A stretch of DNA of 64,000 bases, from the NCBI RefSeq assembly GCF_003052265.1, contig NZ_QANS01000005.1, forward strand, positions 1 to 64,000, given 5' to 3'. Position numbers and translations under genes: made by a program. Of this stretch, positions 1 to 64,000 are shown piece after piece (position 1 is the first letter of the stretch; each line of letters begins with the position of its first letter). The notes beneath the pieces were generated by a model. That model searched no databases. It was given only the letters and a program-made list of their open reading frames with translations, and had not been told where the DNA came from. Origin of the DNA: Stenotrophobium rhamnosiphilum (lineage in GTDB: Bacteria; Pseudomonadota; Gammaproteobacteria; Nevskiales; Nevskiaceae).

Positions 1-241
1 GCGTGGCGCGGAATTTGTCGGACAGATCATTGCGCTGCTCAGAAATCGAGTCGACGCGCTTCTGCGATTCGGCAGACGCCACCATCCAACGATTGCTCTC
101 TGCAGAGACATCAGAGACCTTGGCAGCGTAAGCAGCTGATGCAGACAGCGTTGCAATCGCAACACAGCTCACCAAAACCGTGCGCGCCTTATTGCTGCTA
201 CTCGGTACGAATGAGCTCAGCATTGTTTGAAATCGTTCCAT
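1..241 (-). CDS. DUF3450-like exported protein, N-terminal fragment
   Basis: The gene runs off the left edge; about 80 N-terminal residues are visible. Residues 1-40 form a signal peptide (basic start, then a stretch rich in Val, Ala, Leu and Ser, ending AAYAA). A helical, polar segment follows containing SAESQKRVDSISEQRNDL. That arrangement matches the start of DUF3450 proteins, which are periplasmic coiled-coil proteins usually encoded just before MotA/TolQ/ExbB-type genes in gammaproteobacteria. The start at 241 is preceded by AAGGTGA, a good ribosome binding site. The family assignment rests on a short stretch. If right, an ExbB/ExbD-like energising module should continue to the left of the window, which would suit the TonB-dependent receptor at 39366. 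Confidence 0.6.
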   Translation of the reverse strand, partial: MERFQTMLSSFVPSSSNKARTVLVSCVAIATLSASAAYAAKVSDVSAESNRWMVASAESQKRVDSISEQRNDLSDKFRAT

Positions 242-337
242 TTTGAATTCACCTTAAAAAACTGTCGTGATGATCATTTTTACGCACGATAAATTTCGCG
301 TGACTATTACCGCTTTATACATTGAGACGAACACGGC

Positions 338-1309
338 TCACGGCTTACGCCGATTAGAGCGGCTCAAGCGCCACTCGGGTGGATACTGCATATCAAGATC
401 TTTAACGACGTTGTTGAGTCCCTTCTCAAAAACATCGTCACCTAATTGCACATCGCCTTTTTTGTCATTTTTCATCATTGGCAACATGCCCTCGACAAAT
501 CCGGTGAGCAAACTGCCCATGTATTCGCCGCGGTTCTGCTTATATATCTCAATAAAAGTTTTTTGCACTGCAACAACGTCCATCGGGCGAGTACGCGAAC
601 AAGCCATGGCGTACTTTTTGGTCTCTTCTTCCAGCTTTTCCCGAGGCACTATGCTGTTTACAAAATTGCAGGCGTCCATTTCCTTGGCGGTAAACGGGCG
701 CCCAGTGAAGAGCATTTCCTGAAATTTGCGCAAACCAATTGTTTCGATCCAGGTCCAAAGGCGTGGGCCCCATCCCGCGTAGCGAAAGGAGGGATGACCG
801 AACAAAGTGTCGTCCGAACACACCAATAAATCCGCATCGGCCGCTTGGTAAAAATGCCAGCCATAGCAGTAGCCCTTGGCTTCTACGATGCTAATTTTCT
901 TGAATTCTTGTAATGGGCGATTGCCTGCGCTGGCCTTGGCGTAATGATCTGTTAAGCCATGCAGAAAGCGGAAAGAGCCCTTGGGCGGATATTTGACGCT
1001 TGGGTCATTAATTCCAAATTCGTGCAGCAGCGAGACGTCCTCGTCGCCTTCAGAGAGCATGTCTGCCTGCTCTGAAAGATCGCCACCACCACCAAAATTG
1101 TCGCCTTCTCCCCTGATAACCAACACTTTCACTTCGTCGTCGATATTGGCTTGCAATACGAGATCAGCATAGACCTGACGCATGCCAACAGAAGTTGAGT
1201 TCAGACTTTCGGGCCGATTGAAAGTCAGGTACGCAATTCTGTTAACAACATCCTTCTCATAGCGGATGTATTTCTTCGCTTCACTTTTGAGATCATCAAT
1301 ATTGATCAT
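338..1309 (-). CDS. Enoyl-CoA hydratase/isomerase (crotonase) family protein
   Basis: A 323-residue crotonase-fold protein acting on CoA thioesters. The N-terminal half carries the usual FNRPESLNS start and a GGGGDL oxyanion-hole loop. The middle has KGYCYGWHFYQAADADLLVC in place of the classical G-x-A-x-GGG segment. Around the active site the motif reads FGHPSFRYAGWGP, with Ser where hydratases normally have the first catalytic Glu. The second acid is kept in the QEMLFTG segment. It is longer than standard hydratases (about 260 aa), with a C-terminal tail of extra helices. It may therefore be an isomerase, hydrolase or C-C lyase rather than a simple hydratase. Two copies of the cluster operator lie upstream, so it probably belongs to the shared regulon. 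Confidence 0.8.
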   Translation of the reverse strand: MINIDDLKSEAKKYIRYEKDVVNRIAYLTFNRPESLNSTSVGMRQVYADLVLQANIDDEVKVLVIRGEGDNFGGGGDLSEQADMLSEGDEDVSLLHEFGINDPSVKYPPKGSFRFLHGLTDHYAKASAGNRPLQEFKKISIVEAKGYCYGWHFYQAADADLLVCSDDTLFGHPSFRYAGWGPRLWTWIETIGLRKFQEMLFTGRPFTAKEMDACNFVNSIVPREKLEEETKKYAMACSRTRPMDVVAVQKTFIEIYKQNRGEYMGSLLTGFVEGMLPMMKNDKKGDVQLGDDVFEKGLNNVVKDLDMQYPPEWRLSRSNRRKP

Positions 1310-1392
1310 ATCTACTCGTTTACATGCGTGGAGCTAAATGAGTCAGGCCTGCAAAAGCAGGTGAAGCGGCGCTACGTTTTGAATCTCCTCAG

Positions 1393-1409
1393 GTCGAATT
1401 TAATTCGAC
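1393..1409. promoter_or_regulatory. 17-bp perfect palindrome upstream of the crotonase gene
   Basis: GTCGAATT-T-AATTCGAC is a perfect palindrome with one central base, located just downstream (relative to the minus-strand gene) of operator copy 1. It could be a second operator or a small hairpin in the 5' leader. No T-run follows, so it is not a clear terminator. Confidence 0.35.
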
Positions 1410-1418
1410 TCATTTCTT

Positions 1419-1439
1419 ATCATCAGTGTTGTTCATTAT
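1419..1439. promoter_or_regulatory. Cluster operator, copy 1
   Basis: Contains TCATCAGTGTTGTTCATTA, one mismatch from the left half of the consensus TCAACANNGYTGTTNATT. It lies 110 bp upstream of the crotonase start. It is identical over 21 bp to copy 2 at 1550-1570. Read on the minus strand it begins AATAATGAACA, a -10-like segment facing the crotonase gene. Confidence 0.7.
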
Positions 1440-1549
1440 TTGCTGGCCTTAGTAAAGAGTTCAAGCCGTTTTAGTCGATAAAACGGCACTCAAACTATCC
1501 CCTCGACGCACACCCTTTAAAAATGCATCTGTTTTCATTACATATTTAA

Positions 1550-1570
1550 ATCATCAGTGTTGTTCATTAT
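1550..1570. promoter_or_regulatory. Cluster operator, copy 2
   Basis: Exact 21-bp duplicate of copy 1, here followed by GAATTC. It sits in the divergent region between the crotonase gene (-) and the AraC-type regulator (+), so it could act on either. On the minus strand it reads CATAATGAACAACACTGATG, again with a -10-like CATAAT next to the dyad. The rest of the gap 1310-1713 holds a small CCTGC/GCAGG hairpin near 1349-1362 and AT-rich DNA, and no gene that I can support. Confidence 0.7.
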
Positions 1571-1713
1571 GAATTCTGACGATGGTATGCTTATCGCAGA
1601 TAGTTATGGCACGCATTTAAGGTTTATGTCCTGACACTTGGTGTGTAGGAATCGACATTAAGCGCAAAGTGCCCAGTGATCTGCAAAGCAGGTCAGCGAT
1701 GAGGAGCAATGCG

Positions 1714-2787
1714 ATGACGGATGGAAACTTTTATAGCTTAGAAGGGCCGCTCGATTCAATGCCAGTTAAACGGCAAATGCGTGCAGCGAATCTAACTGGT
1801 TTTGGCGATGTGGTGCGTAATCTCGGCGGAGATCCACGCTCAATTCTAGAGCGCCACAACATTGATCCACGCGCCATGCGCGATCCCGATTTTTATATCG
1901 ACTCTCAATCGCTCGTTAACGCACTCGAATACTGTAGTACTTCGTTCAACGATTCCCTGTTTGGCCTGAAGCTAGCCCAGCATCAAGAGCCAGAAATTTT
2001 CGGATCTGTTGCTGCGCTTTGTCGCTCAGCAGGCTCGGTTCGTGAAGCACTGGAAAGCTTCATCAACTACATTCCTGTTGTGCATTCTCCAGTTGCCGTT
2101 CTCGAACTTGCAGAAGGCCAAGAGACGACCGAGCTGCGTTGGTATTCCAAAACAGATCTCGGACAAACCAATCAGGCCAATTACAAAGCAACGCTGCTGA
2201 TTCTCAAGCTGCTCAAGCAAATCGGCGGACAGAACTTCCGCCCCAGCTATGTAAACCTCGCAGTCGATGCGCGCCAAAAGGATTTGCCCGAACTCGCCAG
2301 CAAATTCGGATGTCCGTTTCACAGCAGAGCATCTACCAACGCTATCGCATTTCCCAGTGCAGTGATGGACCGAGCAGTGGGCAGTTCCAATAGACTGTTG
2401 TTCAGACTGCTAGGCGGTTATCTGGGTCGCGTGAGAGAAGCTTCAAGAACAACAATTCTGGAACGCGTTGAAGATTATGTTCGCGGCTCCTTGCCTTCAG
2501 GTAATTGCTCGATTGAGCACTGCGCCGACAAGCTAGGAACATCTGTTCGTACACTACAAGCAAATCTTAGTGACAGCGGTCTACGCTTCTCAGACATCCT
2601 CGAAAAGCAGCGTATCGATCTTGCTCGCGTTCATCTCGAAAGCGGTGAATTATCGCTGGATGATGTGGCAGATATTTTGGGCTATTCGGAGCAGTCGAGT
2701 TTTGGTCGTGCGTTCAAACGCTGGACCGGCTCAACACCCAAGCAATATCGCAAAAATCTTGAGTCGCCCAAGATCGCAACGCACTAG
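1714..2787 (+). CDS. AraC-family transcriptional regulator
   Basis: About 357 residues from the chosen start at 1714, which has GAGGAG at 1701-1706 with 7-nt spacing. A GTG at 1669 and an ATG at 1699 lie upstream in frame but have poor ribosome sites. Residues 15-220 resemble the arabinose-binding-type N-terminal domain of OruR/ArgR-like AraC proteins (NLTGFGDVVRNLGGDP start). The C-terminal 100 residues form the double helix-turn-helix, with the second helix region reading SLDDVADILGYSEQSSFGRA, typical of the family. It is divergent from the crotonase gene and convergent with the KstD-like gene. Likely a substrate-responsive activator of part of the cluster; the ligand is unknown. Confidence 0.88.
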   Translation: MTDGNFYSLEGPLDSMPVKRQMRAANLTGFGDVVRNLGGDPRSILERHNIDPRAMRDPDFYIDSQSLVNALEYCSTSFNDSLFGLKLAQHQEPEIFGSVAALCRSAGSVREALESFINYIPVVHSPVAVLELAEGQETTELRWYSKTDLGQTNQANYKATLLILKLLKQIGGQNFRPSYVNLAVDARQKDLPELASKFGCPFHSRASTNAIAFPSAVMDRAVGSSNRLLFRLLGGYLGRVREASRTTILERVEDYVRGSLPSGNCSIEHCADKLGTSVRTLQANLSDSGLRFSDILEKQRIDLARVHLESGELSLDDVADILGYSEQSSFGRAFKRWTGSTPKQYRKNLESPKIATH

Positions 2788-2799
2788 ATTCGTCGAAGA

Positions 2800-4482
2800 T
2801 TAGACGGGATCTGTGTTGATACCAGCGGCATGTTTCGCTGCAACATAGCCCCAGACAAACGACGGGCCGATACTGCAGCCTGCACCTGGGTAAACGCGCC
2901 CCATAACCGAGGCGGTTGAAACACCTGTTGCGTACAAACCGGGGATCACTGCTCCATCCTCTCGCAGCACGCGTGCACATTCGTCAGTCACAACGCCACC
3001 GTAAGTGCTTACATCGCCCGGCACGACTGGCACTGCGTAATACGGCGCTTTTTCGATCGCCCCCAAAGCTGCAGAAGGCTTTTGAAACGGATCGCCAAGC
3101 CAACGATCGTAAGCGCGTTCACCGCGATGAAAATCTTCATCGCGATTCTTCACCACAAATCCGTTAAAACGCTCAACAGTGCTCTTCAGCGTTGAGGGAT
3201 CCATTTTGAGTTGACGCGCTAAATCTTCGATCGATTCAGCCTTGTGCAGATAACCTTCATCAATCCAATTTTTCGGTTTACGACTACCGGGCATCTTTCC
3301 AGCGAGCATGTATTTCTTGAGATATTGCTGATCGAATAATGCCCAGCTAGGCACTGCAGCAACCTGCTTGTTTCGCTCAATCATGCCCTTGCAATACGCC
3401 ATGTACGAACCACCTTCGTTCATGTAGCGAACACCACTTTGATCGACCAGAATCGCATGCGGCGCAGCGGTTAATCTCTGCGCTGTCGGCATGAAATCCG
3501 CACCCTGCTCTTCCGGCGGCAGCGTCAGTTGAGTGCCGACCATTTCATCCATCTGCGCAATGGCCGCGCCATGACGCATCATCTCTTCAATCATCTCGCC
3601 GGTGTCGCCACTAGACGCCATCGTCCACTTCACCGAAGTGCCGGGTTGATAGCGATCACGCATCCGCTGATTACGTGCAAAACCGCCTGCGTTAACCAGC
3701 ACACCCAGACTCGCGCCCACCTTCCAAGGACGTCCATCTTTGACTGTAACAACGCCAGTGACAGCGCCATCTTTCATGATCAATTCACGCACGGGCGAGC
3801 CGGGTCGGATATCAACGTCAGCGCGTAGTGCCGCCTGCAACATTCGTCCTTGCAACGCAGCACCCGCAGAGATCCATTGCTTGCCAGTCAGCTTCGCCGC
3901 AATCGCACGAAAAGCGATCTTCAGCATCAAAATTTTTATGCGCCAGGATCGCTTGAAGCCTGGTAGTTCCAATAGTTCATCGAGTGTTGCGGGCAACTGC
4001 AAGAAACCTTTACGCAGTTTGTTCTTCCAAGGTCCGAGCTCATTGACGTTGAATAGCTCTGCAACAACCGTGCGGCCGGGCGCTGAGCCGCCAGGACGGT
4101 CGTCGTAATAATCCGGCCACTCCGCTACACGCGTGAGTTTTATCCCTTGATCCACCAAGAACTGCACCATGCACGGCGCTTCATGCAGATAACTGCTGCG
4201 ACGCTGGCGTGAAGTGCCGGGTGCATCGACAGGATCACCGACAACGCTATCGAGATAGGCAGAAGCCTGCTCATAGCTGTCTGGCACACCATCACGCTTC
4301 ATGAACGGATTATTAGGAATCCACATGACTCCACCAGAGCGTGCGGTCGTTCCTCCAACCAAATCTTCCTTCTCAAGAATCAGAACCTTCTTACCCGCAG
4401 ACCGCATCAGCAAGGCCGCGCACATGGAGCCGCCGCCGCTACCGACGACAACAAAATCGACAAGCTCGTCGAAATCACTCAT
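2800..4482 (-). CDS. FAD-dependent 3-ketosteroid-dehydrogenase-like protein (copy 1)
   Basis: A 560-residue flavoprotein of the FAD_binding_2/fumarate reductase superfamily. The N-terminal Rossmann motif is VVVGSGGGSMCAA, the FAD-contacting segment is TTARSGGVMWIPNN, and the C-terminal FAD motif is GLYATGVSTASVMGRVYPGA. The segment APYYAVPVVPGDVSTYGG corresponds to the 3-ketosteroid delta-1-dehydrogenase region carrying a catalytic Tyr; the Tyr is present here. WPDYYDDRPGG matches another KstD-like motif. The start at 4482 is preferred to an ATG at 4512 because the paralogue at 34423 begins at the same point. The family includes delta-1- and delta-4-ketosteroid dehydrogenases, so the substrate is probably a cyclic ketone, not necessarily a steroid. 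It is transcribed towards the AraC gene with only 12 bp between the two stop codons. Confidence 0.78.
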   Translation of the reverse strand: MSDFDELVDFVVVGSGGGSMCAALLMRSAGKKVLILEKEDLVGGTTARSGGVMWIPNNPFMKRDGVPDSYEQASAYLDSVVGDPVDAPGTSRQRRSSYLHEAPCMVQFLVDQGIKLTRVAEWPDYYDDRPGGSAPGRTVVAELFNVNELGPWKNKLRKGFLQLPATLDELLELPGFKRSWRIKILMLKIAFRAIAAKLTGKQWISAGAALQGRMLQAALRADVDIRPGSPVRELIMKDGAVTGVVTVKDGRPWKVGASLGVLVNAGGFARNQRMRDRYQPGTSVKWTMASSGDTGEMIEEMMRHGAAIAQMDEMVGTQLTLPPEEQGADFMPTAQRLTAAPHAILVDQSGVRYMNEGGSYMAYCKGMIERNKQVAAVPSWALFDQQYLKKYMLAGKMPGSRKPKNWIDEGYLHKAESIEDLARQLKMDPSTLKSTVERFNGFVVKNRDEDFHRGERAYDRWLGDPFQKPSAALGAIEKAPYYAVPVVPGDVSTYGGVVTDECARVLREDGAVIPGLYATGVSTASVMGRVYPGAGCSIGPSFVWGYVAAKHAAGINTDPV

Positions 4483-4725
4483 ACGCGTGAGTTTTACTAC
4501 GTTCAATCGCATGCTATTGCCGTCTCAGATAAGACACAGAAAATCGTGCGCACTGCCAAACACGATCCTAAGCCAAGATTACATCGGGATTCATGCGCAG
4601 ATTTGAGTATTAGCGTGGCCAACTGGTCTGTCGATGATCGCCGTTATGCCCGCAGACGCAATGGATGCGCGTGGCTGTAGGCGCGGTCATAAGATATCGA
4701 TGGGTATAAAAATATTACTTCGGCA

Positions 4726-6156
4726 ATGACCAGTCTAAAAAAAGAAGCTTGCCTCATCGGTGGCGAATGGATAACCGGCGAACACTGGATTGATGTAGAC
4801 GATCCAGCCACTGGCGCGGTGATCGGCCGCGTGCCGAGATTGGGCCGCAAAGAAACTGAACGTGCAATTGCTGCCGCTGAACAGGCGATGGGCCCTTGGG
4901 CCAAACTGACAGCGAAAGAGCGTGCGCGCACATTGCGCCGCTATTTCGAATTGATCATGTCGCATCAAGACGAGCTGGCCGCAATCTTGACGCAGGAACA
5001 AGGCAAACCGCTAAACGAAGCGCGCGGTGAGATTGCCTATGCCGCAAGTTTCATTGAATGGTTCGCTGACGAAGCGCAGCGCGTCTATGGCGATGTCATT
5101 CCGAGTCACGCTCCAGACAAACGCATTGTTGTGATCAAGCAGCCGATCGGCGTTGTTGCCGTAATCACGCCATGGAATTTTCCAGCAGCGATGATCACGC
5201 GAAAGATCGGCCCTGCCCTTGCAGCGGGTTGCGCTGTGGTCGTGAAGCCTGCGTCGCAAACGCCATTCACCGCACTCGCGCTCGGCGCACTCGCAGAGAA
5301 AGCAGGCTTGCCCGCTGGTCTGCTCAACATCATCACTGGCAGCTCAACGGAAATTGGTGACGTACTGACGTCCAGCGAAACCGTTCGCAAGCTGTCGTTC
5401 ACGGGATCTACCGATGTCGGTGCAAAGCTCTATGCACAGTCTGCCCCAACAATTAAGAAACTCAGCCTTGAACTAGGCGGCAACGCTCCGTTCATCGTGT
5501 TTGATGATGCCGATCTGGATGCCGCCGTTGCTGGCGCGCTTCAATCAAAATTCCGCAATGCGGGCCAGACCTGTGTCTGCGCCAATCGCATTTACGCGCA
5601 AGCAGGCATCCACGACGCTTTCCTCAGCCGACTCACTGCTGCAACCGCAGCGCTGAAAGTAGGCGCGGGCAACGAAGCGGGCACTGACATCGGCCCGCTG
5701 ATCGACGAAAAGGCCGTTGCAAAAGTTAAAGAACACATCGCTGATGCCACTGCCCAAGGTGCAAAGGTGATGACGGGTGGTTCAGCACATGCACGAGGCG
5801 GAAGATTCTTCACGCCAACCGTGTTGTCAGGCGTGACTCAGAAAATGCTCGTGAGTCGCGAAGAGACATTCGGCCCGCTGGCGCCAGTGTTCCGTTTCGA
5901 AAGCGAAGAAGAAGTGATCGCACAAGCTAATGCGACACAGTTTGGACTCGCCGCTTATTTCTATGCGCGCGATATCGGACGCGTATGGCGCGTGGCCGAG
6001 CGTATCGAAGCAGGCATCGTTGGCGTCAACACGGGACTGATCTCAACCGAGCTCGCTCCATTTGGCGGCATCAAGGCATCGGGACTCGGCCGCGAAGGTT
6101 CTAAGTACGGCATCGAAGATTATCTGGAGATCAAGTATCTCTGTCTTGGCCTTTAG
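4726..6156 (+). CDS. NAD(P)-dependent aldehyde dehydrogenase, succinate-semialdehyde type
   Basis: A 476-residue aldehyde dehydrogenase with all key motifs: ITPWNFP (cofactor site), LSFTGSTDVGAKL (glycine-rich loop), KKLSLELGGNAPFIVFDDAD (general-base Glu) and NAGQTCVCANR (nucleophilic Cys). The overall sequence is closest to the GabD group of succinate-semialdehyde dehydrogenases, but in this setting it may oxidise another side-chain aldehyde to the acid before CoA ligation. It is the first gene of a tight plus-strand run to 10694. The start codon has no strong Shine-Dalgarno sequence. No cluster operator is visible in the 240 bp upstream. Confidence 0.85.
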   Translation: MTSLKKEACLIGGEWITGEHWIDVDDPATGAVIGRVPRLGRKETERAIAAAEQAMGPWAKLTAKERARTLRRYFELIMSHQDELAAILTQEQGKPLNEARGEIAYAASFIEWFADEAQRVYGDVIPSHAPDKRIVVIKQPIGVVAVITPWNFPAAMITRKIGPALAAGCAVVVKPASQTPFTALALGALAEKAGLPAGLLNIITGSSTEIGDVLTSSETVRKLSFTGSTDVGAKLYAQSAPTIKKLSLELGGNAPFIVFDDADLDAAVAGALQSKFRNAGQTCVCANRIYAQAGIHDAFLSRLTAATAALKVGAGNEAGTDIGPLIDEKAVAKVKEHIADATAQGAKVMTGGSAHARGGRFFTPTVLSGVTQKMLVSREETFGPLAPVFRFESEEEVIAQANATQFGLAAYFYARDIGRVWRVAERIEAGIVGVNTGLISTELAPFGGIKASGLGREGSKYGIEDYLEIKYLCLGL

Positions 6157-6199
6157 CCATTGATCAAGCGCGACACAAAAATATATTGAGGAAAATTAC

Positions 6200-7000
6200 A
6201 TGACAAATAACTCAAACCAAAAACCAGTTGTACTGATCACCGGCGCCAGCGCTGGCTTGGGCGACGGCATTGCGCGTCGTTTCGCCAAGGGTGGATTTCG
6301 CATCGTCGCTGTTGCACGTCGCAAAGACAGACTCGAACAACTCGCAAAAGATCTTGCTGGTCAAACTGAAGTGCTCGTTGTCGCCGAAGACGTCACCGCA
6401 CCGGGCGCGAGTGATCGTGCGGTTGACGCTGCGATGAAAGCTTTCGGCCGTCTCGATTGCCTGGTTAACAACGCGGGCTACTTCAAGTTTGGTGCGGTTG
6501 ATCAAACCGACGACGCCATGCTGGACGAAGCCTTCGATATCAGCCTCAAAGCACCCTTCCGCTTTAGCCGCGCAGCGCTGCGCGTAATGGGCCCCGGCTC
6601 ATCCATCATCAACGTCGGCTCCGTCTGGGGCCTGCGTGCCGGCCTTAGCGGTGGTAGCTATTGTGCAGTGAAGGCTGGCCTCATCGGCATGACACAGTCA
6701 ATCGCAGCGGACTACGGTTCCAAAGGCATTCGTGCGAATGTCGTTGCACCGGGCGTAATCAAAACCGACATGACAAAAGACTTCTGGGATACCGATGGTT
6801 TCCAGCGCTGCAATCAGGAAATGACGCCGTTTAATCGCGATGGAACCGTTGCAGACGTTGCTAACGCCGTGCACTTTCTTGCATCGAACGAAGGCAGCTT
6901 CATCAATGGCCAAACACTGGCACTCGATGGTGGCTGGTCAACGACCAAGTATCTGTCGATGGATGCAATCGTCGCTGAACGCGTTCAGAAAACTGCATAA
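6200..7000 (+). CDS. Short-chain dehydrogenase/reductase (SDR)
   Basis: A 266-residue classical SDR preceded by GAGGAAAATTAC. NAD(P) site TGASAGLGDGIARR, NNAG at about residue 90, catalytic Tyr and Lys in SYCAVKAG, and a C-terminal FINGQTLALDGGWS. The tail DGGWSTTKYLS is shared almost exactly with the SDR at 48614-49387, so these two are close paralogues. The gene lies 43 bp after the aldehyde dehydrogenase and 2 bp before the acyl-CoA dehydrogenase, so it is in the same operon. Probable role: oxidation of a hydroxyl or reduction of a ketone on the substrate or a 3-hydroxyacyl-CoA intermediate. Confidence 0.87.
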   Translation: MTNNSNQKPVVLITGASAGLGDGIARRFAKGGFRIVAVARRKDRLEQLAKDLAGQTEVLVVAEDVTAPGASDRAVDAAMKAFGRLDCLVNNAGYFKFGAVDQTDDAMLDEAFDISLKAPFRFSRAALRVMGPGSSIINVGSVWGLRAGLSGGSYCAVKAGLIGMTQSIAADYGSKGIRANVVAPGVIKTDMTKDFWDTDGFQRCNQEMTPFNRDGTVADVANAVHFLASNEGSFINGQTLALDGGWSTTKYLSMDAIVAERVQKTA

Positions 7001-7002
7001 GC

Positions 7003-8142
7003 ATGGACTTTAAATGGGATTCTGAGCAGCAGAGTTTCCGCGCGACGGTTCGCGCTTTCCTGAGCGAGCACTTGCCCGCTGACTGGGAAGCGCTGGCCCA
7101 TGGTCCGGGCTCTGCAGCACAAAGCACTTTCTCGACGAAATTCTGCGGTGCACTCGCCACAGCCGGCTTGCTCGTTCCGCATTGGCCGCAGCACTGGGGT
7201 GGACGCGACGCCGATCCTTGGATGGCTTTCATCCTCGCAGAGGAAATGTGGGCTGCTGGCGAGCCACGCGGCGGTCAGTACATGAACGTGAACTGGATCG
7301 GCCCAACGCTGATGCGCTTCGGCAGCGAAGAACAACAGGCGCGCTACATCCCGCCGATGGCACGCGGTGAAACGATCTGGTGCCAAGGATTTTCTGAACC
7401 TGAGGCTGGCTCTGATCTTGCGTCCTTGCGCACACGCGCTGAACGCAACAACGGTTCGGGCTACCGCATCAACGGTCAGAAGATCTGGACGTCTTACGCT
7501 GGCGTTGCCGACACCTGCTTCCTGCTTGCCCGTACGTCTGTGGGCAAGAACGGTATTTCGATTTTTCTGGTGCCCATGGATACGCCGGGCATCACAGTTC
7601 GTCAGATTCCCAGCATCATTGGCGAAGGCGATATTCACGAAGTCTTCTTCGATAACGTGGAAGTCCCGAAGACGGCGATACTCGGCGCTGAGGGCCAAGC
7701 TTGGGAAATCGTTCGCACTTCGCTCTCACTTGAACGTGTCGGTATTCCGCGCTTTGCGTTAGCAGCGAGAATGCTTGATCGCGCAGTGGCTACGCTGAAG
7801 AAGTCTGGCCGTTTCAACGGCGGTGCGATTGAACAAGCCGCACGCGCAAAAGCCGCTTGCGAAGCCACACGCCTCTATAGCTACAGCATCATCGATCAGC
7901 GTAAACGTGGCCTTCCACCCGGCCCAGAAGCCAGCGCTGCGCGCTTTGCGACAGTTACGGCTGAACGTCTAGTCGGAGAATTTGTTGTTGAACAATTGCC
8001 GGATGCATTAGCCGGTGGCGATCCGCTGCTACTCGCTCACCATCAACGCGCGATTGTTGCGGGCATTGCTTCAGGTGCTGCTGAAATTCAGCTCAATCTG
8101 ATCGCCACAGAATTACTGCGGATGCCACGGGAGCCTCGCTAA
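7003..8142 (+). CDS. Acyl-CoA dehydrogenase, large subunit of a probable heteromer
   Basis: A 379-residue acyl-CoA dehydrogenase with the N-terminal helical domain, the beta domain (CQGFSEPEAGSDLASL, KIWTSYAG) and the C-terminal helical domain. In the last segment, where most members read EGTxEIQ, this protein reads ASGAAEIQLNLIA, so the usual catalytic Glu position is Ser. It overlaps the next gene, a shorter acyl-CoA dehydrogenase, by one base (TAATG). Side-chain dehydrogenases of actinobacterial steroid pathways are alpha2-beta2 heterotetramers made of such unequal pairs, which suggests the same arrangement here. Role: first dehydrogenation of an acyl-CoA side chain or ring acid, passing electrons to ETF. 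Confidence 0.88.
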   Translation: MDFKWDSEQQSFRATVRAFLSEHLPADWEALAHGPGSAAQSTFSTKFCGALATAGLLVPHWPQHWGGRDADPWMAFILAEEMWAAGEPRGGQYMNVNWIGPTLMRFGSEEQQARYIPPMARGETIWCQGFSEPEAGSDLASLRTRAERNNGSGYRINGQKIWTSYAGVADTCFLLARTSVGKNGISIFLVPMDTPGITVRQIPSIIGEGDIHEVFFDNVEVPKTAILGAEGQAWEIVRTSLSLERVGIPRFALAARMLDRAVATLKKSGRFNGGAIEQAARAKAACEATRLYSYSIIDQRKRGLPPGPEASAARFATVTAERLVGEFVVEQLPDALAGGDPLLLAHHQRAIVAGIASGAAEIQLNLIATELLRMPREPR

Positions 8143-9056
8143 TGGATTTCACACTGACATCCGATCAAAGTGCGCTCACGAGTGCTATCGATCGACTGGC
8201 AACGCATTTTGAAGCGATGCCGACCGACTTCTATGGTTTCACGCTTGCAGGCACACAGCTCGAGAAAGAACTCACAGACGGCGAATACTTCGACATCGCA
8301 GGCATTCCAGATCTCGGCCCACTGACTGCCACTATGGCGGTCGAACGGCTTGCATGGCTGCCCTGTACGGCTGAAATCGCGCTATCAATGCTGGTGCGTC
8401 CGCATCTCGCCACTGAGCTGCCACGACCATTTGCAGTCATCGAAAACGGCAGGCCGGGCCGCTTCGTCGCCACAGCAAAAACATTGCTCATCATTAATGG
8501 CGACGATATCGGCGTTGCGCATCCATCCGTGGATGCGGTTGAAGCCGTCGACTCCTTGTACGCCTATCCGATGGGCACATTCACAGGTAATGCATCGGTG
8601 ACGACGCTATCCGGCAGCGATGCCGCGAATGTTCGCAAATGGCTGCGCATCGCACTCGCTGCGGAGATCAGCGGCCTGCTACATGCCGCCATCGCTTCCA
8701 CTGTAGAACACCTGAGCATCCGTAGACAGTTTGGCCGATCGCTCGGAACGTTCCAGGCACTGCGTCATCGCATGGCCGAATGTACGGTACTCGCAGGTGG
8801 CGTGCGTTGGCTCGTGTTGAAAGCTGCATCGACCGAAGACGAAGGCGATGCCGCTCTCGCCGCGCTGCATGCACAGGAAAGTGCAACGCGCATCGTTTAT
8901 GACCTGCATCAGATGCTTGGCGCGATGGGCATGACGCTGGAGCATCCGCTGCATCTGTGGACGTATCGCATCAAAGCTTTGCTCTCTGAGCTAGGCGGAC
9001 GCGGCGGACAGGCGGCAGCCGTTGCTGCGCTGTGCTTCAACTCAGAAGCCGCTTGA
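8142..9056 (+). CDS. Acyl-CoA dehydrogenase, small partner subunit
   Basis: A 304-residue, shortened acyl-CoA dehydrogenase relative. The central beta domain is reduced. The C-terminal domain is well kept: SIRRQFGRSLGTFQALRHRM, then LHQMLGAMGMTLEHPLHLW. That last motif, with Glu in a GxTxE context, is the form seen in subunits of heteromeric steroid acyl-CoA dehydrogenases and may supply the missing catalytic acid of the partner. It is translationally coupled to the large subunit through TAATG. Seen: length and motifs. Inferred: alpha/beta assembly and shared active site. Confidence 0.85.
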   Translation: MDFTLTSDQSALTSAIDRLATHFEAMPTDFYGFTLAGTQLEKELTDGEYFDIAGIPDLGPLTATMAVERLAWLPCTAEIALSMLVRPHLATELPRPFAVIENGRPGRFVATAKTLLIINGDDIGVAHPSVDAVEAVDSLYAYPMGTFTGNASVTTLSGSDAANVRKWLRIALAAEISGLLHAAIASTVEHLSIRRQFGRSLGTFQALRHRMAECTVLAGGVRWLVLKAASTEDEGDAALAALHAQESATRIVYDLHQMLGAMGMTLEHPLHLWTYRIKALLSELGGRGGQAAAVAALCFNSEAA

Positions 9057-9060
9057 TCGT

Positions 9061-9486
9061 ATGAATGCTGAAACGCTGAAAGCAGAAGGCTGGAAAAGTC
9101 TCGACGGCGCTGGATTCACCGGCACGCTAGGAACAATCTGGATTCGCAGCATCGGCTCGCAACACACGCTCGGATTCTTTTCTGATTCGCGCCACTGCAA
9201 TCAGAGCGCTGACGTCGTGCATGGTGGCGCGCTCATGACCTTTGCCGACATCAGCCTTGGCTATGGCGCAGCCAGAGCTCTTGGGCATTCGGCCTGTGTC
9301 ACTGCACAATTGCAAACACACTTTGTCTCCAGCGCACCTGTTGGCGCTTTTATCAGCTGCCAACCTGAAGTCGTTCGCAAAGGCGCTTCACTGGTCTTCA
9401 CCCGTGGACTGATCTGCGTTGGCGATAAAGCCGTGGTTAGCGCCGACGGCATTTGGAAAGTGTTGGAGCAAAAACCGCGCGCATGA
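9061..9486 (+). CDS. PaaI-like hotdog thioesterase
   Basis: A 141-residue hotdog-fold protein. The helix motif VVHGGALMTFADISLGYGAA is the signature of the PaaI/4HBT group, with the acid (Asp) in the hydrolytic position. Start chosen at the ATG at 9061, four bases after the preceding stop; an in-frame ATG at 9022 lies inside the previous gene and would add an unrelated tail. It overlaps the next gene by 4 bp (ATGA). Likely role: release of CoA from dead-end or accumulating acyl-CoA intermediates of the pathway. Confidence 0.83.
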   Translation: MNAETLKAEGWKSLDGAGFTGTLGTIWIRSIGSQHTLGFFSDSRHCNQSADVVHGGALMTFADISLGYGAARALGHSACVTAQLQTHFVSSAPVGAFISCQPEVVRKGASLVFTRGLICVGDKAVVSADGIWKVLEQKPRA

Positions 9487-10694
9487 ATTACATCGGCGAA
9501 CTGCGCGTCAATTGGCGTTCATTGCTGGCCAGTACCGTCGGCCATGGCGCAGGGCTCGCAGCCACCGCTTACATCATCGGTACTTTTGCACCGCATCTGC
9601 TCGCTGAATTTGGCTGGTCGAAATCAGATTTTGCACTGCTTGGTACCGCAACCTTGCTCACACTCGTCTGCCTGCCACTCATCGGCCGACTGACTGATCT
9701 ATTCGGTGTGCGGCGTGTTGCCATCACTGGCGTGTTGTTTCTGCCGCTGTCGTATCTCGCACTCAGTTTTTTCAACGGTGAACTACGCGTCTTCATCGCG
9801 ATCACCATGTTGCAAGTCATTTTCGGCACCACAACGACGTCGACGGTCTACAGTCGACTCGTTGCAGAGCGCTTTCAAAATGCACGTGGTCTCGGGCTGG
9901 CCATTATGGCGAGCGGTCCTGCCATCGTTGGCGCGATCGGTGCGCCATTACTCAGCAACTACATCGACACAAATGGTTGGCGCGCCGGCTATCAAGCTCT
10001 CGCCATATTCACTGCCTGTTTCGGCATCATCGCGCTGTTTCTGATTCCGCCACATGAATATCTGGGCGCGCTGCCACGTAGCAAGCGCCAAGCACGACGC
10101 GACTACAAAGTGATTATTCGCAGTCCTGCGTTCTGGGTGATCGCTGGCGGCATCTTCCTTTGCAACATTCCACAGCCACTGCACGGCTTACAGTTGAAGA
10201 TGATGTTGCTCGATAACGGCGCTGGTCCCGCGTTCGCATCAAAGTTAGTGTCGATGTACGCGATTGGCGTGATCATCGGGCGCTTCGTGTGTGGCCTTGC
10301 GCTGGATCGCCTACCAGCACATTGGGTCGCTGCCGTCGGCATGGGCTTGCCGAGCATCGGCATGTTCATGCTCGCTTCATCGATTGATACGCCATGGGCG
10401 CTGGGATCTGCCGTACTGCTGATGGGCCTTTCGCAAGGCGCCGAAGGTGATATCGCAGGCTATCTCGTGCTGCGTCACTTCAAGGTCGATATCTACAGCA
10501 GCGTTCTTGGATTAGTGATTGCTGCATTGGGCATCGCTTCAGCGATAGGCGCAGGGCTATTAAGCCTCGCCCTCAAGCTCACTGGCGGCTATGACTTGTA
10601 TCTCGCACTCACCGCAGTCGGTGTTCTTATTGGCAGTGGATTGTTCCTGCTACTTGGACGCAGCAATATCGGCGACCGCGAGATTGCTGGATAG
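9483..10694 (+). CDS. MFS transporter, monocarboxylate-type
   Basis: About 403 residues with twelve hydrophobic segments. The loop between helices 2 and 3 reads GRLTDLFGVRRV, matching the MFS signature G-x-x-x-D-x-x-G-x-R. The start at 9483 overlaps the thioesterase stop (ATGA); an in-frame upstream start at 9453 lies within that gene. It is last in the operon, so it is probably an inner-membrane importer for an acidic pathway substrate or an exporter of an intermediate. Only two bases separate its stop from that of the convergent SDR gene, with no terminator hairpin between them. Confidence 0.87.
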   Translation: MNYIGELRVNWRSLLASTVGHGAGLAATAYIIGTFAPHLLAEFGWSKSDFALLGTATLLTLVCLPLIGRLTDLFGVRRVAITGVLFLPLSYLALSFFNGELRVFIAITMLQVIFGTTTTSTVYSRLVAERFQNARGLGLAIMASGPAIVGAIGAPLLSNYIDTNGWRAGYQALAIFTACFGIIALFLIPPHEYLGALPRSKRQARRDYKVIIRSPAFWVIAGGIFLCNIPQPLHGLQLKMMLLDNGAGPAFASKLVSMYAIGVIIGRFVCGLALDRLPAHWVAAVGMGLPSIGMFMLASSIDTPWALGSAVLLMGLSQGAEGDIAGYLVLRHFKVDIYSSVLGLVIAALGIASAIGAGLLSLALKLTGGYDLYLALTAVGVLIGSGLFLLLGRSNIGDREIAG

Positions 10695-10696
10695 AA

Positions 10697-11521
10697 CTAC
10701 ACCGCCAAGCTATAGCCACCATTGACCGGATATGTTTGTCCCGTAATCCAACTGGCCGCATCGGAGCATAGGAATAGCGCCATGCTCGCAACATCGTCTG
10801 GCTTGCCGAAGCGGCGAATAATGTAGCGTTCGACATGCGCTTTAGCTTTGTCACTTTCCAGAAACGCTGTGCGCTCGGGCTCAGGCAGCACCGGCTCCAG
10901 CGTCGACAGTGAAATGCAGTTGGCGGTAATGCCATGGCGACCCGTTTCACGCGCCAGTGAACGCATGAAACCAGCAGCGCCCGCTTTAGCTGCTGCGTAA
11001 ACAGCGAGTCGCGCTTCGCCAACGCGACCCGCGTCAGAAACAATCGTCACAACACGACCACGCTGATGCTGAACCATAACGGGCAACGCTGCATGACAGC
11101 AGTTCATGACGCCTTGCAGATTGGTACGAAAGTAACGATCCCAGTCGCTCGGTGCGGTTTCCCAAAACGGCGGCATGGGTCGCATCGTCACGTTGGGACC
11201 AGCGTTGCCCGCATTGTTAACGAGCAAGGTGATGGGCCCGAGTTCGCTGGCACGCGCCATTGCTGCATGCACGGCATCGTGATCGCCAACATCAGCCGGA
11301 ACGGCCAGCGCAGAAACACCCAGCGCTCTAATTTCAGCCGCGACCAATTCAGCTTTTAGTGGATCAAAATCATTGACGGCAACGCCGCCTGCACCGTTTT
11401 TTGCGAAGGCCAGTGCGATGGCGCGACCAGCGCCTTGCCCAGCACCACTGACAAAAGCGATCTGACCGCCCAAGTCGAGCAGGTCCTGACGGTCTTCGGG
11501 ATGCGTCTCATGGCCTGCCAT
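10697..11521 (-). CDS. Short-chain dehydrogenase/reductase (SDR)
   Basis: A 274-residue SDR with NAD(P) motif VSGAGQGAGRAIAL, NNAG, catalytic YAAAK and C-terminal WITGQTYPVNGGYSLAV. It is the distal gene of the long minus-strand run that starts with the ferredoxin at 16888, and lies 44 bp after the amidohydrolase gene. Likely a hydroxyl dehydrogenase or ketoreductase for a pathway intermediate; substrate not predictable. Confidence 0.86.
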   Translation of the reverse strand: MAGHETHPEDRQDLLDLGGQIAFVSGAGQGAGRAIALAFAKNGAGGVAVNDFDPLKAELVAAEIRALGVSALAVPADVGDHDAVHAAMARASELGPITLLVNNAGNAGPNVTMRPMPPFWETAPSDWDRYFRTNLQGVMNCCHAALPVMVQHQRGRVVTIVSDAGRVGEARLAVYAAAKAGAAGFMRSLARETGRHGITANCISLSTLEPVLPEPERTAFLESDKAKAHVERYIIRRFGKPDDVASMALFLCSDAASWITGQTYPVNGGYSLAV

Positions 11522-11565
11522 GTGTCGAAGGGCAACGCGTGCCTGAGCACACGTTGCCCGGACCT

Positions 11566-12879
11566 TTAGGCTGCCTTCGAGTGGTGCGAGAACATCTTCA
11601 TCAAGTCGCCCGAAGTTACCGGACGCTCCACTTCACCTTCTGCCAGCGGCTTGGCACCGCCAGAAGATTTCGGCGTGACATCGACGCCATCAGCTGCGGC
11701 CTTGGCACGCAACGCGCCAACCGTCAGGTCTTCGCGCTTGTTGTGCTTGAACATATCGAAGTTGAAGAACTTCATGGCGTTGAGGTGCGTGATCTTGTCG
11801 ATCTGCTTATCGGTCAAGTGCTGCACGGTCTTGAACAGATACTCCGGCACTTCAGGCCACAGCGAATCTGAATGCGGGTAATCGCATTCGTAAGACACCA
11901 TGTCTTCATTCAGCGCATCGAGATTCTTCAGGCCGAAGGCATCGTCAATGAAGCAATTCAAGAAATGCTTGGCGAAGATTTCGCTAGGCTTGGTGTCGCC
12001 GAACGTTGAGTGTGTCCAGAACTTGTGACGTGAGTGGCTGAAGTCAGCGCGCTCAAGGAAATAAGGAATCCAGCCGATGCCGCCTTCTGACAGTGCGATT
12101 CGCAACTGCGGATAACGGTGCAGAGCTTCGAGGTTGAGCCAATCGGCAGCACCCGTAGCAATCGACATCGGCATCGTCGTGATCCACGCTTCAATCGGCG
12201 TTTCCATCGACGCATGCGGTGCCGGGTTGCCTGCACCGATGTGCAAGCAAATCTTCATATCGTTTTCGACAATCGCCTGCCACATCGGCTCCCAATAAGC
12301 ATTGTGAATGCTCGGCAGACCCTGCACGGTTGGGTTCTCGTTGAGAGAAACTGCAGTGCAACCCTTCTTGGTCAGACGTTTGATCTCTTCAACCGTCGCC
12401 TTCATGTCCCAAGTCGGCAACAGCGCGCAAGGGATGAAACGACCAGGGTGCGAGCCGCACCATTCATCAACATGCCAATCGTTGTAACCGCGCATGTGAA
12501 TCAGCGACAAATTCTTGTCTGGCACTTTGTGGAAACGGCCGCCGTCAAAACCGGGGAAGCTGCCGAAATTGAGCGAGGCAGCGATACCGTTGACATTCAT
12601 GTCATCGATACGTGCATCTTTGTCGTAGCAACCCTTGCGCAGTTGTTCGAAGGAAGTCGGCTCCATGCCGTACTCTTCCATCGGGCGACCCACCACGGCG
12701 TTGAGGCCAACCGATGGCATCTTCAGGCCCTGGTATTCCCAGAAAGTCGTGCCGTTGTCAGCAACCTTCAACGTCGGCGCGCTTGCGAGCTCAGCACCGG
12801 TGAGGTGCTGCTGATACATATCTGGTGGTTCGCTGATGTGGTCATCGACACTAATCAGCACCATGTCGTTCATCTTCAT
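11566..12879 (-). CDS. Amidohydrolase-family metal-dependent hydrolase (COG2159-like)
   Basis: A 437-residue TIM-barrel protein. The N-terminal metal motif VDDHISEPPDMY replaces the usual D-x-H. Further metal or active-site positions are seen in CLHIGAG and YECDYPHSDSLWP. This branch includes decarboxylases and C-C hydrolases (gamma-resorcylate and related decarboxylases) as well as true hydrolases, so a ring or beta-keto acid cleavage is as likely as amide hydrolysis. Strong ribosome site GAGGAGTAAGG before the start. It sits between the thiolase-like gene (79 bp) and an SDR in the P450 operon. Confidence 0.8.
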   Translation of the reverse strand: MKMNDMVLISVDDHISEPPDMYQQHLTGAELASAPTLKVADNGTTFWEYQGLKMPSVGLNAVVGRPMEEYGMEPTSFEQLRKGCYDKDARIDDMNVNGIAASLNFGSFPGFDGGRFHKVPDKNLSLIHMRGYNDWHVDEWCGSHPGRFIPCALLPTWDMKATVEEIKRLTKKGCTAVSLNENPTVQGLPSIHNAYWEPMWQAIVENDMKICLHIGAGNPAPHASMETPIEAWITTMPMSIATGAADWLNLEALHRYPQLRIALSEGGIGWIPYFLERADFSHSRHKFWTHSTFGDTKPSEIFAKHFLNCFIDDAFGLKNLDALNEDMVSYECDYPHSDSLWPEVPEYLFKTVQHLTDKQIDKITHLNAMKFFNFDMFKHNKREDLTVGALRAKAAADGVDVTPKSSGGAKPLAEGEVERPVTSGDLMKMFSHHSKAA

Positions 12880-12958
12880 AAGCCTTACTCCTCGCTATTC
12901 AAATCGTGACTCTGAGAGCCGCGTTATTTCGAAGCCCGCTCGATATGAGCGGAGTTAA

Positions 12959-14119
12959 TTAATCTCGTGCCAGCAACAATGCAGTTGCCAAGGGTCCGCC
13001 GCCGGAAGTACTGACCGCGACGCGTGGATCACCCGGAATCTGACGCGCGCCGCCCTTGCCTCTCAGCTGCACAACAGCTTCGTGTGCAAAACCGAAGCCG
13101 TGCAATCGACCCGCGCCAATTTGTCCACCAAAGGTATTGAGTGGCAGCTCACCATCCAATGCGATGCGCTTGCCGCCTTCGATGAAGCGACCGCCTTCAC
13201 CTAACTCGCAGAAACCGAGCGCTTCAATCCAAGCCAGCGCTTGGAAGCTGAAGCCGTCGTACAACTGTGCGGTGTCGACATCAGCAGGTTTGTAATCCGT
13301 ACGCTTCCACAGATCAGCACCTGTTGGATAACAAGCCAACTCATCGGCTTGATCCCAGCTATGGCGCTCAACGGTGCCTGCCATTGCAGCAATGCGAATT
13401 GGTGTGCACTTCACTTCATCAAGCGCGTCGCCTGCTGAAACGATAACTACGGTTGATGCATCAGTGAAACGATCGCAGTCGTACAAGCACAGTGGTGAAG
13501 AAATCATTCGCGCTGACATGTACTCATCCATCGTCAGCGGTTCGCGCACAAGCGCACGAGGATTCAACGCTGAGTGAGCACGCGCTGTCAGTGCAATCTG
13601 TGCGAGCTGCTCACGCTTAAGGCCATAGCGCTTCACATGGAGCATCGCGTACTGCGCAGTCCAGGTAACTGCAGAGATCGCATTGAATGGTGCAAACCAT
13701 TGTGAGGAGCCGTCCACGCGATCACGCTGTGGCCGTGGATATTCGTCTGGCCGCGCCAGCGCAGCTGCTTCATAAACGGTGCGGAAACAAATCACATGAC
13801 GGGCTTGTCCTGCACGAACAGCAGCCGCAGCCGCTACTACAGCGCCAAGCTGCGATGAGATCTCACCACCACCGGCGTACCAAGTGGCGCGAATGCCCAA
13901 GGCATCAATCAATTCATCTGCGCCGACAGGCGAGAAGCCGAGATAAGCAGGAATACGACCGGGATAGGTGGAGACTCCATCGATCTGACCGATGGTCAAA
14001 CCTGCTTCGTCCAGCGCTTCGCGCACGGCATCAAGCGTCAACAACAAAGGCGAGCGAGTCAGCCTGGTGCCGATCTCGGACTGCCCCACGCCGCTGATAT
14101 AGGCTTCGTTGGCGGACAT
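12959..14119 (-). CDS. Thiolase-like protein (SCP-x/Ltp2 type) lacking the usual nucleophilic Cys
   Basis: A 386-residue thiolase-fold protein starting AYISGVGQSEIGTR. Where thiolases carry the acylated Cys, residues 81-85 read YAGGG, so the nucleophile is absent. YDGFSFQALAWIEALGFCE and NTFGGQIGAGRLHGFG are kept in the C-terminal half. It is followed upstream on the strand by a DUF35 protein with a one-base overlap (TGATG). This pairing is the hallmark of Ltp2-type retro-aldolases that cleave steroid side-chain beta-hydroxyacyl-CoA esters, and of other non-condensing thiolase relatives. Inference: a C-C lyase acting on a CoA ester together with the DUF35 partner. An ordinary acyltransferase is unlikely without the Cys. 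Confidence 0.8.
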   Translation of the reverse strand: MSANEAYISGVGQSEIGTRLTRSPLLLTLDAVREALDEAGLTIGQIDGVSTYPGRIPAYLGFSPVGADELIDALGIRATWYAGGGEISSQLGAVVAAAAAVRAGQARHVICFRTVYEAAALARPDEYPRPQRDRVDGSSQWFAPFNAISAVTWTAQYAMLHVKRYGLKREQLAQIALTARAHSALNPRALVREPLTMDEYMSARMISSPLCLYDCDRFTDASTVVIVSAGDALDEVKCTPIRIAAMAGTVERHSWDQADELACYPTGADLWKRTDYKPADVDTAQLYDGFSFQALAWIEALGFCELGEGGRFIEGGKRIALDGELPLNTFGGQIGAGRLHGFGFAHEAVVQLRGKGGARQIPGDPRVAVSTSGGGPLATALLLARD

Positions 14120-14523
14120 CAGTTGATCTTCTCAAAGAGCGGGATGAACACATCATCCTGCTGCAGAAACTTCACGCGAACCTTATCGCCGATATCCACA
14201 GAATCAACTGGGCAATCGACGATATTGGTCGTCAACAACACGCCGGGTGCGCCATCAATCGCAACACGCGCAATCACGAAAGGCACTTCCATCGTTGGAG
14301 ACCACTTCTGATAGTTGATCGTGTACGAATACACAACGCCGGTTCCTGCCACGGCTTCTGGCTTAACGTTTTCAGATAAACACTTTCTGCAAACAGGGCG
14401 CGGTGGGTGAATGAAGGTCTTGCAGTCCTGACAACGCATCAGCCGCAGTTGTCCCTCTGCCCCGCCCGTCCAGAAGGCACGGTTGTCAGCATCAAGTTTC
14501 GGCAATGTGCGTGTGGCTGCCAT
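14119..14523 (-). CDS. DUF35 / OB-fold Zn-ribbon protein, partner of the thiolase-like enzyme
   Basis: A 134-residue protein with an N-terminal helix, a rubredoxin-like Zn ribbon (Cys31, Cys34, Cys45, Cys48) and a C-terminal OB-fold. DUF35 proteins form complexes with thiolase-like enzymes and bind the acyl-CoA. It overlaps the thiolase-like gene by one base, supporting an obligate complex. It follows the P450 gene after 7 bp. Confidence 0.88.
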   Translation of the reverse strand: MAATRTLPKLDADNRAFWTGGAEGQLRLMRCQDCKTFIHPPRPVCRKCLSENVKPEAVAGTGVVYSYTINYQKWSPTMEVPFVIARVAIDGAPGVLLTTNIVDCPVDSVDIGDKVRVKFLQQDDVFIPLFEKIN

Positions 14524-14530
14524 GTCTTAA

Positions 14531-15787
14531 TTAATTCCAGCGCAACCAAACCGCATCGGGACCGACCACATGACCGCCGTGATAAGTCACAGGCTTGTCC
14601 GGGTCGAGACGGAATTCAGGAACACGGGCCAGCAATTCTTCATAAACAATCTGCAGCTCAAGGCGCGCAAGGTGCGAGCCGAGGCAGCGATGAGGACCAA
14701 CACCGAACGCAATGTGAACACTGTTCTGGCGCTGAAGATCGTAACGCTCTGCTTCAGGATATTCCGAAGAATCAAGATCTGCCGCAGGCAGGAACAACAT
14801 CACGCGGTCATTCGTCTTCATCTCCACACCTTGGAAGTTCAGGTCTTTGGCGATGCGACGAAGCGGCACGGTGAAGGTATAGCGGCGCAGTAATTCTTCT
14901 GACGCGCCATGGATCTTTTCTGGATTTGCACGCAGTTCGCGCTGCAAGTCCGGATTCTTGGCTAGATGCAGAACGCCGTGACTGATGCCGTTTACAACCG
15001 TATCGAGTCCGGCGGTGAACAACACTACACAGTAATTTTCCAAATCTGCCAGCGTTGTAGGTTTGCCGTTAATCTCGGACTGCCACAGCATGCTGATCAA
15101 ATCGTCCTGAGGATTTTCCTTACGCTCGAGAACGGTCTCGCGCATGATCGAAGTCAGCTTGAGCATACGAGCCACGATCGCACGCGGATCGTGATTCTGG
15201 TTGCCTTCCATATGTTCTTTAACCAGCGTGCGATATTCCTGCTGACGTTCTAGCGGCAAGCCGAACATCTTCAAGAAAATCTGCACCGGCATGGGCTCAG
15301 CAACTTCATCAACAAAGTTGCCGCCACCCTTGGCTTTCATCTTCTCAATCAGATCAACCGCCAACTCGCGGATGCTCTTCTGCAAGCCCAGCATTGCCTT
15401 AGGCGAAAACGCGCGCTGCAAGGGCATGCGATATGCGGTGTGATCAGGCGGATCAATCGTGATTGGCAATGGCTGCGGAATATGCGGCGAGCCCGGAGGC
15501 ATCTTCGCCATCATTGCCTTGATCATCGCTTGCGGAACGATCTCGCTGGAGAAACCTTCGGTATCGCGTGAAGCATGAAAGTTTGCAGAGTGAGTCATCA
15601 GCATCCAATGGCCGCCATTGCGCGGTGTCCAGAAGATGGGCGGCGCATTCTTGACCAGATCAAGAATGCGCTTGTGCGGATCAGCCACATACGCTGCATC
15701 ACCAAACATGTCGAAATCGTACGTTACGGCATCCGTCACATGGGCCGGGCGCTGGGCAACGGGACTGTTTGTTGAAACATCGTTCAT
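14531..15787 (-). CDS. Cytochrome P450
   Basis: A 418-residue soluble bacterial P450. The heme motif FGVGPHRCLGSHLAR puts the thiolate ligand at Cys368. The I-helix oxygen-activation motif is FTAGLDT, the K-helix ExxR is EELLRR, and DPPDHTAYR marks the C-helix region. No signal peptide or membrane anchor. The 3Fe-4S ferredoxin two genes upstream is the likely electron donor; no ferredoxin reductase is in the window. Likely role: hydroxylation of an unactivated carbon at the start of side-chain or ring oxidation, possibly terminal oxidation to the acid as in CYP125-type enzymes, but the CYP family cannot be assigned by eye. Confidence 0.93.
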   Translation of the reverse strand: MNDVSTNSPVAQRPAHVTDAVTYDFDMFGDAAYVADPHKRILDLVKNAPPIFWTPRNGGHWMLMTHSANFHASRDTEGFSSEIVPQAMIKAMMAKMPPGSPHIPQPLPITIDPPDHTAYRMPLQRAFSPKAMLGLQKSIRELAVDLIEKMKAKGGGNFVDEVAEPMPVQIFLKMFGLPLERQQEYRTLVKEHMEGNQNHDPRAIVARMLKLTSIMRETVLERKENPQDDLISMLWQSEINGKPTTLADLENYCVVLFTAGLDTVVNGISHGVLHLAKNPDLQRELRANPEKIHGASEELLRRYTFTVPLRRIAKDLNFQGVEMKTNDRVMLFLPAADLDSSEYPEAERYDLQRQNSVHIAFGVGPHRCLGSHLARLELQIVYEELLARVPEFRLDPDKPVTYHGGHVVGPDAVWLRWN

Positions 15788-15816
15788 AAGGAATTCCCTA
15801 AATGCGTCTTATATTT

Positions 15817-16632
15817 TTACGAAGCGTTTGACATCAAGGTGCGCAGATCAATCTGACCCGTTGCAACGCCACCAAGGAAGCCGCCATCAACAGCGAGTGC
15901 AACACCATTGATGTAGCTCGCCTTCGGACTGTTGAGGAACAGCAAAGGACCGGCTTGTTCATCTGGCGTCGAGCGGCGATTGATCGGCTGCATGGCCGCG
16001 TCGAGCACTGAAGCCTTGGTGGCTTGTTCGAAGTGGCTCATCATCGGCGTCTGGGTAGGGCCAGGCATCGTGCAGTTGATGCGGATGCCGCGCTTGATCA
16101 AGCGCGAGGACATCAGCATCGTCCAAACAATGATCGCTTCTTTAGAGAATGCATAACCTTCAGCAACGGTTTCTGCGTTGTCCTGAACCCATTTCACAAC
16201 GCCTTCGTAGGTGTCGATCTGCATGAGCTGCATGTGGGTCGGAATGCGACGGCTCCAACCCAAACCACCGTTGGAAGAAATGCTGACGATCGAACCACCT
16301 TCCGACATCAAGGGCAGAACCTGTTCCGTGACGCGGCGTGTGCCAGCAAAGTTCACTTTCATCACATCCAACGCGGGTGAAGTCTGTGGCAGGCCAGCGC
16401 AGTTGAACAGCGCATCGACCTTGCCGCCAATCTTGGCAACGGCAGCGTCGATGGCAGATGGATCACGCAAGTCCACTTGTGTGAAGGAAGCCAACGCAAG
16501 CTTGCTTTCTTTGTAGTCCATGCCATGAACTTCGGCACCCTGCTCTAGCAGCATGCGGGCAGTCGCCTCGCCCATGCCTGAAAAGCAGCCGCTCACGATT
16601 ACGCGCTTATTTTTATATCCTAAAAAGTCCAC
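15817..16632 (-). CDS. SDR similar to 3-alpha-hydroxysteroid dehydrogenase/carbonyl reductase
   Basis: A 271-residue SDR. The glycine motif is VSGCFSGMGEATARM, NCAG replaces NNAG, and the catalytic pair is in YAFSKEA. The long insert between SISSNGG and the Tyr (residues about 140-170) and the short N-terminal half are typical of the HsdA-type 3-alpha-hydroxysteroid dehydrogenase/carbonyl reductase branch. It is co-transcribed with the ferredoxin and P450, so it may oxidise the alcohol made by the P450 or act on a ring hydroxyl. The steroid label is by resemblance only. Confidence 0.83.
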   Translation of the reverse strand: MDFLGYKNKRVIVSGCFSGMGEATARMLLEQGAEVHGMDYKESKLALASFTQVDLRDPSAIDAAVAKIGGKVDALFNCAGLPQTSPALDVMKVNFAGTRRVTEQVLPLMSEGGSIVSISSNGGLGWSRRIPTHMQLMQIDTYEGVVKWVQDNAETVAEGYAFSKEAIIVWTMLMSSRLIKRGIRINCTMPGPTQTPMMSHFEQATKASVLDAAMQPINRRSTPDEQAGPLLFLNSPKASYINGVALAVDGGFLGGVATGQIDLRTLMSNAS

Positions 16633-16693
16633 TGCACTTTCTCCTCAATTAGCAGTTCAAAGCATTGCAGCCATACGTGGGCTACCGTTTAGT

Positions 16694-16888
16694 TCAATCT
16701 TCAACAACGATGATAATTCGCTCTGGGCAAGCTCGCGCACCACGACGAGCCAAGGCCTCCATGCCTGGGGGCACATCAATTTCGGTGACAGCGATATAGC
16801 CGTCTTCATCCAGCGGAAACAGTTCTGGAGACACTGCAGCGCAGCGTGCATTGCCAACGCAGGATGCCTTGTCAATTTTGATTTTCAT
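16694..16888 (-). CDS. 3Fe-4S ferredoxin of the P450 system
   Basis: A 64-residue ferredoxin with the cluster ligands Cys10, Cys16 and Cys54, the last followed by Pro (ACPERIIIV). Loss of the middle Cys of the 4Fe pattern indicates a 3Fe-4S cluster, as in ferredoxins that feed bacterial P450s. It is the first gene of the operon that contains the P450 at 14531 and is preceded by TAGGAC. Operator copy 3 lies 127-147 bp upstream. Confidence 0.9.
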   Translation of the reverse strand: MKIKIDKASCVGNARCAAVSPELFPLDEDGYIAVTEIDVPPGMEALARRGARACPERIIIVVED

Positions 16889-17014
16889 GTCCTACTCCTC
16901 ACGCACCGTCTGCGTACAAATTCAGTTGGATAGACCTAACGCCCCATCCATTTCTATGCCGCCCTGAAGACGGTCTTTTTAGCGGCTTTCTTTATCGCAC
17001 AAATATTATTAACA

Positions 17015-17035
17015 ATCAACAGTGCTGTTCATTAT
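17015..17035. promoter_or_regulatory. Cluster operator, copy 3, with -10-like TATAAT
   Basis: TCAACAGTGCTGTTCATTAT, followed by AAATA. On the minus strand this reads TATAATGAACAGCACTGTTG, so a perfect -10 hexamer abuts the dyad and points at the ferredoxin-P450 operon. The remaining intergenic DNA (16889-17134) contains no gene. Confidence 0.78.
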
Positions 17036-17134
17036 AAATATTGCAGAAATCCGTCCGTCCGCGGCCAACCCGAAGGCGCTCAAACTAGGATTTAATGAAC
17101 AGCTGAATACGGATCGTGCGAAAACCGATCAAAT

Positions 17135-17896
17135 TCACAGAGCTGCAAGAGGACGCAGGATGATGTCCTCTAATACCGTCCGACGAGAACGCTGATAAGC
17201 GTCAACAAAAACATCAGCAACATCTTCCGCTGACATCAATGTTTTGACATCGACGCCGGAACCTTCCCACGACGGCGATTCCGTTCCACCGGGATAAACA
17301 CAGCAAACGCGAATTCCACGGCCAGCCACTTCAGCGCGCAGCGCTTTAGAAAAACCTGCAACGCCATGCTTGGCAGCGCAGTACGCTGCGTTATTGGCCA
17401 AGCCAACAAGTCCTGATGTCGATGACATCAGAAATACATCGCCACTCCCCCGCTCCAACATTGGCGGCAGAAACGCACGAGTGACAGCAAACATATTGAT
17501 GAGATTGTCTTGTAGCACCTGCGCAAAGTCGCTCACGGACATTTCGTGCGCCGCACCACCACGCCAGCGACCGGCGTTGTTGATGAGCACATCGACGTGG
17601 CCAAACGTTTTGTGCACTTCTGCGGCTAGGCATTCAACCTGAGCGTTGTCGTTGAGGTCAGTCGGAAAGATTTCCGCTGTAGCGCCAATAGCTCGGCACT
17701 TTTGAGCAACCGAAGACAATCGCTCAGCGTTAGTCGCTACCAGCGCGAGTTGAACGCCTGAAACGCGACTCGCAAAGCGCTCCGCAATCGCTGCACCAAT
17801 GCCCTGAGATGCGCCAGTAACCACTACGACAGGCTTAGATTGATGCGAAGCGTTTGTCACGATTAAGCCACCAGAGTTTTTAGCGCGATTGTTCAT
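17135..17896 (-). CDS. Short-chain dehydrogenase/reductase (SDR)
   Basis: A 253-residue SDR: VTGASQGIGAAIAERF, NNAG, catalytic AYCAAKHG. An N-terminal extension of about 20 residues precedes the first strand; a GTG 36 bp downstream could be the true start. It follows the SDR at 17973-18662 after 76 bp on the same strand, so the two are probably co-transcribed from the operator-bearing promoter near 18730. Substrate unknown. Confidence 0.83.
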   Translation of the reverse strand: MNNRAKNSGGLIVTNASHQSKPVVVVTGASQGIGAAIAERFASRVSGVQLALVATNAERLSSVAQKCRAIGATAEIFPTDLNDNAQVECLAAEVHKTFGHVDVLINNAGRWRGGAAHEMSVSDFAQVLQDNLINMFAVTRAFLPPMLERGSGDVFLMSSTSGLVGLANNAAYCAAKHGVAGFSKALRAEVAGRGIRVCCVYPGGTESPSWEGSGVDVKTLMSAEDVADVFVDAYQRSRRTVLEDIILRPLAAL

Positions 17897-17972
17897 TGAT
17901 CCGCGCTGCGGGATCAGGCCGCATTTTATGCGTCCACGATCACCTTGTCTCAGCTATTTTCAGCGCTAAAGC

Positions 17973-18662
17973 CTAAACGCGGCCAGTCACAGGAATCAAC
18001 GCGCCAGTAATTGCGCGCGCACGATCACTCAGCAGAAACACAATGACATCGGCCAGCGCCTGGGGCGTAACCCAGCGCGAATAATCTGCATCTGGCATAT
18101 CAGCGCGATTGACTGGCGTATCAATAATGCTTGGAAGCACCGCATTGACCGTGGTATCGCCTGCCTTGAGTTCTTCAGCAAGTGCTTCAGTCAGCCTCGC
18201 AATGCCTGACTTGGACGCCGCATAGGCGCCCATTCCAGCCGCCGCCTTCACCGCCCCTGCAGCGCCGATGTTAACGATACGACCACCGCTCTTCGGAAAG
18301 TGTGGCAATGCGGCTTGGCAAGCATTAACCGCCGTTCTTATATTCATTTGGTAAAGGCGATCCCATGTTTCGATGGAACCATCGGCCAAGGTTTCCCAAG
18401 AGAAGCCGCCCGCGACATTGACCAAGGCATCAATGCGGCCATGCTTATTTGCCAGACTCGCGAATGCATCACGCGTTGCCTGTGAATTGCCAAGATCCAA
18501 TGCAGGCGCAACCTGCACACCAGCGAGCTTCGCGCCTTCAACTCGATCCACGGCGATCACCGTAGCGCCCAAGTACGCAGCCGCTTCAGCCACAGCTTTT
18601 CCCAGCGTGCCTAGTGCGCCAGTAATGACAACGACTTTACCTTTCAACTCCATGGATCTCAC
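17973..18662 (-). CDS. Short-chain dehydrogenase/reductase (SDR)
   Basis: A compact 229-residue SDR with ITGALGTLGKAVAEAA, VNVAGGF in place of NNAG, and catalytic AYAASKSG. The Asp after the second strand (VIAVDRVEG) suggests NAD preference. It begins a minus-strand pair divergent from the CoA ligase at 18791, and operator copy 4 lies in the shared promoter region. Probable role: NAD-dependent oxidation of a pathway alcohol. Confidence 0.84.
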   Translation of the reverse strand: MRSMELKGKVVVITGALGTLGKAVAEAAAYLGATVIAVDRVEGAKLAGVQVAPALDLGNSQATRDAFASLANKHGRIDALVNVAGGFSWETLADGSIETWDRLYQMNIRTAVNACQAALPHFPKSGGRIVNIGAAGAVKAAAGMGAYAASKSGIARLTEALAEELKAGDTTVNAVLPSIIDTPVNRADMPDADYSRWVTPQALADVIVFLLSDRARAITGALIPVTGRV

Positions 18663-18722
18663 TCGCTATTTCCTTCTGAAAATGTCTGCGTTTTCAGAAT
18701 CAAAGTATTGATGTAAACTCTT

Positions 18723-18743
18723 ATCAACAACGCTGTTGATTAT
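18723..18743. promoter_or_regulatory. Cluster operator, copy 4 (perfect dyad)
   Basis: ATCAACA-ACGC-TGTTGAT, a perfect 7-4-7 palindrome, followed by TATCAA. It lies between the divergent SDR (start 18662) and CoA ligase (start 18791), and could repress both. On the minus strand GATAAT precedes the dyad as a -10-like element. Confidence 0.82.
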
Positions 18744-18790
18744 CAATATTCGATGGGTAAAAGTAAAGCTGGCCCTAGCCAGTACAACCT

Positions 18791-20269
18791 ATGAATGAAC
18801 TCAGCCAATTAACTAAGAATGCCTTGGCGCGAGCGCCATCACGGCCTGCGATTGAATTCGAGGGACGCTGGTTCAGTTGGGGCGAACTACGACATATCTC
18901 TGATCGCATTCGCGCTCTCTTGAACGACTGCCGCATCCCTGCCGATACAGCCGTCACTTTAATTCCGCGCAATCGTCCATCTGCCATCGCCGCCCTACTC
19001 GGACTCATTGCACAAAGTCGCAACGTGCGAATGATCTATGCCTTTCAGTCCGACAATGCGATGGCTCGCGATATCGAGCGGCTCAATCCTGCCGCTGTCA
19101 TTGGCGCAGCAGAAGACTTTTCAGGGCCTGTCATCACTCTTCTAAAAGCACGCGGCATCGTTGGCATTGTGCTCACCGAGATGGACGCCACGCTATTGCA
19201 CGGACCGGCGCGATCAGAGAGTCACTCGACACCTAGCGCTCATGCTCCCGCTCAAATTGAAATTTTGACCAGCGGAACGACGGGGCCTCCCAAACAATTT
19301 GCCATCAGCTATGCACTGATTGCCAAACACTACCTCGGAACTCAGGCACTCACGAACGATGACGACGAGAAGTTCTTAGCTGCAACGCCGACACTTCTGT
19401 TCTTCCCTTTGGGAAACATCTCTGGAATTTATTCCAGCTTGCCCGTTTTACTCAGAGGACAACGTGCCGTATTGCTAGAGCGCTTCAGCGTTGCCGGATG
19501 GCATGACCACTTGCTGCGCTATCGTCCGGAAATCAGTGGACTGCCACCTGCTGGCGTACAGATGATTCTGGACGCAGATATTCCGCCTGCGGATCTGGCC
19601 TGCATCACGCGCATGGGAACAGGCGCAGCGCCACTAGACCCAACCGTTCATCGCGCATTTGAAGAACGTTACGGCATTCCTATTTTGCTTTCCTATGGCG
19701 CCACTGAATTTGGCGGCCCCGTCACTGCAATGACGCTCGACCTGCATCGCGTCTGGGGACAGAAAAAACTTGGCAGTGTCGGACGCGCGCTACCCGGCGC
19801 TCAGTTACGCATTGTTGATCCCGATAGCGGAACCGTTCTGCCGGCGGGACAAGAGGGCTTGCTGGAAGTAATTTCTCCTCGCATCGGGCCAGATTGGATT
19901 CGCACCTCTGACATTGCACTGATCGACGAAGACGGATTCATGTTCCACCGCGGTCGTGCCGATGGCGCGATCGTGCGTGGTGGCTTCAAACTACTGCCAG
20001 AAGCCATTGAGCGTGCATTGCTCGAACACATTGCGGTTTCTGCGGCAGCTGTTATTGGAGTTGTGGATCAACGTCTCGGACAGGTTCCTGCGGCAGCGAT
20101 TCAGTTCAAGCCTGATGTCACAAGCCCAACCATTGCTGAACTCGAAGCGCACTTACGCGATCGCGTCTACGCAACGCACATCCCAGTTCAATGGCGTTTT
20201 GTGAAGGAACTCCCCAGAACGCCGACGCTAAAAGTCGACAGGCGAGCTCTAAAAAACTTGTTCGACTAA
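18791..20269 (+). CDS. Acyl-CoA synthetase (AMP-dependent ligase)
   Basis: A 492-residue member of the ANL superfamily. The P-loop reads ILTSGTTGPPKQF, the A5 motif SYGATEFGGP, the hinge region SDIALIDEDGFMFHRGRADG and the C-terminal catalytic Lys lies in PTLKVDRRAL. It activates a carboxylic acid to its CoA ester through an acyl-adenylate. One of four ligases in the window, it is divergent from an SDR with operator copy 4 between. Its last 21 bp overlap the convergent kinase-like gene. Substrate not assignable. Confidence 0.87.
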   Translation: MNELSQLTKNALARAPSRPAIEFEGRWFSWGELRHISDRIRALLNDCRIPADTAVTLIPRNRPSAIAALLGLIAQSRNVRMIYAFQSDNAMARDIERLNPAAVIGAAEDFSGPVITLLKARGIVGIVLTEMDATLLHGPARSESHSTPSAHAPAQIEILTSGTTGPPKQFAISYALIAKHYLGTQALTNDDDEKFLAATPTLLFFPLGNISGIYSSLPVLLRGQRAVLLERFSVAGWHDHLLRYRPEISGLPPAGVQMILDADIPPADLACITRMGTGAAPLDPTVHRAFEERYGIPILLSYGATEFGGPVTAMTLDLHRVWGQKKLGSVGRALPGAQLRIVDPDSGTVLPAGQEGLLEVISPRIGPDWIRTSDIALIDEDGFMFHRGRADGAIVRGGFKLLPEAIERALLEHIAVSAAAVIGVVDQRLGQVPAAAIQFKPDVTSPTIAELEAHLRDRVYATHIPVQWRFVKELPRTPTLKVDRRALKNLFD

Positions 20270-21544
20270 GTTGTCGAGCAGCTTTCCAAAGTCCCGCTTC
20301 TGCCACAGATTAAGAACATTGCTCATCATCTGAAGCTGCACTCGCGCAGTTTCGTTCGATCTAAATTTCGGATCGAAACGATCTTTGATCGAAGCGAGAT
20401 CAGGAATCTGTTTCTCGATTAACGCTGGCGCATCCATCAGCCAAGCCAAACCCATCAAGGCCACGAATAACAGTAGATGTGTTTTGAGTTCTTCAACATC
20501 TAGTGTCGGCCCGCCGCAGCGATGGAATTCATCTGCGAAGTGCACTAACAGCTCCTCCAGATGCCGATCCCATAGCTCAACTTCTGCTGCGCTCAAAGCA
20601 CCGAAGAGTGCGTGGGCAACGCTCATTTGCCCGACGCGACCCCAGTCAATTAAACCGCAATGAAGTTCACCCTGCCCGTCGCGCCAGAACCATGCGTTAT
20701 CAACATTGGCATTCCAATGGCAAAGCGCGATGAACTCTGGATTGCTGTAGAGAAACCGCTTTATTGTGAGTTCGTGTTCAATGAAACGTGGAATGTCTTT
20801 CTTCAACTGCTCGATGAAGGTCGGCGTGATGACATTCGCAGGAAAGAGTTGCGGATATTTTGTGGAGAATTCTGCATAGCGAGCGACGCGATTCAGCAAT
20901 TGCTGTTCGGTGTACCGGATTCGGTCATTGGCAGACGCCGCAGCCGCATCAAACGGAAACAATGCCGAAACGTTGCTAGCAAGACGACCCGCCTTATGAG
21001 TGCCGGCAAGCCCGGCAACAGCTTTGAGTAACGCCTTGTAATGCGCCAAGGGATCGGTCATTTCTGCATCTAGGCACTTTTCGCATAAAGGCTCGATATT
21101 GCCTTTACCAAATGCAATACGTTCAGTGATCAAAATGCCGGTACCAGACTCGCTGTTGTAATCTGCATATAGACAGCTCGGTACTGACAATGGGAAACCT
21201 TCAGTACGAGACAACAACGCCAAGCGCACTTCTGCATCCAACTGATTCTTCGCACGATCACGAATCACATCGTCGAAATCACGCGAGAACTTAACGAATA
21301 ACTGCGTGGGCAACTCAACATCCGGCTTAGCGTACTCAAGCGAGAGAAACCGTTTCCGCCCTGTACTGCCACCGTGACATTCTTCAAATTGAGTAATTCG
21401 CACGACCTGATTATCCGAAGCCAGCGCCCCTGAAGCACGAAACGCTTTAGTGAGATATTCGACACCGCCTTCACGCAAGGCTTCGCTGCACGCAGGAATT
21501 AAAATGCCCAGTGAGTCACCTTGAACCCACTGGGCATTGCTCAT
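20249..21544 (-). CDS. Phosphotransferase-fold (aminoglycoside/ecdysteroid kinase-like) protein
   Basis: About 431 residues related to the APH/EcKinase-like fold seen in many lipid-degrading gene clusters. The catalytic loop, normally H-G-D-x-x-x-x-N, reads CHWNANVDN (His276, Asn278, Asn283), so the catalytic Asp position is Asn; the metal Asp is kept in LIDWGR (Asp300). It may be a weak kinase, a pseudokinase or a binding protein. Start taken at 21544, ten bases after the preceding SDR stop; an in-frame ATG at 21631 lies inside that SDR. Gene pair SDR-kinase on the minus strand, with operator copy 5 upstream. Confidence 0.68.
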   Translation of the reverse strand: MSNAQWVQGDSLGILIPACSEALREGGVEYLTKAFRASGALASDNQVVRITQFEECHGGSTGRKRFLSLEYAKPDVELPTQLFVKFSRDFDDVIRDRAKNQLDAEVRLALLSRTEGFPLSVPSCLYADYNSESGTGILITERIAFGKGNIEPLCEKCLDAEMTDPLAHYKALLKAVAGLAGTHKAGRLASNVSALFPFDAAAASANDRIRYTEQQLLNRVARYAEFSTKYPQLFPANVITPTFIEQLKKDIPRFIEHELTIKRFLYSNPEFIALCHWNANVDNAWFWRDGQGELHCGLIDWGRVGQMSVAHALFGALSAAEVELWDRHLEELLVHFADEFHRCGGPTLDVEELKTHLLLFVALMGLAWLMDAPALIEKQIPDLASIKDRFDPKFRSNETARVQLQMMSNVLNLWQKRDFGKLLDNLVEQVF

Positions 21545-21554
21545 CTTTTTTGAC

Positions 21555-22334
21555 TCAGCGCGGCTGCATTCTGATTGCGCCATCAAGACGTAGCGTCTCA
21601 CCGTTGAGATATCCGTTGCGAATGACTTCAAGAGTCAAACTAGCGTATTCGTCAGCATGGCCAAGACGGGGCGGAAACGGAACCATCTTACCCAAGGCAT
21701 CAAGCATTTCTGGCGTCGCACGCGCCATTGCTGGCGTTGCAAAGATGCCTGGCTGAATCGTGTTGACACGAATACCTTCACGAGAGAGATCGCGAGCAAT
21801 CGTCAACGTCATACCGACAATCGCAGCCTTCGCCGCTGAGTAGGCAGCTTGGCCCATCTGCCCTTCAGTCGCAGCAGCAGAAGCGGTGTTAACCAGAACG
21901 CCACGCTCACCATTCAGAGGCTCCAGCGTCATCATGCCCGCCGCTGCGCGCGTGATGCAACGGAAAGTACCCACCGTGTTGAGCTTCAGCACCCATTCGA
22001 ATTTATCGCTGGGGAAAATATTGATTTCGCCTGTCGTCTTGTCACGACGCGCCGTTGGAATCGCATTGCCACCACCCGCACAACAGATCAGCGCACGCTC
22101 CTGCCCCTGCGCAGCACGCGCTTTTGCGAACGCTGCATCAACGCTTTCATCGGACAGCACATCGCACTGACAAAAGATTGCGCCGGTTTCAGCCGCCATC
22201 TTTTCACCGATCTCTTGATTGAGATCAAAGATCGCAACCTTGGCTCCAGCCGCTCTCAGTGCTTTGACTGTGGCAAGTCCCAGACCCGAAGCGCCACCAG
22301 TAACCACCGCAGCAAGTGAGGAGTCGATTTTCAT
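21555..22334 (-). CDS. SDR, 3-hydroxyacyl-CoA dehydrogenase type II-like
   Basis: A 259-residue SDR: VTGGASGLGLATVKAL, AIFDLNQE (Asp after strand 2, NAD-dependent), CCAGGG, and catalytic AAYSAAKAA. The extended middle region (TTGEINIFPSDKFEWVLKLN) and the C-terminal PPRLGHADEYASLTLEVI are features of the HSD10/FabG-like type II 3-hydroxyacyl-CoA dehydrogenases. Likely the third step of beta-oxidation for the pathway's acyl-CoA. It leads the pair with the kinase-like gene. Confidence 0.85.
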   Translation of the reverse strand: MKIDSSLAAVVTGGASGLGLATVKALRAAGAKVAIFDLNQEIGEKMAAETGAIFCQCDVLSDESVDAAFAKARAAQGQERALICCAGGGNAIPTARRDKTTGEINIFPSDKFEWVLKLNTVGTFRCITRAAAGMMTLEPLNGERGVLVNTASAAATEGQMGQAAYSAAKAAIVGMTLTIARDLSREGIRVNTIQPGIFATPAMARATPEMLDALGKMVPFPPRLGHADEYASLTLEVIRNGYLNGETLRLDGAIRMQPR

Positions 22335-22418
22335 TTTTCTCTCTGTTTCAAAGGTTTGTAATTAGGATTGCGCAGCTATTGCCGCTATAGGCTATTTCTA
22401 GCGCACTCCCTGTCTATA

Positions 22419-22439
22419 TGCAACAATGTTGTTTATTAA
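22419..22439. promoter_or_regulatory. Cluster operator, copy 5
   Basis: GCAACAATGTTGTTTATTA, near-perfect in the core dyad (AACA-AT-GT-TGTT). It lies between the divergent SDR (start 22334) and CoA-transferase (start 22485), 46 bp upstream of the latter, where bound protein would block or overlap the promoter. Confidence 0.76.
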
Positions 22440-22484
22440 TATCATATCGTCCTATCGAAGACGATGCGAAGAGGAGATCTCAAA

Positions 22485-23711
22485 ATGGCACAAGTGATGA
22501 AAGGCGTGCGCGTACTCGAATTGGCGCAATTCACGTTCGTCCCTGCTGCTGGCGCCATCCTTGCTGACTGGGGCGCTGACGTCATCAAGATCGAACATCC
22601 CAAGCGCGGCGACACACAGCGCGGCTTCGTCAACATTGGTGGCATCAAGGTCAATCCGAATCGCAGCCCGTTCATGGAACACCCTAACCGCGGCAAGCGC
22701 AGCGTTGGCATCGATATCTCTACCGCAGAAGGCATGGCCGTCATTTATGAATTGGCTAAAACTGCGGATGTTTTTTTGACCAATTACCTGCCGAGCCAAC
22801 GGCAGAAGATGAAGTTCGACATCGAACACATTCGCGCATTCAATCCAAAGATCATCTATGCGCGCGGCAGCGCCTATGGCGACAAAGGCCCGGACCGTGA
22901 CGTTGGCGGCTTCGACGGCACCGCATTCTGGAATCGTAGCGGTATCGCCCACAGCATGACGCCAGAAGAATTGCCGGGCCCGTTGGCACAGGGCATTCCA
23001 GCTTTCGGCGATTCAATTGGTGGAATGAACATCGCTGGCGGCATTTCCGCAGCACTGTTTCATCGTGAACGCACAGGCGAAGCTATCGAGCTTGATGTCT
23101 CACTGCTGAGCACTGCTTGGTGGGCATCAGGCATCTCAATCGACATGGGCATTGATTGCGGCCAGATGATGCGTAACCGCATGCCGGGCTCTGGCGGCAA
23201 TCCGGGCAATCCATTCATGGGCAACTACCGAACGTCTGACGGTGGCACGATCAACATGTGCACGCTAACACCCGGCCCGCACATCAAGAGTTTCTTCACT
23301 CACATCGGCCATCCGGAGTGCGTGCAGGATGAACGTTTTTCAACAGCCGAAGCGCTGATGAAAAACTGGCAGCCCGCCAGCGAAATCATCAAGGAAGCGT
23401 TTGCACAGAAGGACTTCAAGTACTGGCGCAAACAGCTGTCGACTTACAGCGGCCAGTGGGCACCGGTTCAAACTCTGATCGACATTGCGACCGACGAGCA
23501 GGCCCTAGCCAACGACATGCTGTTCGAAGTCGAAGCCTCAGATGGCGGCGCGCCGATCAAGGTGGTTCGCGGCCCCGTGCAGTTTAATCATGAACCTGTA
23601 AAAACCACGCGTGCCCCACAAGCCTCCGAGCACACCGAAATCGTGCTGATGGAATTAGGCATTGAGTGGGATCGCATTGAAAAGCTGAAAGAACTCGGCG
23701 CAATCGCCTAA
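22485..23711 (+). CDS. CaiB/BaiF family (class III) CoA-transferase
   Basis: A 408-residue class III CoA-transferase. The N-terminal block GVRVLELAQF, the CoA-binding IKIEHPKRGD and the catalytic Asp144 in GGFDGTAFWNRSG are all present. Start at 22485 is preceded by GAAGAGGAG; an in-frame ATG at 22464 would place the ribosome site inside the gene. Role: moves CoA between the pathway acid and an acyl-CoA donor, an ATP-free alternative to the ligases, as BaiF does for bile acids. Monocistronic, ended by the hairpin at 23728-23761. Confidence 0.9.
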   Translation: MAQVMKGVRVLELAQFTFVPAAGAILADWGADVIKIEHPKRGDTQRGFVNIGGIKVNPNRSPFMEHPNRGKRSVGIDISTAEGMAVIYELAKTADVFLTNYLPSQRQKMKFDIEHIRAFNPKIIYARGSAYGDKGPDRDVGGFDGTAFWNRSGIAHSMTPEELPGPLAQGIPAFGDSIGGMNIAGGISAALFHRERTGEAIELDVSLLSTAWWASGISIDMGIDCGQMMRNRMPGSGGNPGNPFMGNYRTSDGGTINMCTLTPGPHIKSFFTHIGHPECVQDERFSTAEALMKNWQPASEIIKEAFAQKDFKYWRKQLSTYSGQWAPVQTLIDIATDEQALANDMLFEVEASDGGAPIKVVRGPVQFNHEPVKTTRAPQASEHTEIVLMELGIEWDRIEKLKELGAIA

Positions 23712-23727
23712 ATATATAGGCCAATAA

Positions 23728-23761
23728 AAAAGCCCTCGCTGCCTACGCAACGAGGGCTTTT
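23728..23761. terminator. Bidirectional rho-independent terminator
   Basis: AAAAGCCCTCG, a 12-nt loop, then CGAGGGCTTTT. A-run on one side and T-run on the other serve the CoA-transferase (+) and the TetR gene (-). Confidence 0.93.
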
Positions 23762-23773
23762 CTTTCGAATGAA

Positions 23774-24490
23774 CTACTTGGCTTTCTTGCGAGCAGCGGC
23801 CACTTTTACGCCAGAGTCGGCAGTGATCTGTGCAGCCAGGTCCGGGAATTTCTCTGGGCGCATGGTTCCAAACAAGCTTAGACGCAGCATTTCCTTTGAG
23901 AAACGACGCGCCATTTCCTGACGCTCTTTTGTAGTGCGCGTATGAGCACGCGTAAAGATTGGCCAGAGGAATGCACTCATCAGCATGATCACCGAATGAA
24001 CTTCGGCATCAATACCAGGTTGCGCTAATTCTGACTTGGAGAATTTCTCAAACTGCGTGCGATACAGGTTCCAGAAACTATCGTTTGATGGACGCGTAGA
24101 GCTCATAACCTCAAACAGCCAGACGCGGCCAAGCTCGGGGTTCTCCATCGCAAACTCAGCCATCTGTGTCGCGACATGCATCGGATCAACTTGTTTGACG
24201 TTGTTGAAATCCAAGCCGCCAAAAACCGCTGTACGCATACGCTCGCTAACCCATGCTGTCGTGGCATCAAGCAGTTGTTCACGAGTAGGAAAATGCTGGT
24301 AAGCGGTACCGCGATTAACTCCGGCAAGCTGGGCCACTTGCGAAACACTGAGGCCTTCAGCGCCGTCTTTCGCCAGCAACTTGCCCGCTGCCTCAAGGAT
24401 GGCTACGCGCGTACCTTCGGGGTCGCGCTTACGTTTGGCTGGCTTTTTAACCGCAGTTTTAGCCTTATTCAGCATCTTGCTTTGCTCCAC
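23774..24490 (-). CDS. TetR-family transcriptional regulator; candidate master regulator
   Basis: A 238-residue TetR protein. After a Lys-rich N-terminal tail, the helix-turn-helix reads LSVSQVAQLAGVNRGTAYQH followed by FPTREQLLDATTAW. The C-terminal domain is unassigned and probably binds an acyl-CoA or the substrate. It is located in the middle of the operator-bearing promoters, and the operators are short inverted repeats of the size bound by TetR dimers (compare KstR, FadR-like TetR proteins), so it is the simplest candidate to bind them. Its own promoter region shows no copy of the operator, so autoregulation by that site is not seen. Confidence 0.87.
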   Translation of the reverse strand: MEQSKMLNKAKTAVKKPAKRKRDPEGTRVAILEAAGKLLAKDGAEGLSVSQVAQLAGVNRGTAYQHFPTREQLLDATTAWVSERMRTAVFGGLDFNNVKQVDPMHVATQMAEFAMENPELGRVWLFEVMSSTRPSNDSFWNLYRTQFEKFSKSELAQPGIDAEVHSVIMLMSAFLWPIFTRAHTRTTKERQEMARRFSKEMLRLSLFGTMRPEKFPDLAAQITADSGVKVAAARKKAK

Positions 24491-24619
24491 GTGATTTCCG
24501 ACTTAACCGTACAAACAAATTCACATAACGCTTTTGCTTATCGGCTAAGGCTACATGTCCATATGATAGTCGAAGCTGTCAATCTTCCGCTCGTCGTTTA
24601 TTAGCTGCAGCCAAGCCAA

Positions 24620-25363
24620 TCACTCAAACTTATATTCAGCGAGCCAATCTGCGATCGAACGAAGGAATCTCGCCGCGTCGGCACCATTGATCACACGATG
24701 GTCGTAGCTGAGCGATAGCGGCAGCAATTGGCGTAGCACCGGCTTGCCTTCCGCATCTGGGAGAAAGCGGTCCTGACTACGGCAAATGCCCAGAATGGCG
24801 ACTTCAGGCGCATTGATAATCGGGCTAAACGAAGTGCCTCCAATGTGTCCCAGCGAGGACAAAGTGAAGCAACCGCCAGACATTTCGGCCAGCGAAAGCC
24901 CTTTGGTCTTCGCCTTCTCTGAAATGCTCGCGATCTGGCCACCGACCTGATCAATGCTCTGCGTATCGCAGTCACGGATCACCGGAACCAAGAGACCATT
25001 CGGCACATCAACCGCGATGCCGATATGAAAGTACTGCTTGCTGATTAAGGTAGTGCCGTCTGCGCTGAGCGAGCTGTTGAATCTGGGATAACGCTGCAAA
25101 GTCGCAACCGATGCCTTGACCAACGCAGAGAGCAAGGAACGCTTCTGCTCAGGATGCGCTGCATTCCATTCTTTGCGGCGAGTTTCAAATGCCGTGATAT
25201 CAACATCATCGTTATGCGTGACATGTGGAATCAACGCCCAATTTCTATACATGGCGCGAGCAACATATTGCTGAGCACGGCTAACAGGACTGGAAGTGAC
25301 CGGCCCATAAACAGACAAGTCATCTGCAGGCCAAGGCAACATCGTGATGGTTTTTTCGGTCAC
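24620..25363 (-). CDS. Stand-alone 2-oxoacid dehydrogenase E2-type acyltransferase core
   Basis: A 247-residue protein comprising only the catalytic core of dihydrolipoyl acyltransferases. Catalytic His222 lies in SYDHRVINGADAARF; Asn226 replaces the common Asp, as in the Azotobacter pyruvate dehydrogenase E2. GIAVDVPNGLLVPVIRD and FTLSSLGHIGGTSFSPIIN are hallmark core motifs. No lipoyl domain or subunit-binding domain precedes the core, and no E1 or E3 gene is nearby. It is cotranscribed with the thiolase 29 bp upstream. Function as an acyl-CoA-dependent acyltransferase outside a dehydrogenase complex is inference. Confidence 0.82.
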   Translation of the reverse strand: MTEKTITMLPWPADDLSVYGPVTSSPVSRAQQYVARAMYRNWALIPHVTHNDDVDITAFETRRKEWNAAHPEQKRSLLSALVKASVATLQRYPRFNSSLSADGTTLISKQYFHIGIAVDVPNGLLVPVIRDCDTQSIDQVGGQIASISEKAKTKGLSLAEMSGGCFTLSSLGHIGGTSFSPIINAPEVAILGICRSQDRFLPDAEGKPVLRQLLPLSLSYDHRVINGADAARFLRSIADWLAEYKFE

Positions 25364-25392
25364 CGCACAGACTCCAACATTGTTAGTTTCGC

Positions 25393-26652
25393 TTACACGC
25401 GCTCAATGATGATTGCCGGGGCCATACCGCCCGCAGCGCACATCGTGATCAGTCCACGCTTGAGATTGCGTCTTTCCAGTTCATCAAGAACAGTGCCGAT
25501 CAATACCGCGCCGGTGGCGCCGATCGGGTGGCCCAACGCAATAGCGCCGCCATTGACATTGACCTTTTCGCGGTCCAAGCCAAGATCACGGATAAACTTT
25601 TCCACCACGACAGCAAAGGCCTCGTTGATCTCCCAGAGGTCGATGTCATTAATCGTGAGGCCAGCCTTCGCCAACACTTTCTTCGCAGCAGGTCCCGGAG
25701 CATTCAGCATCAGCGTTGGGTCATCACCAATGTTGGCGGTGGCAACGATACGAGCGCGCGCCTTGAGGCCGTGTTTACGTGCGTATTCTTCAGATGCGAT
25801 CAGCAGTGCTGCCGCACCATCCACGACGCCGGATGAACTGCCCGCGTGATGAAATGCTTCGATCTTAAGATCAGGATAGCGACGATTGATCAGCTTTCTA
25901 AACGTCGTGCCATTCGCATCAACGGGCATGTCCGCAATCTGATCGAAACTTGGCTTGAGTGCAGCCAAGTCTGCAGCTGTTGTTTGTGGGCGAGGATATT
26001 CGTCCTTCGCAAGAATCACATTGCCTGCATCATCAACAACAGGAACGATGGATTTATCGAAGCGACCTTCTTTAATCGCGACGCCTGCTCGGCGCTGGCT
26101 TTCAAGTGAAAAAGCGTCCAGCTCTTCGCGAGTGATGCCTTCCATCGAAGCAATCGCATCGGCGCACACGCCCTGATGCGATTGAGGATGACGTTCAGCA
26201 AGACGCTCATTGCCGGAGCCCATCATCAAGGACTTAAGACCGGCCGCTCTTTCTTGCTGCGAGATCGTGGTGATGAGCGACATCATCTCGGTGCCGCCTG
26301 CGATGATCAGATCTTCCATGCCTGAACGAATCTGCGCTGCGGCCATGCTCGCTGCGGTGATGCCGCTACCGCAGAAGCGATCCAGCGTTACGCCACTGAC
26401 GCGAACATCAAAGCCCGCATCGAGTGCAGCCATGCGGCCCATGTCGCCGCCCTGCATGCCCTTCTGCGCGCTGGTTCCCCAGATGACATCGTCGATGTCT
26501 TCGGTCTTAAGATTGTTACGCTGTTGTAGCGCCTTGAGCACGGTTGCAGCTAGATGCTGCGGATGCAGATTGACTAGCGCGCCTTTGCCAGGCTTACCGC
26601 TTCCGCGCGGCGTACGCACGGCGTCAATGATTAAAGCTTCACCCATGTTCAT
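25393..26652 (-). CDS. Acetyl-CoA C-acyltransferase (3-ketoacyl-CoA thiolase)
   Basis: A 419-residue thiolase with all catalytic residues: nucleophile Cys94 in LDRFCGSGITAA, NEAFA, GGAIALGHPIGATGA and the second Cys in TMCAAGGMAP. It is a true thiolase, unlike the protein at 12959. It should cleave 3-ketoacyl-CoA produced by the dehydrogenases and hydratases of the cluster. Operator copy 6 with a TATAAT element lies 65 bp upstream. Confidence 0.92.
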   Translation of the reverse strand: MNMGEALIIDAVRTPRGSGKPGKGALVNLHPQHLAATVLKALQQRNNLKTEDIDDVIWGTSAQKGMQGGDMGRMAALDAGFDVRVSGVTLDRFCGSGITAASMAAAQIRSGMEDLIIAGGTEMMSLITTISQQERAAGLKSLMMGSGNERLAERHPQSHQGVCADAIASMEGITREELDAFSLESQRRAGVAIKEGRFDKSIVPVVDDAGNVILAKDEYPRPQTTAADLAALKPSFDQIADMPVDANGTTFRKLINRRYPDLKIEAFHHAGSSSGVVDGAAALLIASEEYARKHGLKARARIVATANIGDDPTLMLNAPGPAAKKVLAKAGLTINDIDLWEINEAFAVVVEKFIRDLGLDREKVNVNGGAIALGHPIGATGAVLIGTVLDELERRNLKRGLITMCAAGGMAPAIIIERV

Positions 26653-26716
26653 CTCCTAAAGGCACAGCGCGCAGCGGCATTTTCAGCCCTGAGTATATAC
26701 GCGCCAGCTGCTCTTA

Positions 26717-26737
26717 GTCGACAGTGTTGTTTATTAT
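26717..26737. promoter_or_regulatory. Cluster operator, copy 6, with -10-like TATAAT
   Basis: TCGACAGTGTTGTTTATTAT followed by AAA. On the minus strand it reads TATAATAAACAACACTGTCG towards the thiolase gene. Same geometry as copy 3. Confidence 0.78.
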
Positions 26738-26748
26738 AAATTCGGCCG

Positions 26749-28422
26749 TCAATGCGGCAGAATATGGATGGATTCGTTGCTGACATCAGGAGAATCGGCA
26801 CGCCACCTGACCGAACCAAACGGACGCTCCAGCCTGCGGCGCACACGCAAGCTCGCTGTAGCCGAGTCGAACCCCAGATGGAATTCGTTCACGCGGGCCT
26901 GCAGCTCTTGATCGCCCTGCGTGTAGCGGCTTCTTTGTCGCAGGTAGTCGCCCCAGGTCGGACAGTGATAGCGCTCGGTCCAAAGCTCCGGATTGGCGAT
27001 GTCTCGCGATATCGACCATTCGTATGCGCCATTGCGTTTACGCGCACGCTGCAACTTCAGCATTAACTCGTAAAATTGCCGTGCACGCGTAGCGTCCACG
27101 CGATAATCAATTTCGATCACGATCGGGCCGCTGCGCGCAGTGATCTGCAAGCCAACTTCAGGCTCATTAGCCAGCTCAACCGACTCAACGTCTTCTCTCG
27201 AAATACGTGGCATCGGGAAAAATAAGCCGATTACTGGCGTCACCAATAGTGCGGCACCGGAAGCGATCAGCGCATTGCCAAGACCCCACTCCGCAGTGAC
27301 ATGCCCCCACCACCAAGCCCCAATGGCGATACCGCCCGTCAGAGACGACTGAAACCAAGACAGTGCACGTGCCGCCACCCAGCGTGGCGTCGACAACTGC
27401 ACACCGACACTCAGCAGCGTAACCAGCAGCATGTAGGCCGCGCCTGCAACCATCAGCAGCACGCAGGTCAGCAATAGACTTTTGCTGAATCCGACAAACA
27501 AAATCATCACGCCCGCAACTGCAGCGCAGAGACTCACTGCATGCTCAGCTTTCAAGCGCTCACGCACGGTAGCGACAGCAAATGCCCCAACCACCGCGCC
27601 GACGCCACTCGCACCCAATAGCAACCCAAAAATGCTGGCGTTACCGCCCAACTGATCTCGCGCAATCAAAGGCATGAGTGCTGCAGTAGAAGCGCCGGCC
27701 AATCCTGTGGCAAAAGCGCGAATCATCACGTTGCGAATCGACGGTGAGTGCTTTGCATATCGCGCACCAGAAACAATGGCGCGATGCATTTGCTCTGGCG
27801 GCAATCGTGGCGGCACATGTACGCGCTGCCACATGAAGAACGCGAGCAGCAGCGGCAGATAAAACAAAGCATTGATGGCAAACGCTGCCATTGCTCCGAA
27901 GGCCAAAACAACCATACCGCCCAGCGCCGGGCCAAAACTTCGAGCAAGGTTATAGCTCACCGAAGAGAGCGCGACGGCCGCAGGCAATTGCTCGACTTTG
28001 ACTTGTTCAATGACTGAGGCCTGCCAAGCAGGTCCATACAGCGCAACGCCAGTGCCAATCAGCGAACAAAATATGAGCAGCATCCAAGGTGTCGTCAGCC
28101 CCAGTGCAGCAAGCGTCGTCAGCGTTGCAGCAGAAAGCGTGGCAAAGCTAAGACCAATGAGCGCGATTTTGCGTCGATCGAACATGTCTGCAACAGCGCC
28201 CGCAGGCACAGCAACGATCATCAGCGGCAACATCAGTGCGGTTTGGACCAAAGCAACCATGCCCACTGACGTGGTGAGCCTCGTCATTTCCCAGGCTGCG
28301 CCAACGCCGAGAATCAGCTGACCAAAGTTGGACAGCAAACTGGCCGACCAGATTCTGCGAAACGTCGGTTCACTAAGCGGCTCGAAGGCAGCCCATTTCT
28401 GCGCCTTCGTTTCATTAGCCAT
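26749..28422 (-). CDS. MFS transporter (EntS/MFS_3-like) with C-terminal soluble domain
   Basis: About 557 residues. Residues 1-410 contain the transmembrane segments of the MFS_3/enterobactin-exporter-like group (ADMFDRRKIALIG is the loop motif). The last 145 residues are soluble, with a beta-alpha pattern (IVIEIDYRVDATRARQFYEL) resembling the dimeric alpha/beta-barrel domain found at the C-terminus of this group. The start at 28422 overlaps the hydrolase stop by 8 bp, indicating translational coupling. Probably exports or imports a pathway compound. Confidence 0.82.
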   Translation of the reverse strand: MANETKAQKWAAFEPLSEPTFRRIWSASLLSNFGQLILGVGAAWEMTRLTTSVGMVALVQTALMLPLMIVAVPAGAVADMFDRRKIALIGLSFATLSAATLTTLAALGLTTPWMLLIFCSLIGTGVALYGPAWQASVIEQVKVEQLPAAVALSSVSYNLARSFGPALGGMVVLAFGAMAAFAINALFYLPLLLAFFMWQRVHVPPRLPPEQMHRAIVSGARYAKHSPSIRNVMIRAFATGLAGASTAALMPLIARDQLGGNASIFGLLLGASGVGAVVGAFAVATVRERLKAEHAVSLCAAVAGVMILFVGFSKSLLLTCVLLMVAGAAYMLLVTLLSVGVQLSTPRWVAARALSWFQSSLTGGIAIGAWWWGHVTAEWGLGNALIASGAALLVTPVIGLFFPMPRISREDVESVELANEPEVGLQITARSGPIVIEIDYRVDATRARQFYELMLKLQRARKRNGAYEWSISRDIANPELWTERYHCPTWGDYLRQRSRYTQGDQELQARVNEFHLGFDSATASLRVRRRLERPFGSVRWRADSPDVSNESIHILPH

Positions 28423-29323
28423 GAGCGTGGGCCTCTTGGGCTTTATCAGCAGCACGGCTAGCAATCACGCCTGAACTGATTTGTCGATCAATGAAAGAAA
28501 GTACGCCATCGTTGAAAGCGTCATTAGCGTCACCCGCCACCATATGGTGAGCATCAGCAATATCAATGAACTCCGCATGAGGAACCATTTCGAGAAACTC
28601 ACTGACGGACTCTTTGCTCACGATTTCGCTGCGACCACCGCGAATAAGCAAAGTTGGAATGCTGATAGAGCGTGCAGCTTGCTCAAGAACGCTTGCCCTA
28701 GCGTTTCGGAAATCAGAATCCGCGCCACGACCCATGTTCAGAAATGCAGGATCCCAGTGCCAGTAGTAGCGACCATTTCGCAGACGCAGATTGCGCTCGA
28801 GTCCCTTCGTATCTTTGGGACGTTCACGATGAGGCAGGTAAGCCGAGACTGCATCAGCCGCATCATCAAGCGAGGCAAAACCATCGGGTGCGCTGCCCAT
28901 AAAGGCAACGACCTCTTTCGCGCCACCTTCCTCAACGCGGTGCGTAATATCAACGAGCACCAAGGCACGCACTGAGGCTATTTTTTCAGCAACGATAAGC
29001 ATGCTGGCGAGGCCGCCCAAGGAAGCCCCCACCAAAACCACCTCGCCACCGATTTGATCGACAACCTGACGAAGATCTGCCGCAAAGATTTTGAGGTCGT
29101 ACTTGCCGTCGGGTGACCATGCGCTATCACCATGACCACGCATGTCGAGTGCAATGCCGCGTAATCCGCGACGACCCGTCTCTTGCAATGCACGTCGCCA
29201 GCTCTGACGAGACTGCCCGCTGCCGTGCAGAAAAAGTACGCGCGCAGCATCCGCTGGCCCTACCGCATCTGCAATCAGCTCAAGGTCGGACACCTTGAAA
29301 TTCAGTCGATCAACACCTTGCAT
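28415..29323 (-). CDS. Alpha/beta hydrolase
   Basis: A 302-residue alpha/beta-hydrolase. The oxyanion-hole motif is FLHGSGQSRQSW, the nucleophile elbow VGASLGGLAS contains Ser, and the catalytic His lies in DAHHMVAGD. ALDMRGHGDSAW is the usual strand-4 motif. It may hydrolyse an ester, lactone or a C-C bond of a dienoate; the relatives are too broad to choose. It is 71 bp downstream of the methylmalonate-semialdehyde dehydrogenase gene and coupled to the MFS gene. Confidence 0.86.
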   Translation of the reverse strand: MQGVDRLNFKVSDLELIADAVGPADAARVLFLHGSGQSRQSWRRALQETGRRGLRGIALDMRGHGDSAWSPDGKYDLKIFAADLRQVVDQIGGEVVLVGASLGGLASMLIVAEKIASVRALVLVDITHRVEEGGAKEVVAFMGSAPDGFASLDDAADAVSAYLPHRERPKDTKGLERNLRLRNGRYYWHWDPAFLNMGRGADSDFRNARASVLEQAARSISIPTLLIRGGRSEIVSKESVSEFLEMVPHAEFIDIADAHHMVAGDANDAFNDGVLSFIDRQISSGVIASRAADKAQEAHAHG

Positions 29324-29394
29324 TCATCATCTCCCTGGAAGCAGGTGTAGCGTACTGCAATCGACTCAAGCAGCGGAACGAGCCGCCGCAAGAA

Positions 29395-30918
29395 TTACTT
29401 CATCGTTGGCATTGAAAACTCAGCGCGTTGTTCGGTTTCACGTGGCCAACGTTGGGTGACGGCCTTCTGGCGCGTATAGAAACGCACGCCCTCACGGCCA
29501 TAGACGTGATGATCGCCAAACAGCGAATTACGCCAGCCACCGAAACTGTGGAAGGCCATTGGCACGGGCAACGGCACATTTACACCCACCATGCCGACTT
29601 CAATGCCCGATGTGAATGCGCGCGCAGCGTTACCGCTACGGGTGAAGATGGCCGTACCGTTCGCGAACGGATGGGCGTTGATCAGTTTTATTGCGGCGTC
29701 CAAATCAGGGACGCGCATGATGCCTAATACAGGCCCGAAGATTTCTTCCTTGTAAATCTTCATGTCGGTGCTGACTTTGTCGAACAGCGAACCGCCGAGG
29801 AAGAAACCGCCGGGCGTACCCGCATAACCGGGGCGACCATCCAAAAGTAACTTAGCGCCTTCGCTCACGCCAGACTCGATGTAATCGCAAACTCGTGAAC
29901 GATGCTCGCCGGTAATCAGCGGGCCCATTTCCGTGGCGTTATCGGTAGGCAGCCCCACTTTCAACGCCTTCACTCTCGGAGCCAGCTTCGCAATCAACTG
30001 ATCCGCACATTCATCACCCACTGCAACAGCAATCGAGATCGCCATGCAGCGCTCGCCGGCCGAGCCGTAAGCGGCGCCAAGCAAAGCTTCAACAACATCA
30101 TCAATGTCCGCGTCGGGCATGATCACCATGTGATTCTTTGCGCCGCCCAGCGCTTGCACGCGCTTGCCATTCAATGTGCCTTCGCGATGAACGTGACGCG
30201 CAACTGGCGTCGAGCCTACAAAACTGACTGCAGAAATATCTGGGTGATGAAGCAGACCATCAACCGCTTCGCGATCGCCATGCAAAACGTTAAATACGCC
30301 ATCGGGCAATCCCGCTTCCTTCAGCAACTTGGCGAGAAGGATTGCAGCGGATGGATCGCGCTCAGACGGTTTCAGGACAAATGTGTTGCCGCATGCAAGC
30401 GCCACTGGAATCATCCACAGCGGAACCATGACTGGAAAATTAAACGGTGTAATACCCGCTACGACGCCCAAAGGCTGACGCAGGCTGAACGCATCGACGC
30501 CCGTGCCGACGTTTTCGCTGTGCTCGCCTTTGAGCAAATCAGGAATGCCGCAGGCGAACTCGACCACTTCCAAACCACGAACGACTTCACCACGAGCATC
30601 GCTCAGCGTTTTGCCGTGCTCGCTAGAAATAATCGCAGCCAGTTCGTCTGTGTGTGCTTCCAGCAACTGACGGAACTTGAACATGACGCGCGCACGGCGC
30701 AGTGGAGGTGTAGCCGCCCAAGCTGGCAAGGCTGCCTTAGCATTAGCGACGCAGTCATCAAGTTCTTGGCTCGAAGCAAAGGGAACACGCGCCGACACAG
30801 CACCCGTGCTGGGGTTATAAACATCGCCCACACGCGACAGCGAACCGACGACGGTTTTACCGCCAACCCAATGAGGAATCGTGGCGAGTGCTTGCTGAGC
30901 TTGTGCGGATGCAGACAT
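29395..30918 (-). CDS. mmsA: CoA-acylating methylmalonate-semialdehyde dehydrogenase
   Basis: A 507-residue CoA-dependent aldehyde dehydrogenase. [39 protein letters not shown] (Gly-Ala-Lys instead of the Glu motif of hydrolytic enzymes) and GERCMAIS with the nucleophilic Cys are diagnostic for MmsA. It converts methylmalonate semialdehyde to propionyl-CoA, or malonate semialdehyde to acetyl-CoA, so a branched or propionyl-yielding fragment is likely to emerge from the pathway. Start at 30918 chosen; the upstream reading frame to 31131 contains the operator and is not plausible protein. Confidence 0.92.
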
Positions 30919-31042
30919 GGGAGACCTTCGATTTTTATTGAGCAGTAATTGTGAGAAATTGGGACAGACGACCATGCAGATAGCACAAGCCGATTCGGTG
31001 AGCCCCGACGATCCGCCTAAGCTAAATCCGCAGCCACTATAA

Positions 31043-31063
31043 GTCAACAGTGTTGTTGACTGA
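31043..31063. promoter_or_regulatory. Cluster operator, copy 7 (perfect dyad)
   Basis: GTCAACA-GTGT-TGTTGAC, a perfect 7-4-7 palindrome, between mmsA (start 30918, -) and the SDR (start 31119, +). The ATTAT extension is replaced by TGAAT here. Confidence 0.82.
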
Positions 31064-31118
31064 ATAAGACACACATGGGATCGTATTGCGCACTTAAAAG
31101 AATGATCGGAAATCACTT

Positions 31119-32042
31119 GTGAATTGGACAACCAGCGACATCCCCGACCTCAGCGGCAAAGTGGCACTAGTCACCGGCGGCAATAGTGGCATTGGCTACT
31201 GGACCTGCTTGCATCTGGCACGAATGGGCGCCCATGTTGTCCTTGCTTGCCGCTCCATGCCACGAGCGCAGTCTGCGGTGGCTGATTTGCTAAAAGCCGT
31301 ACCCAACGGTCGGTTTGAAATTCTGCCGCTCGATCTGAGTGATCTAGCCTCCGTGCGTACTGCTGCTGCCACCTTCCGCTCGAAGCATGATCGGCTGGAT
31401 ATGCTTTGTAATAACGCTGGCATTGCACTATCACCGATGGAGCGGACCAAAGACGGATTCGAATCACAACTCGCCGCCAACTTTCTTGGACACTTCGCAC
31501 TCACTGGATTGCTGATTGATGTCATCCGCGCAACGCCAAACAGTCGCGTCGCACATGTGGGCAGCCTTGCACATCGTCTCGGCAAGCTTGATTTTGAAGA
31601 TCCGAATTTCCAGCGCCGTAAATACTCACCGTTGAGCGCTTACGGTCAAAGCAAGCTCTCCAATGTCATTTTCATGCTGGAACTTCAGCGACGCTTTGAG
31701 CGCTCAAATATCAATTCGATCAGCGTCGGCGCTCACCCCGGCATGTCGGGCACTAACATCGGAGCAGCGCTCGTTGAAAATGCTTCGCCGCTTAAGAAAA
31801 GAATAAATGCATGGATTGAAGCGAAAATTCTCAACTCTCCAGAACGTGCAGCGGCCCCAACGCTTCTTGCAGTGACGCGACCTGGAGTCACAGGTGGAAG
31901 TTACTTTGGTCCTAGCGGATTTATGGAAATCAAAGGATCGCCCACTCCTGCCCGTCTTGCTGCTGCTTCACAGAACGAGTCAGATGCAAGTCGCTTGTGG
32001 GCACTCGCTGAACAGTTAACTGGCGTTAGTTTTCTAAACTGA
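31119..32042 (+). CDS. SDR, retinol-dehydrogenase-like
   Basis: A 307-residue SDR with a GTG start (no in-frame ATG upstream). [21 protein letters not shown], and catalytic YGQSKLSN. The long C-terminal region [18 protein letters not shown] is typical of retinol dehydrogenase/WW-domain oxidoreductase-like SDRs acting on lipophilic alcohols. It is a paralogue of the SDR at 58773, which shares the YGPSGF...G and RLWAxxE segments. Convergent with the DUF2889-like gene, overlapping it by 9 bp. Confidence 0.86.
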
Positions 32043-32762
32043 TCCTTGCGATTGAAGCGGCTGTTGCGTGCCGTCACTAAAGTCACGCACGTCAACAATG
32101 CGTTGCGCCTCAACAGCGCGCGCGGGCTGGAATGTGTAGCAGTTCGCGGGCATGCGACTAGCGTCCGACTGCTTCTCCATTGGGATCATCCGTCCGTGCG
32201 CAAGCACAGCACCCCAACGCAATAGTCTTGCTGGCTCCTGCAACGCAGGATCAAGACTTTCGATCCAAGGATTCAACGTCCAAACAGTGAGTCCAGCCAT
32301 TTCACTTGGCTCGACGATGTTGCCATCCAACTCTTTCCAAGCAAGAACGGCGACACCGTTGCGCCGCAGTTCAGCACTACGACGCCCTTCGATGGGATCA
32401 GAAACAAGAATGTCGTAGACCAGCACTTCTTTATTTAATGCATGCGCGGCACACAGCAAGGCCAGATCATAAAGATGCGTGCAGTTGGTCTTCTTGTCTG
32501 CGCGTTTGGCAAACGCAAGTAGCGGCACACCGGTAAAGGTCTGTTCAATCTGTGCAGGCGCACCCGGGCACGTCGTCCACGGCGCACGCGTAAGGTCTGC
32601 ATGAATGCGCGTTGCAACAATCCCGTCGTGATGAACCGTGACACTCATGCAGTGATAGTCATCTTCCACTTGACTGAGCACGCACTCAGGTGTCGGCGTA
32701 ATGCGAAAACGCCTCCGAAATCCGGGTAATTGATCGACAGAATCAACCTGCATCGCCTTCAT
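32034..32762 (-). CDS. DUF2889-like protein
   Basis: About 242 residues. The central part has HHDGIVATRIHADLTRAPW and CTHLYDLALLCAAHAL, which resemble DUF2889, a family repeatedly found in aromatic and steroid catabolic clusters but without a proven activity. No signal peptide or membrane segment. Start at 32762 preferred; nine bases on, 32753 is an alternative ATG. Divergent from the EthD-like gene with operator copy 8 between them. Confidence 0.65.
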   Translation of the reverse strand: MKAMQVDSVDQLPGFRRRFRITPTPECVLSQVEDDYHCMSVTVHHDGIVATRIHADLTRAPWTTCPGAPAQIEQTFTGVPLLAFAKRADKKTNCTHLYDLALLCAAHALNKEVLVYDILVSDPIEGRRSAELRRNGVAVLAWKELDGNIVEPSEMAGLTVWTLNPWIESLDPALQEPARLLRWGAVLAHGRMIPMEKQSDASRMPANCYTFQPARAVEAQRIVDVRDFSDGTQQPLQSQGSV

Positions 32763-32838
32763 CCTCAATTCATCAACATGTCTACATCGGCAATAGCTTT
32801 GTCGCCACCAATTATTAGCGGTCTCGCACCTTGACTTA

Positions 32839-32859
32839 ATAGACAACGTTGATGATTAT
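32839..32859. promoter_or_regulatory. Cluster operator, copy 8, with -10-like TATAAT
   Basis: AGACAACGTTGATGATTATA: the right half is weakened but the ATTATA extension is intact. On the minus strand TATAATCATCAACGTTGTC faces the DUF2889-like gene; the other side faces the 32906-37556 operon. Confidence 0.65.
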
Positions 32860-32905
32860 AACTTCTTACTAATCTCGCGCCAAAAAAAGCATCAGCAGAC
32901 CAAGC

Positions 32906-33670
32906 ATGTCTCACTACACAACCATTCACCTGCATAACGTTCCTGCTGGCCGCGAGGCTGAATATGCAACGTGGTTTGACGGCCCTCATCGCGCTACGCT
33001 CGCCAATCTCAAAGTCTATAAAGCAGCTGAGCGCTATGAAGTAACGCCGCAGCAAATCATGCCGGACATTCCGCAGCCATGGCGTTATATAAGCGTTTAC
33101 GAATTTGAATCGCTGAGCCCTGCTGTCGACGTTCCTGCACTTGGCCCGTTGATCGCAGATGCACGTAAATCAGGGCTCATTGCTGACGATGAGACCGAGC
33201 GCCTTTATAGCTACCGCATGTTTGCGGATTGGAAAAACAGCCCCAATCGCCAGATGTCCGAGCCTCTGTCAGGCATCAGCATCATCCTTGCCAATTACGT
33301 ACCGGGCCGCAAAGACGAATACGAAACTTGGTACGAGAACATTCATAGCGTCGAAGTCATCAACGTGCCCGGCCATGTCGCGATGAAGCGTGGAGAGTTG
33401 TCGAAAATCCAGATTGATCCAAGCCACTACTGCCCGGGCGACCAGTTCGTGTTGTGCGCACAGCAAACGGAAGATCTGTTGTTCACGCTCAAGGACTTCA
33501 GCGCCCGCGCCCGTGGCGCCAGCCCGAGTGGCGTCGCCATGCTGCCGCGCTCCGCCGCCGCTTCTACCGCACGTACCGTTCACTACTTCAAAAAAATCAG
33601 TGGAACGACCTTCTGGAATAAAGGCATTGCCTACGCCGGAGATTTATCCGTGTATCCAGGCCAAAGCTGA
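32906..33670 (+). CDS. Tandem EthD-like / dimeric alpha-beta barrel protein
   Basis: A 254-residue protein built from two similar ferredoxin-like halves. Half one has LHNVPAGREAEYATWFDGPH (residues 9-28); half two has ANYVPGRKDEYETWYENIHS (about 129-148). Both look like EthD/Dabb-type units, small domains seen in monooxygenases, decarboxylases and lyases. No catalytic role can be assigned. It heads a four-gene plus-strand operon with an SDR, the second KstD-like protein and an aldehyde dehydrogenase. Confidence 0.6.
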   Translation: MSHYTTIHLHNVPAGREAEYATWFDGPHRATLANLKVYKAAERYEVTPQQIMPDIPQPWRYISVYEFESLSPAVDVPALGPLIADARKSGLIADDETERLYSYRMFADWKNSPNRQMSEPLSGISIILANYVPGRKDEYETWYENIHSVEVINVPGHVAMKRGELSKIQIDPSHYCPGDQFVLCAQQTEDLLFTLKDFSARARGASPSGVAMLPRSAAASTARTVHYFKKISGTTFWNKGIAYAGDLSVYPGQS

Positions 33671-33682
33671 TCGGAGCAAATC

Positions 33683-34420
33683 TTGTCAAAAGTTATTGTC
33701 ATCACTGGTGCAGGTGTGGGTCTTGGACGCGCGCTCGCACGACGATTCGCTAGCGAGGGCGATTCCGTCGTTCTTCTGGGGCGCACGCCTTCCAAGGTTG
33801 AAGTAGCAGCCGCCGAGATCGGAGCACAAGCCACAGCGATCGGCTGCGATGTGTCGTCACCCGATTCTGTTCGCGAAGCTTTTGCACAGATCGCCAAAAA
33901 ACATCCGCGCATCGACGTGCTGATCAATAACGCTGCAGTCTTCGAACCCTTCCTGATTGCCGAAGCCACTGACGATCAGATCGTCAACACCGTCAATACA
34001 AATCTGACTGGCGCAATGCTGTGCGTACGCTCTGCGATTCCGTTGATGGGTGCAGGCAGCCACATCATCAACGTCAGCAGCGAATCGGTTGGCATGCGCT
34101 TCCCTCACCTCGTCGCGTATCAAACCTCAAAGGCAGGTTTGGAACGTTTCTCCGAAGGCTTGCATCACGAACTGGAGCCCAATGGCATTCGCGTGACCAG
34201 TGTTCGCGCCGGGCAAATGTTTGAAGAAGGCAAAACCTGGGACGTTTCTCCGGAAGCGCGCATGTGCTTCGGCAAAGCCGCGATAGAAGCTGGCGTCAAT
34301 CTTCGCGAACGTCCGATCTCGCAGTTCACCTCAGTGACCAACGCCTTCCGCGCACTGATCGATATGCCACCTGACCTGCACACAATTCATATGTCGCTGT
34401 CAGCTCGGAAATCCAGCTAA
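33683..34420 (+). CDS. Short-chain dehydrogenase/reductase (SDR)
   Basis: A 245-residue SDR that starts with TTG at 33683, placed by CGGAG seven bases before it and by the N-terminus MSKVIVITGAGVGLG. NNAA replaces NNAG; catalytic AYQTSKAG present. The gap to the EthD-like gene is 12 bp and to the KstD-like gene 2 bp. Probable ring-alcohol or ketone redox enzyme that feeds or follows the flavoprotein. Confidence 0.84.
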   Translation: MSKVIVITGAGVGLGRALARRFASEGDSVVLLGRTPSKVEVAAAEIGAQATAIGCDVSSPDSVREAFAQIAKKHPRIDVLINNAAVFEPFLIAEATDDQIVNTVNTNLTGAMLCVRSAIPLMGAGSHIINVSSESVGMRFPHLVAYQTSKAGLERFSEGLHHELEPNGIRVTSVRAGQMFEEGKTWDVSPEARMCFGKAAIEAGVNLRERPISQFTSVTNAFRALIDMPPDLHTIHMSLSARKSS

Positions 34421-34422
34421 CC

Positions 34423-36075
34423 ATGAGCGAAACATTCGATTTTATTGTGATTGGCAGCGGCGGCGGCTCCATGTGCGCTGCGCTGCAGATGCGTGCGGCT
34501 GGCAAGAGCGTGCTGATTCTGGAAAAGACTGACCTCGTCGGCGGAACCACCGCAGCCTCCGGCGGCGTGATGTGGATTCCAAATAATCGCTTTATGAAAA
34601 GCGAAGGCATTGAAGATAGCGCGGAAAAAGCGAACGCCTATCTGGATGCAGTTGTTGGCGACAGCAAAGACGCTGCTGGCGCAAGCCGCGAACGCCGACT
34701 GGCTTATGTCGAACAAGCGCCGGAGATGATCAACTTCCTCGTTGATCAAGGCATCCAGCTTCGTCGCATTCCTTCATGGCCTGATTACTACGATGTGGCG
34801 GGCGCATCTGTTCCCGGCCGCGCTGTGGTTTCGCAGTTGTTCGATATCAAGAAACTGGGCGTGTGGAAAGAAAAGCTACGTCCGGGCTTCCTTCCTCTGC
34901 CAGCGAATCTTGATGAAGCCATGCAACTGCCACTCATTAAGCGCAGCGGCAAGGCAAAGAAAGTACTTGCTCGCATCATCGGCCGCGTACTCGTCGACAA
35001 AATCACCGGCAAGCAGCGCGCTACGGCAGGGCAAGCCTTGCAAGGGCAAATGCTCCATGCCGCACTGAAGGCTGGCGTTGGAATTCGCCTGAATGCTGCA
35101 GTCAAAGAAATCATTGTTGAGAATGACCGCGTTACCGGTGTGATCGTGGGCGTTCAAAAAATCAGCGCGCGCCTTGGTGTATTAATCAATGCCGGTGGCT
35201 TCGCACGCAATCAGCGCATGCTGGATCAATACATTCCCGGCACGTCTGCTGATTGGTCGAGCACCATCGATGCCGATACCGGCGAGATGATTGAAGAAGG
35301 CCAGCGCATTGGCGCTGCGACCGCTCAAATGGCTGAACGCATCGGCATGCAGATCTCATTGCCGCCCGGCAGCAAGTCACTGGCTGTGAAGCCGGGCATG
35401 CAGAACGACATCTGCAAACCTCATGCGATTGTGGTTGACCAGACTGGTGTGCGTTACGCAGGCGAAGCCTGCTCACATGCCGAGTTCAGCCAACGCATGA
35501 TCGAGCGCAACAAGATTGCACCCGCCTCGCCAAGCTGGATGATTTTCGATAGTCAGTATCTGGCGACCTACATGCTGGCCGGCACTATGCCAGGCGCGAA
35601 GAAACCAAAGTCTTGGACTGAGGAACACTTTCTGCGCAGCGGTGACACCGTTGAAGCACTGGCTGCATCTTGCGGCCTCGATGCTTCAACGCTCAAAGCC
35701 AGTGTCGAACGCTTCAACGGCTTTTCACGCAAAGGTCGCGATGAAGACTTCCAGCGCGGCGATCACCCTTACGACCAATGGACGGGCGATCCGCTCAGCA
35801 CGCCATCCAATACGCTCGGCACGATAGAAAAAGCCCCCTTCTTCGCCGTGCAGATTTTGCCGGGCGATGTTGGCACTTATGGCGGCCTCGTCACCGATAC
35901 ACATGCGCGTGTATTGCGTGCAGACGGCTCCGTGATTGAAGGCCTCTATGCAACGGGCACTTCCACCGCATCTGTCATGGGCCGCGTTGAACCCGGCCCT
36001 GGCGGCAGCATCGGCCCCTCATTTACTTGGGGTTATGTCGCCGCCAAACATGCAATCAACAATGTTAAAAATTAA
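34423..36075 (+). CDS. FAD-dependent 3-ketosteroid-dehydrogenase-like protein (copy 2)
   Basis: A 550-residue paralogue of 2800-4482 with the same landmarks: VIGSGGGSMCAA, TTAASGGVMWIPNN, WPDYYDVAGASVPGR and the C-terminal GLYATGTSTASVMGRVEPGP. In the segment equivalent to the KstD catalytic Tyr it reads APFFAVQILPGDVGTYGG, with Phe where copy 1 has Tyr. The two copies therefore probably differ in substrate or in the bond desaturated. Starts 2 bp after the SDR stop; followed by the aldehyde dehydrogenase after 14 bp. Confidence 0.78.
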   Translation: MSETFDFIVIGSGGGSMCAALQMRAAGKSVLILEKTDLVGGTTAASGGVMWIPNNRFMKSEGIEDSAEKANAYLDAVVGDSKDAAGASRERRLAYVEQAPEMINFLVDQGIQLRRIPSWPDYYDVAGASVPGRAVVSQLFDIKKLGVWKEKLRPGFLPLPANLDEAMQLPLIKRSGKAKKVLARIIGRVLVDKITGKQRATAGQALQGQMLHAALKAGVGIRLNAAVKEIIVENDRVTGVIVGVQKISARLGVLINAGGFARNQRMLDQYIPGTSADWSSTIDADTGEMIEEGQRIGAATAQMAERIGMQISLPPGSKSLAVKPGMQNDICKPHAIVVDQTGVRYAGEACSHAEFSQRMIERNKIAPASPSWMIFDSQYLATYMLAGTMPGAKKPKSWTEEHFLRSGDTVEALAASCGLDASTLKASVERFNGFSRKGRDEDFQRGDHPYDQWTGDPLSTPSNTLGTIEKAPFFAVQILPGDVGTYGGLVTDTHARVLRADGSVIEGLYATGTSTASVMGRVEPGPGGSIGPSFTWGYVAAKHAINNVKN

Positions 36076-36089
36076 ACGAGGAGAATGAG

Positions 36090-37556
36090 ATGGTGACGCT
36101 TCCTGAAGGCAAGTTGTACATTGACGGCAAGCTGCGCAGCGCAGCAGGCGGCAAGACCTACGACAACATCGGCCCTTGGACCGGTGAAGTGATTGGGCAA
36201 GCTGCTGACGCATCTGCCGATGATGTTAACGAAGCCATCGCTGCTGCACGACGCGCCTTCGACAACACCGACTGGTCAACCAACCGCGCCATGCGCTACG
36301 AGTTGATGAAGAAGTATCGCGATCTGCTTTATGCAAACCGCGAGAAGCTCGTGCACATCGCTCGACATGAAGTGGGCTCTGCGATTGGCGCAGCTTTCCG
36401 CGCACAGATTGATGGTGCACTCAGCGGTGCTGACAGACTCATCGAATGCTTCGACCAAGTTCATTGGGAAGAAGACCTTGGCATCCGCAACGAAAATGGC
36501 TACGACACCAAGCGCCTCGTGATTCACGAAGCCGTTGGTGTTGTTGGCGCGATCACGCCTTGGAACGTGCCGCTCTACGTTAACGTCGGCAAGGTTGTTG
36601 CCGCATTGCTCGCGGGTTGCACCGTCATCCTCAAGCCAGCACCAGATACGCCATTGATGGGCGCAATCATGGGCGAGCTCGCTGCTGAAGCGGGCTTCCC
36701 TGCTGGCGTGTTCAATGTCGTCACCTCCGGCCACGCAGCAATGGCGGGTGAGATGCTCACCACCGATCCTCGCGTTGATCTGATTTCCTTCACGGGTTCT
36801 ACCGCTGTGGGCAAGCTGATCATGCAGAACGGCGCTTCAACGCTGAAGCGCGTGTTCCTTGAACTCGGCGGCAAGTCTGCTTTCATCGTTCTTGAAGACG
36901 CACCCAATTTCCCCATGACGGTCATGGGTTCGATGGTGGTATTCCACGCTGGACAAGGTTGTGCTTACCCGACTCGCTTGCTCGTTCCGAAGAGCCGCTA
37001 CGATGAAGCCGTGAAAGCACTAGAGATGGCCTACGCAGGCTTCTCGACCAAGTGGGGCCTGTTTGATGAACCGACCTGCATCATGGGCCCGGTGATCTCC
37101 AAGCGTCAGCTTGATCGCGTGATGAGCTACGTCGAAATTGGCCAGAAAGAAGGCGCTCGCCTGCTCGCTGGCGGCAAGGTGCGTCCAGATAAGGGCGGCG
37201 GTTTCTTTGTTGAACCGACCTGCTTCGTCGACGTGCGTAACGACATGCGCATCGCGCAGGAAGAAATCTTTGGCCCCGTATTGGTTGTGATTCCTTACGA
37301 AGATGAAGCCGATGCCATCCGCATTGCCAACGACAGCGTCTACGGTCTTGGCGGCGCAGTGTTTGGCCCGACGGAAAGTGCAGTACGCGTATGCCGCGCC
37401 ATCCGCGCGGGTGCGCTCAGCGTCAACGGTGGTGTCAGCATCACCGGCGACCTGCCCTTCGGCGGCTACAAGCAGAGCGGTATGGGCCGTGAATGGGGCC
37501 GCGAAGGTATTGAAGAGTTTTTGGAAACGAAAGCTATCGGCATCCGCGCATCCTGA
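36090..37556 (+). CDS. NAD-dependent aldehyde dehydrogenase
   Basis: A 488-residue aldehyde dehydrogenase: ITPWNVP, SFTGSTAVGKL, FLELGGKSAFIVLEDA (catalytic Glu) and HAGQGCAYPTRL (nucleophilic Cys). Ribosome site GAGGAGAATGAG. A member of the broad hydroxymuconic-semialdehyde/betaine-aldehyde-like group; likely makes a carboxylic acid for CoA activation. Last gene of the operon, followed 14 bp later by a strong terminator. Confidence 0.88.
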   Translation: MVTLPEGKLYIDGKLRSAAGGKTYDNIGPWTGEVIGQAADASADDVNEAIAAARRAFDNTDWSTNRAMRYELMKKYRDLLYANREKLVHIARHEVGSAIGAAFRAQIDGALSGADRLIECFDQVHWEEDLGIRNENGYDTKRLVIHEAVGVVGAITPWNVPLYVNVGKVVAALLAGCTVILKPAPDTPLMGAIMGELAAEAGFPAGVFNVVTSGHAAMAGEMLTTDPRVDLISFTGSTAVGKLIMQNGASTLKRVFLELGGKSAFIVLEDAPNFPMTVMGSMVVFHAGQGCAYPTRLLVPKSRYDEAVKALEMAYAGFSTKWGLFDEPTCIMGPVISKRQLDRVMSYVEIGQKEGARLLAGGKVRPDKGGGFFVEPTCFVDVRNDMRIAQEEIFGPVLVVIPYEDEADAIRIANDSVYGLGGAVFGPTESAVRVCRAIRAGALSVNGGVSITGDLPFGGYKQSGMGREWGREGIEEFLETKAIGIRAS

Positions 37557-37570
37557 TCATTCAGCACCGC

Positions 37571-37607
37571 AAACAAAGAAGGCGCCTAAATGGCGCCTTC
37601 TTTGTTT
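37571..37607 (+). terminator. Rho-independent terminator
   Basis: Perfect 16-bp stem AAACAAAGAAGGCGCC / GGCGCCTTCTTTGTTT with a 5-nt loop and T-rich 3' arm, right after the aldehyde dehydrogenase gene. Confidence 0.93.
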
Positions 37608-37626
37608 CTGCTCAAGCGTAAATGCT

Positions 37627-37709
37627 TAGGCTGGGCTGAGTGTTAACGAAACCCAGCACTTCAATCTGCAAGCATGTCGCTGGGTTTCGCTTTTCTTCAA
37701 CCCAGCCTA
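37627..37709. repeat. Palindromic intergenic repeat, TAGGCTGGG family (copy 1)
   Basis: Starts TAGGCTGGGCTGAG and ends CTTCAACCCAGCCTA, with internal AACGAAACCCAGC and GCTGGGTTTCGC arms: a double-stemmed palindromic unit. A second, diverged copy is at 53951-54035. It lies between the operon terminator and the small gene at 37722. This type of unit is common in gammaproteobacterial intergenic DNA. Confidence 0.82.
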
Positions 37710-37721
37710 CATTGCTGTGAA

Positions 37722-37961
37722 TTAAGCCAGCGCTTGCTCATCGCTAACAATCGGTCGACTGGCGCGGGTGGCACGCAGTCGCTTGTTCGGCTCACCCGGA
37801 TCAACGATTTCAATGTAGTCCGCATGCACTGCAACGATCTGCGCAGCGAAGGGAAAGTCTCCCAACTTCGGAACACGATAGCTCACGGTATCGCCGACCT
37901 TATACGTGGCGGGATCAAAATTAAACTCGAAAGGGCACTTCCCATCGCCTGCACCGATCAT
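37722..37961 (-). CDS. Small protein of unknown function, 79 aa
   Basis: A 79-residue soluble protein with an excellent ribosome site (TAGGAGTCTTGAG before ATG). The sequence has a beta-rich pattern (YKVGDTVSYRVP, FAAQIVAVHADYIEIVD) suggestive of a small SH3-like or KOW-like barrel, then a basic loop RLRATRASR. No family recognised. It has its own orientation, 65 bp after the AraC gene end, so it may be co-transcribed with it. Confidence 0.6.
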   Translation of the reverse strand: MIGAGDGKCPFEFNFDPATYKVGDTVSYRVPKLGDFPFAAQIVAVHADYIEIVDPGEPNKRLRATRASRPIVSDEQALA

Positions 37962-38026
37962 CTCAAGACTCCTACGTAAAACATTGTTATTTACAAACTC
38001 TCGCGCAATTGTTTAGCGATATGTTG

Positions 38027-39034
38027 TTAGTGTCGCGAATCGCCGCCGTCGACAACCAGTGTTGATGTCAATTCTACACCCGCGTCTGCTCTGTACTTGC
38101 GTGGGCTCACTTTAAATTCGCGCTTAAAGATGCGGCTGAAATGCGCCGGATTTTTAAAGCCGATGCGGTACGCAATTTCACTAATAGTTGATTTGCCGTG
38201 TGCAGAATCCGCTAACCACTGTCTCGCCATCTGCAAACGTTTATTCCAAAGCAACATCGAGAACGGCGAGCCTTGGCGCTTGAGCAGCAATGACAAATAG
38301 CGTGGAGAGATGCCGCAGCCTTCAGCAACGTAAGCAACACTGAGTTTTGAATCCGACAGATGCGTTTCGATAAAGCGCAACACGTCTTGCAAGCGTTTAT
38401 CAGCCAAGCCCTGACGTTCCGGTGCAACCGTACCGTGATCCTTAATTGCGTCGACAATTACTGATAGCGCAGATTCAACCAACTGCTCTGCCACTTGGCC
38501 ATCGATCTCATCCTGATCTTCAAAAAGATCAGAGAGGATACGTTCAGCAAGTGCAAATTTTCGCCCGCCCGCAGGTACGCAAAAACCGACTTTGATGTCG
38601 TCTCGCAAGACTCGCCGCAGCATCTGCATCGGCACTGTCAGATGCAGCAACTCTGATACACCGTCTTCCCCAGGCTGGCTATCAACCGAGAAAGGCGTAA
38701 TCGATTTGGTGATGACGAAATCGCCTGTGTTAGCGATGGTGTCACCGAGTTGGTGCGAGATAGACACTCGCCCACGCTTCACAAAGCATAGCGTCGCGAC
38801 ATCGGTTCCATCGTTACGAATATGGTCCCAAGTACGGCGAAAGAGTTGGCGGGTGCGTGAGCGCAAGCGAATGATCGAGCAGAACCCAATCGTTCTGCGA
38901 TCAGCTCGAACATCAATCACCGAGCCGGGCTCAATCGAATAATCGCCTGTGTAGTACTCGCTGTTCCGTGGACCACGGAAGGAGTCTTGGCAATTTTGAT
39001 AGTTTCGTTTATCGAATGCGAACAACGTTTCCAT
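38027..39034 (-). CDS. AraC-family transcriptional regulator
   Basis: A 335-residue AraC regulator with a cupin-like N-terminal domain of the AraC_binding_2 type (RLRSRTRQLFRRTWDHI, VTKSI.PFSVD region) and the C-terminal double HTH: YVAEGCGISPRYLSLLLKRQ and ISEIAYRIGFKNPAHFSRIF. Ribosome site AGGAGATATC. It is divergent from the TonB-dependent receptor operon and is the obvious candidate to control it. Confidence 0.9.
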   Translation of the reverse strand: METLFAFDKRNYQNCQDSFRGPRNSEYYTGDYSIEPGSVIDVRADRRTIGFCSIIRLRSRTRQLFRRTWDHIRNDGTDVATLCFVKRGRVSISHQLGDTIANTGDFVITKSITPFSVDSQPGEDGVSELLHLTVPMQMLRRVLRDDIKVGFCVPAGGRKFALAERILSDLFEDQDEIDGQVAEQLVESALSVIVDAIKDHGTVAPERQGLADKRLQDVLRFIETHLSDSKLSVAYVAEGCGISPRYLSLLLKRQGSPFSMLLWNKRLQMARQWLADSAHGKSTISEIAYRIGFKNPAHFSRIFKREFKVSPRKYRADAGVELTSTLVVDGGDSRH

Positions 39035-39167
39035 TGATATCTCCTAATTAGCTATTGGGAGTGTCCCCTCCCATGTCACTTACCCTGAATTTTGGGCATA
39101 CCGTAGGCTAAGGTGAGCTGACCAGCGAAGTCCCGACGGATAGCGCAAGCACATCAACATTTCGTGC

Positions 39168-39181
39168 ATGGACAAGTCCAT
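39168..39181. promoter_or_regulatory. Palindrome between the AraC gene and the TonB receptor
   Basis: ATGGAC-AA-GTCCAT, a 6-2-6 dyad 198 bp upstream of the receptor start. The 331-bp gap 39035-39365 holds no other clear element, no cluster operator and no gene; AT-rich DNA near 39301-39340 may include the receptor promoter. Candidate site only. Confidence 0.35.
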
Positions 39182-39365
39182 TTCCTACACAGCCTATTTC
39201 GGCCTACTTACCTCGGATCAGTTTTTTGTCGGTTACCGCACTCATAGTTATCCGGATAGGTATGCTGTGTTGTGCTACGTAGCCCTAGGTCAATACCCTG
39301 CATAAACGCTTGCAAAATGTATTCGTTATTGGCCTGCGGGATTCGTTGGAATAAGGGGAGAGTCA

Positions 39366-42209
39366 GTGAATAAAATTACAATCGCCGCAACAATTGCGGT
39401 AGCAGCAAACTTTGCAAACTTCAGTACCGCTTCAGCACAAGAGACTGCTGCAACCACATCAGATGACGAGTTGACCCAGTTGCTTGGGGAAGTCGAAGCC
39501 CCAGCACCATCAGCTCCAGCAGCAAGCAAGCCTTCCGAGGCTGCTGCCGCTCCCGCCTCTGCTGCACCTGCAGAAACTGCCGCCGCGCCTGCGGAAGCTG
39601 CAACAGATGCAGCCCCAGTAGCAGCCGCTGCGCCCGCTTCAGCTGACTCCGCCGCTCCGTCCGATACAGCAGCTGTAGCTGCAACCCCAGCTACTGACTC
39701 CACGACTCCAGCTGCCGCCGCTGCCCCAGTTGATCCCACAGCAGCTTCAGCCGAAACCGCTGCGCTCTATGACGTGATTGAACTGCCGAAGAAGGAAAAG
39801 AAAGTTCCTGTAACACCAGAACCACGACGCGCAGGCATGATTGAAGAAGTCATCGTGACCGCACAGCGTCGCGAAGAAAGCTTGCAGGAAGTACCGATGT
39901 CGATCACGGTACTCGACGCCAAGCAGATGTCGAACGCCAACATCACCAATGCTTCAGACCTCGCGACCTACACGCCGTCGATGTCGACCAACCAGCGCTT
40001 CGGCGCAGACAACGCAACATTCTCCATCCGCGGATTTACGCAGGAACTGCGTACGACCTCATCAGTCGCAACGTACATGGCTGAAGTTGTAGCGCCACGC
40101 GGCCAGAGCTCACAAACCTCCGGCGATGGCGCAGGTCCAGGCGCACTGTTCGACCTTGCCAACGTTCAGGTACTGAAAGGCCCACAGGGCACGCTGTTTG
40201 GACGCAACACCACGGGTGGTGCTGTATTGCTCACGCCTAACAAACCGAAAGATGAGTTCGAAGGCTATGTCGAAGTTTCAGGCAGCCAGCGCAATGGCAT
40301 GCGCGCACAAGGCGCTGTCAGCATTCCTGTGGCAGATACCTTCAAGGTTCGCCTCGCCATCGATAAAAACAAGCGCGATGGTTATCTGATCAACACCACC
40401 AAGATCGGCGCCAATGAATTGGGCAGCACCGACTACACATCAGTGCGCGTAAGTTCAGTCTGGGATATCACCGACAATATTCAGAACTACACCATCGGTT
40501 CTTACATTACATCCGACAGCACGGGCTACAGCTCACAGCTGTACGGCTGTAATGCAAACTTTGCCAACGACCTGTCAAATTTCTTCCTGGTGTTCTCCGG
40601 CGCGCTGCAGGTTCCGCAGTGTCAGGCACAGCTCGATCGTCAGAAAGCTGCTGGGCAGGATGGTTTCTATGATGTGGTCAGCACGATCGCAACACCGATC
40701 ACCGCCATCAAGGAAAAGCGCCTGATCAATACGCTGACCTGGGATATCAACGACGACATCAAGCTCAAAAACATCCTCGCTTACGCACATCTCAACACCA
40801 AGAACGGCTCTGATATTTTTGGCACACAGTTCCCTTACGCTCTCGTTGGCCTGCCACTGGATCCAGATCCAAATCGTGAGTTCAAAACCGGCGTCTCGGT
40901 ATTGAACCCTAACGAACCCGTTACCAGCCAAGCCACTCTCGTTGGCGAATTGCAGCTGCAAGGCACATCGTTCGATAGCGCAGTGGATTGGCAAGCAGGT
41001 CTGTACTATGAAAAGAGCTCACCTGATGGCTTTTCCGGCAATAACTCTGCCGGTCTGATCTCTTGCAACATGGCCAGCCTAGAAGGCGATGGCGTGATCA
41101 AGAAGTTTGACTGCTACGACGCACTCCTAGGCCTTGTGGGTGGTGTGCTGGTTCAGCAGTACAAGACGACTTACCTGAACAAAGCGGCTTACTCGCAAGC
41201 CACCTGGCGCATCAACGAAGCCTTCAGCGTAACCGGCGGCCTGCGTTACACCTGGGACGACACCAAAGGTTATGGCATCAAAACTCGCTATGGCTGGGTG
41301 CTCGGTATTCCGCAGGCTCCAACCACAGTAGTCACCACGCCACACGTCAGCAGCAAAGCGCCAACTGGCTTGATTGAGGTTGACTACAAACCATTCGAAG
41401 GCAGCATGGTCTACGCCAAGTACTTGCGCGGCTATCGTCAAGGCAACGTCATTCTTGCAGCGGATCCAGGCGTCGACACTTTCAAGCCTGAGCACGTCAA
41501 AACCTACGAAGTCGGCCTCAAGACCGAGTTCGCTGGTCCAGTTCCAGGCCGCGTCAGCATTGCCGCATTCACCAATGATTTCACCGACCAGCAGTTGCAA
41601 CTTGGCTATATCTCGCCGGGATCTCTGCAGACGACAACAATCGTCAACGCTGGTAAATCGCGCATCCGCGGTATCGAAGGCGATGCTTTCTTCCAAGTGC
41701 TCGACAGCATCACCGTCGGCTTCGCCTTCTCGCTGTTGGATACGGTATTGCTTGAGCAGGCAGACCAGACGGCTCGCGTGCAAGCTGCTGGCGGCCCGAT
41801 TGCAGGAGCCTCGGTCACCCGTATTGCCGACGTTGGCGATGAACTGCCTTACGCACCTAAGCAGACCTATGTAACGAATGTTAGCTGGCGCCTGCCTGTG
41901 TCTGAACGCCTCGGCGAGATCGACGTCGGCGCAACATACTCCATGATCGGCAAACAGCGTTCAGCAGCAACCAGTTCTGGCCCTTACGGCATGCTCGATG
42001 CGTTCAATCTGCTCAACCTGAATTTCACGTGGACCAAGATCATGAACACGCCTTTGGATCTGGTGGTCTTCGGCACCAACGTACTCAACGAGGAATACAC
42101 CACCTACACCAGCGGCACGTATAACTTGCTGGGTTACGAGTCGCGCGCAGTCGGCACGCCTCGTTTGATCGGTGCACGCCTCAAAGTGAACTTTGGTGCT
42201 TATCAGTAA
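39366..42209 (+). CDS. TonB-dependent outer-membrane receptor with long Ala/Pro-rich N-terminal extension
   Basis: A 947-residue receptor with a GTG start and ribosome site AAGGGGAG. Signal peptide with cleavage near TASA-QE. Residues about 40-130 are a low-complexity Ala/Pro/Ser/Thr tract. TonB box and plug begin at IEEVIVTAQRREESLQEVP; the plug includes FSIRGFTQE and VLKGPQGTLFGRNTTGGAV. The rest is the 22-strand barrel, ending LIGARLKVNFGAYQ. It should take up a large or poorly soluble substrate across the outer membrane. The extension precedes the TonB box and could bridge the periplasm. Coupled to the next gene by TAATG. Confidence 0.94.
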   Translation: MNKITIAATIAVAANFANFSTASAQETAATTSDDELTQLLGEVEAPAPSAPAASKPSEAAAAPASAAPAETAAAPAEAATDAAPVAAAAPASADSAAPSDTAAVAATPATDSTTPAAAAAPVDPTAASAETAALYDVIELPKKEKKVPVTPEPRRAGMIEEVIVTAQRREESLQEVPMSITVLDAKQMSNANITNASDLATYTPSMSTNQRFGADNATFSIRGFTQELRTTSSVATYMAEVVAPRGQSSQTSGDGAGPGALFDLANVQVLKGPQGTLFGRNTTGGAVLLTPNKPKDEFEGYVEVSGSQRNGMRAQGAVSIPVADTFKVRLAIDKNKRDGYLINTTKIGANELGSTDYTSVRVSSVWDITDNIQNYTIGSYITSDSTGYSSQLYGCNANFANDLSNFFLVFSGALQVPQCQAQLDRQKAAGQDGFYDVVSTIATPITAIKEKRLINTLTWDINDDIKLKNILAYAHLNTKNGSDIFGTQFPYALVGLPLDPDPNREFKTGVSVLNPNEPVTSQATLVGELQLQGTSFDSAVDWQAGLYYEKSSPDGFSGNNSAGLISCNMASLEGDGVIKKFDCYDALLGLVGGVLVQQYKTTYLNKAAYSQATWRINEAFSVTGGLRYTWDDTKGYGIKTRYGWVLGIPQAPTTVVTTPHVSSKAPTGLIEVDYKPFEGSMVYAKYLRGYRQGNVILAADPGVDTFKPEHVKTYEVGLKTEFAGPVPGRVSIAAFTNDFTDQQLQLGYISPGSLQTTTIVNAGKSRIRGIEGDAFFQVLDSITVGFAFSLLDTVLLEQADQTARVQAAGGPIAGASVTRIADVGDELPYAPKQTYVTNVSWRLPVSERLGEIDVGATYSMIGKQRSAATSSGPYGMLDAFNLLNLNFTWTKIMNTPLDLVVFGTNVLNEEYTTYTSGTYNLLGYESRAVGTPRLIGARLKVNFGAYQ

Positions 42210-43246
42210 TGGGTAAACCCTATCGCGTAGTGCAGTGGGCTACGGGCAATATCGGCATGCGATCCATGCGTGCCGTTATCGAACACCCTGCACTGATGTT
42301 GGTAGGTTTGTATGTTTACACCGACGACAAAGCCGGACGTGATGCTGGAGAAATGTGTGGCCTTGCGCCGATTGGCGTTAAGGCCACACGCAGTATTGAA
42401 GAGATCGTTGCGCTAAAAGCAGACTGCGTTCTGTATATGCCGCAGCAGATCAATGCCGACGATTTATGCCGCTTGCTGGAATCAGGCACCAACGTGGTCA
42501 CCACGCGCACTGAATTCCACTTGCCGAGCGCTGTAGAACCCACCCTGCGTAAACGGATTGAAGAAGCCTGCCAACGCGGCGGTACTTCGCTACACAGCAC
42601 AGGCGCCAGCCCCGGATTCATTACTGAAGCAGTGCCATTGGCGCTGCTTTCGATTCAACGTCGACTCGACGCGCTACACATCAGCGAATACGCCGATTGC
42701 AGCTCACGCAATTCGCCACAGATGATTTTTGAGATGATGGGTTTTGGCAGCGCGCCACATCCACAGGCCGAAGCTGGACGTGTACATCACTTGAAGGGCG
42801 CGTTTGGTCCTTCATTGCAAATGCTTGCAGAGTCCCTAGGACTTTCGATCGATAACATCGAGGGTCACGGCGAAGTGGCTTTCGCCAATAAAGACACCGT
42901 TATTGCTGCTGGCACCATCAAGGCTGGCACTGTCGCCGCATTGCGCACCACCGTGAGTGGCATCAGCCAGGGCAAGGCACTGATCAATTTCACTGCTGAT
43001 TGGTATGTCAGCACCGACATCGACAAAGATTGGGATTTACGCGGTGATGGCTGGCGTGTTCGCGTTGATGGCGACGCGCCGCTTGATATGAATCTGCAAT
43101 TCACCGTTGCGCCAGAACACAAAGCAGCAACCACACCCGGCTACACGGCGCATCGCGCGGTCAATGCCGTGCGTTATGTCTGCGACGCTGCATCTGGCAT
43201 TCGCACTTCAGCCGAACTGCCGCAGTTCATTCCTGATCTGCGCTAA
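42209..43246 (+). CDS. NAD(P)-binding dihydrodipicolinate-reductase-like protein
   Basis: A 345-residue Rossmann protein: YRVVQWATGNIGMRSMRAV at the N-terminus, ASPGFITEAVPLAL in the middle. It belongs to the DapB-like/2,4-diaminopentanoate-dehydrogenase-like group frequently seen in steroid and terpenoid catabolic clusters, not to true DapB. It overlaps the receptor gene by one base, so the two are translated together. Likely a reductase or dehydrogenase acting on an early intermediate. Confidence 0.8.
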   Translation: MGKPYRVVQWATGNIGMRSMRAVIEHPALMLVGLYVYTDDKAGRDAGEMCGLAPIGVKATRSIEEIVALKADCVLYMPQQINADDLCRLLESGTNVVTTRTEFHLPSAVEPTLRKRIEEACQRGGTSLHSTGASPGFITEAVPLALLSIQRRLDALHISEYADCSSRNSPQMIFEMMGFGSAPHPQAEAGRVHHLKGAFGPSLQMLAESLGLSIDNIEGHGEVAFANKDTVIAAGTIKAGTVAALRTTVSGISQGKALINFTADWYVSTDIDKDWDLRGDGWRVRVDGDAPLDMNLQFTVAPEHKAATTPGYTAHRAVNAVRYVCDAASGIRTSAELPQFIPDLR

Positions 43247-43264
43247 CCCCGATTAATTACGCGA

Positions 43265-43876
43265 TTATTTACGACGTGGTTTGGCGGCAGTAGAAGGCGC
43301 TGCTCTGCCCTGTGCTGGCATCACAACCAAGTGATCGTAGATTTCCGAGAGCTCTTCAACGCTGATCGGCTTACTCTGGCGCAGCCACCACGCTAACAAC
43401 TCCACCGTGCTGCTCGCGACGAGCTGTGTCGTCACATCCGCTGGAGGCCAGGTGTTTGGATTCGGCCAAGACTCGCCAATCTCCTGACAGATCCGCAGAA
43501 ATTCCAGTCGCAGCGCACCAGCCGCACCGCCCGTGAGCAATGTCGACCACAACGCCCGCTCCTCATCGACGTAGCGGAACAAGGACTCGGACGCTGCCTT
43601 CGCATCTTGGCTGTTGAGCATTGGCATCACGAGCGTGATCAATCGACGCAGCTGCGCCGCAGCCAAATCATCCAGCAAAGATTCCTTAGTCGGGTGATGG
43701 CGAAAGAACGTGGTGTAGCCAATGCCTGCCTTCGCAGCGATATCGCGGATGGTGATCTGTTCCAGCGATTTCACTTCGAGCAATTCCAACAACGCCAGAC
43801 GCAATGCTTCACGCGTGCGGACTGCACGTGCGTCACTCGCGGTAGACAGATGTGGGAGAAAAATCTTGTTACTCAT
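43265..43876 (-). CDS. TetR-family transcriptional regulator
   Basis: A 203-residue TetR protein with HTH segment ITIRDIAAKAGIGYTTFFRH followed by HPTKESLLDDLAAAQ. The C-terminal half is a ligand-binding helical domain with a Ser/Thr/Pro-rich tail. Convergent with the reductase gene (18 bp gap). A 21-bp imperfect palindrome at 43900-43920 directly upstream suggests autoregulation; this sequence is unlike the cluster operator. Confidence 0.87.
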   Translation of the reverse strand: MSNKIFLPHLSTASDARAVRTREALRLALLELLEVKSLEQITIRDIAAKAGIGYTTFFRHHPTKESLLDDLAAAQLRRLITLVMPMLNSQDAKAASESLFRYVDEERALWSTLLTGGAAGALRLEFLRICQEIGESWPNPNTWPPADVTTQLVASSTVELLAWWLRQSKPISVEELSEIYDHLVVMPAQGRAAPSTAAKPRRK

Positions 43877-43899
43877 CGCTCAGCAGTTAAGGCGTTTGA

Positions 43900-43920
43900 T
43901 ATGAACCATTATGATTCATA
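43900..43920. promoter_or_regulatory. Probable autoregulatory operator of the TetR gene at 43265
   Basis: TATGAACCATTATGATTCAT plus A: arms TATGAA and TTCATA around a 9-bp centre with partial symmetry, 24 bp upstream of the start codon. Confidence 0.55.
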
Positions 43921-43951
43921 ATAATCTTCTGTCGCATCCTGCACAAACAAA

Positions 43952-43984
43952 CAAGGCAGCCCAAATCGACATTGGGCTGCCTTG
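43952..43984 (-). terminator. Rho-independent terminator of the dehydratase gene
   Basis: CAAGGCAGCCCAA / TTGGGCTGCCTTG, 13-bp perfect stem with a 7-nt loop; on the minus strand it is followed by TTTGTTTG. It lies 26 bp past the stop of the dehydratase gene. Confidence 0.9.
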
Positions 43985-44009
43985 TCTATTTAAAGCCTGA
44001 AGATGCCGA

Positions 44010-45176
44010 TTATTTCTTCGGCAATTCGATCTCAGCCTTGGCCGTTGCCATCACCGTGCCGAGTTGATTGCTCATTTTGCAATCGACCTGCACGATCGAA
44101 CGTCCTTCTGCGTCGACGGATTTGTCGATCACCGTCGCATCCATGATGGTGATATCGCCAGAGAACGCAGGGCCGCGGTAAGCGCTATTGCAGTGGACAA
44201 CGCGACCCCACTCGCCTGCCCAACCAGCAAAGTAGTCGATGATCCATGCACCCATTGAAGCGCCATAACCGTAGGCACGAGGCATGCCGATAGTGCGTGC
44301 CCATTCTGGGAACAGGTGACCACGTGAAGGGCCGAAGTAAGCGCCGTCGGTGAGCTCAGGATTCTGACGCTCCATCACCGGATCATTTTCATGACCGGCC
44401 ATGTCCTTGGTGAAACCCAGCGCTTCCAGATCCAGATCGGTACGACGATGCATCGTGCCCCAGATCGTGAAGGCATACGCACGCCATTCAGTGGCGAAGC
44501 TGGCAATGCTGTGTGGCCCGAAGATGCGCGTTGGCAGCTTGTCGCCAACTTTGATGTCATCCCAATAACGCTTGCCATGACCGAGCGCATGCAAGGTTTT
44601 GACGTAATCGAATTTCTTTTCTTCCAGCTCAGCCAGTTGATCACGAGTCCAAACCGGATCATCCGTTCCTTTCAGCGAACCCATCTCGCGCGCTGCTTCT
44701 GCGAGGTAACGGATGCTGGTCGAACGTTGCGTCGCGATCTTCTCGTTCTTCTGGTTGTAGTACATGTTGTCGCCGCGCTGGAAACAAGTCGGGCCCGCAA
44801 ACTTGGTTTCCTTGACGACGTAATCAAACGGCACGCGCTCGTTGCGAATCAGATCACCAGAAAAAACGCGCGGGCCGTGGAACCACCACTCATCACCGCC
44901 GAAGATCAGATGTGAATTTGGAATCGCACCAACGCAGCAAGGCGCCGCGCCGTGACCGTCATCGGTCGCCACTGGAAAAGACTGTGGCGCAACAATACGT
45001 GCGTAACGGCTTTCTGCTGCGAAGTCATCGTCATAGTGCAAACGATTCGGGTAATGCATGCCCTGCACCCAGCGGCGGATATCACTACTCGCGACAACAT
45101 CTCGCGTTCGCGCAGGCTGCATTGGTTTGCCTAGGTATTGGTCGATGTCGGAACAGTCGAGAGTCTTGTCACTCAT
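44010..45176 (-). CDS. Double-hotdog MaoC/FAS1-like dehydratase (hydratase)
   Basis: A 388-residue two-domain protein. The N-terminal FAS1-type hotdog has HYPNRLHYDDDFAAESRYAR, the hydratase motif with its acid. The C-terminal MaoC-like hotdog begins near KVGDKLPTRIFGPHSIASFA. Adds water to an enoyl-CoA, as ChsH-type and other MaoC hydratases do. It is a paralogue of 59788-60918. Second gene of a pair with the SDR 27 bp upstream. Confidence 0.82.
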   Translation of the reverse strand: MSDKTLDCSDIDQYLGKPMQPARTRDVVASSDIRRWVQGMHYPNRLHYDDDFAAESRYARIVAPQSFPVATDDGHGAAPCCVGAIPNSHLIFGGDEWWFHGPRVFSGDLIRNERVPFDYVVKETKFAGPTCFQRGDNMYYNQKNEKIATQRSTSIRYLAEAAREMGSLKGTDDPVWTRDQLAELEEKKFDYVKTLHALGHGKRYWDDIKVGDKLPTRIFGPHSIASFATEWRAYAFTIWGTMHRRTDLDLEALGFTKDMAGHENDPVMERQNPELTDGAYFGPSRGHLFPEWARTIGMPRAYGYGASMGAWIIDYFAGWAGEWGRVVHCNSAYRGPAFSGDITIMDATVIDKSVDAEGRSIVQVDCKMSNQLGTVMATAKAEIELPKK

Positions 45177-45203
45177 GTGATGGGCTCGTTATGAATTCTG
45201 GAT

Positions 45204-45947
45204 TTAGTTGGAGTAACGGCCGCCATTGACGCTCAGCGTGTGGCCCGTGATGTAGCCCGCGTCTTCGGACGCGAGGAAAGCGATAGCGCCTGCCATGTCT
45301 TCCGGACGACCTGCACGCTTCATTGGCGAGGCGGCAATGATGTGATCTACCTTCTCACCCAAACCTGCACGCATCATCGGCGTATCCACGAAGCCCGGTG
45401 GCACGTTGTTAACCGTGATGCCCGTAGGTGCGAGTTCTTGCGCGAGTGATTTGGTGAAAGCAATCACGCCGCCCTTAGAAGCGGAGTAATGCACCATCGT
45501 CTGTGCGCCAGTCTGTGCGCTGGAGGATGAGACGTTGATGATGCGGCCCCACTTGGCTTCCAGCATGTCGGGCAGAACCGCTTGCGTGCAGATCAGCACG
45601 CTCTTGAGGTTGACCTGCATGATGCGATCCCACTGTTCTTCAGTGATCTGCATGAACGGCGTGAATGCGGAGATGCCAGCGTTGTTGACCAGAATACTGA
45701 CCGGGCCAAATTTTTCGTGAATGAGTTTGACAGCAGCATCAATCTCAACACGCTTCGATACATCGACGCGCGATGCGATCGCTTTAAAACCTTGCTTCAC
45801 CAAATCATCGGCAGCAGCTTTTGCTGCGTCTTCGTTGATATCCCAGATCGCGACGTTGGCACCGTCTTTTGCGAGACGCTGTGCAGCGGCGAGGCCGATG
45901 CCTGAGGCAGCGCCGGTAACAATGGCGGTTTTACCTGCGAGTGACAT
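45204..45947 (-). CDS. SDR, FabG-like
   Basis: A 247-residue SDR from the start at 45947, chosen because GAGGAG lies 10 nt before it; an in-frame ATG at 45968 precedes that site. VTGAASGIGLAAAQRL, NNAG, and catalytic HYSASKGG; WDINED marks NAD use. Likely 3-hydroxyacyl-CoA dehydrogenase following hydration by the downstream dehydratase. A 266-bp inverted-repeat element stands between it and operator copy 9. Confidence 0.86.
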   Translation of the reverse strand: MSLAGKTAIVTGAASGIGLAAAQRLAKDGANVAIWDINEDAAKAAADDLVKQGFKAIASRVDVSKRVEIDAAVKLIHEKFGPVSILVNNAGISAFTPFMQITEEQWDRIMQVNLKSVLICTQAVLPDMLEAKWGRIINVSSSSAQTGAQTMVHYSASKGGVIAFTKSLAQELAPTGITVNNVPPGFVDTPMMRAGLGEKVDHIIAASPMKRAGRPEDMAGAIAFLASEDAGYITGHTLSVNGGRYSN

Positions 45948-45988
45948 GATGCTTGAACTCCTCTGCATGATTTATAGGCGCAGCTTGC

Positions 45989-46254
45989 GAACCTGTTCAT
46001 GGCCTTTTCATCCCTGCGGCGGAGAGCCATTGGGTGCAGGGCAAGAAAGCGGGCGCGCCGCTTGGTGATTCCAAGCAAGCGACCGCTGACGCCGCCATGT
46101 ATCCAATGGCTCCCGCCCCGGAGGGCTGTCGCCTCAAAAATTGCCATGCGTCGTTGCTCCTCCGTGATTTAGCGCAACTAAACTTCCTCCGTCGCGCCTA
46201 GCCTGGCAATTTTTGAGGGGACAGCGCAGGGATGAAAAGGCCATGAACAGGTTC
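45989..46254. mobile_element. MITE-like 266-bp element with 30-bp perfect terminal inverted repeats
   Basis: The ends are identical inverted 30-mers (45989-46018 and 46225-46254; each begins GAACCTGTTCATGGCC when read inward). Inside are two further stems: 46025-46033 with 46103-46111 (AGCCATTGG/CCAATGGCT) and 46132-46146 with 46204-46218 (CCTCAAAAATTGCCA). A small hairpin GCTTGG/CCAAGC sits at 46060-46076. The whole can fold as a three-way junction. No open reading frame of note and no obvious target-site duplication. It occupies most of the 370-bp gap 45948-46317. Confidence 0.8.
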
Positions 46255-46287
46255 TTAGCAGCAACGCTAAAGCAAGCGTCACCACTA

Positions 46288-46308
46288 GTCAACATCACTG
46301 TTGATTAA
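46288..46308. promoter_or_regulatory. Cluster operator, copy 9
   Basis: GTCAACA-TCAC-TGTTGAT followed by TAA; six of seven arm pairs match plus a G/T end pair. It lies between the stop of the ligase (46318) and the SDR at 45947, both on the minus strand, so it belongs to the SDR-dehydratase promoter, separated from the gene by the inserted element. Confidence 0.75.
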
Positions 46309-46317
46309 CCAAGAAAT

Positions 46318-47988
46318 TTAACTGGCGGCCAAGCGTTTTGAAGCCAGTTCACGGAGCTGGGCGGTTTTGATCTTGTTGGACGAGGTCATTTCAAGCTCAG
46401 ACTCTTGCAAGAAGATCACGCGCCGAGGGAGCTTGTAGCTCGACAATTGCGTTGCAGCGAAAGCCCTGACGCTCTGCTCGCTTAGATCGGCGCCTTCGCC
46501 AGGTACTACGCAAGCCACCACCATCTCACCCAAGGTGTCATGTGGAATGCCTACTGTGGCCGCAATCTTGATACCCGGACACTGCACGAGCACCGAGTTA
46601 ATCTCCAGCGGCGAAACATTCGCACCGCCGGTTTTGATGATGTCATTGAGACGGCCCTGCCAATGTAAGCGGCCGCGCTCATCGATGAAGCCGCCGTCGC
46701 CCGTGCGGAAGAAACCTTCTTCATCGAAAGTTTCTTCAATCGGCATACGCAGATATCCAATCATCAACGTCGGGCCCTTCACCGCAATCTCACCCGCTTG
46801 ACCCAACGGAACAACCTGCCCGCTCAATGGATCAACAACGCGAATGGTGTTACCTGACACCGGCAAGCCGTTATTGCCTTCAGCATCAGCGGCAGGCGTA
46901 CCACTCGGATACACCGTCACCAACGTGAAGGTTTCAGTGCTGCCATAAGCAGACATCGGCTCCTGCCAGTTGCTCTTCACTGTTGGATGCGCGCGCAGTG
47001 GCGAAGTCTCACCGACATAGCGCAGCGAACTTAGATCGGTCGTCGCATACGCAGGGTCATCAACCAAGCGCGGCCATTGATGGGGCCAAGCTAGCGGCAA
47101 GGAAACGCGTTCACTTTGAATAAGGCCTAGTGCTTCGCCCGGTGCGAAATTGCTTTGCAGAACCAAGCAACCACCGGCGGCAAAGGTCGCACCAATCGCC
47201 ATCGCGAAGTTGCCGGACCAAAAGAATCCATTTGCCGTCCACGTACGAACATTGGGATCAATGGCAAAGAAATTGCGCCATCGCCAGCACTGCAACGCAG
47301 CGGCGCGATGCGTGTGTTGAATCGCTTTTGGCTTTGCAGTGGAGCCAGACGAAAAGAAAATAAATCCGCGATCTGTCGGTGCGATTTCAGCACTCATCGC
47401 GTTAATCAGCGTGACGGATGCCAGGGGGCCGCCATGCAAGAAGTCTTTCCAGCTTTCGAATGCTCCTGACGTTGGCGCATCACCAATGCAAACTGCGCGA
47501 CGCAGATGCGGCAAATGATCCGTAAACATCGGCGCCTTTGCAGTGCCCAGATCCGGACACAGTTCGACCAACTCCTTGGCGAAATCACGATTGAGCACTG
47601 CGCGTTCAAAAATCAGCAATGAAACGTCCGCTACGCGTAGCTGATATTCCAACTCCGGGCCCTTACCGAAGGTGCTCAAGGCCACGCAGGTCGCGCCAGT
47701 CAAAGCGATGCCGAACATCGCCGTAACCCACTCCGGGCGATTGGTCACCATCAACCCAACACGCGTGTCTTTGGTCACGCCGCGCGCGACGAGTGCACGC
47801 GCTACCGTTAATGCTTCTTCTAAAACCTGTGAATAGTTGAGACGAACGACAGTGTCATCCGGAAACTTGTAGACCATTGCCTCTTTTGCAGCATTCGCTG
47901 CGCAGACTTCGCGCAGAAAACCACCCAGCGTCAATGCGCCGACTGCGTCTTCAGATAGAGGCTTACCGCGGATGATTGAAGTCGTCAT
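46318..47988 (-). CDS. Acyl-CoA synthetase (AMP-dependent ligase)
   Basis: A 556-residue ANL-superfamily ligase. P-loop FFSSGSTAKPKAIQHTH, A5-type motif MSAYGSTETF, hinge TGDGGFIDERGRLHWQGRLN, and the C-terminal catalytic Lys in TSSNKIKTAQL. The Ser-rich P-loop and missing Gly (STAKPKA) are unusual. Third gene of the operon SDR-CMD-ligase; starts 2 bp after the CMD gene stop. Confidence 0.88.
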   Translation of the reverse strand: MTTSIIRGKPLSEDAVGALTLGGFLREVCAANAAKEAMVYKFPDDTVVRLNYSQVLEEALTVARALVARGVTKDTRVGLMVTNRPEWVTAMFGIALTGATCVALSTFGKGPELEYQLRVADVSLLIFERAVLNRDFAKELVELCPDLGTAKAPMFTDHLPHLRRAVCIGDAPTSGAFESWKDFLHGGPLASVTLINAMSAEIAPTDRGFIFFSSGSTAKPKAIQHTHRAAALQCWRWRNFFAIDPNVRTWTANGFFWSGNFAMAIGATFAAGGCLVLQSNFAPGEALGLIQSERVSLPLAWPHQWPRLVDDPAYATTDLSSLRYVGETSPLRAHPTVKSNWQEPMSAYGSTETFTLVTVYPSGTPAADAEGNNGLPVSGNTIRVVDPLSGQVVPLGQAGEIAVKGPTLMIGYLRMPIEETFDEEGFFRTGDGGFIDERGRLHWQGRLNDIIKTGGANVSPLEINSVLVQCPGIKIAATVGIPHDTLGEMVVACVVPGEGADLSEQSVRAFAATQLSSYKLPRRVIFLQESELEMTSSNKIKTAQLRELASKRLAAS

Positions 47989-47990
47989 AT

Positions 47991-48614
47991 TTATGTCTTT
48001 TGTTCGTACATGCGTGCCCTGACTTCGTCAGACAGTGGCGCAACACCGGGCTCAACCTGAGCACCGAGCGTTTTGAACATCATTGCAGCAATTTCATAGC
48101 AACCGATGGCATAGATCATGTCGATGATCTGTTCGGTGCTAAAGCTCTGTGACAGGCGTGCAAACGTTGCATCGCTGATACAGGCATCGGCCATTAGTTC
48201 ATCGGCCGCACGCACAAGATCAGCATCAACAGGATCCCAACCGGCCCCATCGGGGCCGTACTGCAAACGCTCAATGTCGGCGTCCGTAAGACCCGCACGT
48301 AACCCGAGAACCGTGTGCTGAATAAACTCGTATTCCGATCGACGCAGCCAGCTAATTCGCAGAATCAATAACTCACGAATACGCTTCGAGAGACTGCTTT
48401 TGATCGAGACGTGATTGTTGAAACCCAGAAATGCCTTGGTCGCCGCTGGATGATTCAGCATCACACCCAAACCATGCATGCCACGTGGATCTTTCTGCCA
48501 ATTGGCCAAGACAAAATCGCGCGCAGTGGGAAACGTGCTAAGCGCATCGAGTGCCTGTTCGTCCCAGTCTGCAGGCAGCTTGGGCGCAACACGTGGCTTG
48601 ATTTCTTTTTGCAT
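47991..48614 (-). CDS. Carboxymuconolactone decarboxylase-family protein
   Basis: A 207-residue all-helical CMD/AhpD-fold protein. The active-site region reads [20 protein letters not shown], with the Glu and His typical of the family but no CxxC, so it is not a peroxidase of the AhpD type. The start at 48614 overlaps the SDR stop (TAATG); an upstream in-frame ATG at 48728 lies in that SDR. Role unknown; relatives appear in aromatic and steroid clusters. Confidence 0.78.
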
Positions 48615-49387
48615 TATTTCGGCGTCCACGTGGACGAGAGCGCACGTTCGGATAAGTATTTGGTGGAACTCCAACCGCCATCGACAACGATCGTCTGGCC
48701 GTTGATGAAGCTGCCGCCGGGCGAACACAGGAACGCAATCGTGCTGGCGACGTCATCGACCTGACCCAAGCGCGTGTGTGGCGTCATATCGACATTCATG
48801 CGACGGAAGCGCTCGTCCTCAAGACGCCCTTCTGTCATCGGCGTAACAGTGACGCCAGGAGCAACAGCATTGCAACGCACGCCCGCAGCACCGTACTGAC
48901 AAGCGATGTGCTGGGTCAGTCCGGTCAATCCAGCCTTGGCCGCCGAATAAGCGCCGCCACGCAAACCACCCAGCATCGCAAAAGTCGATGTGACGTTGAT
49001 GATCGCCGAGCCTTTCGGCATATGTGGCAACACTTCACGAGCCAAGCGGAATGGCGCGCGGAGCATCAGGCCCAGAAAATGATCGAGCATCGCGTCATCG
49101 GTTTCGTGTAAAGGCTTGGGGCTGCCAATGCCGGCGTTGTTGATCAGGAAATCAATCTTTCCAAAGCGCGACACGGCAAAATCTGCAACCTGACGAGGCG
49201 CTGCGTCGGCAGTTAAATCTGCGGCCAATGTTGCAATGCGATCTGGATTGCCGATGGCGGCAGCCAATTCAGCAAGCTTTTTCTCGTCACGACCTACACC
49301 CACAACAGACATGCCCATTTCAGCAAGCTTTACAGCAGTACCGAAGCCAATGCCGCTGCTTGCGCCTGTGACGATTGCTACTTGCAT
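48614..49387 (-). CDS. Short-chain dehydrogenase/reductase (SDR)
   Basis: A 257-residue [23 protein letters not shown], catalytic AYSAAKAG, and the distinctive tail [20 protein letters not shown] shared with the SDR at 6200-7000. First gene of the operon SDR-CMD-ligase on the minus strand. The 223-bp promoter region 49388-49610, shared with the divergent ligase at 49611, shows no copy of the cluster operator. Confidence 0.86.
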
Positions 49388-49610
49388 GATGCATTCACCC
49401 TTGATCGATTCGCCTAGGGATCATACTGGCTCAAAAACACCAAACGTACCTTCCCCTGATATCTTAAGAATGTAGAACAGTAAGGCCATATCTGTATTGA
49501 TCGGCTCGGTCACGGCCTTTGACTGCACATGACATTTTGTGCGCCACAGGAAACTTAGGCTTTTGTCCTGCGCTATAAAGTAGCTTGCTTGCCTTGCCTG
49601 AGCGGTCGTA

Positions 49611-51245
49611 ATGCCGAATGAAATAACCGCCAACCGAAAGACCATCTCCGGACGATCGATTCGTTGGGATGAAGCGCGCGCCGCGCGTGCCTATGCCGAA
49701 GGCCACTGGATACACCAGACCTTGGCTGACGCACTGCAACATGCCGCCAAAAAGACACCCGACCGCGTCTTGTTGATTGATGACAATCAGCGCATCAATT
49801 GCGCTCAGCTTCATAGCCAAGCCACACAACTCGCACATGCAATGTTGAGCCGTGCGCACACAGGCAGCGTGGTGTCGTTTCTGCTGCCCAACTGGCATGA
49901 AGCCGCTGTGATTTATTTGGCAGCAACCATTGCTGGAATGGTCGTGAACCCCATCCTGCCCTCGCTGCGTGATCATGATTTGCAGTTCATTCTGAAAGAT
50001 GTGAACACTCGCCTCGTTTTTGTGCCCGCACAGTTCCGGCAGCACGACTATGTCGAGATGTTGAACCGAGTCGTTGCACAGCTTGAGTCACCTCCCGAAG
50101 TGGTGGTGCTTCGCGGCGACGCAGGTCCGCACACTGCTTACAACGCTTTGCTACAGCAAGGCGACGACAGCACCGGCTTGCCTCTGGTGAATCCCGATGC
50201 AGTGCGAATGGTGCTCTATACCTCCGGCACTACCGGACGTCCAAAGGGCGTGCTGCACACACACAACACGCTGCACGCATTGCTGTGCCAAATTCGCCAG
50301 CATTGGTTGGTAGAACCGGGTGATAAATTTTTGGTGCCTTCGCCAATCAGTCATATCGGTGGTTCGATCTACGCTTTCGAAAGTCCGTTATTACTCGGCA
50401 CCACCGCCGTGCTGATGGAGCGCTGGGATGCAGCCGAAGCCGTGCGCATCATCGAATCCGAGCGATGCACCCACATGGCAGGCGCAACACCATTTCTTCA
50501 GCAACTGTTGAACGCCTGCGAAACTGCGGGCACACGCCAACCCAGTCTGAAGGTCTTCATTTGTGGTGGCGCTTCTGTTCCGCCATCACTCATCCGCAAA
50601 GCCACCGATTACTTTAAGAACGCGGTCGTTACCCGTGTTTACGGCTCAACTGAAGTTCCTGTGACCACGGTCGGTGCCACCCTCGCTAACGAAACTACAC
50701 CAGCCGCAGACACTGACGGTCGACGTGGCTTTGCAGAAATAAAACTGGTCGGTCACGGATCAGCACCGCCTAACGAAGGCGAAGTGCATGCACGCGGTCC
50801 ACAAATGCTGGTGGGCTATCTGCATCAGGAAGACGAAGCCGCATCATTTGATGCAGAAGGCTACTTCCGCACCGGCGATCTCGCACGCATGCAAGACGAT
50901 ACTTACCTCGTCATCAACGGTCGCGCCAAAGACATCATCATTCGAAATGGTGAAAACATTTCACCGAAAGAAGTGGAAGATATTTTGGTCGGTCATCCAC
51001 AGATTGCAGAGATTGCGATTGTCGGCGTTGCAGATAGTAAAACTGGCGAACGTGCCTGCGCTGTTATCGTCATCAAAGGTGCCGATGCACCTGATGTCGA
51101 CAACCTACGCAATTATCTAAAAGCGTTAGGCGTTGCCAGCTTCAAGGCACCCGAGCAAGTCGCCATCTGGGACGCGCTACCCAAGAACGATGCAGGAAAA
51201 GTTTTGAAACATCAGATTCGCGCGACGCTCGCGCAGAACGCATAA
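49611..51245 (+). CDS. Acyl-CoA synthetase (AMP-dependent ligase)
   Basis: A 544-residue ligase resembling the cyclohexanecarboxylate/fatty acid CoA ligase branch. P-loop LYTSGTTGRPKGVLHTHN, RVYGSTEVPV, TGDLARMQDDTYLVINGRAK, and catalytic Lys in NDAGKVLKHQIR. First of a three-gene plus-strand operon, divergent from the SDR at 48614-49387. Confidence 0.9.
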   Translation: MPNEITANRKTISGRSIRWDEARAARAYAEGHWIHQTLADALQHAAKKTPDRVLLIDDNQRINCAQLHSQATQLAHAMLSRAHTGSVVSFLLPNWHEAAVIYLAATIAGMVVNPILPSLRDHDLQFILKDVNTRLVFVPAQFRQHDYVEMLNRVVAQLESPPEVVVLRGDAGPHTAYNALLQQGDDSTGLPLVNPDAVRMVLYTSGTTGRPKGVLHTHNTLHALLCQIRQHWLVEPGDKFLVPSPISHIGGSIYAFESPLLLGTTAVLMERWDAAEAVRIIESERCTHMAGATPFLQQLLNACETAGTRQPSLKVFICGGASVPPSLIRKATDYFKNAVVTRVYGSTEVPVTTVGATLANETTPAADTDGRRGFAEIKLVGHGSAPPNEGEVHARGPQMLVGYLHQEDEAASFDAEGYFRTGDLARMQDDTYLVINGRAKDIIIRNGENISPKEVEDILVGHPQIAEIAIVGVADSKTGERACAVIVIKGADAPDVDNLRNYLKALGVASFKAPEQVAIWDALPKNDAGKVLKHQIRATLAQNA

Positions 51246-51254
51246 GGAGACAAG

Positions 51255-52862
51255 ATGTCGATCTCAACCGGACGCTATCCGACCGAAACATTGCCGAGCG
51301 CCGCTGAAGGTTGGACGCTGCAACGACTCACAGCACCGAGCCGTCTGTTCGGCGCCAACGGCCTGCGCACCGGCCCTGATGGTCGCATCTATGTTGCGCA
51401 AGTTTCTGGCAGCCAGATCAGTGCGATTGATATCGCTAACGGCCAGATTGAAACGATCAGCGCGAAAGGAAGCGACATCATTGCGCCTGACGATATCGCC
51501 TTCGACGCCAACGGAAATCTGTTCGCAACCGAAGTCATGGACAGTCGCGTTAGCATGCGCAGCAAAGATGGCCGCACGCGCATCCTGCGTGACGATCTTC
51601 CCAGCGCGAACGGCATCACCGTGCATCAAGGTCGTCTGTTCGTCGGCGAATGCCGCATCGGCGGACGCATCATGGAACTCGATCTCAACGGCGGCGCTCC
51701 GCGCGTGCTGGCGAGCGATGTGCCAATGCCTAATGCGATGGAAGTCGGTCCCGATGGTTTGCTGTACTACCCGGTCATGGGCACTAACGAAATTTGGCGT
51801 ATTAATCCAGAAGGCGGAGCGCCAGAGAAAGTTGCTGGTGATCTCGGCGTACCAGACTCAGTGAAGTTTGATGCCGAGGGCTACATTGTTTCCACACAAG
51901 TGGCTTCAGGCCAGGTTCTGCGTATCAATCCGCGCAATGGCGAACGCACTGTGCTGGCACAACTCGAGCCGGGTCTCGATAACCTGACTTTCGTTGGCGA
52001 GCGCTTGTTCGTCTCTAACTTCAATGGCCAGATCAGCGAAGTTACTTCCAACGGCACAACGCGAACGCTATTGCCGCATGGTTTCAACGGACCGTTCGAT
52101 ATCACCGTCGATAGCAGCGGCAAGATCTACGTTGCTGATGGCCCCAATCTATTCCAACTACTGGCAGACGGAACGACTAAATCGCTGGGCATGTTGTTTA
52201 CGCCGGGCTATCCGGGATACACGCGTGGCCTTGCTGCGACTGGTGACGGTGAACTCATCGTCGCAACCGCTGCTGGCCAGATTGCGCGCTATCGCCCTGC
52301 GCTCAATGAGAGCGAAGTTCTGGCGCAAGGGCTCGACCAACTCTATGGTGTTGCTGTCACTTCAAGTGGCGCTGTGATCACCGCCGAACTTGGCACGGGT
52401 CGCGTACTCGCGATCAAATCTGACAACGTTGAAGTGCTCGCTGCGAATCTGCGCGATCCACTTGGCATCGCGATTGATGCCAATGACGCCATCCTCGTTT
52501 CTGAATCTGCTGGCGGCCGTGTTGTGCGCGTGTTGGGTTCAGGCGTTGAAACTGTTGTCGATGGCCTGCAAAACCCGCAAGGGATTCTGGTGCGCGATGG
52601 CCTGCTCTATATCGTCGACGTCGGCGCTAAGACTGTCATTGAGTACGACCTCAAGAAAGGCGGTCGCCGCATCATCGCTTCTACACTGCCAGTCGGCGCA
52701 CCACCGGGTGTTGTTGCCAAACCGCTACGTGGATTCCCGCCGTTCACGGGACCGATGGGCCCCTACGCGGGTATCGCTGCTGGTGCTGATGGAACGCTTT
52801 ATATTTCGGCCAACGGTGATGGCAGCGTACTCGCCTTGAAAGTCGCTGCTGCACGCGGATAA
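51255..52862 (+). CDS. SMP-30/NHL-type beta-propeller protein
   Basis: A 535-residue protein of repeating about 40-residue beta-propeller units, such as GPDGRIYVAQVSGSQISAID, DANGNLFATEVMDSRVSM and DSSGKIYVADGPNLF. Resembles SMP-30/gluconolactonase and strictosidine-synthase-like lactonases. Ribosome site AAGGAGACAAG. No signal peptide, so cytoplasmic. It may hydrolyse a lactone formed in the pathway; catalytic metal ligands cannot be assigned by eye. Confidence 0.8.
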   Translation: MSISTGRYPTETLPSAAEGWTLQRLTAPSRLFGANGLRTGPDGRIYVAQVSGSQISAIDIANGQIETISAKGSDIIAPDDIAFDANGNLFATEVMDSRVSMRSKDGRTRILRDDLPSANGITVHQGRLFVGECRIGGRIMELDLNGGAPRVLASDVPMPNAMEVGPDGLLYYPVMGTNEIWRINPEGGAPEKVAGDLGVPDSVKFDAEGYIVSTQVASGQVLRINPRNGERTVLAQLEPGLDNLTFVGERLFVSNFNGQISEVTSNGTTRTLLPHGFNGPFDITVDSSGKIYVADGPNLFQLLADGTTKSLGMLFTPGYPGYTRGLAATGDGELIVATAAGQIARYRPALNESEVLAQGLDQLYGVAVTSSGAVITAELGTGRVLAIKSDNVEVLAANLRDPLGIAIDANDAILVSESAGGRVVRVLGSGVETVVDGLQNPQGILVRDGLLYIVDVGAKTVIEYDLKKGGRRIIASTLPVGAPPGVVAKPLRGFPPFTGPMGPYAGIAAGADGTLYISANGDGSVLALKVAAARG

Positions 52863-52867
52863 ATCGA

Positions 52868-53872
52868 ATGAGTAATGTTGCGGATAAACCTGTACTCGTC
52901 ACCGGCGCCAGTGGTTTCGTTGGCAGCCACACTGCTCGCTTACTGGTTGAGAGTGGGCGCAAGGTTCGCGTGCTGCTCCGTAAAAGCAGCAATACCGCAG
53001 CGGTAAAAGATCTTCCTGTTGAGATCATTTACGGCGATGTGCTGGACCCCAATTCCTTACGCACAGCAATGCAAGGTTGCAGCAGCGTGTTCTACAGCGT
53101 GGTTGATCCGCGCTTTTGGCTGACTGACACCACGCCGCTCTATCGCAATAACGTAGAAGGCTTAGTCAACGCGATGGATATCGCACTTGAACTGGGCGTT
53201 GAGCGTTTCATATTCACCAGTTCGATGGGCACTTTGGGTTTTAATCCGAACGGCCCCGTCACTGAAGACATTCCTTTCAACTGGCTTGATCGCGCTTCAC
53301 CTTACATCCGTGCACGCCTGGAAGCAGAGAATAAATTTCTCAGCTACTGCCGAGAGAAAGGACTGCCCGGTGTTGCACTGTGCATCGCCAACACCTACGG
53401 CCCGCAGGATTATCAGCCCACGCCGCACGGCGGCATGCTGTGGGATGCTGCATCCGGCAAAGCGAAATACGCGCTGGATACGAGTGCACCAACGATCGAT
53501 ATTCGCGACGCCGCCGCAGCTGCTCTACTCGCAGAGAAACATGGGAGATTTGGTGAACGCTACATCATCGCTAACGAGTTCATCAGCAATTACGAGTTCT
53601 ATCGTATTGCGGCTGAACTGCGCGGAAATCCGCCACTGAAAATTATTCCGATCAGTATTGCGCGTGCGATCGCTGCGACAGCAGAAGCGATCTTTAAGCT
53701 GATTGGCAAGAAGGATTATTTGCTGAGTAAGGATGCGGTCTTTTTATCTGGGGCGTTTAAGACCATGGACAACAGCAAAGCTCGCAAGGAGCTGCATTGG
53801 AATCCTCGTCCAATCAAGGAAACCATTAAAGACGCTGTAGATTGGTACGCGCAACACGAAAAAGCACCGTAG
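52868..53872 (+). CDS. Extended SDR (NAD-dependent epimerase / 3-beta-HSD-like)
   Basis: A 334-residue extended SDR. LVTGASGFVGSHTARLL is the NAD motif; FTSSMGTLGF contains the catalytic Ser/Thr region. The position of the usual YxxxK reads SPYIRARLEAENKF: Tyr146 is kept but Arg150 replaces Lys. Similar to 3-beta-hydroxysteroid dehydrogenase-like and HpnA-like reductases. Its TAG stop is part of the palindromic repeat starting at 53869. Third gene of the 49611 operon. Confidence 0.83.
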   Translation: MSNVADKPVLVTGASGFVGSHTARLLVESGRKVRVLLRKSSNTAAVKDLPVEIIYGDVLDPNSLRTAMQGCSSVFYSVVDPRFWLTDTTPLYRNNVEGLVNAMDIALELGVERFIFTSSMGTLGFNPNGPVTEDIPFNWLDRASPYIRARLEAENKFLSYCREKGLPGVALCIANTYGPQDYQPTPHGGMLWDAASGKAKYALDTSAPTIDIRDAAAAALLAEKHGRFGERYIIANEFISNYEFYRIAAELRGNPPLKIIPISIARAIAATAEAIFKLIGKKDYLLSKDAVFLSGAFKTMDNSKARKELHWNPRPIKETIKDAVDWYAQHEKAP

Positions 53873-53934
53873 GGCGGGAGCATTCCGCCTTCCGAGAAAT
53901 CGCAAATGCGAAAGGCGGGATACTCCCGCCCTAC
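53869..53934. repeat. Palindromic intergenic repeat, GTAGGGCGGGAG family
   Basis: GTAGGGCGGGAG ... CTCCCGCCCTAC ends with internal CCGCCTT/AAGGCGG arms. It starts within the stop codon of the epimerase gene. A common interspersed unit type in gammaproteobacteria. Confidence 0.85.
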
Positions 53935-53950
53935 ACGTTCGACTCAGCGC

Positions 53951-54035
53951 GTAGGCTGGGTTGAAGCGTAGCGAAACCCAGCAGCAACTCTAATCGACTA
54001 GATGCTGGGTTTGGCTTCGCGGCAACCCAGCCTAC
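53951..54035. repeat. Palindromic intergenic repeat, TAGGCTGGG family (copy 2)
   Basis: GTAGGCTGGGTTGAAGCG at the left and GGCAACCCAGCCTAC at the right, with internal GAAACCCAGCA / TGCTGGGTTTGG arms; same family as 37627-37709. Confidence 0.87.
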
Positions 54036-54187
54036 GATCACTTCCGCTTGTAGCGAATGTGCCGCGAGTATTCATCGACTCGCACAAATGCTGAAGTGGT
54101 TCCCTGTTTCTCGCATTGAGAAGTCAGCTGGCGAACGTATCAGGCTTATTCCCAATCACCGTAAAAGTGGGCTTGTGATGTTTCTTT

Positions 54188-54218
54188 GGTTACTTTCTTT
54201 GCGCCAAAGAAAGTAACC
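54188..54218. repeat. Hairpin repeat GGTTACTTTCTTTG
   Basis: Perfect 14-bp arms GGTTACTTTCTTTG / CAAAGAAAGTAACC with loop CGC. A frequent intergenic hairpin. The convergent gap 53873-54350 holds this and three other palindromes and no gene. Confidence 0.88.
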
Positions 54219-54305
54219 CGCACCACAGTGCGGAACACGCCATCTCAATCAGAACAGGTAGTAGTCTCGCGCAGCGCGTGAAAAATCTCGCCCCTCACCC
54301 TCAAT

Positions 54306-54336
54306 CCCTCTCCCCATAAAAGGCATGGGGAGAGGG
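54306..54336. repeat. Hairpin repeat CCCTCTCCCCAT
   Basis: CCCTCTCCCCAT / ATGGGGAGAGGG with a 7-nt loop, 14 bp past the RND gene stop. It may end transcription from both sides, but there is no T-run. Confidence 0.78.
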
Positions 54337-54350
54337 AAGCAAGACACTCC

Positions 54351-57300
54351 TTATGTTCGTGTGAGTTTCCTGCGAACCGCCGGGATGTACTTCTCTTTCA
54401 TGTCATCCACCAACTCAAACACCACCGGCACCACCAGCAAGCTCAGCAACGTCGAAGTAATCAAGCCACCCACCACAACGACAGCCATTGGCGCGCGGAA
54501 GCTGCTGTCACCATCCAATCCCAGTGCAATCGGCATCATGCCGGCGCCCATCGCGAAGGTAGTCATGATGATCGGCCTCGCACGTTTGTGGCAGGCGTCA
54601 ACAACGGCGTCGAGACGGTCCATGCCTAAATCTCTGCGCGCCATGATTACGTAGTCGACCAACAAGATTGAGTTCTTGCTGACGATACCGATCAGCATTA
54701 GCAAACCGATCAAGGCGGCCATCGACATCGAGTAGTCGAATACCCATAGCAAGCCCAGCGCGCCGGTTGCTGCTAACGGCAATGCCGCAAGCACGGTGAT
54801 CGGCTGTCCAAAGTCATGGAACAACAACACCATCACTGCATAGACGCAGAAGATGCCAGCCAGCATCGCAAGCATGAATCCACTCATCATCTCGCTCATG
54901 TATTCAAGATCGCCGGCCAGTACCAGATCAACATCGGGTGGCAGCGTTTTAAGCGTGGGCAGCTTCCGTGCCTGCTCTAACACTTCGCCAACTGCGCGGC
55001 CTTGCAGATCCACAGCGAGACTAACGTAGCGATGACGGTCATAACGATCGATCTGCGCAGGCCCATCAGCAACGCTGATTTGCGCGATATTGCTCAGCGG
55101 CACTGCAGCGCCTGTTGCGCTCATCAGACGTAGCTGACCAATCGTGTCGAGAGCACCCATCGCACTTGGATCAAGTTGCACGCGCACGTATAGCTGTCGG
55201 CCTGGGAGATTCAATCTTGGAAGATTGAAGTCATAGTCGCCAGTGGTTGCTACACGAACAGCCTGGCCAATTTCCGCAGATGTAATGCCGAGTTCAGAAG
55301 CACGCGCGAAATCAGGGCGAATGACAATCTCAGGCCGCAGCACGCCAGCTGAGGTTTTGACGCCACCGATATTCGGCATCGAGCGCAGATCGGCCTCGAC
55401 AGCACGCGCAGCTTTCATCAATGTTTCAGGGTTATCACCCGACAACATCAAACTCATTTTCTCGCCGGGCGATCCACGACCGACACTGATCTGAGCACCA
55501 GGAATCAGGAAAAGCTTTTTGCGTATATCTGCCTGCACTTCAATGTGTTTGCGCTTACGCGACTCAGGTGGATACAAGCCGATCGTGAGCTGGGCCGTGC
55601 GCACATCACCGGTAGAAGAATCCGCGCGCATATTGCCTACATTGACGCCAGCACCAATGGCGGCGAATACAGATTCCACTTCGGGGATCGTTTCCAAAAC
55701 GGCTCGCGCGCGTTCTGCCAATGCCGTGGTCTGCTCCAGGTTACTGCCGGGTGGAGCGCCAATAATCACGAACTCCATGGTGTTGTCTTCAGTCGACAAG
55801 AACCCAGACGGAATCTGGCTGATCATCATCAACGATCCGAAGAAGATCACGGCAGCACCCGTGACGGTGGCAGCACGATGCTTGAGGCACCAGGTCACCA
55901 GCTTGAGATAGCCACGCATCAACGCGCCATCTTCTTCCACATGCGGCTGGGGCTTGAGGAATGCGGCAGCCATCATCGGCGTAAGCAGACGCGCGACTGC
56001 CAGTGAGAACAGTACGGCAGCCGAAGCAGTCCAACCGAACTGCTGGAAAATGGCACCGGTCAATCCGCCGACAAACGCTGTCGGCAAAAACACTGCGACC
56101 AAGGTCAACGATGTTGCAACAACCGCCAAACCAATTTCAGTTGCCGCTTCTATCGCTGCTTTCTTTGGCGGCTTACCCATGCGCAGATGGCGCATGATGT
56201 TTTCCACTTCGACAATCGCGTCATCCACCAAGATGCCGATGACGAGGGTCAGCGCTAGCAGCGTCACCGTGTTGAGCTTGTAACCCATCAGTGCCATGAC
56301 GGCGAAAGTCGGAATGATCGACAGCGGCAGCGCCACTGCTGACACCAGCGTTGCGCGCCAGTCACGCAGGAATATCCAGACCACGAGCACGGCAAGGATT
56401 GCGCCCTCATACAGCATGCGCATGGCCGCTTCATATTCGGACACACTGAAATCGACGGTGTTCGAAATTTCAGCAATCTTCACGCGCGGGTTCGCCGCGC
56501 GTAATTGATCGACAGCAAGGCGCACTGCTTTTGCCGTTGACACTTCATCGTGTCCGCGTGCGCGGGCAACAGAGAAGCTCACCACGCGTTTGCCATCAAG
56601 CAATGCAAGTTGTTGGCGTTCGACAGTGGTATCGCGAACGTTTGCGATGTCGTTGATGCGTACGCGTCGTCCATCCGTCAGAGGGAACGACAGGTTTCCA
56701 AGGTCTTCGGCGTTCGACACCGTACCCAGCGTTCGCACCGGCTGGCGCAGGCCACCCAACTCGCCACGGCCACTAGGTGATTCCTGCTGCATGCTGCGTA
56801 GCTGTCGGCCAATTTCGCCAGCCGTCACATTGAGGGATTGCAGACGCACGGGATCCAGTTCAACACGCACTTCGCGCGAAACACCGCCCTGACGCGTGAC
56901 CTGCGAAACACCGCTGACATGCAACAAAGACTTGGTGATGATGTCATCGACAAACCAGGACAGATCCGACTCGTCCATATTGTCCGATGAAACTGCGTAC
57001 ATCAGCACTGGCAGACCAGCAATGTTGACGCGCGTTATGACCGGTTCTTGCAGCGCGGTAGGCAGCGTTGAGCGTATGCGCGTTATTGCGTCGCGAACAT
57101 CCGTCATGGCCTCTGGCAGGCTTTTATCGAAAGCTAATTCAATAACCATCGCGACGGCGCCATCACTGATTGTCGTCGTGACGTGGCGTACGCCACCGAT
57201 ACTTGAAATGGAGTCCTCGATCGGCCGGGCCACTTCGGCCTCGAGTTGTATCGGCGAGGCACCCGGCATCACCAGCGTTACGGTGACGGAAGGAAATTCC

Positions 57301-57419
57301 ATATCAGGCATGTTCTGCACGCCCAAGTTATGGAAGCCCACCATGCCGGCAATCGCCAGCATGATGAAGAGAAGAATCGAAGGAGTGGGCTTGAGGATTG
57401 CCCAGGTAGAAATATTCAC
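54351..57419 (-). CDS. RND-family inner-membrane efflux transporter (HAE1/AcrB-like)
   Basis: A 1022-residue resistance-nodulation-division pump. It opens WAILKPTPSILLFIMLAIAG, has the proton-relay Asp pair in TM4 (GILVDDAIVEVE), and 12 membrane segments in two halves with two large periplasmic loops. Overlaps the adaptor gene by 4 bp. It likely exports toxic hydrophobic substrates or intermediates. No outer-membrane channel gene is adjacent, so a TolC-like protein encoded elsewhere would be needed. Confidence 0.94.
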   Translation of the reverse strand: MNISTWAILKPTPSILLFIMLAIAGMVGFHNLGVQNMPDMEFPSVTVTLVMPGASPIQLEAEVARPIEDSISSIGGVRHVTTTISDGAVAMVIELAFDKSLPEAMTDVRDAITRIRSTLPTALQEPVITRVNIAGLPVLMYAVSSDNMDESDLSWFVDDIITKSLLHVSGVSQVTRQGGVSREVRVELDPVRLQSLNVTAGEIGRQLRSMQQESPSGRGELGGLRQPVRTLGTVSNAEDLGNLSFPLTDGRRVRINDIANVRDTTVERQQLALLDGKRVVSFSVARARGHDEVSTAKAVRLAVDQLRAANPRVKIAEISNTVDFSVSEYEAAMRMLYEGAILAVLVVWIFLRDWRATLVSAVALPLSIIPTFAVMALMGYKLNTVTLLALTLVIGILVDDAIVEVENIMRHLRMGKPPKKAAIEAATEIGLAVVATSLTLVAVFLPTAFVGGLTGAIFQQFGWTASAAVLFSLAVARLLTPMMAAAFLKPQPHVEEDGALMRGYLKLVTWCLKHRAATVTGAAVIFFGSLMMISQIPSGFLSTEDNTMEFVIIGAPPGSNLEQTTALAERARAVLETIPEVESVFAAIGAGVNVGNMRADSSTGDVRTAQLTIGLYPPESRKRKHIEVQADIRKKLFLIPGAQISVGRGSPGEKMSLMLSGDNPETLMKAARAVEADLRSMPNIGGVKTSAGVLRPEIVIRPDFARASELGITSAEIGQAVRVATTGDYDFNLPRLNLPGRQLYVRVQLDPSAMGALDTIGQLRLMSATGAAVPLSNIAQISVADGPAQIDRYDRHRYVSLAVDLQGRAVGEVLEQARKLPTLKTLPPDVDLVLAGDLEYMSEMMSGFMLAMLAGIFCVYAVMVLLFHDFGQPITVLAALPLAATGALGLLWVFDYSMSMAALIGLLMLIGIVSKNSILLVDYVIMARRDLGMDRLDAVVDACHKRARPIIMTTFAMGAGMMPIALGLDGDSSFRAPMAVVVVGGLITSTLLSLLVVPVVFELVDDMKEKYIPAVRRKLTRT

Positions 57420-58546
57420 GGCGCGGGCTTGCCTGCTGCAGCGATGACGGTCACAAGATCACCGTTTGCGACGAATGCGCCACCGGAGAGGATGAGGCGA
57501 TCCGAAATTGCAACGTTGCCCAGAATCTCAATCGCATTGCTTTGACGGCGACCGGTGTCCACCTTCACTTCATGCACGCGATTCTGCGCATCGACTTTCA
57601 TCAGATAGCGATTGCCATCGCGAAGCACAACAGCCGTCTCGGGAAGCGTCAGCGCATCACGCTTGTCCAGCGCAAAACGACCAGTGACAAACACGCCTGC
57701 ACTCAAGCCGCTGGCCGCGGGCAGATCGACATAAGCAAACCCATTGCGCGTCTTCGCATCAACTGTTGGCGAAACCTGTCGCAACTTACCCGTCACTTTC
57801 GATCCGTCAACCGCAGTCAATGTAACTGCCATGCCTGCTTTCAATCGTGTCAGAGCCGCAGCGGGAACTTGAGCGCGCCACTCCAAACGGTTTTTACGTA
57901 CGAGGCGGAACAATTCCACGCCGACCATGCCAACGGATCCAACCGTTGCAGAGCGCGACGAAATCACGCCGTCGTCCGGAGCAACTACGCGTGCATAACG
58001 CAGCTGCAAAGCTTGAACTCTTTGTTGGGCCTTGGCCGAAGCGAGCATGGCTTCTGCCACTTGCGCTTGCGTGTGATAACCCATGATGACTTGTGCCGAG
58101 AGCGCATTGCTCTCGGCTAATTTATCCGCGCGCACAACATCAGCAGCAGCTTTCGCCAGATTCGCCTGTGCCTCGGCAACAGCCGCATCCTGACGCAGCA
58201 AGTTCGCACGTAATACATCTTCGCTGTAGCGAGCCAGAAGTTGGCCCTTGCTGACTTGATCGCCAACATCAGCACGCACTTCATCAAGGCGCACACCGCC
58301 GACTTCCGCACCAATGATCGCTTCTTGCCATGGCGTCACTTCGCCGCTGGCGGTTATCTCATCGCCCCAAGACTCTTGCTTGGGTGAAACCAGTTCAACC
58401 GCCATGACTGGCTTGGCCACGGTGGCTTCAGCTGTCTTGCCCTTGCACGCGGGGAGCAGCGTTACTGCCATTCCCACAAGAAAAACTGCCGCGATGCGGC
58501 CGATGATTGGTTTGCTCACGCTGCGCTTACACCTGAGATGAAACAT
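57416..58546 (-). CDS. RND periplasmic adaptor (membrane fusion protein), probable lipoprotein
   Basis: About 376 residues. N-terminal segment IIGRIAAVFLVGMAVTLLPA followed by Cys fits a lipoprotein signal (LPAC box). Two half-lipoyl segments (SGEVTPWQEAIIGAEVGG ... RVVAPDDGVISSRSATVG) flank a helical hairpin, then beta-barrel and membrane-proximal domains. The start is uncertain: ATGs at 58702, 58627 and 58546 and a GTG a few codons further in lack good ribosome sites; 58546 gives the most usual leader. Partner of the RND pump. Confidence 0.87.
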   Translation of the reverse strand: MFHLRCKRSVSKPIIGRIAAVFLVGMAVTLLPACKGKTAEATVAKPVMAVELVSPKQESWGDEITASGEVTPWQEAIIGAEVGGVRLDEVRADVGDQVSKGQLLARYSEDVLRANLLRQDAAVAEAQANLAKAAADVVRADKLAESNALSAQVIMGYHTQAQVAEAMLASAKAQQRVQALQLRYARVVAPDDGVISSRSATVGSVGMVGVELFRLVRKNRLEWRAQVPAAALTRLKAGMAVTLTAVDGSKVTGKLRQVSPTVDAKTRNGFAYVDLPAASGLSAGVFVTGRFALDKRDALTLPETAVVLRDGNRYLMKVDAQNRVHEVKVDTGRRQSNAIEILGNVAISDRLILSGGAFVANGDLVTVIAAAGKPAP

Positions 58547-58772
58547 AGAAGGACTGACCACATCAGCCTCGCGGCGACCGGATACCTTTTCGGAACGGGC
58601 CGCAAGATATGAAATAGAGTGGTTCATATATGGATTTTGAAGCTTTCGGCGTAGGACTGTCAACGCACAAACGGATGACTTACCTTGCCGGACGCAGCAC
58701 ACGCCAAAACTGGGCAGGAACGTCGCCCATCGGATACGTTTTATATGAGTGCTTTACCGCGTTGGATGATGC

Positions 58773-59708
58773 TTACGGCCAGAGATAGCGCATGCCCGTT
58801 TCCGATTCCAACCACGCCCAGAGCCTCGCTGCATCCGGCAAAGACTGCGCAGCTTTGGACGGCTTGGCGACCCGCGGCGCGCCGCGCATCTCAGCGAATC
58901 CAGACGGGCCATAAAACAAACCACCGCTGGCATTGGCGTCGATAGCCGCCATCAATGTCGGCTTCGCACCGTCTTCAATGCTTTGTCCGCCATAGTTGAT
59001 GGCCCAACGCATGGTCAGCCGCGCCAGTCGATGTTTAAGAGGCAGCGGACCATTGTGGTTCCACCCCGCCCCGATGCCAGTTTTGGAAATGCCCGGGTGC
59101 GCAGCCAGACTCAGCAGTTTGTTGCCTGCTAACTGAGCGCGGCGATCCAGTTCTAAAGCAAACATCAGTGCAGCCAGCTTGGCGACGCCGTAAGCGATAG
59201 TCGGATCGTAACCACTCACTTGATTGAGATCGTTGAAAGGCAGCTTCGCGGTTCTGTGGGCCATGCTCGACAGCGTGACCACACGCGGTGACTGCGCTCG
59301 GTTTAACGCTTTCAACAGCGAGCCTGTCAGTACGTAATGCCCCACAACGCTAACGCCAAAACCAAGCTCGTGCCCCAGCGACGTTGCTGCGCGCTGCATC
59401 GGCGGTAGCAGGCCTGCGTTGTTGATCAGGAGATCGAGAACTAGATTCTCCTGTTCACGTTCATCAGCAAAATTTTTGACCGCGTCGAGATCACCAAGAT
59501 CCAAAGCAAAGAATCTCGCGTTACTTTGCGGAACTGCTTCAATAATCGATCGTGCCGCTGCTTCACCTGCCTCACGATTGCGGTCGACAATCAGAACCTG
59601 AGCACCCTCACGCGCCAGACTCAGCGCAGTGGCAAGCCCTAATCCAGCAGCGCCTCCAGTAACTAAAGCAGTGCGTCGTTCAAGCGTGTTCGTCACGAGA
59701 CTTTCCAT
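58773..59708 (-). CDS. SDR, retinol-dehydrogenase-like
   Basis: A 311-residue SDR: VTGGAAGLGLATALSL, NNAGLL, and catalytic YGVAKLAA. The C-terminal GGLFYGPSGFAEMRGAPR and RLWAWLESETG match the paralogue at 31119. Lies downstream of the terminator at 59738-59768, so it needs read-through or its own promoter in the 79-bp gap. Lipophilic-alcohol dehydrogenase is the likely role. Confidence 0.86.
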   Translation of the reverse strand: MESLVTNTLERRTALVTGGAAGLGLATALSLAREGAQVLIVDRNREAGEAAARSIIEAVPQSNARFFALDLGDLDAVKNFADEREQENLVLDLLINNAGLLPPMQRAATSLGHELGFGVSVVGHYVLTGSLLKALNRAQSPRVVTLSSMAHRTAKLPFNDLNQVSGYDPTIAYGVAKLAALMFALELDRRAQLAGNKLLSLAAHPGISKTGIGAGWNHNGPLPLKHRLARLTMRWAINYGGQSIEDGAKPTLMAAIDANASGGLFYGPSGFAEMRGAPRVAKPSKAAQSLPDAARLWAWLESETGMRYLWP

Positions 59709-59737
59709 TTTCTATTTGCAGGCACTGTAAACAAAAA

Positions 59738-59768
59738 CGCCGCTGTGTCAGATCACGACACAGCGGCG
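59738..59768 (-). terminator. Rho-independent terminator
   Basis: CGCCGCTGTGTC / GACACAGCGGCG with a 7-nt loop; on the minus strand it is followed by TTTTTGTTTAC. Ends the ligase-dehydratase transcript. Confidence 0.92.
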
Positions 59769-59787
59769 CTGCACTTACAGACAAGTC

Positions 59788-60918
59788 TTACGGCAGTTCG
59801 ACGATACCAACGCCAGTCGCGGAGAGTTCGCCCGTGTGCGTGATCGCTTTCTGGGTGATTTCCACCAGCTTGCGGCCATCTTCTTCAAACTTGCGGGTCA
59901 CTTCGCCATTGATGTAGATGACATCGCCTTCCGGATTGTGACGACGGATTTGGCTGTTGGAGCTACGCAGGAAGCCTGCATCGCCCTGCCAGTTGGTCAG
60001 GTGATGCGTGAGCCATGAGGTGCGCTCTGGGCCGTAATCGTAGGCACCTGGCGTACCAACCTTCAGTGCAAACTCTTCTTCCCAATGCACGCGCTCTGGG
60101 CAATCTGGAATGCCGAAGCGGTTCTTGATGCCGAGGCCCGGATGCTTGTGATGCTGCGCCCAAGCGAGTTTGTTAGCGCGGATGTACAAGCCGCCCCAGC
60201 CCTGCGCGTAGCAGATAAAGCCGGTGACAGTCATCGGACCCTTCACCATCGTTGGCAACTTGTCACCAACATTGACGTCCTTCCAGTAACGCGGCGTGGC
60301 GCCACGTACTTCTTCCTTCGCATACAGCTCGAAGATCTTCGACAGCTCTTCGTCGGTGTAGACCTTCGGAGCACGTGCCTTTACTTCCTTGTACTTGGTG
60401 CCTTCTTCGCGAGCGACGTCGCGATCGGTGCGGAAGCACCAGCTGTCGGCTTCAGCAACGCACTCGCCCTTCTGATTGAAGAACTTCACGTTGTAGATCT
60501 GCTGGAAAGAACGACCAGCGAATTTGGTCTGATGTTCGATCAGATCTTTCAGCTTGGCTTCAGTGGTGATGGTGTCATTGCGCTTGACTGGCAAATGCCA
60601 CTTCCAATTCGCGCCAGCCCACATTGCGTGCGTGCCTGACAGGCCGCCAACGTAGCCAGAGATAATGCGGCTGGTGGTGAACAGGAAGCTAGGCAGCGCA
60701 ACGATGCCACCGAAGCGCGACTTGGCTGCGTATTCCGGATCGCACCAGAGCGGGTTGTCATCGCCAATGCCATGCGCGTAGTGACGAATCGCATCACGCG
60801 TGGCTTCGTAGTTCCAAGGCTCTACGGTGTCAGTGATTGCAACGCCGATGCGCGAACGAAGATCATCCAACGCCTTGTCGGTGATTTTTGGAAACAGAGT
60901 CTCTTTCTCTTGTGACAT
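59788..60918 (-). CDS. Double-hotdog MaoC/FAS1-like dehydratase (hydratase)
   Basis: A 376-residue two-domain hotdog protein, paralogue of 44010-45176. N-terminal hotdog motif GDDNPLWCDPEYAAKSRFGG has the Asp and Asn of R-specific enoyl hydratases. The C-terminal hotdog starts near VNVGDKLPTMVKGPMTVTGF. Start at 60918 is preceded by AAGGAGAGTGGC; the upstream frame to 61032 overlaps the ligase. Follows the ligase by 22 bp. Confidence 0.84.
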   Translation of the reverse strand: MSQEKETLFPKITDKALDDLRSRIGVAITDTVEPWNYEATRDAIRHYAHGIGDDNPLWCDPEYAAKSRFGGIVALPSFLFTTSRIISGYVGGLSGTHAMWAGANWKWHLPVKRNDTITTEAKLKDLIEHQTKFAGRSFQQIYNVKFFNQKGECVAEADSWCFRTDRDVAREEGTKYKEVKARAPKVYTDEELSKIFELYAKEEVRGATPRYWKDVNVGDKLPTMVKGPMTVTGFICYAQGWGGLYIRANKLAWAQHHKHPGLGIKNRFGIPDCPERVHWEEEFALKVGTPGAYDYGPERTSWLTHHLTNWQGDAGFLRSSNSQIRRHNPEGDVIYINGEVTRKFEEDGRKLVEITQKAITHTGELSATGVGIVELP

Positions 60919-60940
60919 GCCACTCTCCTTGAAATATTCG

Positions 60941-62497
60941 TTATGCAACTGCCGCGGCGCTTTCACGATCACGCAGCACTTTGCGATTGACCTTACCGGC
61001 CGGGGTTTTGGGTAATTCGTCGACGATGGCAATCACGCGTGGATACTCGTGCTGGCTCAAGCGCTCGCGCGTGAAGTCCTGCAGTTCGCGAATAAATACG
61101 TCGTCGGTGTTGCGTGGGCTTACTACGAAGGCCTTCACCACCTGCCCGCGCAACTGATCCTTCACGCCGATGACCGCGGCTTCGCGCACATCGGGATGCT
61201 TCAACAAAACGTTTTCGATCTCGACGGCGCTCATCGTCCAGCCAGCAGAGATGATCACGTCATCTGCGCGACCACCGTGATACAGATATCCGTCTTCGTC
61301 GATATAGCCGAGATCTTTAGTGGCGACCCACTGGCCGCGACGCAGCAGTTTCAGCTCCCCGACCTGACGCGGCTCGCAACGCTTGCCGCTAGGGTCGTGC
61401 ACTTCTACGGTCTGACCGGGAATCGCTTTGCCTAGTGAACCGGGCTTTACCTGAAAATCTGGCGCGCCGGGATAATTCACCAGCACCACACCAATTTCCG
61501 TCGTGCCATACATGCTGCACACGGGGTGACCAAATAGTGGCTCAACATATTCCAACGTCGCCGTATCAATCGGCTCGCCGGTGTAAGAAAGCTTCTGGAT
61601 GTTGAATTTGAACTTCTCGGCTTCACCAGTCGCCTTCATCATTCGATAGTGCGTTGCCGCTGCCGAAAGATTGGTGATCTTGAAATCCTGCAGCGCCTGC
61701 AACAAACGGATCGCTGCAAATTTGCCTGACATGGTGCCGGTGGTTACGCCGAGTGACAGTGGCGCCAAGGTGCCGTGCCACATGCCATGTCCCCATGCAG
61801 GCGACGATGGGCAGAAGAAATCATCACCCGGACGAACGCCGGTGCCGTACAACGCAGCGAGTGCAAGCACGACGATTGATTTGTGAGTGTGCTTAACCGC
61901 AGCAGGCAACTCGCGCGTGGTTCCCGAGGTGTACTGGAACGCTGCGAGATCATCGCCTTTTGTAGTGACGACGAATGTATCTGAGAATTTCTTCAGCTCT
62001 TCGAACAGCGATTCATCTGCAACTACAACTCGTGTATTTGCAGAAGTACGTGCGGTTTCTGCTTTCTCAGTATTAGTAACGAGAATTGTCGGCGTGCAAT
62101 CCGCTACACGCAGCTGAACGCCTTCAGGTCCAAACAATGTGAATAACGGCACACTGATTGCGCCCGTCTTCATCGCGCCAAACATCGCCATGTAAAACGC
62201 CAGCGATGGATCAAGCATGAACGCAACGCGATCGCCCGGCTTTACGCCTTGCGCAATCAGCCAGTTCGCAAAGCGGCTAGACCACAGCGAGATTTCTTTA
62301 AAGCTGAGAATTTCATCGTGACCATCAGCATGCGCAACGCGCACGGCAATCCGCTTGGAATCAGCGGCGTGCCGATCAATGCACTCATGAGCAATGTTGA
62401 AGGACTCAGGAGTCCCGTCAAACAAAGCCCAGACCTCCTGCATCGAGTAATGCTGCTGTGCATCAGCATAGCTCGTGTATTCCGTCAGCTTCTTCAT
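60941..62497 (-). CDS. Acyl-CoA synthetase (medium-chain/acetyl-CoA synthetase-like)
   Basis: A 518-residue ligase of the MACS/acetyl-CoA synthetase group. P-loop FQYTSGTTRELPAAVKHTHK, A5 motif CSMYGTTEIG, hinge TKDLGYIDEDGYLYHGGRAD and catalytic Lys in TPAGKVNRKVLRDR. Codes for acid activation; first gene of the operon with the dehydratase. Confidence 0.91.
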   Translation of the reverse strand: MKKLTEYTSYADAQQHYSMQEVWALFDGTPESFNIAHECIDRHAADSKRIAVRVAHADGHDEILSFKEISLWSSRFANWLIAQGVKPGDRVAFMLDPSLAFYMAMFGAMKTGAISVPLFTLFGPEGVQLRVADCTPTILVTNTEKAETARTSANTRVVVADESLFEELKKFSDTFVVTTKGDDLAAFQYTSGTTRELPAAVKHTHKSIVVLALAALYGTGVRPGDDFFCPSSPAWGHGMWHGTLAPLSLGVTTGTMSGKFAAIRLLQALQDFKITNLSAAATHYRMMKATGEAEKFKFNIQKLSYTGEPIDTATLEYVEPLFGHPVCSMYGTTEIGVVLVNYPGAPDFQVKPGSLGKAIPGQTVEVHDPSGKRCEPRQVGELKLLRRGQWVATKDLGYIDEDGYLYHGGRADDVIISAGWTMSAVEIENVLLKHPDVREAAVIGVKDQLRGQVVKAFVVSPRNTDDVFIRELQDFTRERLSQHEYPRVIAIVDELPKTPAGKVNRKVLRDRESAAAVA

Positions 62498-62530
62498 TCA
62501 GTGTCTCTTGCTCTAGGCCATAAGGCCTTT

Positions 62531-62602
62531 GTCATTCCGAACGGAGTGAGGAATCCTGCTGTGAAGAGCCGAAGCAAGATCCCTCGCTGCGCTCGGGATG
62601 AC
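62531..62602. repeat. Interspersed palindromic repeat GTCATTCCGAACGGAGTGAG
   Basis: GTCATTCCG at the left and CGGGATGAC at the right (8 of 9 match inverted), with internal GAGGAATCCT and AGATCCCTCGCTGCGCTCGG. A well-known type of intergenic unit. It lies in the 289-bp gap 62498-62786 upstream of the ligase gene. Confidence 0.8.
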
Positions 62603-62676
62603 AGATCGTTTTGTTATGGGACTCATCAAAACAGAATTTGGATATTGTTGTCAATGCGCAATACTTGTTTTATATA

Positions 62677-62693
62677 TACAACAATGTAAGTAT
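62677..62693. promoter_or_regulatory. Degenerate cluster operator, copy 10 (candidate)
   Basis: TACAACAATGTAAGTAT shares the 9-base core CAACAATGT with copy 5, but its right half is not conserved. An inverted ATTGTTGT lies at 62644-62651 and an ATACTT/AAGTAT pair spans 62661-62693. It is between the ligase operon (-) and the AraC gene (+). Confidence 0.4.
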
Positions 62694-62786
62694 CGGATAA
62701 GCCATCAGTTAGCGACAAGAACCACTACCGATTGAGGCAAAACACGCTTGTGCAGAACATTGCCGCCCGCACATGGAGGTGCATAA

Positions 62787-63710
62787 TTGAATGACCATAG
62801 TCTCGAACGTCAGCGCCCTCAAAACGCCTACACGATGAAGCCGCACGCAAAAGCAGCGATGGATGTGGATGCCGAACTGAATGTGCCTAGCGCACAGGTT
62901 CAGCTTGTCCACTATCAATTCGGCGAAGCGCCGAAGAGCGTTGTGCGGATGGACAGCACCATCCGCGTTGAACTCAGCCTCTCGCCAAGACATCGCAGCG
63001 CGCGCGCCTGCTTTGCAGATCGTTGGAGTTCGAATCGTTTTGAACGCATCGGTGAAATGTTCGTGCTGCCGCCGACCATTGATATGACGGCACGCAGTGA
63101 TGAGACCCACTCCATCCACTCGGTGATCTGCCAGCTTGAACTTGAACCAGTGGTTTCACTGTTCGATACCTTGCCGGATCTTTCTGATCACTTCCTGTTA
63201 ATCGGCTTGGATATCCGCGATGTGAATCTACGCAGACTGATGCTGCGCATGGCCAATGAGGTCAAACATCCGGGCTTTGGCAGTCGCATTCTGGTGGATG
63301 CACTTGCAACCCAAATCAGCATTGAGCTTTTGCGTTATGGCAAGGCGATTCCCGAACTGACTAAGCAAGTGGGGCTCGCAGCGTGGCAATTAAAACGCAT
63401 AGATGATCGCCTGATTGATATGCGCGAAGCCCCCACCCTGCCGGAGCTGGCCAAGCTGTGTGGCATATCAGTGCGTCAACTCACTCGTGGTTTCCGCGCC
63501 TCGCGTGGCTGCTCGGTTGGCACGCATGTCGCTATCAGTCAGATGGCTCATGCCGAGGTGCTTTTAGCCAAGGATCAGAGCATCGCATCCATCGCCGAGA
63601 CGCTAGGCTTCTCCTCCGCTTCAAACTTTTGCTACGCCTTCCGTCGTTCGACCGGCAAGACACCAAACGAATACCGTCAGTCTTTGTCGCACTACTCAAG
63701 CCTGAACTAA
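62787..63710 (+). CDS. AraC-family transcriptional regulator
   Basis: A 307-residue AraC regulator. TTG start at 62787, supported by GGAGGT at 62775-62780. The N-terminal 190 residues are an unassigned ligand domain. The C-terminal double HTH is clear: TLPELAKLCGISVRQLTRGF and SIASIAETLGFSSASNFCYA, then TGKTPNEYRQ. Divergent from the ligase-dehydratase operon and upstream of a secreted-protein gene; may control either. Confidence 0.88.
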   Translation: MNDHSLERQRPQNAYTMKPHAKAAMDVDAELNVPSAQVQLVHYQFGEAPKSVVRMDSTIRVELSLSPRHRSARACFADRWSSNRFERIGEMFVLPPTIDMTARSDETHSIHSVICQLELEPVVSLFDTLPDLSDHFLLIGLDIRDVNLRRLMLRMANEVKHPGFGSRILVDALATQISIELLRYGKAIPELTKQVGLAAWQLKRIDDRLIDMREAPTLPELAKLCGISVRQLTRGFRASRGCSVGTHVAISQMAHAEVLLAKDQSIASIAETLGFSSASNFCYAFRRSTGKTPNEYRQSLSHYSSLN

Positions 63711-63811
63711 AACGCGTCGAAATCGCAGTAAAAGCATCTGGCCTACTTTCAATAGAAAGGCCAGTAATCAGCCTAGACCCTGATCACTTTCCCCTCTAGC
63801 TTTATCAAATA

Positions 63812-63827
63812 CGCGGGACCACCCGCG
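63812..63827. repeat. Short hairpin in the leader of the last gene
   Basis: CGCGGG-ACCA-CCCGCG, 30 bp before the start codon at 63857. Too short to classify; may be a leader hairpin or part of the end of the AraC transcript. Confidence 0.4.
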
Positions 63828-63856
63828 AGTCGCAGCATTTCTGAAGGGGAAGATGC

Positions 63857-64000
63857 ATGAGGAAAAACCTCGCGAATAAACGTTTTTTTGCGCCAATCGC
63901 GCTTTGCCTCACATTGGCAGCGCCGACTGCTGTTCTTGCGCAGGCTGAAAGCGATCTCGATAGCTTGCTCAATACAATTGAGCCAGAGGCATCGAGCAAG
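63857..64000 (+). CDS. Exported protein, N-terminal fragment (possibly a TonB-dependent receptor)
   Basis: The first 48 residues are present before the window ends. Residues 1-28 are a clear signal peptide (RKNLANKR, then a hydrophobic core ending AVLA). The mature start AQAESDLDSLLNTIEPE resembles the mature start of the receptor at 39366 (AQETAATTSDDELTQLLGEV) in having a short acidic D/E-L-x-x-L-L motif. Ribosome site AAGGGGAAG matches that of the receptor. The receptor identity is inference. Confidence 0.55.
   Translation, partial: MRKNLANKRFFAPIALCLTLAAPTAVLAQAESDLDSLLNTIEPEASSK

Follow-up and report, generated by a model that had tools for sequence, protein, structure and literature searches.

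Retro-aldolases of the thiolase fold have been little studied; in the literature searched, structures and mutants are described for Ltp2 and Sal. The steroid C3 side-chain aldolase Ltp2-ChsH2 (6ok1, Thermomonospora curvata) uses Tyr294 of a YDHF motif as base, an oxyanion hole shaped by His296, and Tyr344 as acid (PMC12329534). In the bile-acid C5 side-chain aldolase Sal-Shy (9myr, Comamonas testosteroni) the equivalent residues are reported to be Tyr302, Cys304, and Gln352; replacement of Cys304 by Ala, Ser, or His abolished activity, and loss of His296 cost Ltp2 only 14-fold (PMC12329534). In both systems the hydratase is described as carrying DUF35 as one of its domains (PMC12329534, PMC12502768), and in Comamonas the aldolase activity of Ltp2 reportedly cannot do without it (PMC12502768). 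A different arrangement is described for the HBC sub-pathway of Mycolicibacterium neoaurum, where the aldolase Atf1 is accompanied by a stand-alone DUF35 protein (ChsH4, 138 aa); Atf1 probably groups with Sal, since it is given as 56% identical to Sal1 (PMC10398937).

We followed up a gene pair of Stenotrophobium rhamnosiphilum that occupies positions 12959-14523 of the window, by which we mean the whole stretch of 64,000 nucleotides that was analysed. An earlier note, made from the sequence alone, had described it as a Cys-less thiolase-like protein coupled to DUF35, and this observation on the pair as a whole is confirmed.

A thiolase-fold protein with a stand-alone DUF35 partner

Both genes lie on the minus strand. 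The downstream one (12959-14119) encodes a protein of 386 aa, P0001, identified as a Cys-less, thiolase-fold, Ltp2-like protein by its open reading frame, Pfam, alignment, tree, and fold. The upstream one (14119-14523) encodes P0002, a DUF35 protein of 134 aa with matches to PF01796 and PF12172 above cut-off. The two genes overlap, as had been claimed, and the overlap amounts to one nucleotide: in TGATG the DUF35 stop codon shares a base with the LTP-like start codon. At an E-value of 0.001 the sole Pfam match of P0001 was PF22691 (Thiolase_C_1), and the thiolase N-terminal model gave no match at that threshold. The best NCBIfam models were PRK07855, ‘lipid-transfer protein’ (222 bits, cut-off 469), and PRK06158 (209 bits, cut-off 421), both matches falling well below cut-off. 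Members of the family are now mostly annotated as ‘thiolase family protein’.

Sequence and fold agreed on the nearest solved relative. The best PDB sequence match of P0001 was TcLtp2 (6ok1 chain A; E 6.7e-42, 147 bits), followed by 4u4e, 7yvy, and 9myr, and that of P0002 was the ChsH2 DUF35 in the same entry (chain B, E 1.4e-19). A structure model of P0001 built from 44 family members (mean pLDDT 88.1, pTM 0.90) had 6ok1 as its top-ranked Foldseek match and aligned to it in VIA-align 2 with Z 48.4 and rmsd 2.2 over 362 residues; 4u4e (Z 45.8), 6esq (45.0), and Sal (9myr, 44.4) came next, and classical thiolases reached Z ~34. Structure prediction, which had been proposed as a check for the pair, thus places the P0001 model closest to Ltp2, and the description as a Cys-less, DUF35-partnered protein of thiolase fold nearest to Ltp2-ChsH2 is supported by both sequence and fold.

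The pairing itself is widespread. At 75 of 80 genome-contig loci the LTP gene had a co-directional DUF35 gene immediately upstream, which places the association beyond chance, and where both flanks reached 5 kb or more (52 loci) a DUF35 gene lay within 6 kb at 50. At four plasmid loci (L101, L102, L121, and L122) the two parts are fused in proteins of 537-561 aa annotated as OB-fold domain-containing, in which the LTP forms the C-terminal part by alignment. DUF35 and LTP on one polypeptide occur in some actinobacteria.

The partner differs from those of the best described systems. Pfam found DUF35 alone in P0002, with no MaoC domain, whereas ChsH2 carries DUF35 fused to a MaoC hydratase with ChsH1 alongside; we found no ChsH1-like gene beside that of P0001. 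The zinc ribbon of P0002 has a C4 pattern (C31-x2-C34-x10-C45-x2-C48, that is, CxxC-x10-CxxC), as does the DUF35 of Ltp2-ChsH2, in contrast to Shy, where the DUF35 zinc site is of the Cys3His1 kind and DUF35 is fused to a MaoC domain. The earlier note had taken the missing fused hydratase as a sign that the substrate may differ. The observation stands, but a stand-alone DUF35 is not unusual: the window pair is like Atf1/ChsH4 in this respect, a likeness of description, and a further case lies in the same genome. In its 3.96 Mb we found three DUF35 genes with an LTP-like gene beside each, one of which, at C16:488595, is a PRK07855 member above cut-off (NCBIfam, 502 bits) that has YDAF and Tyr at the active-site positions, has a stand-alone DUF35, and groups with Ltp2 in the tree. 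By these comparisons a separate DUF35 gene is in itself no mark of a new substrate. Since the genome already holds this Ltp2-type gene, the window pair would represent an additional enzyme.

Active-site residues and placement of the clade

No nucleophilic Cys was found where thiolases carry one. The corresponding stretch, YAGGG, spans residues 81-85 of P0001, and residues 76-92 are without Cys, in agreement with the earlier reading. The string itself is variable in the family (YNGGF, HLGGG, HMGAM, and others), and among 44 aligned members Trp80 and Glu86 are invariant. Cys occurs within segment 76-92 in three of 37 clade rows, at position 78 in L113 and L115 and at 82 in L122, and thus at no conserved place. 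Cys111, Cys211, and Cys215 are likewise invariant among the 44 members, and a thiolase with a displaced Cys was considered and rejected, as these align with neither catalytic thiolase Cys. A Cys at position 370 is not essential, since S, A, C, or V is found there across the family. A conserved Cys nearby, which was named in advance as evidence against the aldolase reading, was thus not found in the segment or at the thiolase Cys positions of the alignment. The nucleophilic Cys and GHP histidine of SCP2-type and classical thiolases are both missing, the latter replaced by Arg338.

The likeness to Ltp2 that had been proposed holds for the Cys-less fold, the DUF35 partner, and the base, but two of the three catalytic positions differ. 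In the alignment Tyr294 of Ltp2 corresponds to Tyr287 of P0001 (codon at 13259-13261, minus strand), which is followed by Asp288 as in the YDxF motif of Ltp2, but His296 corresponds to Gly289 (13253-13255) and the general acid Tyr344, in the column of the thiolase GHP histidine, to Arg338 (13106-13108). His346 and Gln339 of Ltp2 have counterparts in His340 and Gln333. All 37 clade rows carry Tyr287, Asp288, Gly289, Gln333, and Arg338, and all but one carry His340. His296 is itself a weak criterion for Ltp2, because the Ltp2-type gene of the same genome has Ala there. Sal shares with P0001 a Cys-less nucleophile position and the base Tyr302, but it requires Cys304 (of YDCY), where P0001 has Gly289, and has Gln352.

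A wider alignment comprised P0001 and, out of 94 BLAST matches, the 92 that covered more than 250 residues. YDGF and Arg occurred together in 89 of these 93 rows, a count that includes some redundancy (P0001 and L001 are the identical protein, and some genes are present from two collections). Of the remaining rows one ends before the Arg position and three differ: the Ltp2-type gene just described (L002; YDAF, Tyr), an SCP2-type gene (L004; HDCF, His), and a second LTP in L063, 30% identical, with YDGY and Arg, which may be a distant family member. As a control we used 27 non-clade LTP-like genes of the own and related genomes, comprising 24 of 69 non-clade matches, those retrieved as loci, and three weaker ones from the own genome. 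The Gly-Arg pair occurred in none of these 27; their residue triads were Tyr/Ala/Tyr (17), Tyr/His/Tyr (4), Tyr/Ala/His (2), His/Cys/His (2), Tyr/Gly/Ala (1), and Tyr/Leu/Glu (1).

After masking of the trait columns, a 47-row tree places the YDGF/Arg proteins in a supported clade that, judged from these sequences, is sister to Ltp2. It contains 38 rows (37 with YDGF/Arg and a Rhodococcus WAY2 protein with YDGI/Arg; support 100/99) and joins three Ltp2-type rows (6ok1, the own-genome gene, and one from Novosphingobium) at 99/89, with Sal and 4u4e outside both; Sal is thus more distant from P0001 than Ltp2 in the tree as well as in fold. Long end branches, among them Rhodococcus WAY2 (2.1) and Sal (1.83), make the exact placement of several rows uncertain. 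The clade was sampled, its 38 rows being drawn from the window, 20 of the 80 genome-contig loci, three paralogues, and 14 genes on plasmids. At L018 (Solimonas fluminis) the LTP is 86% and the DUF35 75% identical to those of the window. Members come from Proteobacteria (Solimonas, Steroidobacter, a Nevskia MAG, Zhongshania, Novosphingobium, Massilia, and Caulobacter) and from Actinomycetota (Rhodococcus, Streptomyces, and Mycobacterium). Class-wide searches of 369 genomes at E 1e-70 and E 1e-60 recovered the own genome alone. P0001 thus stands beside, not within, Ltp2, and assignment to Ltp2 proper was rejected by the residues Gly289 and Arg338 together with the tree, and assignment to Sal by the absence of Cys304 and the zinc pattern of the DUF35. 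Clustering with characterised thiolases, the other result that would have told against the proposal, was not seen.

Gene neighbourhood and a candidate diiron oxygenase

The pair lies in a co-directional minus-strand run (16632-10697) in which an SDR, a P450, the DUF35 and LTP-like genes, a PF04909 protein, and a further SDR follow one another. The first SDR (15817-16632) has 3-alpha-hydroxysteroid dehydrogenase/carbonyl reductase 1fjh as nearest solved relative and ‘coniferyl-alcohol dehydrogenase’ as its NCBIfam name; the nearest solved relatives of the cytochrome P450 (PF00067; 14531-15787) are CYP101J2 and P450cam. The final gene of the run is a FabG/BadH-like SDR (10697-11521). The earlier note had put the pair in one operon with a P450 and an amidohydrolase. 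Both neighbours are indeed co-directional, but the ‘amidohydrolase’, the PF04909 protein at 11566-12879 (minus strand), is more likely a nonheme diiron monooxygenase.

This assignment draws on likeness to DitZ and PtmU3, proteins of the TIM-barrel PF04909 oxygenase type. The best solved relative of the protein was DitZ (8uyr; E 2.3e-101 over 402 residues), to which it is 41% identical, followed by PtmU3 (E 1.8e-22), and the diiron ligand set of PtmU3 (D-x-H, H, E, D-x2-H) is kept as D12, H14, H213, E265, D333, and H336. The metal ligands of AibH2 are given as D, H, H, E, D, and H (PMC7782822). In an alignment of 56 PF04909 rows including the window protein and PtmU3, from which matches of open reading frames spanning fewer than 300 residues were omitted and in which one row is truncated, the six ligand positions were kept in all 55 full rows; a seventh position was Asp, as in the window, in 38 of 56 and Thr, a second type, in 12. 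PtmU3 is described as carrying out the C-5 hydroxylation of diterpenoid-CoA intermediates (PMC10127204), and enzymes of its kind have been termed amidohydrolase-related dinuclear oxygenases (PMC10811679). Because of the likeness to DitZ and PtmU3 and the six diiron ligands, we read the protein at 11566-12879 as a probable oxygenase with CoA esters as substrates. In the platensimycin pathway the 5-hydroxyl is beta to the CoA-bearing carbon, so retro-aldol cleavage is possible there. The enzyme for a cleavage after PtmU3 hydroxylation is not named in the platensimycin text consulted, and our literature search returned no relevant text on the role of DitZ. DitF of the abietane (dit) clusters is described as annotated sterol-carrier-like, clustered with a P450, and needed for growth on resin acids, which insertion mutants lost (PMC13063091); it is likened to P0001 by annotation and P450 cluster, not by sequence.

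A wider cassette recurs in relatives (for example at L014, L016, L020, L023, and L031), with an aldehyde dehydrogenase, a KstD-like flavoprotein, an SDR, and a protein without family match on one strand; the opposite strand carries an SDR, P450, DUF35, LTP, DUF2889 protein, and PF04909 protein. The window has this cassette in two blocks, 10697-16632 and 32034-37556. The second block holds a DUF2889-like gene (32034-32846, minus strand; Pfam score below cut-off) and, on the plus strand, the protein without family match (32906-33670), an SDR (33683-34420), a 3-ketosteroid-delta1-dehydrogenase (KstD)-like flavoprotein nearest to 7p18 (34423-36075), and an aldehyde dehydrogenase (36090-37556). The DUF2889-like gene follows the LTP gene in many relatives. 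Together, the KstD-like protein, SDR, and P450 suggest, from their sequences, a 3-oxo polycyclic substrate class. By its gene order the cluster at L104 may be a steroid C/D-ring cluster, an assignment that NCBIfam did not confirm. A PADLOC search gave no match.

Within the available flank of the 80 genome-contig loci, shortened by contig ends in many, we counted a P450 at 44, a PF04909 relative at 41, a crotonase at 33, and MaoC at three. In a stricter count with a 6 kb radius at the 52 loci with sufficient flank, both oxygenases were present at 19, the PF04909 relative only at seven, the P450 only at three, and neither at 23. A crotonase-type hydratase lay within this radius at seven of the 52 loci, and a MaoC hydratase at none by BLAST queries, which may miss small MaoC proteins.

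Co-occurrence was assessed in 61 genomes (the own genome and 60 relatives) at a threshold of E 1e-50. The LTP was found in seven, with nine clade genes altogether. Six of the seven had a diiron-enzyme orthologue at this threshold, and none of the 54 genomes without a clade member did; in the seventh clade-positive genome (G032) a looser threshold revealed fragments of the enzyme, one of them at a contig end adjoining the LTP. The diiron enzyme adjoins a clade LTP or lies one gene away in all seven genomes, own included, although it is broken into pieces at contig ends in three (G008, G032, and G048). Two of the nine clade genes, both in G020 (C9 and C31, ~50% identical), had no strong diiron orthologue alongside. 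Fisher's test of 7/7 against 0/54 gave 2.3e-9, a value that reflects linkage and not independent gains, because the genomes compared share ancestry and the two genes tend to move jointly. On plasmids a PF04909 relative shared the replicon in at least 15 of the best 18 LTP records (14 of these among 25 listed of 74 records, and one recognised by annotation and ligands), at a distance from the LTP that was short in some replicons and long in others.

An oxygenase link exclusive to the YDGF/Arg clade was considered and rejected, as weaker diiron relatives also lie near Ltp2-type genes. Such PF04909 relatives were found within ~20 kb of other LTP-type genes on the same contig in, among others, the own genome (G000, ~8 kb from the Ltp2-type gene on C16), G001, G009, G010, G012, G014, G021, G023, and G024, and directly adjoining them in G036 and twice in G020.

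Predicted reaction and alternative readings

We predict with moderate confidence that the DUF35 and LTP-like proteins form one enzyme, a retro-aldolase of polycyclic (steroid- or terpenoid-type) 3-hydroxyacyl-CoA. A retro-aldolase is the likeliest function because the Cys is lost, the aldolase Tyr is kept, DUF35 is the partner, and the clade is sister to Ltp2. Cleavage by such an enzyme would yield a carbonyl compound along with a shortened acyl-CoA. By analogy with Ltp2 and Sal, Tyr287 would take the proton of the beta-hydroxyl. Arg338 might stabilise the thioester enolate in place of His296 and Tyr344; in HMG-CoA lyase an arginine binds the enolate in a like manner. Reprotonation of the enolate could fall to Tyr287, water, or His340. 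Given the fixed Gly-Arg pair, catalysis would in its second half run differently from that of Ltp2 and Sal. However, arginine is ill suited as a general acid, and no residue can be assigned to the acid step with certainty. Gly289 may be no bar to activity, since loss of His296 costs Ltp2 little, but it could also mean that aldolase activity is gone, since the Cys304 mutants of Sal are dead. For every family member found here the retro-aldolase role is a prediction from sequence.

The earlier proposal of a possible new retro-aldolase is partly borne out, in that P0001 is not among the Cys-thiolases and has Ltp2-ChsH2 as its nearest relative, although it is not an Ltp2 by residues or tree. A stronger hint of a new route than the separate DUF35 is the presence of a diiron oxygenase and a P450 where the Ltp2 and Sal systems have a hydratase. 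Judging from gene order, the hydroxyl could be set by the PtmU3/DitZ-type enzyme or the P450 acting on a CoA ester, in which case a dehydrogenase-hydratase pair would not be needed in the cassette. The pair would then exemplify a third class of DUF35-dependent aldolase with a Tyr/Gly/Arg site, in which the aldolase breaks a ring or hindered C-C bond once an oxygenase has placed the beta-hydroxyl directly on the polycyclic acyl-CoA. We regard this fuller scheme as rather unlikely, because neither oxygenase is near at the 23 loci noted above and hydratase-type genes are present in the window and genome; the seven loci with a crotonase-type hydratase also count against the oxygenase step. The literature on Ltp2, Sal, Shy, and Atf1, searched mostly in open access, yielded neither a YDGF/Arg class nor an oxygenase-paired aldolase.

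The leading rival, less favoured than our main reading, is an ordinary Ltp2-type retro-aldolase whose hydratase is encoded elsewhere in the genome, the oxygenases serving other steps and the site changes tuning substrate fit. Atf1/ChsH4 has been proposed to work with a stand-alone DUF35 and a separate hydratase (PMC10398937), and candidates are at hand: hydratase-like genes at 338-1309, 44010-45176, and 59788-61032 of the window, comprising FAS1/MaoC-type hydratases and a crotonase-type protein, and seven MaoC matches in the genome, six above cut-off. The loci lacking both oxygenases fit this reading as well. It is opposed by the scarcity of MaoC around the LTP genes in both neighbourhood counts and by DUF35 being part of the hydratase in the Ltp2 and Sal systems. 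An enzyme of the same fold using Tyr287 and Arg338 for another reaction (decarboxylase, retro-Claisen hydrolase, acyl transfer, or aldol condensation) would accord with the exchange of His296/Tyr344 for Gly/Arg across Proteobacteria and Actinomycetota, and solved DUF35-containing relatives do include the PhlABC acyltransferase and a thiolase/HMG-CoA synthase complex; yet the nearest clade and nearest fold are those of the Ltp2 aldolase, the aldolase base Tyr is kept, and acyl transfer would lack a conserved Cys, so that we consider this improbable. Least probable by far is a lipid carrier or scaffold without catalytic function, a role at which the name of the nearest NCBIfam model and the altered active-site residues might hint: the invariance of Tyr287, Asp288, Gln333, and Arg338 and near-invariance of His340 make a decayed enzyme unlikely, and Ltp2 formerly bore the same name, yet is an aldolase.

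A large sister clade of Ltp2 with a different fixed active-site pair suggests that remodelling of the thiolase fold for C-C cleavage took place on more than two occasions, and the signature of YDGF with GxGRxHG offers a handle for finding its members. The oxygenase link, if true, would give a testable route to the cutting of hindered steroid and terpenoid rings, in which one O2 step replaces dehydrogenation and hydration. The pair would then also be a candidate for the A-ring-opening step that follows PtmU3-like hydroxylation in diterpenoid pathways.

Probable oxygenase genes and LTP fusions

The product of the gene at window 11566-12879(-), which annotation would label an 'amidohydrolase', matches the PF04909 proteins DitZ and PtmU3 and keeps six diiron ligand positions; it is probably an oxygenase. 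Alignment of PF04909 rows revealed another oxygenase type, with the motifs DTDTHIT ... ETDFPHPTS, near genes of the YDGF/Arg LTP clade, mostly in sphingomonads. Examples come from loci L099 (13963-15240), L053 (2744-4081) and L070 (3652-4920), and further loci also carry it.

On Rhodococcus and Streptomyces plasmids (four loci), a single protein combines an OB-fold (DUF35-type) part with a YDGF/Arg LTP. The fusions at L101 8101-9762 and L121 5500-7155 each lie one small gene away from a PF04909 gene, that at L122 5521-7134 adjoins a P450, and the remaining one occupies L102 9467-11152.

Cassette proteins and other window genes

A DUF2889-like protein (window 32034-32846(-); Pfam score below cut-off) has counterparts beside the LTP gene in 42 of the loci compared, and a 254-aa protein lacking a Pfam or NCBIfam match (window 32906-33670(+)) is kept within the cassette in 27. 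The methylmalonate-semialdehyde dehydrogenase at 29395-31131(-) (TIGR01722, above cut-off) has ~80 additional N-terminal residues, provided that its TTG start is correct. Another TTG-initiated ORF, of 460 aa (20249-21631(-)), overlaps its neighbors and had no match in Pfam, NCBIfam or PADLOC; its start may be wrongly placed. Genes for an RND efflux pump and membrane-fusion protein (54351-58702(-)) adjoin the catabolic genes.

Further DUF35/LTP pairs in the genome

The same genome (G000) encodes a second DUF35/LTP pair at C16:488328-489728 (L103 10125-11753), comprising a stand-alone DUF35 and an Ltp2-type LTP with Ala at the His296 position. Active-site comparison found its Tyr/Ala/Tyr combination (Ltp2 positions Tyr294/His296/Tyr344) to be common to 17 of 27 LTP-like genes outside the clade. 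A third DUF35/LTP-like pair lies within the gene run L104 3576-15806, which we take to resemble the steroid C/D-ring cluster that encodes IpdAB, EchA20 and FadA6.
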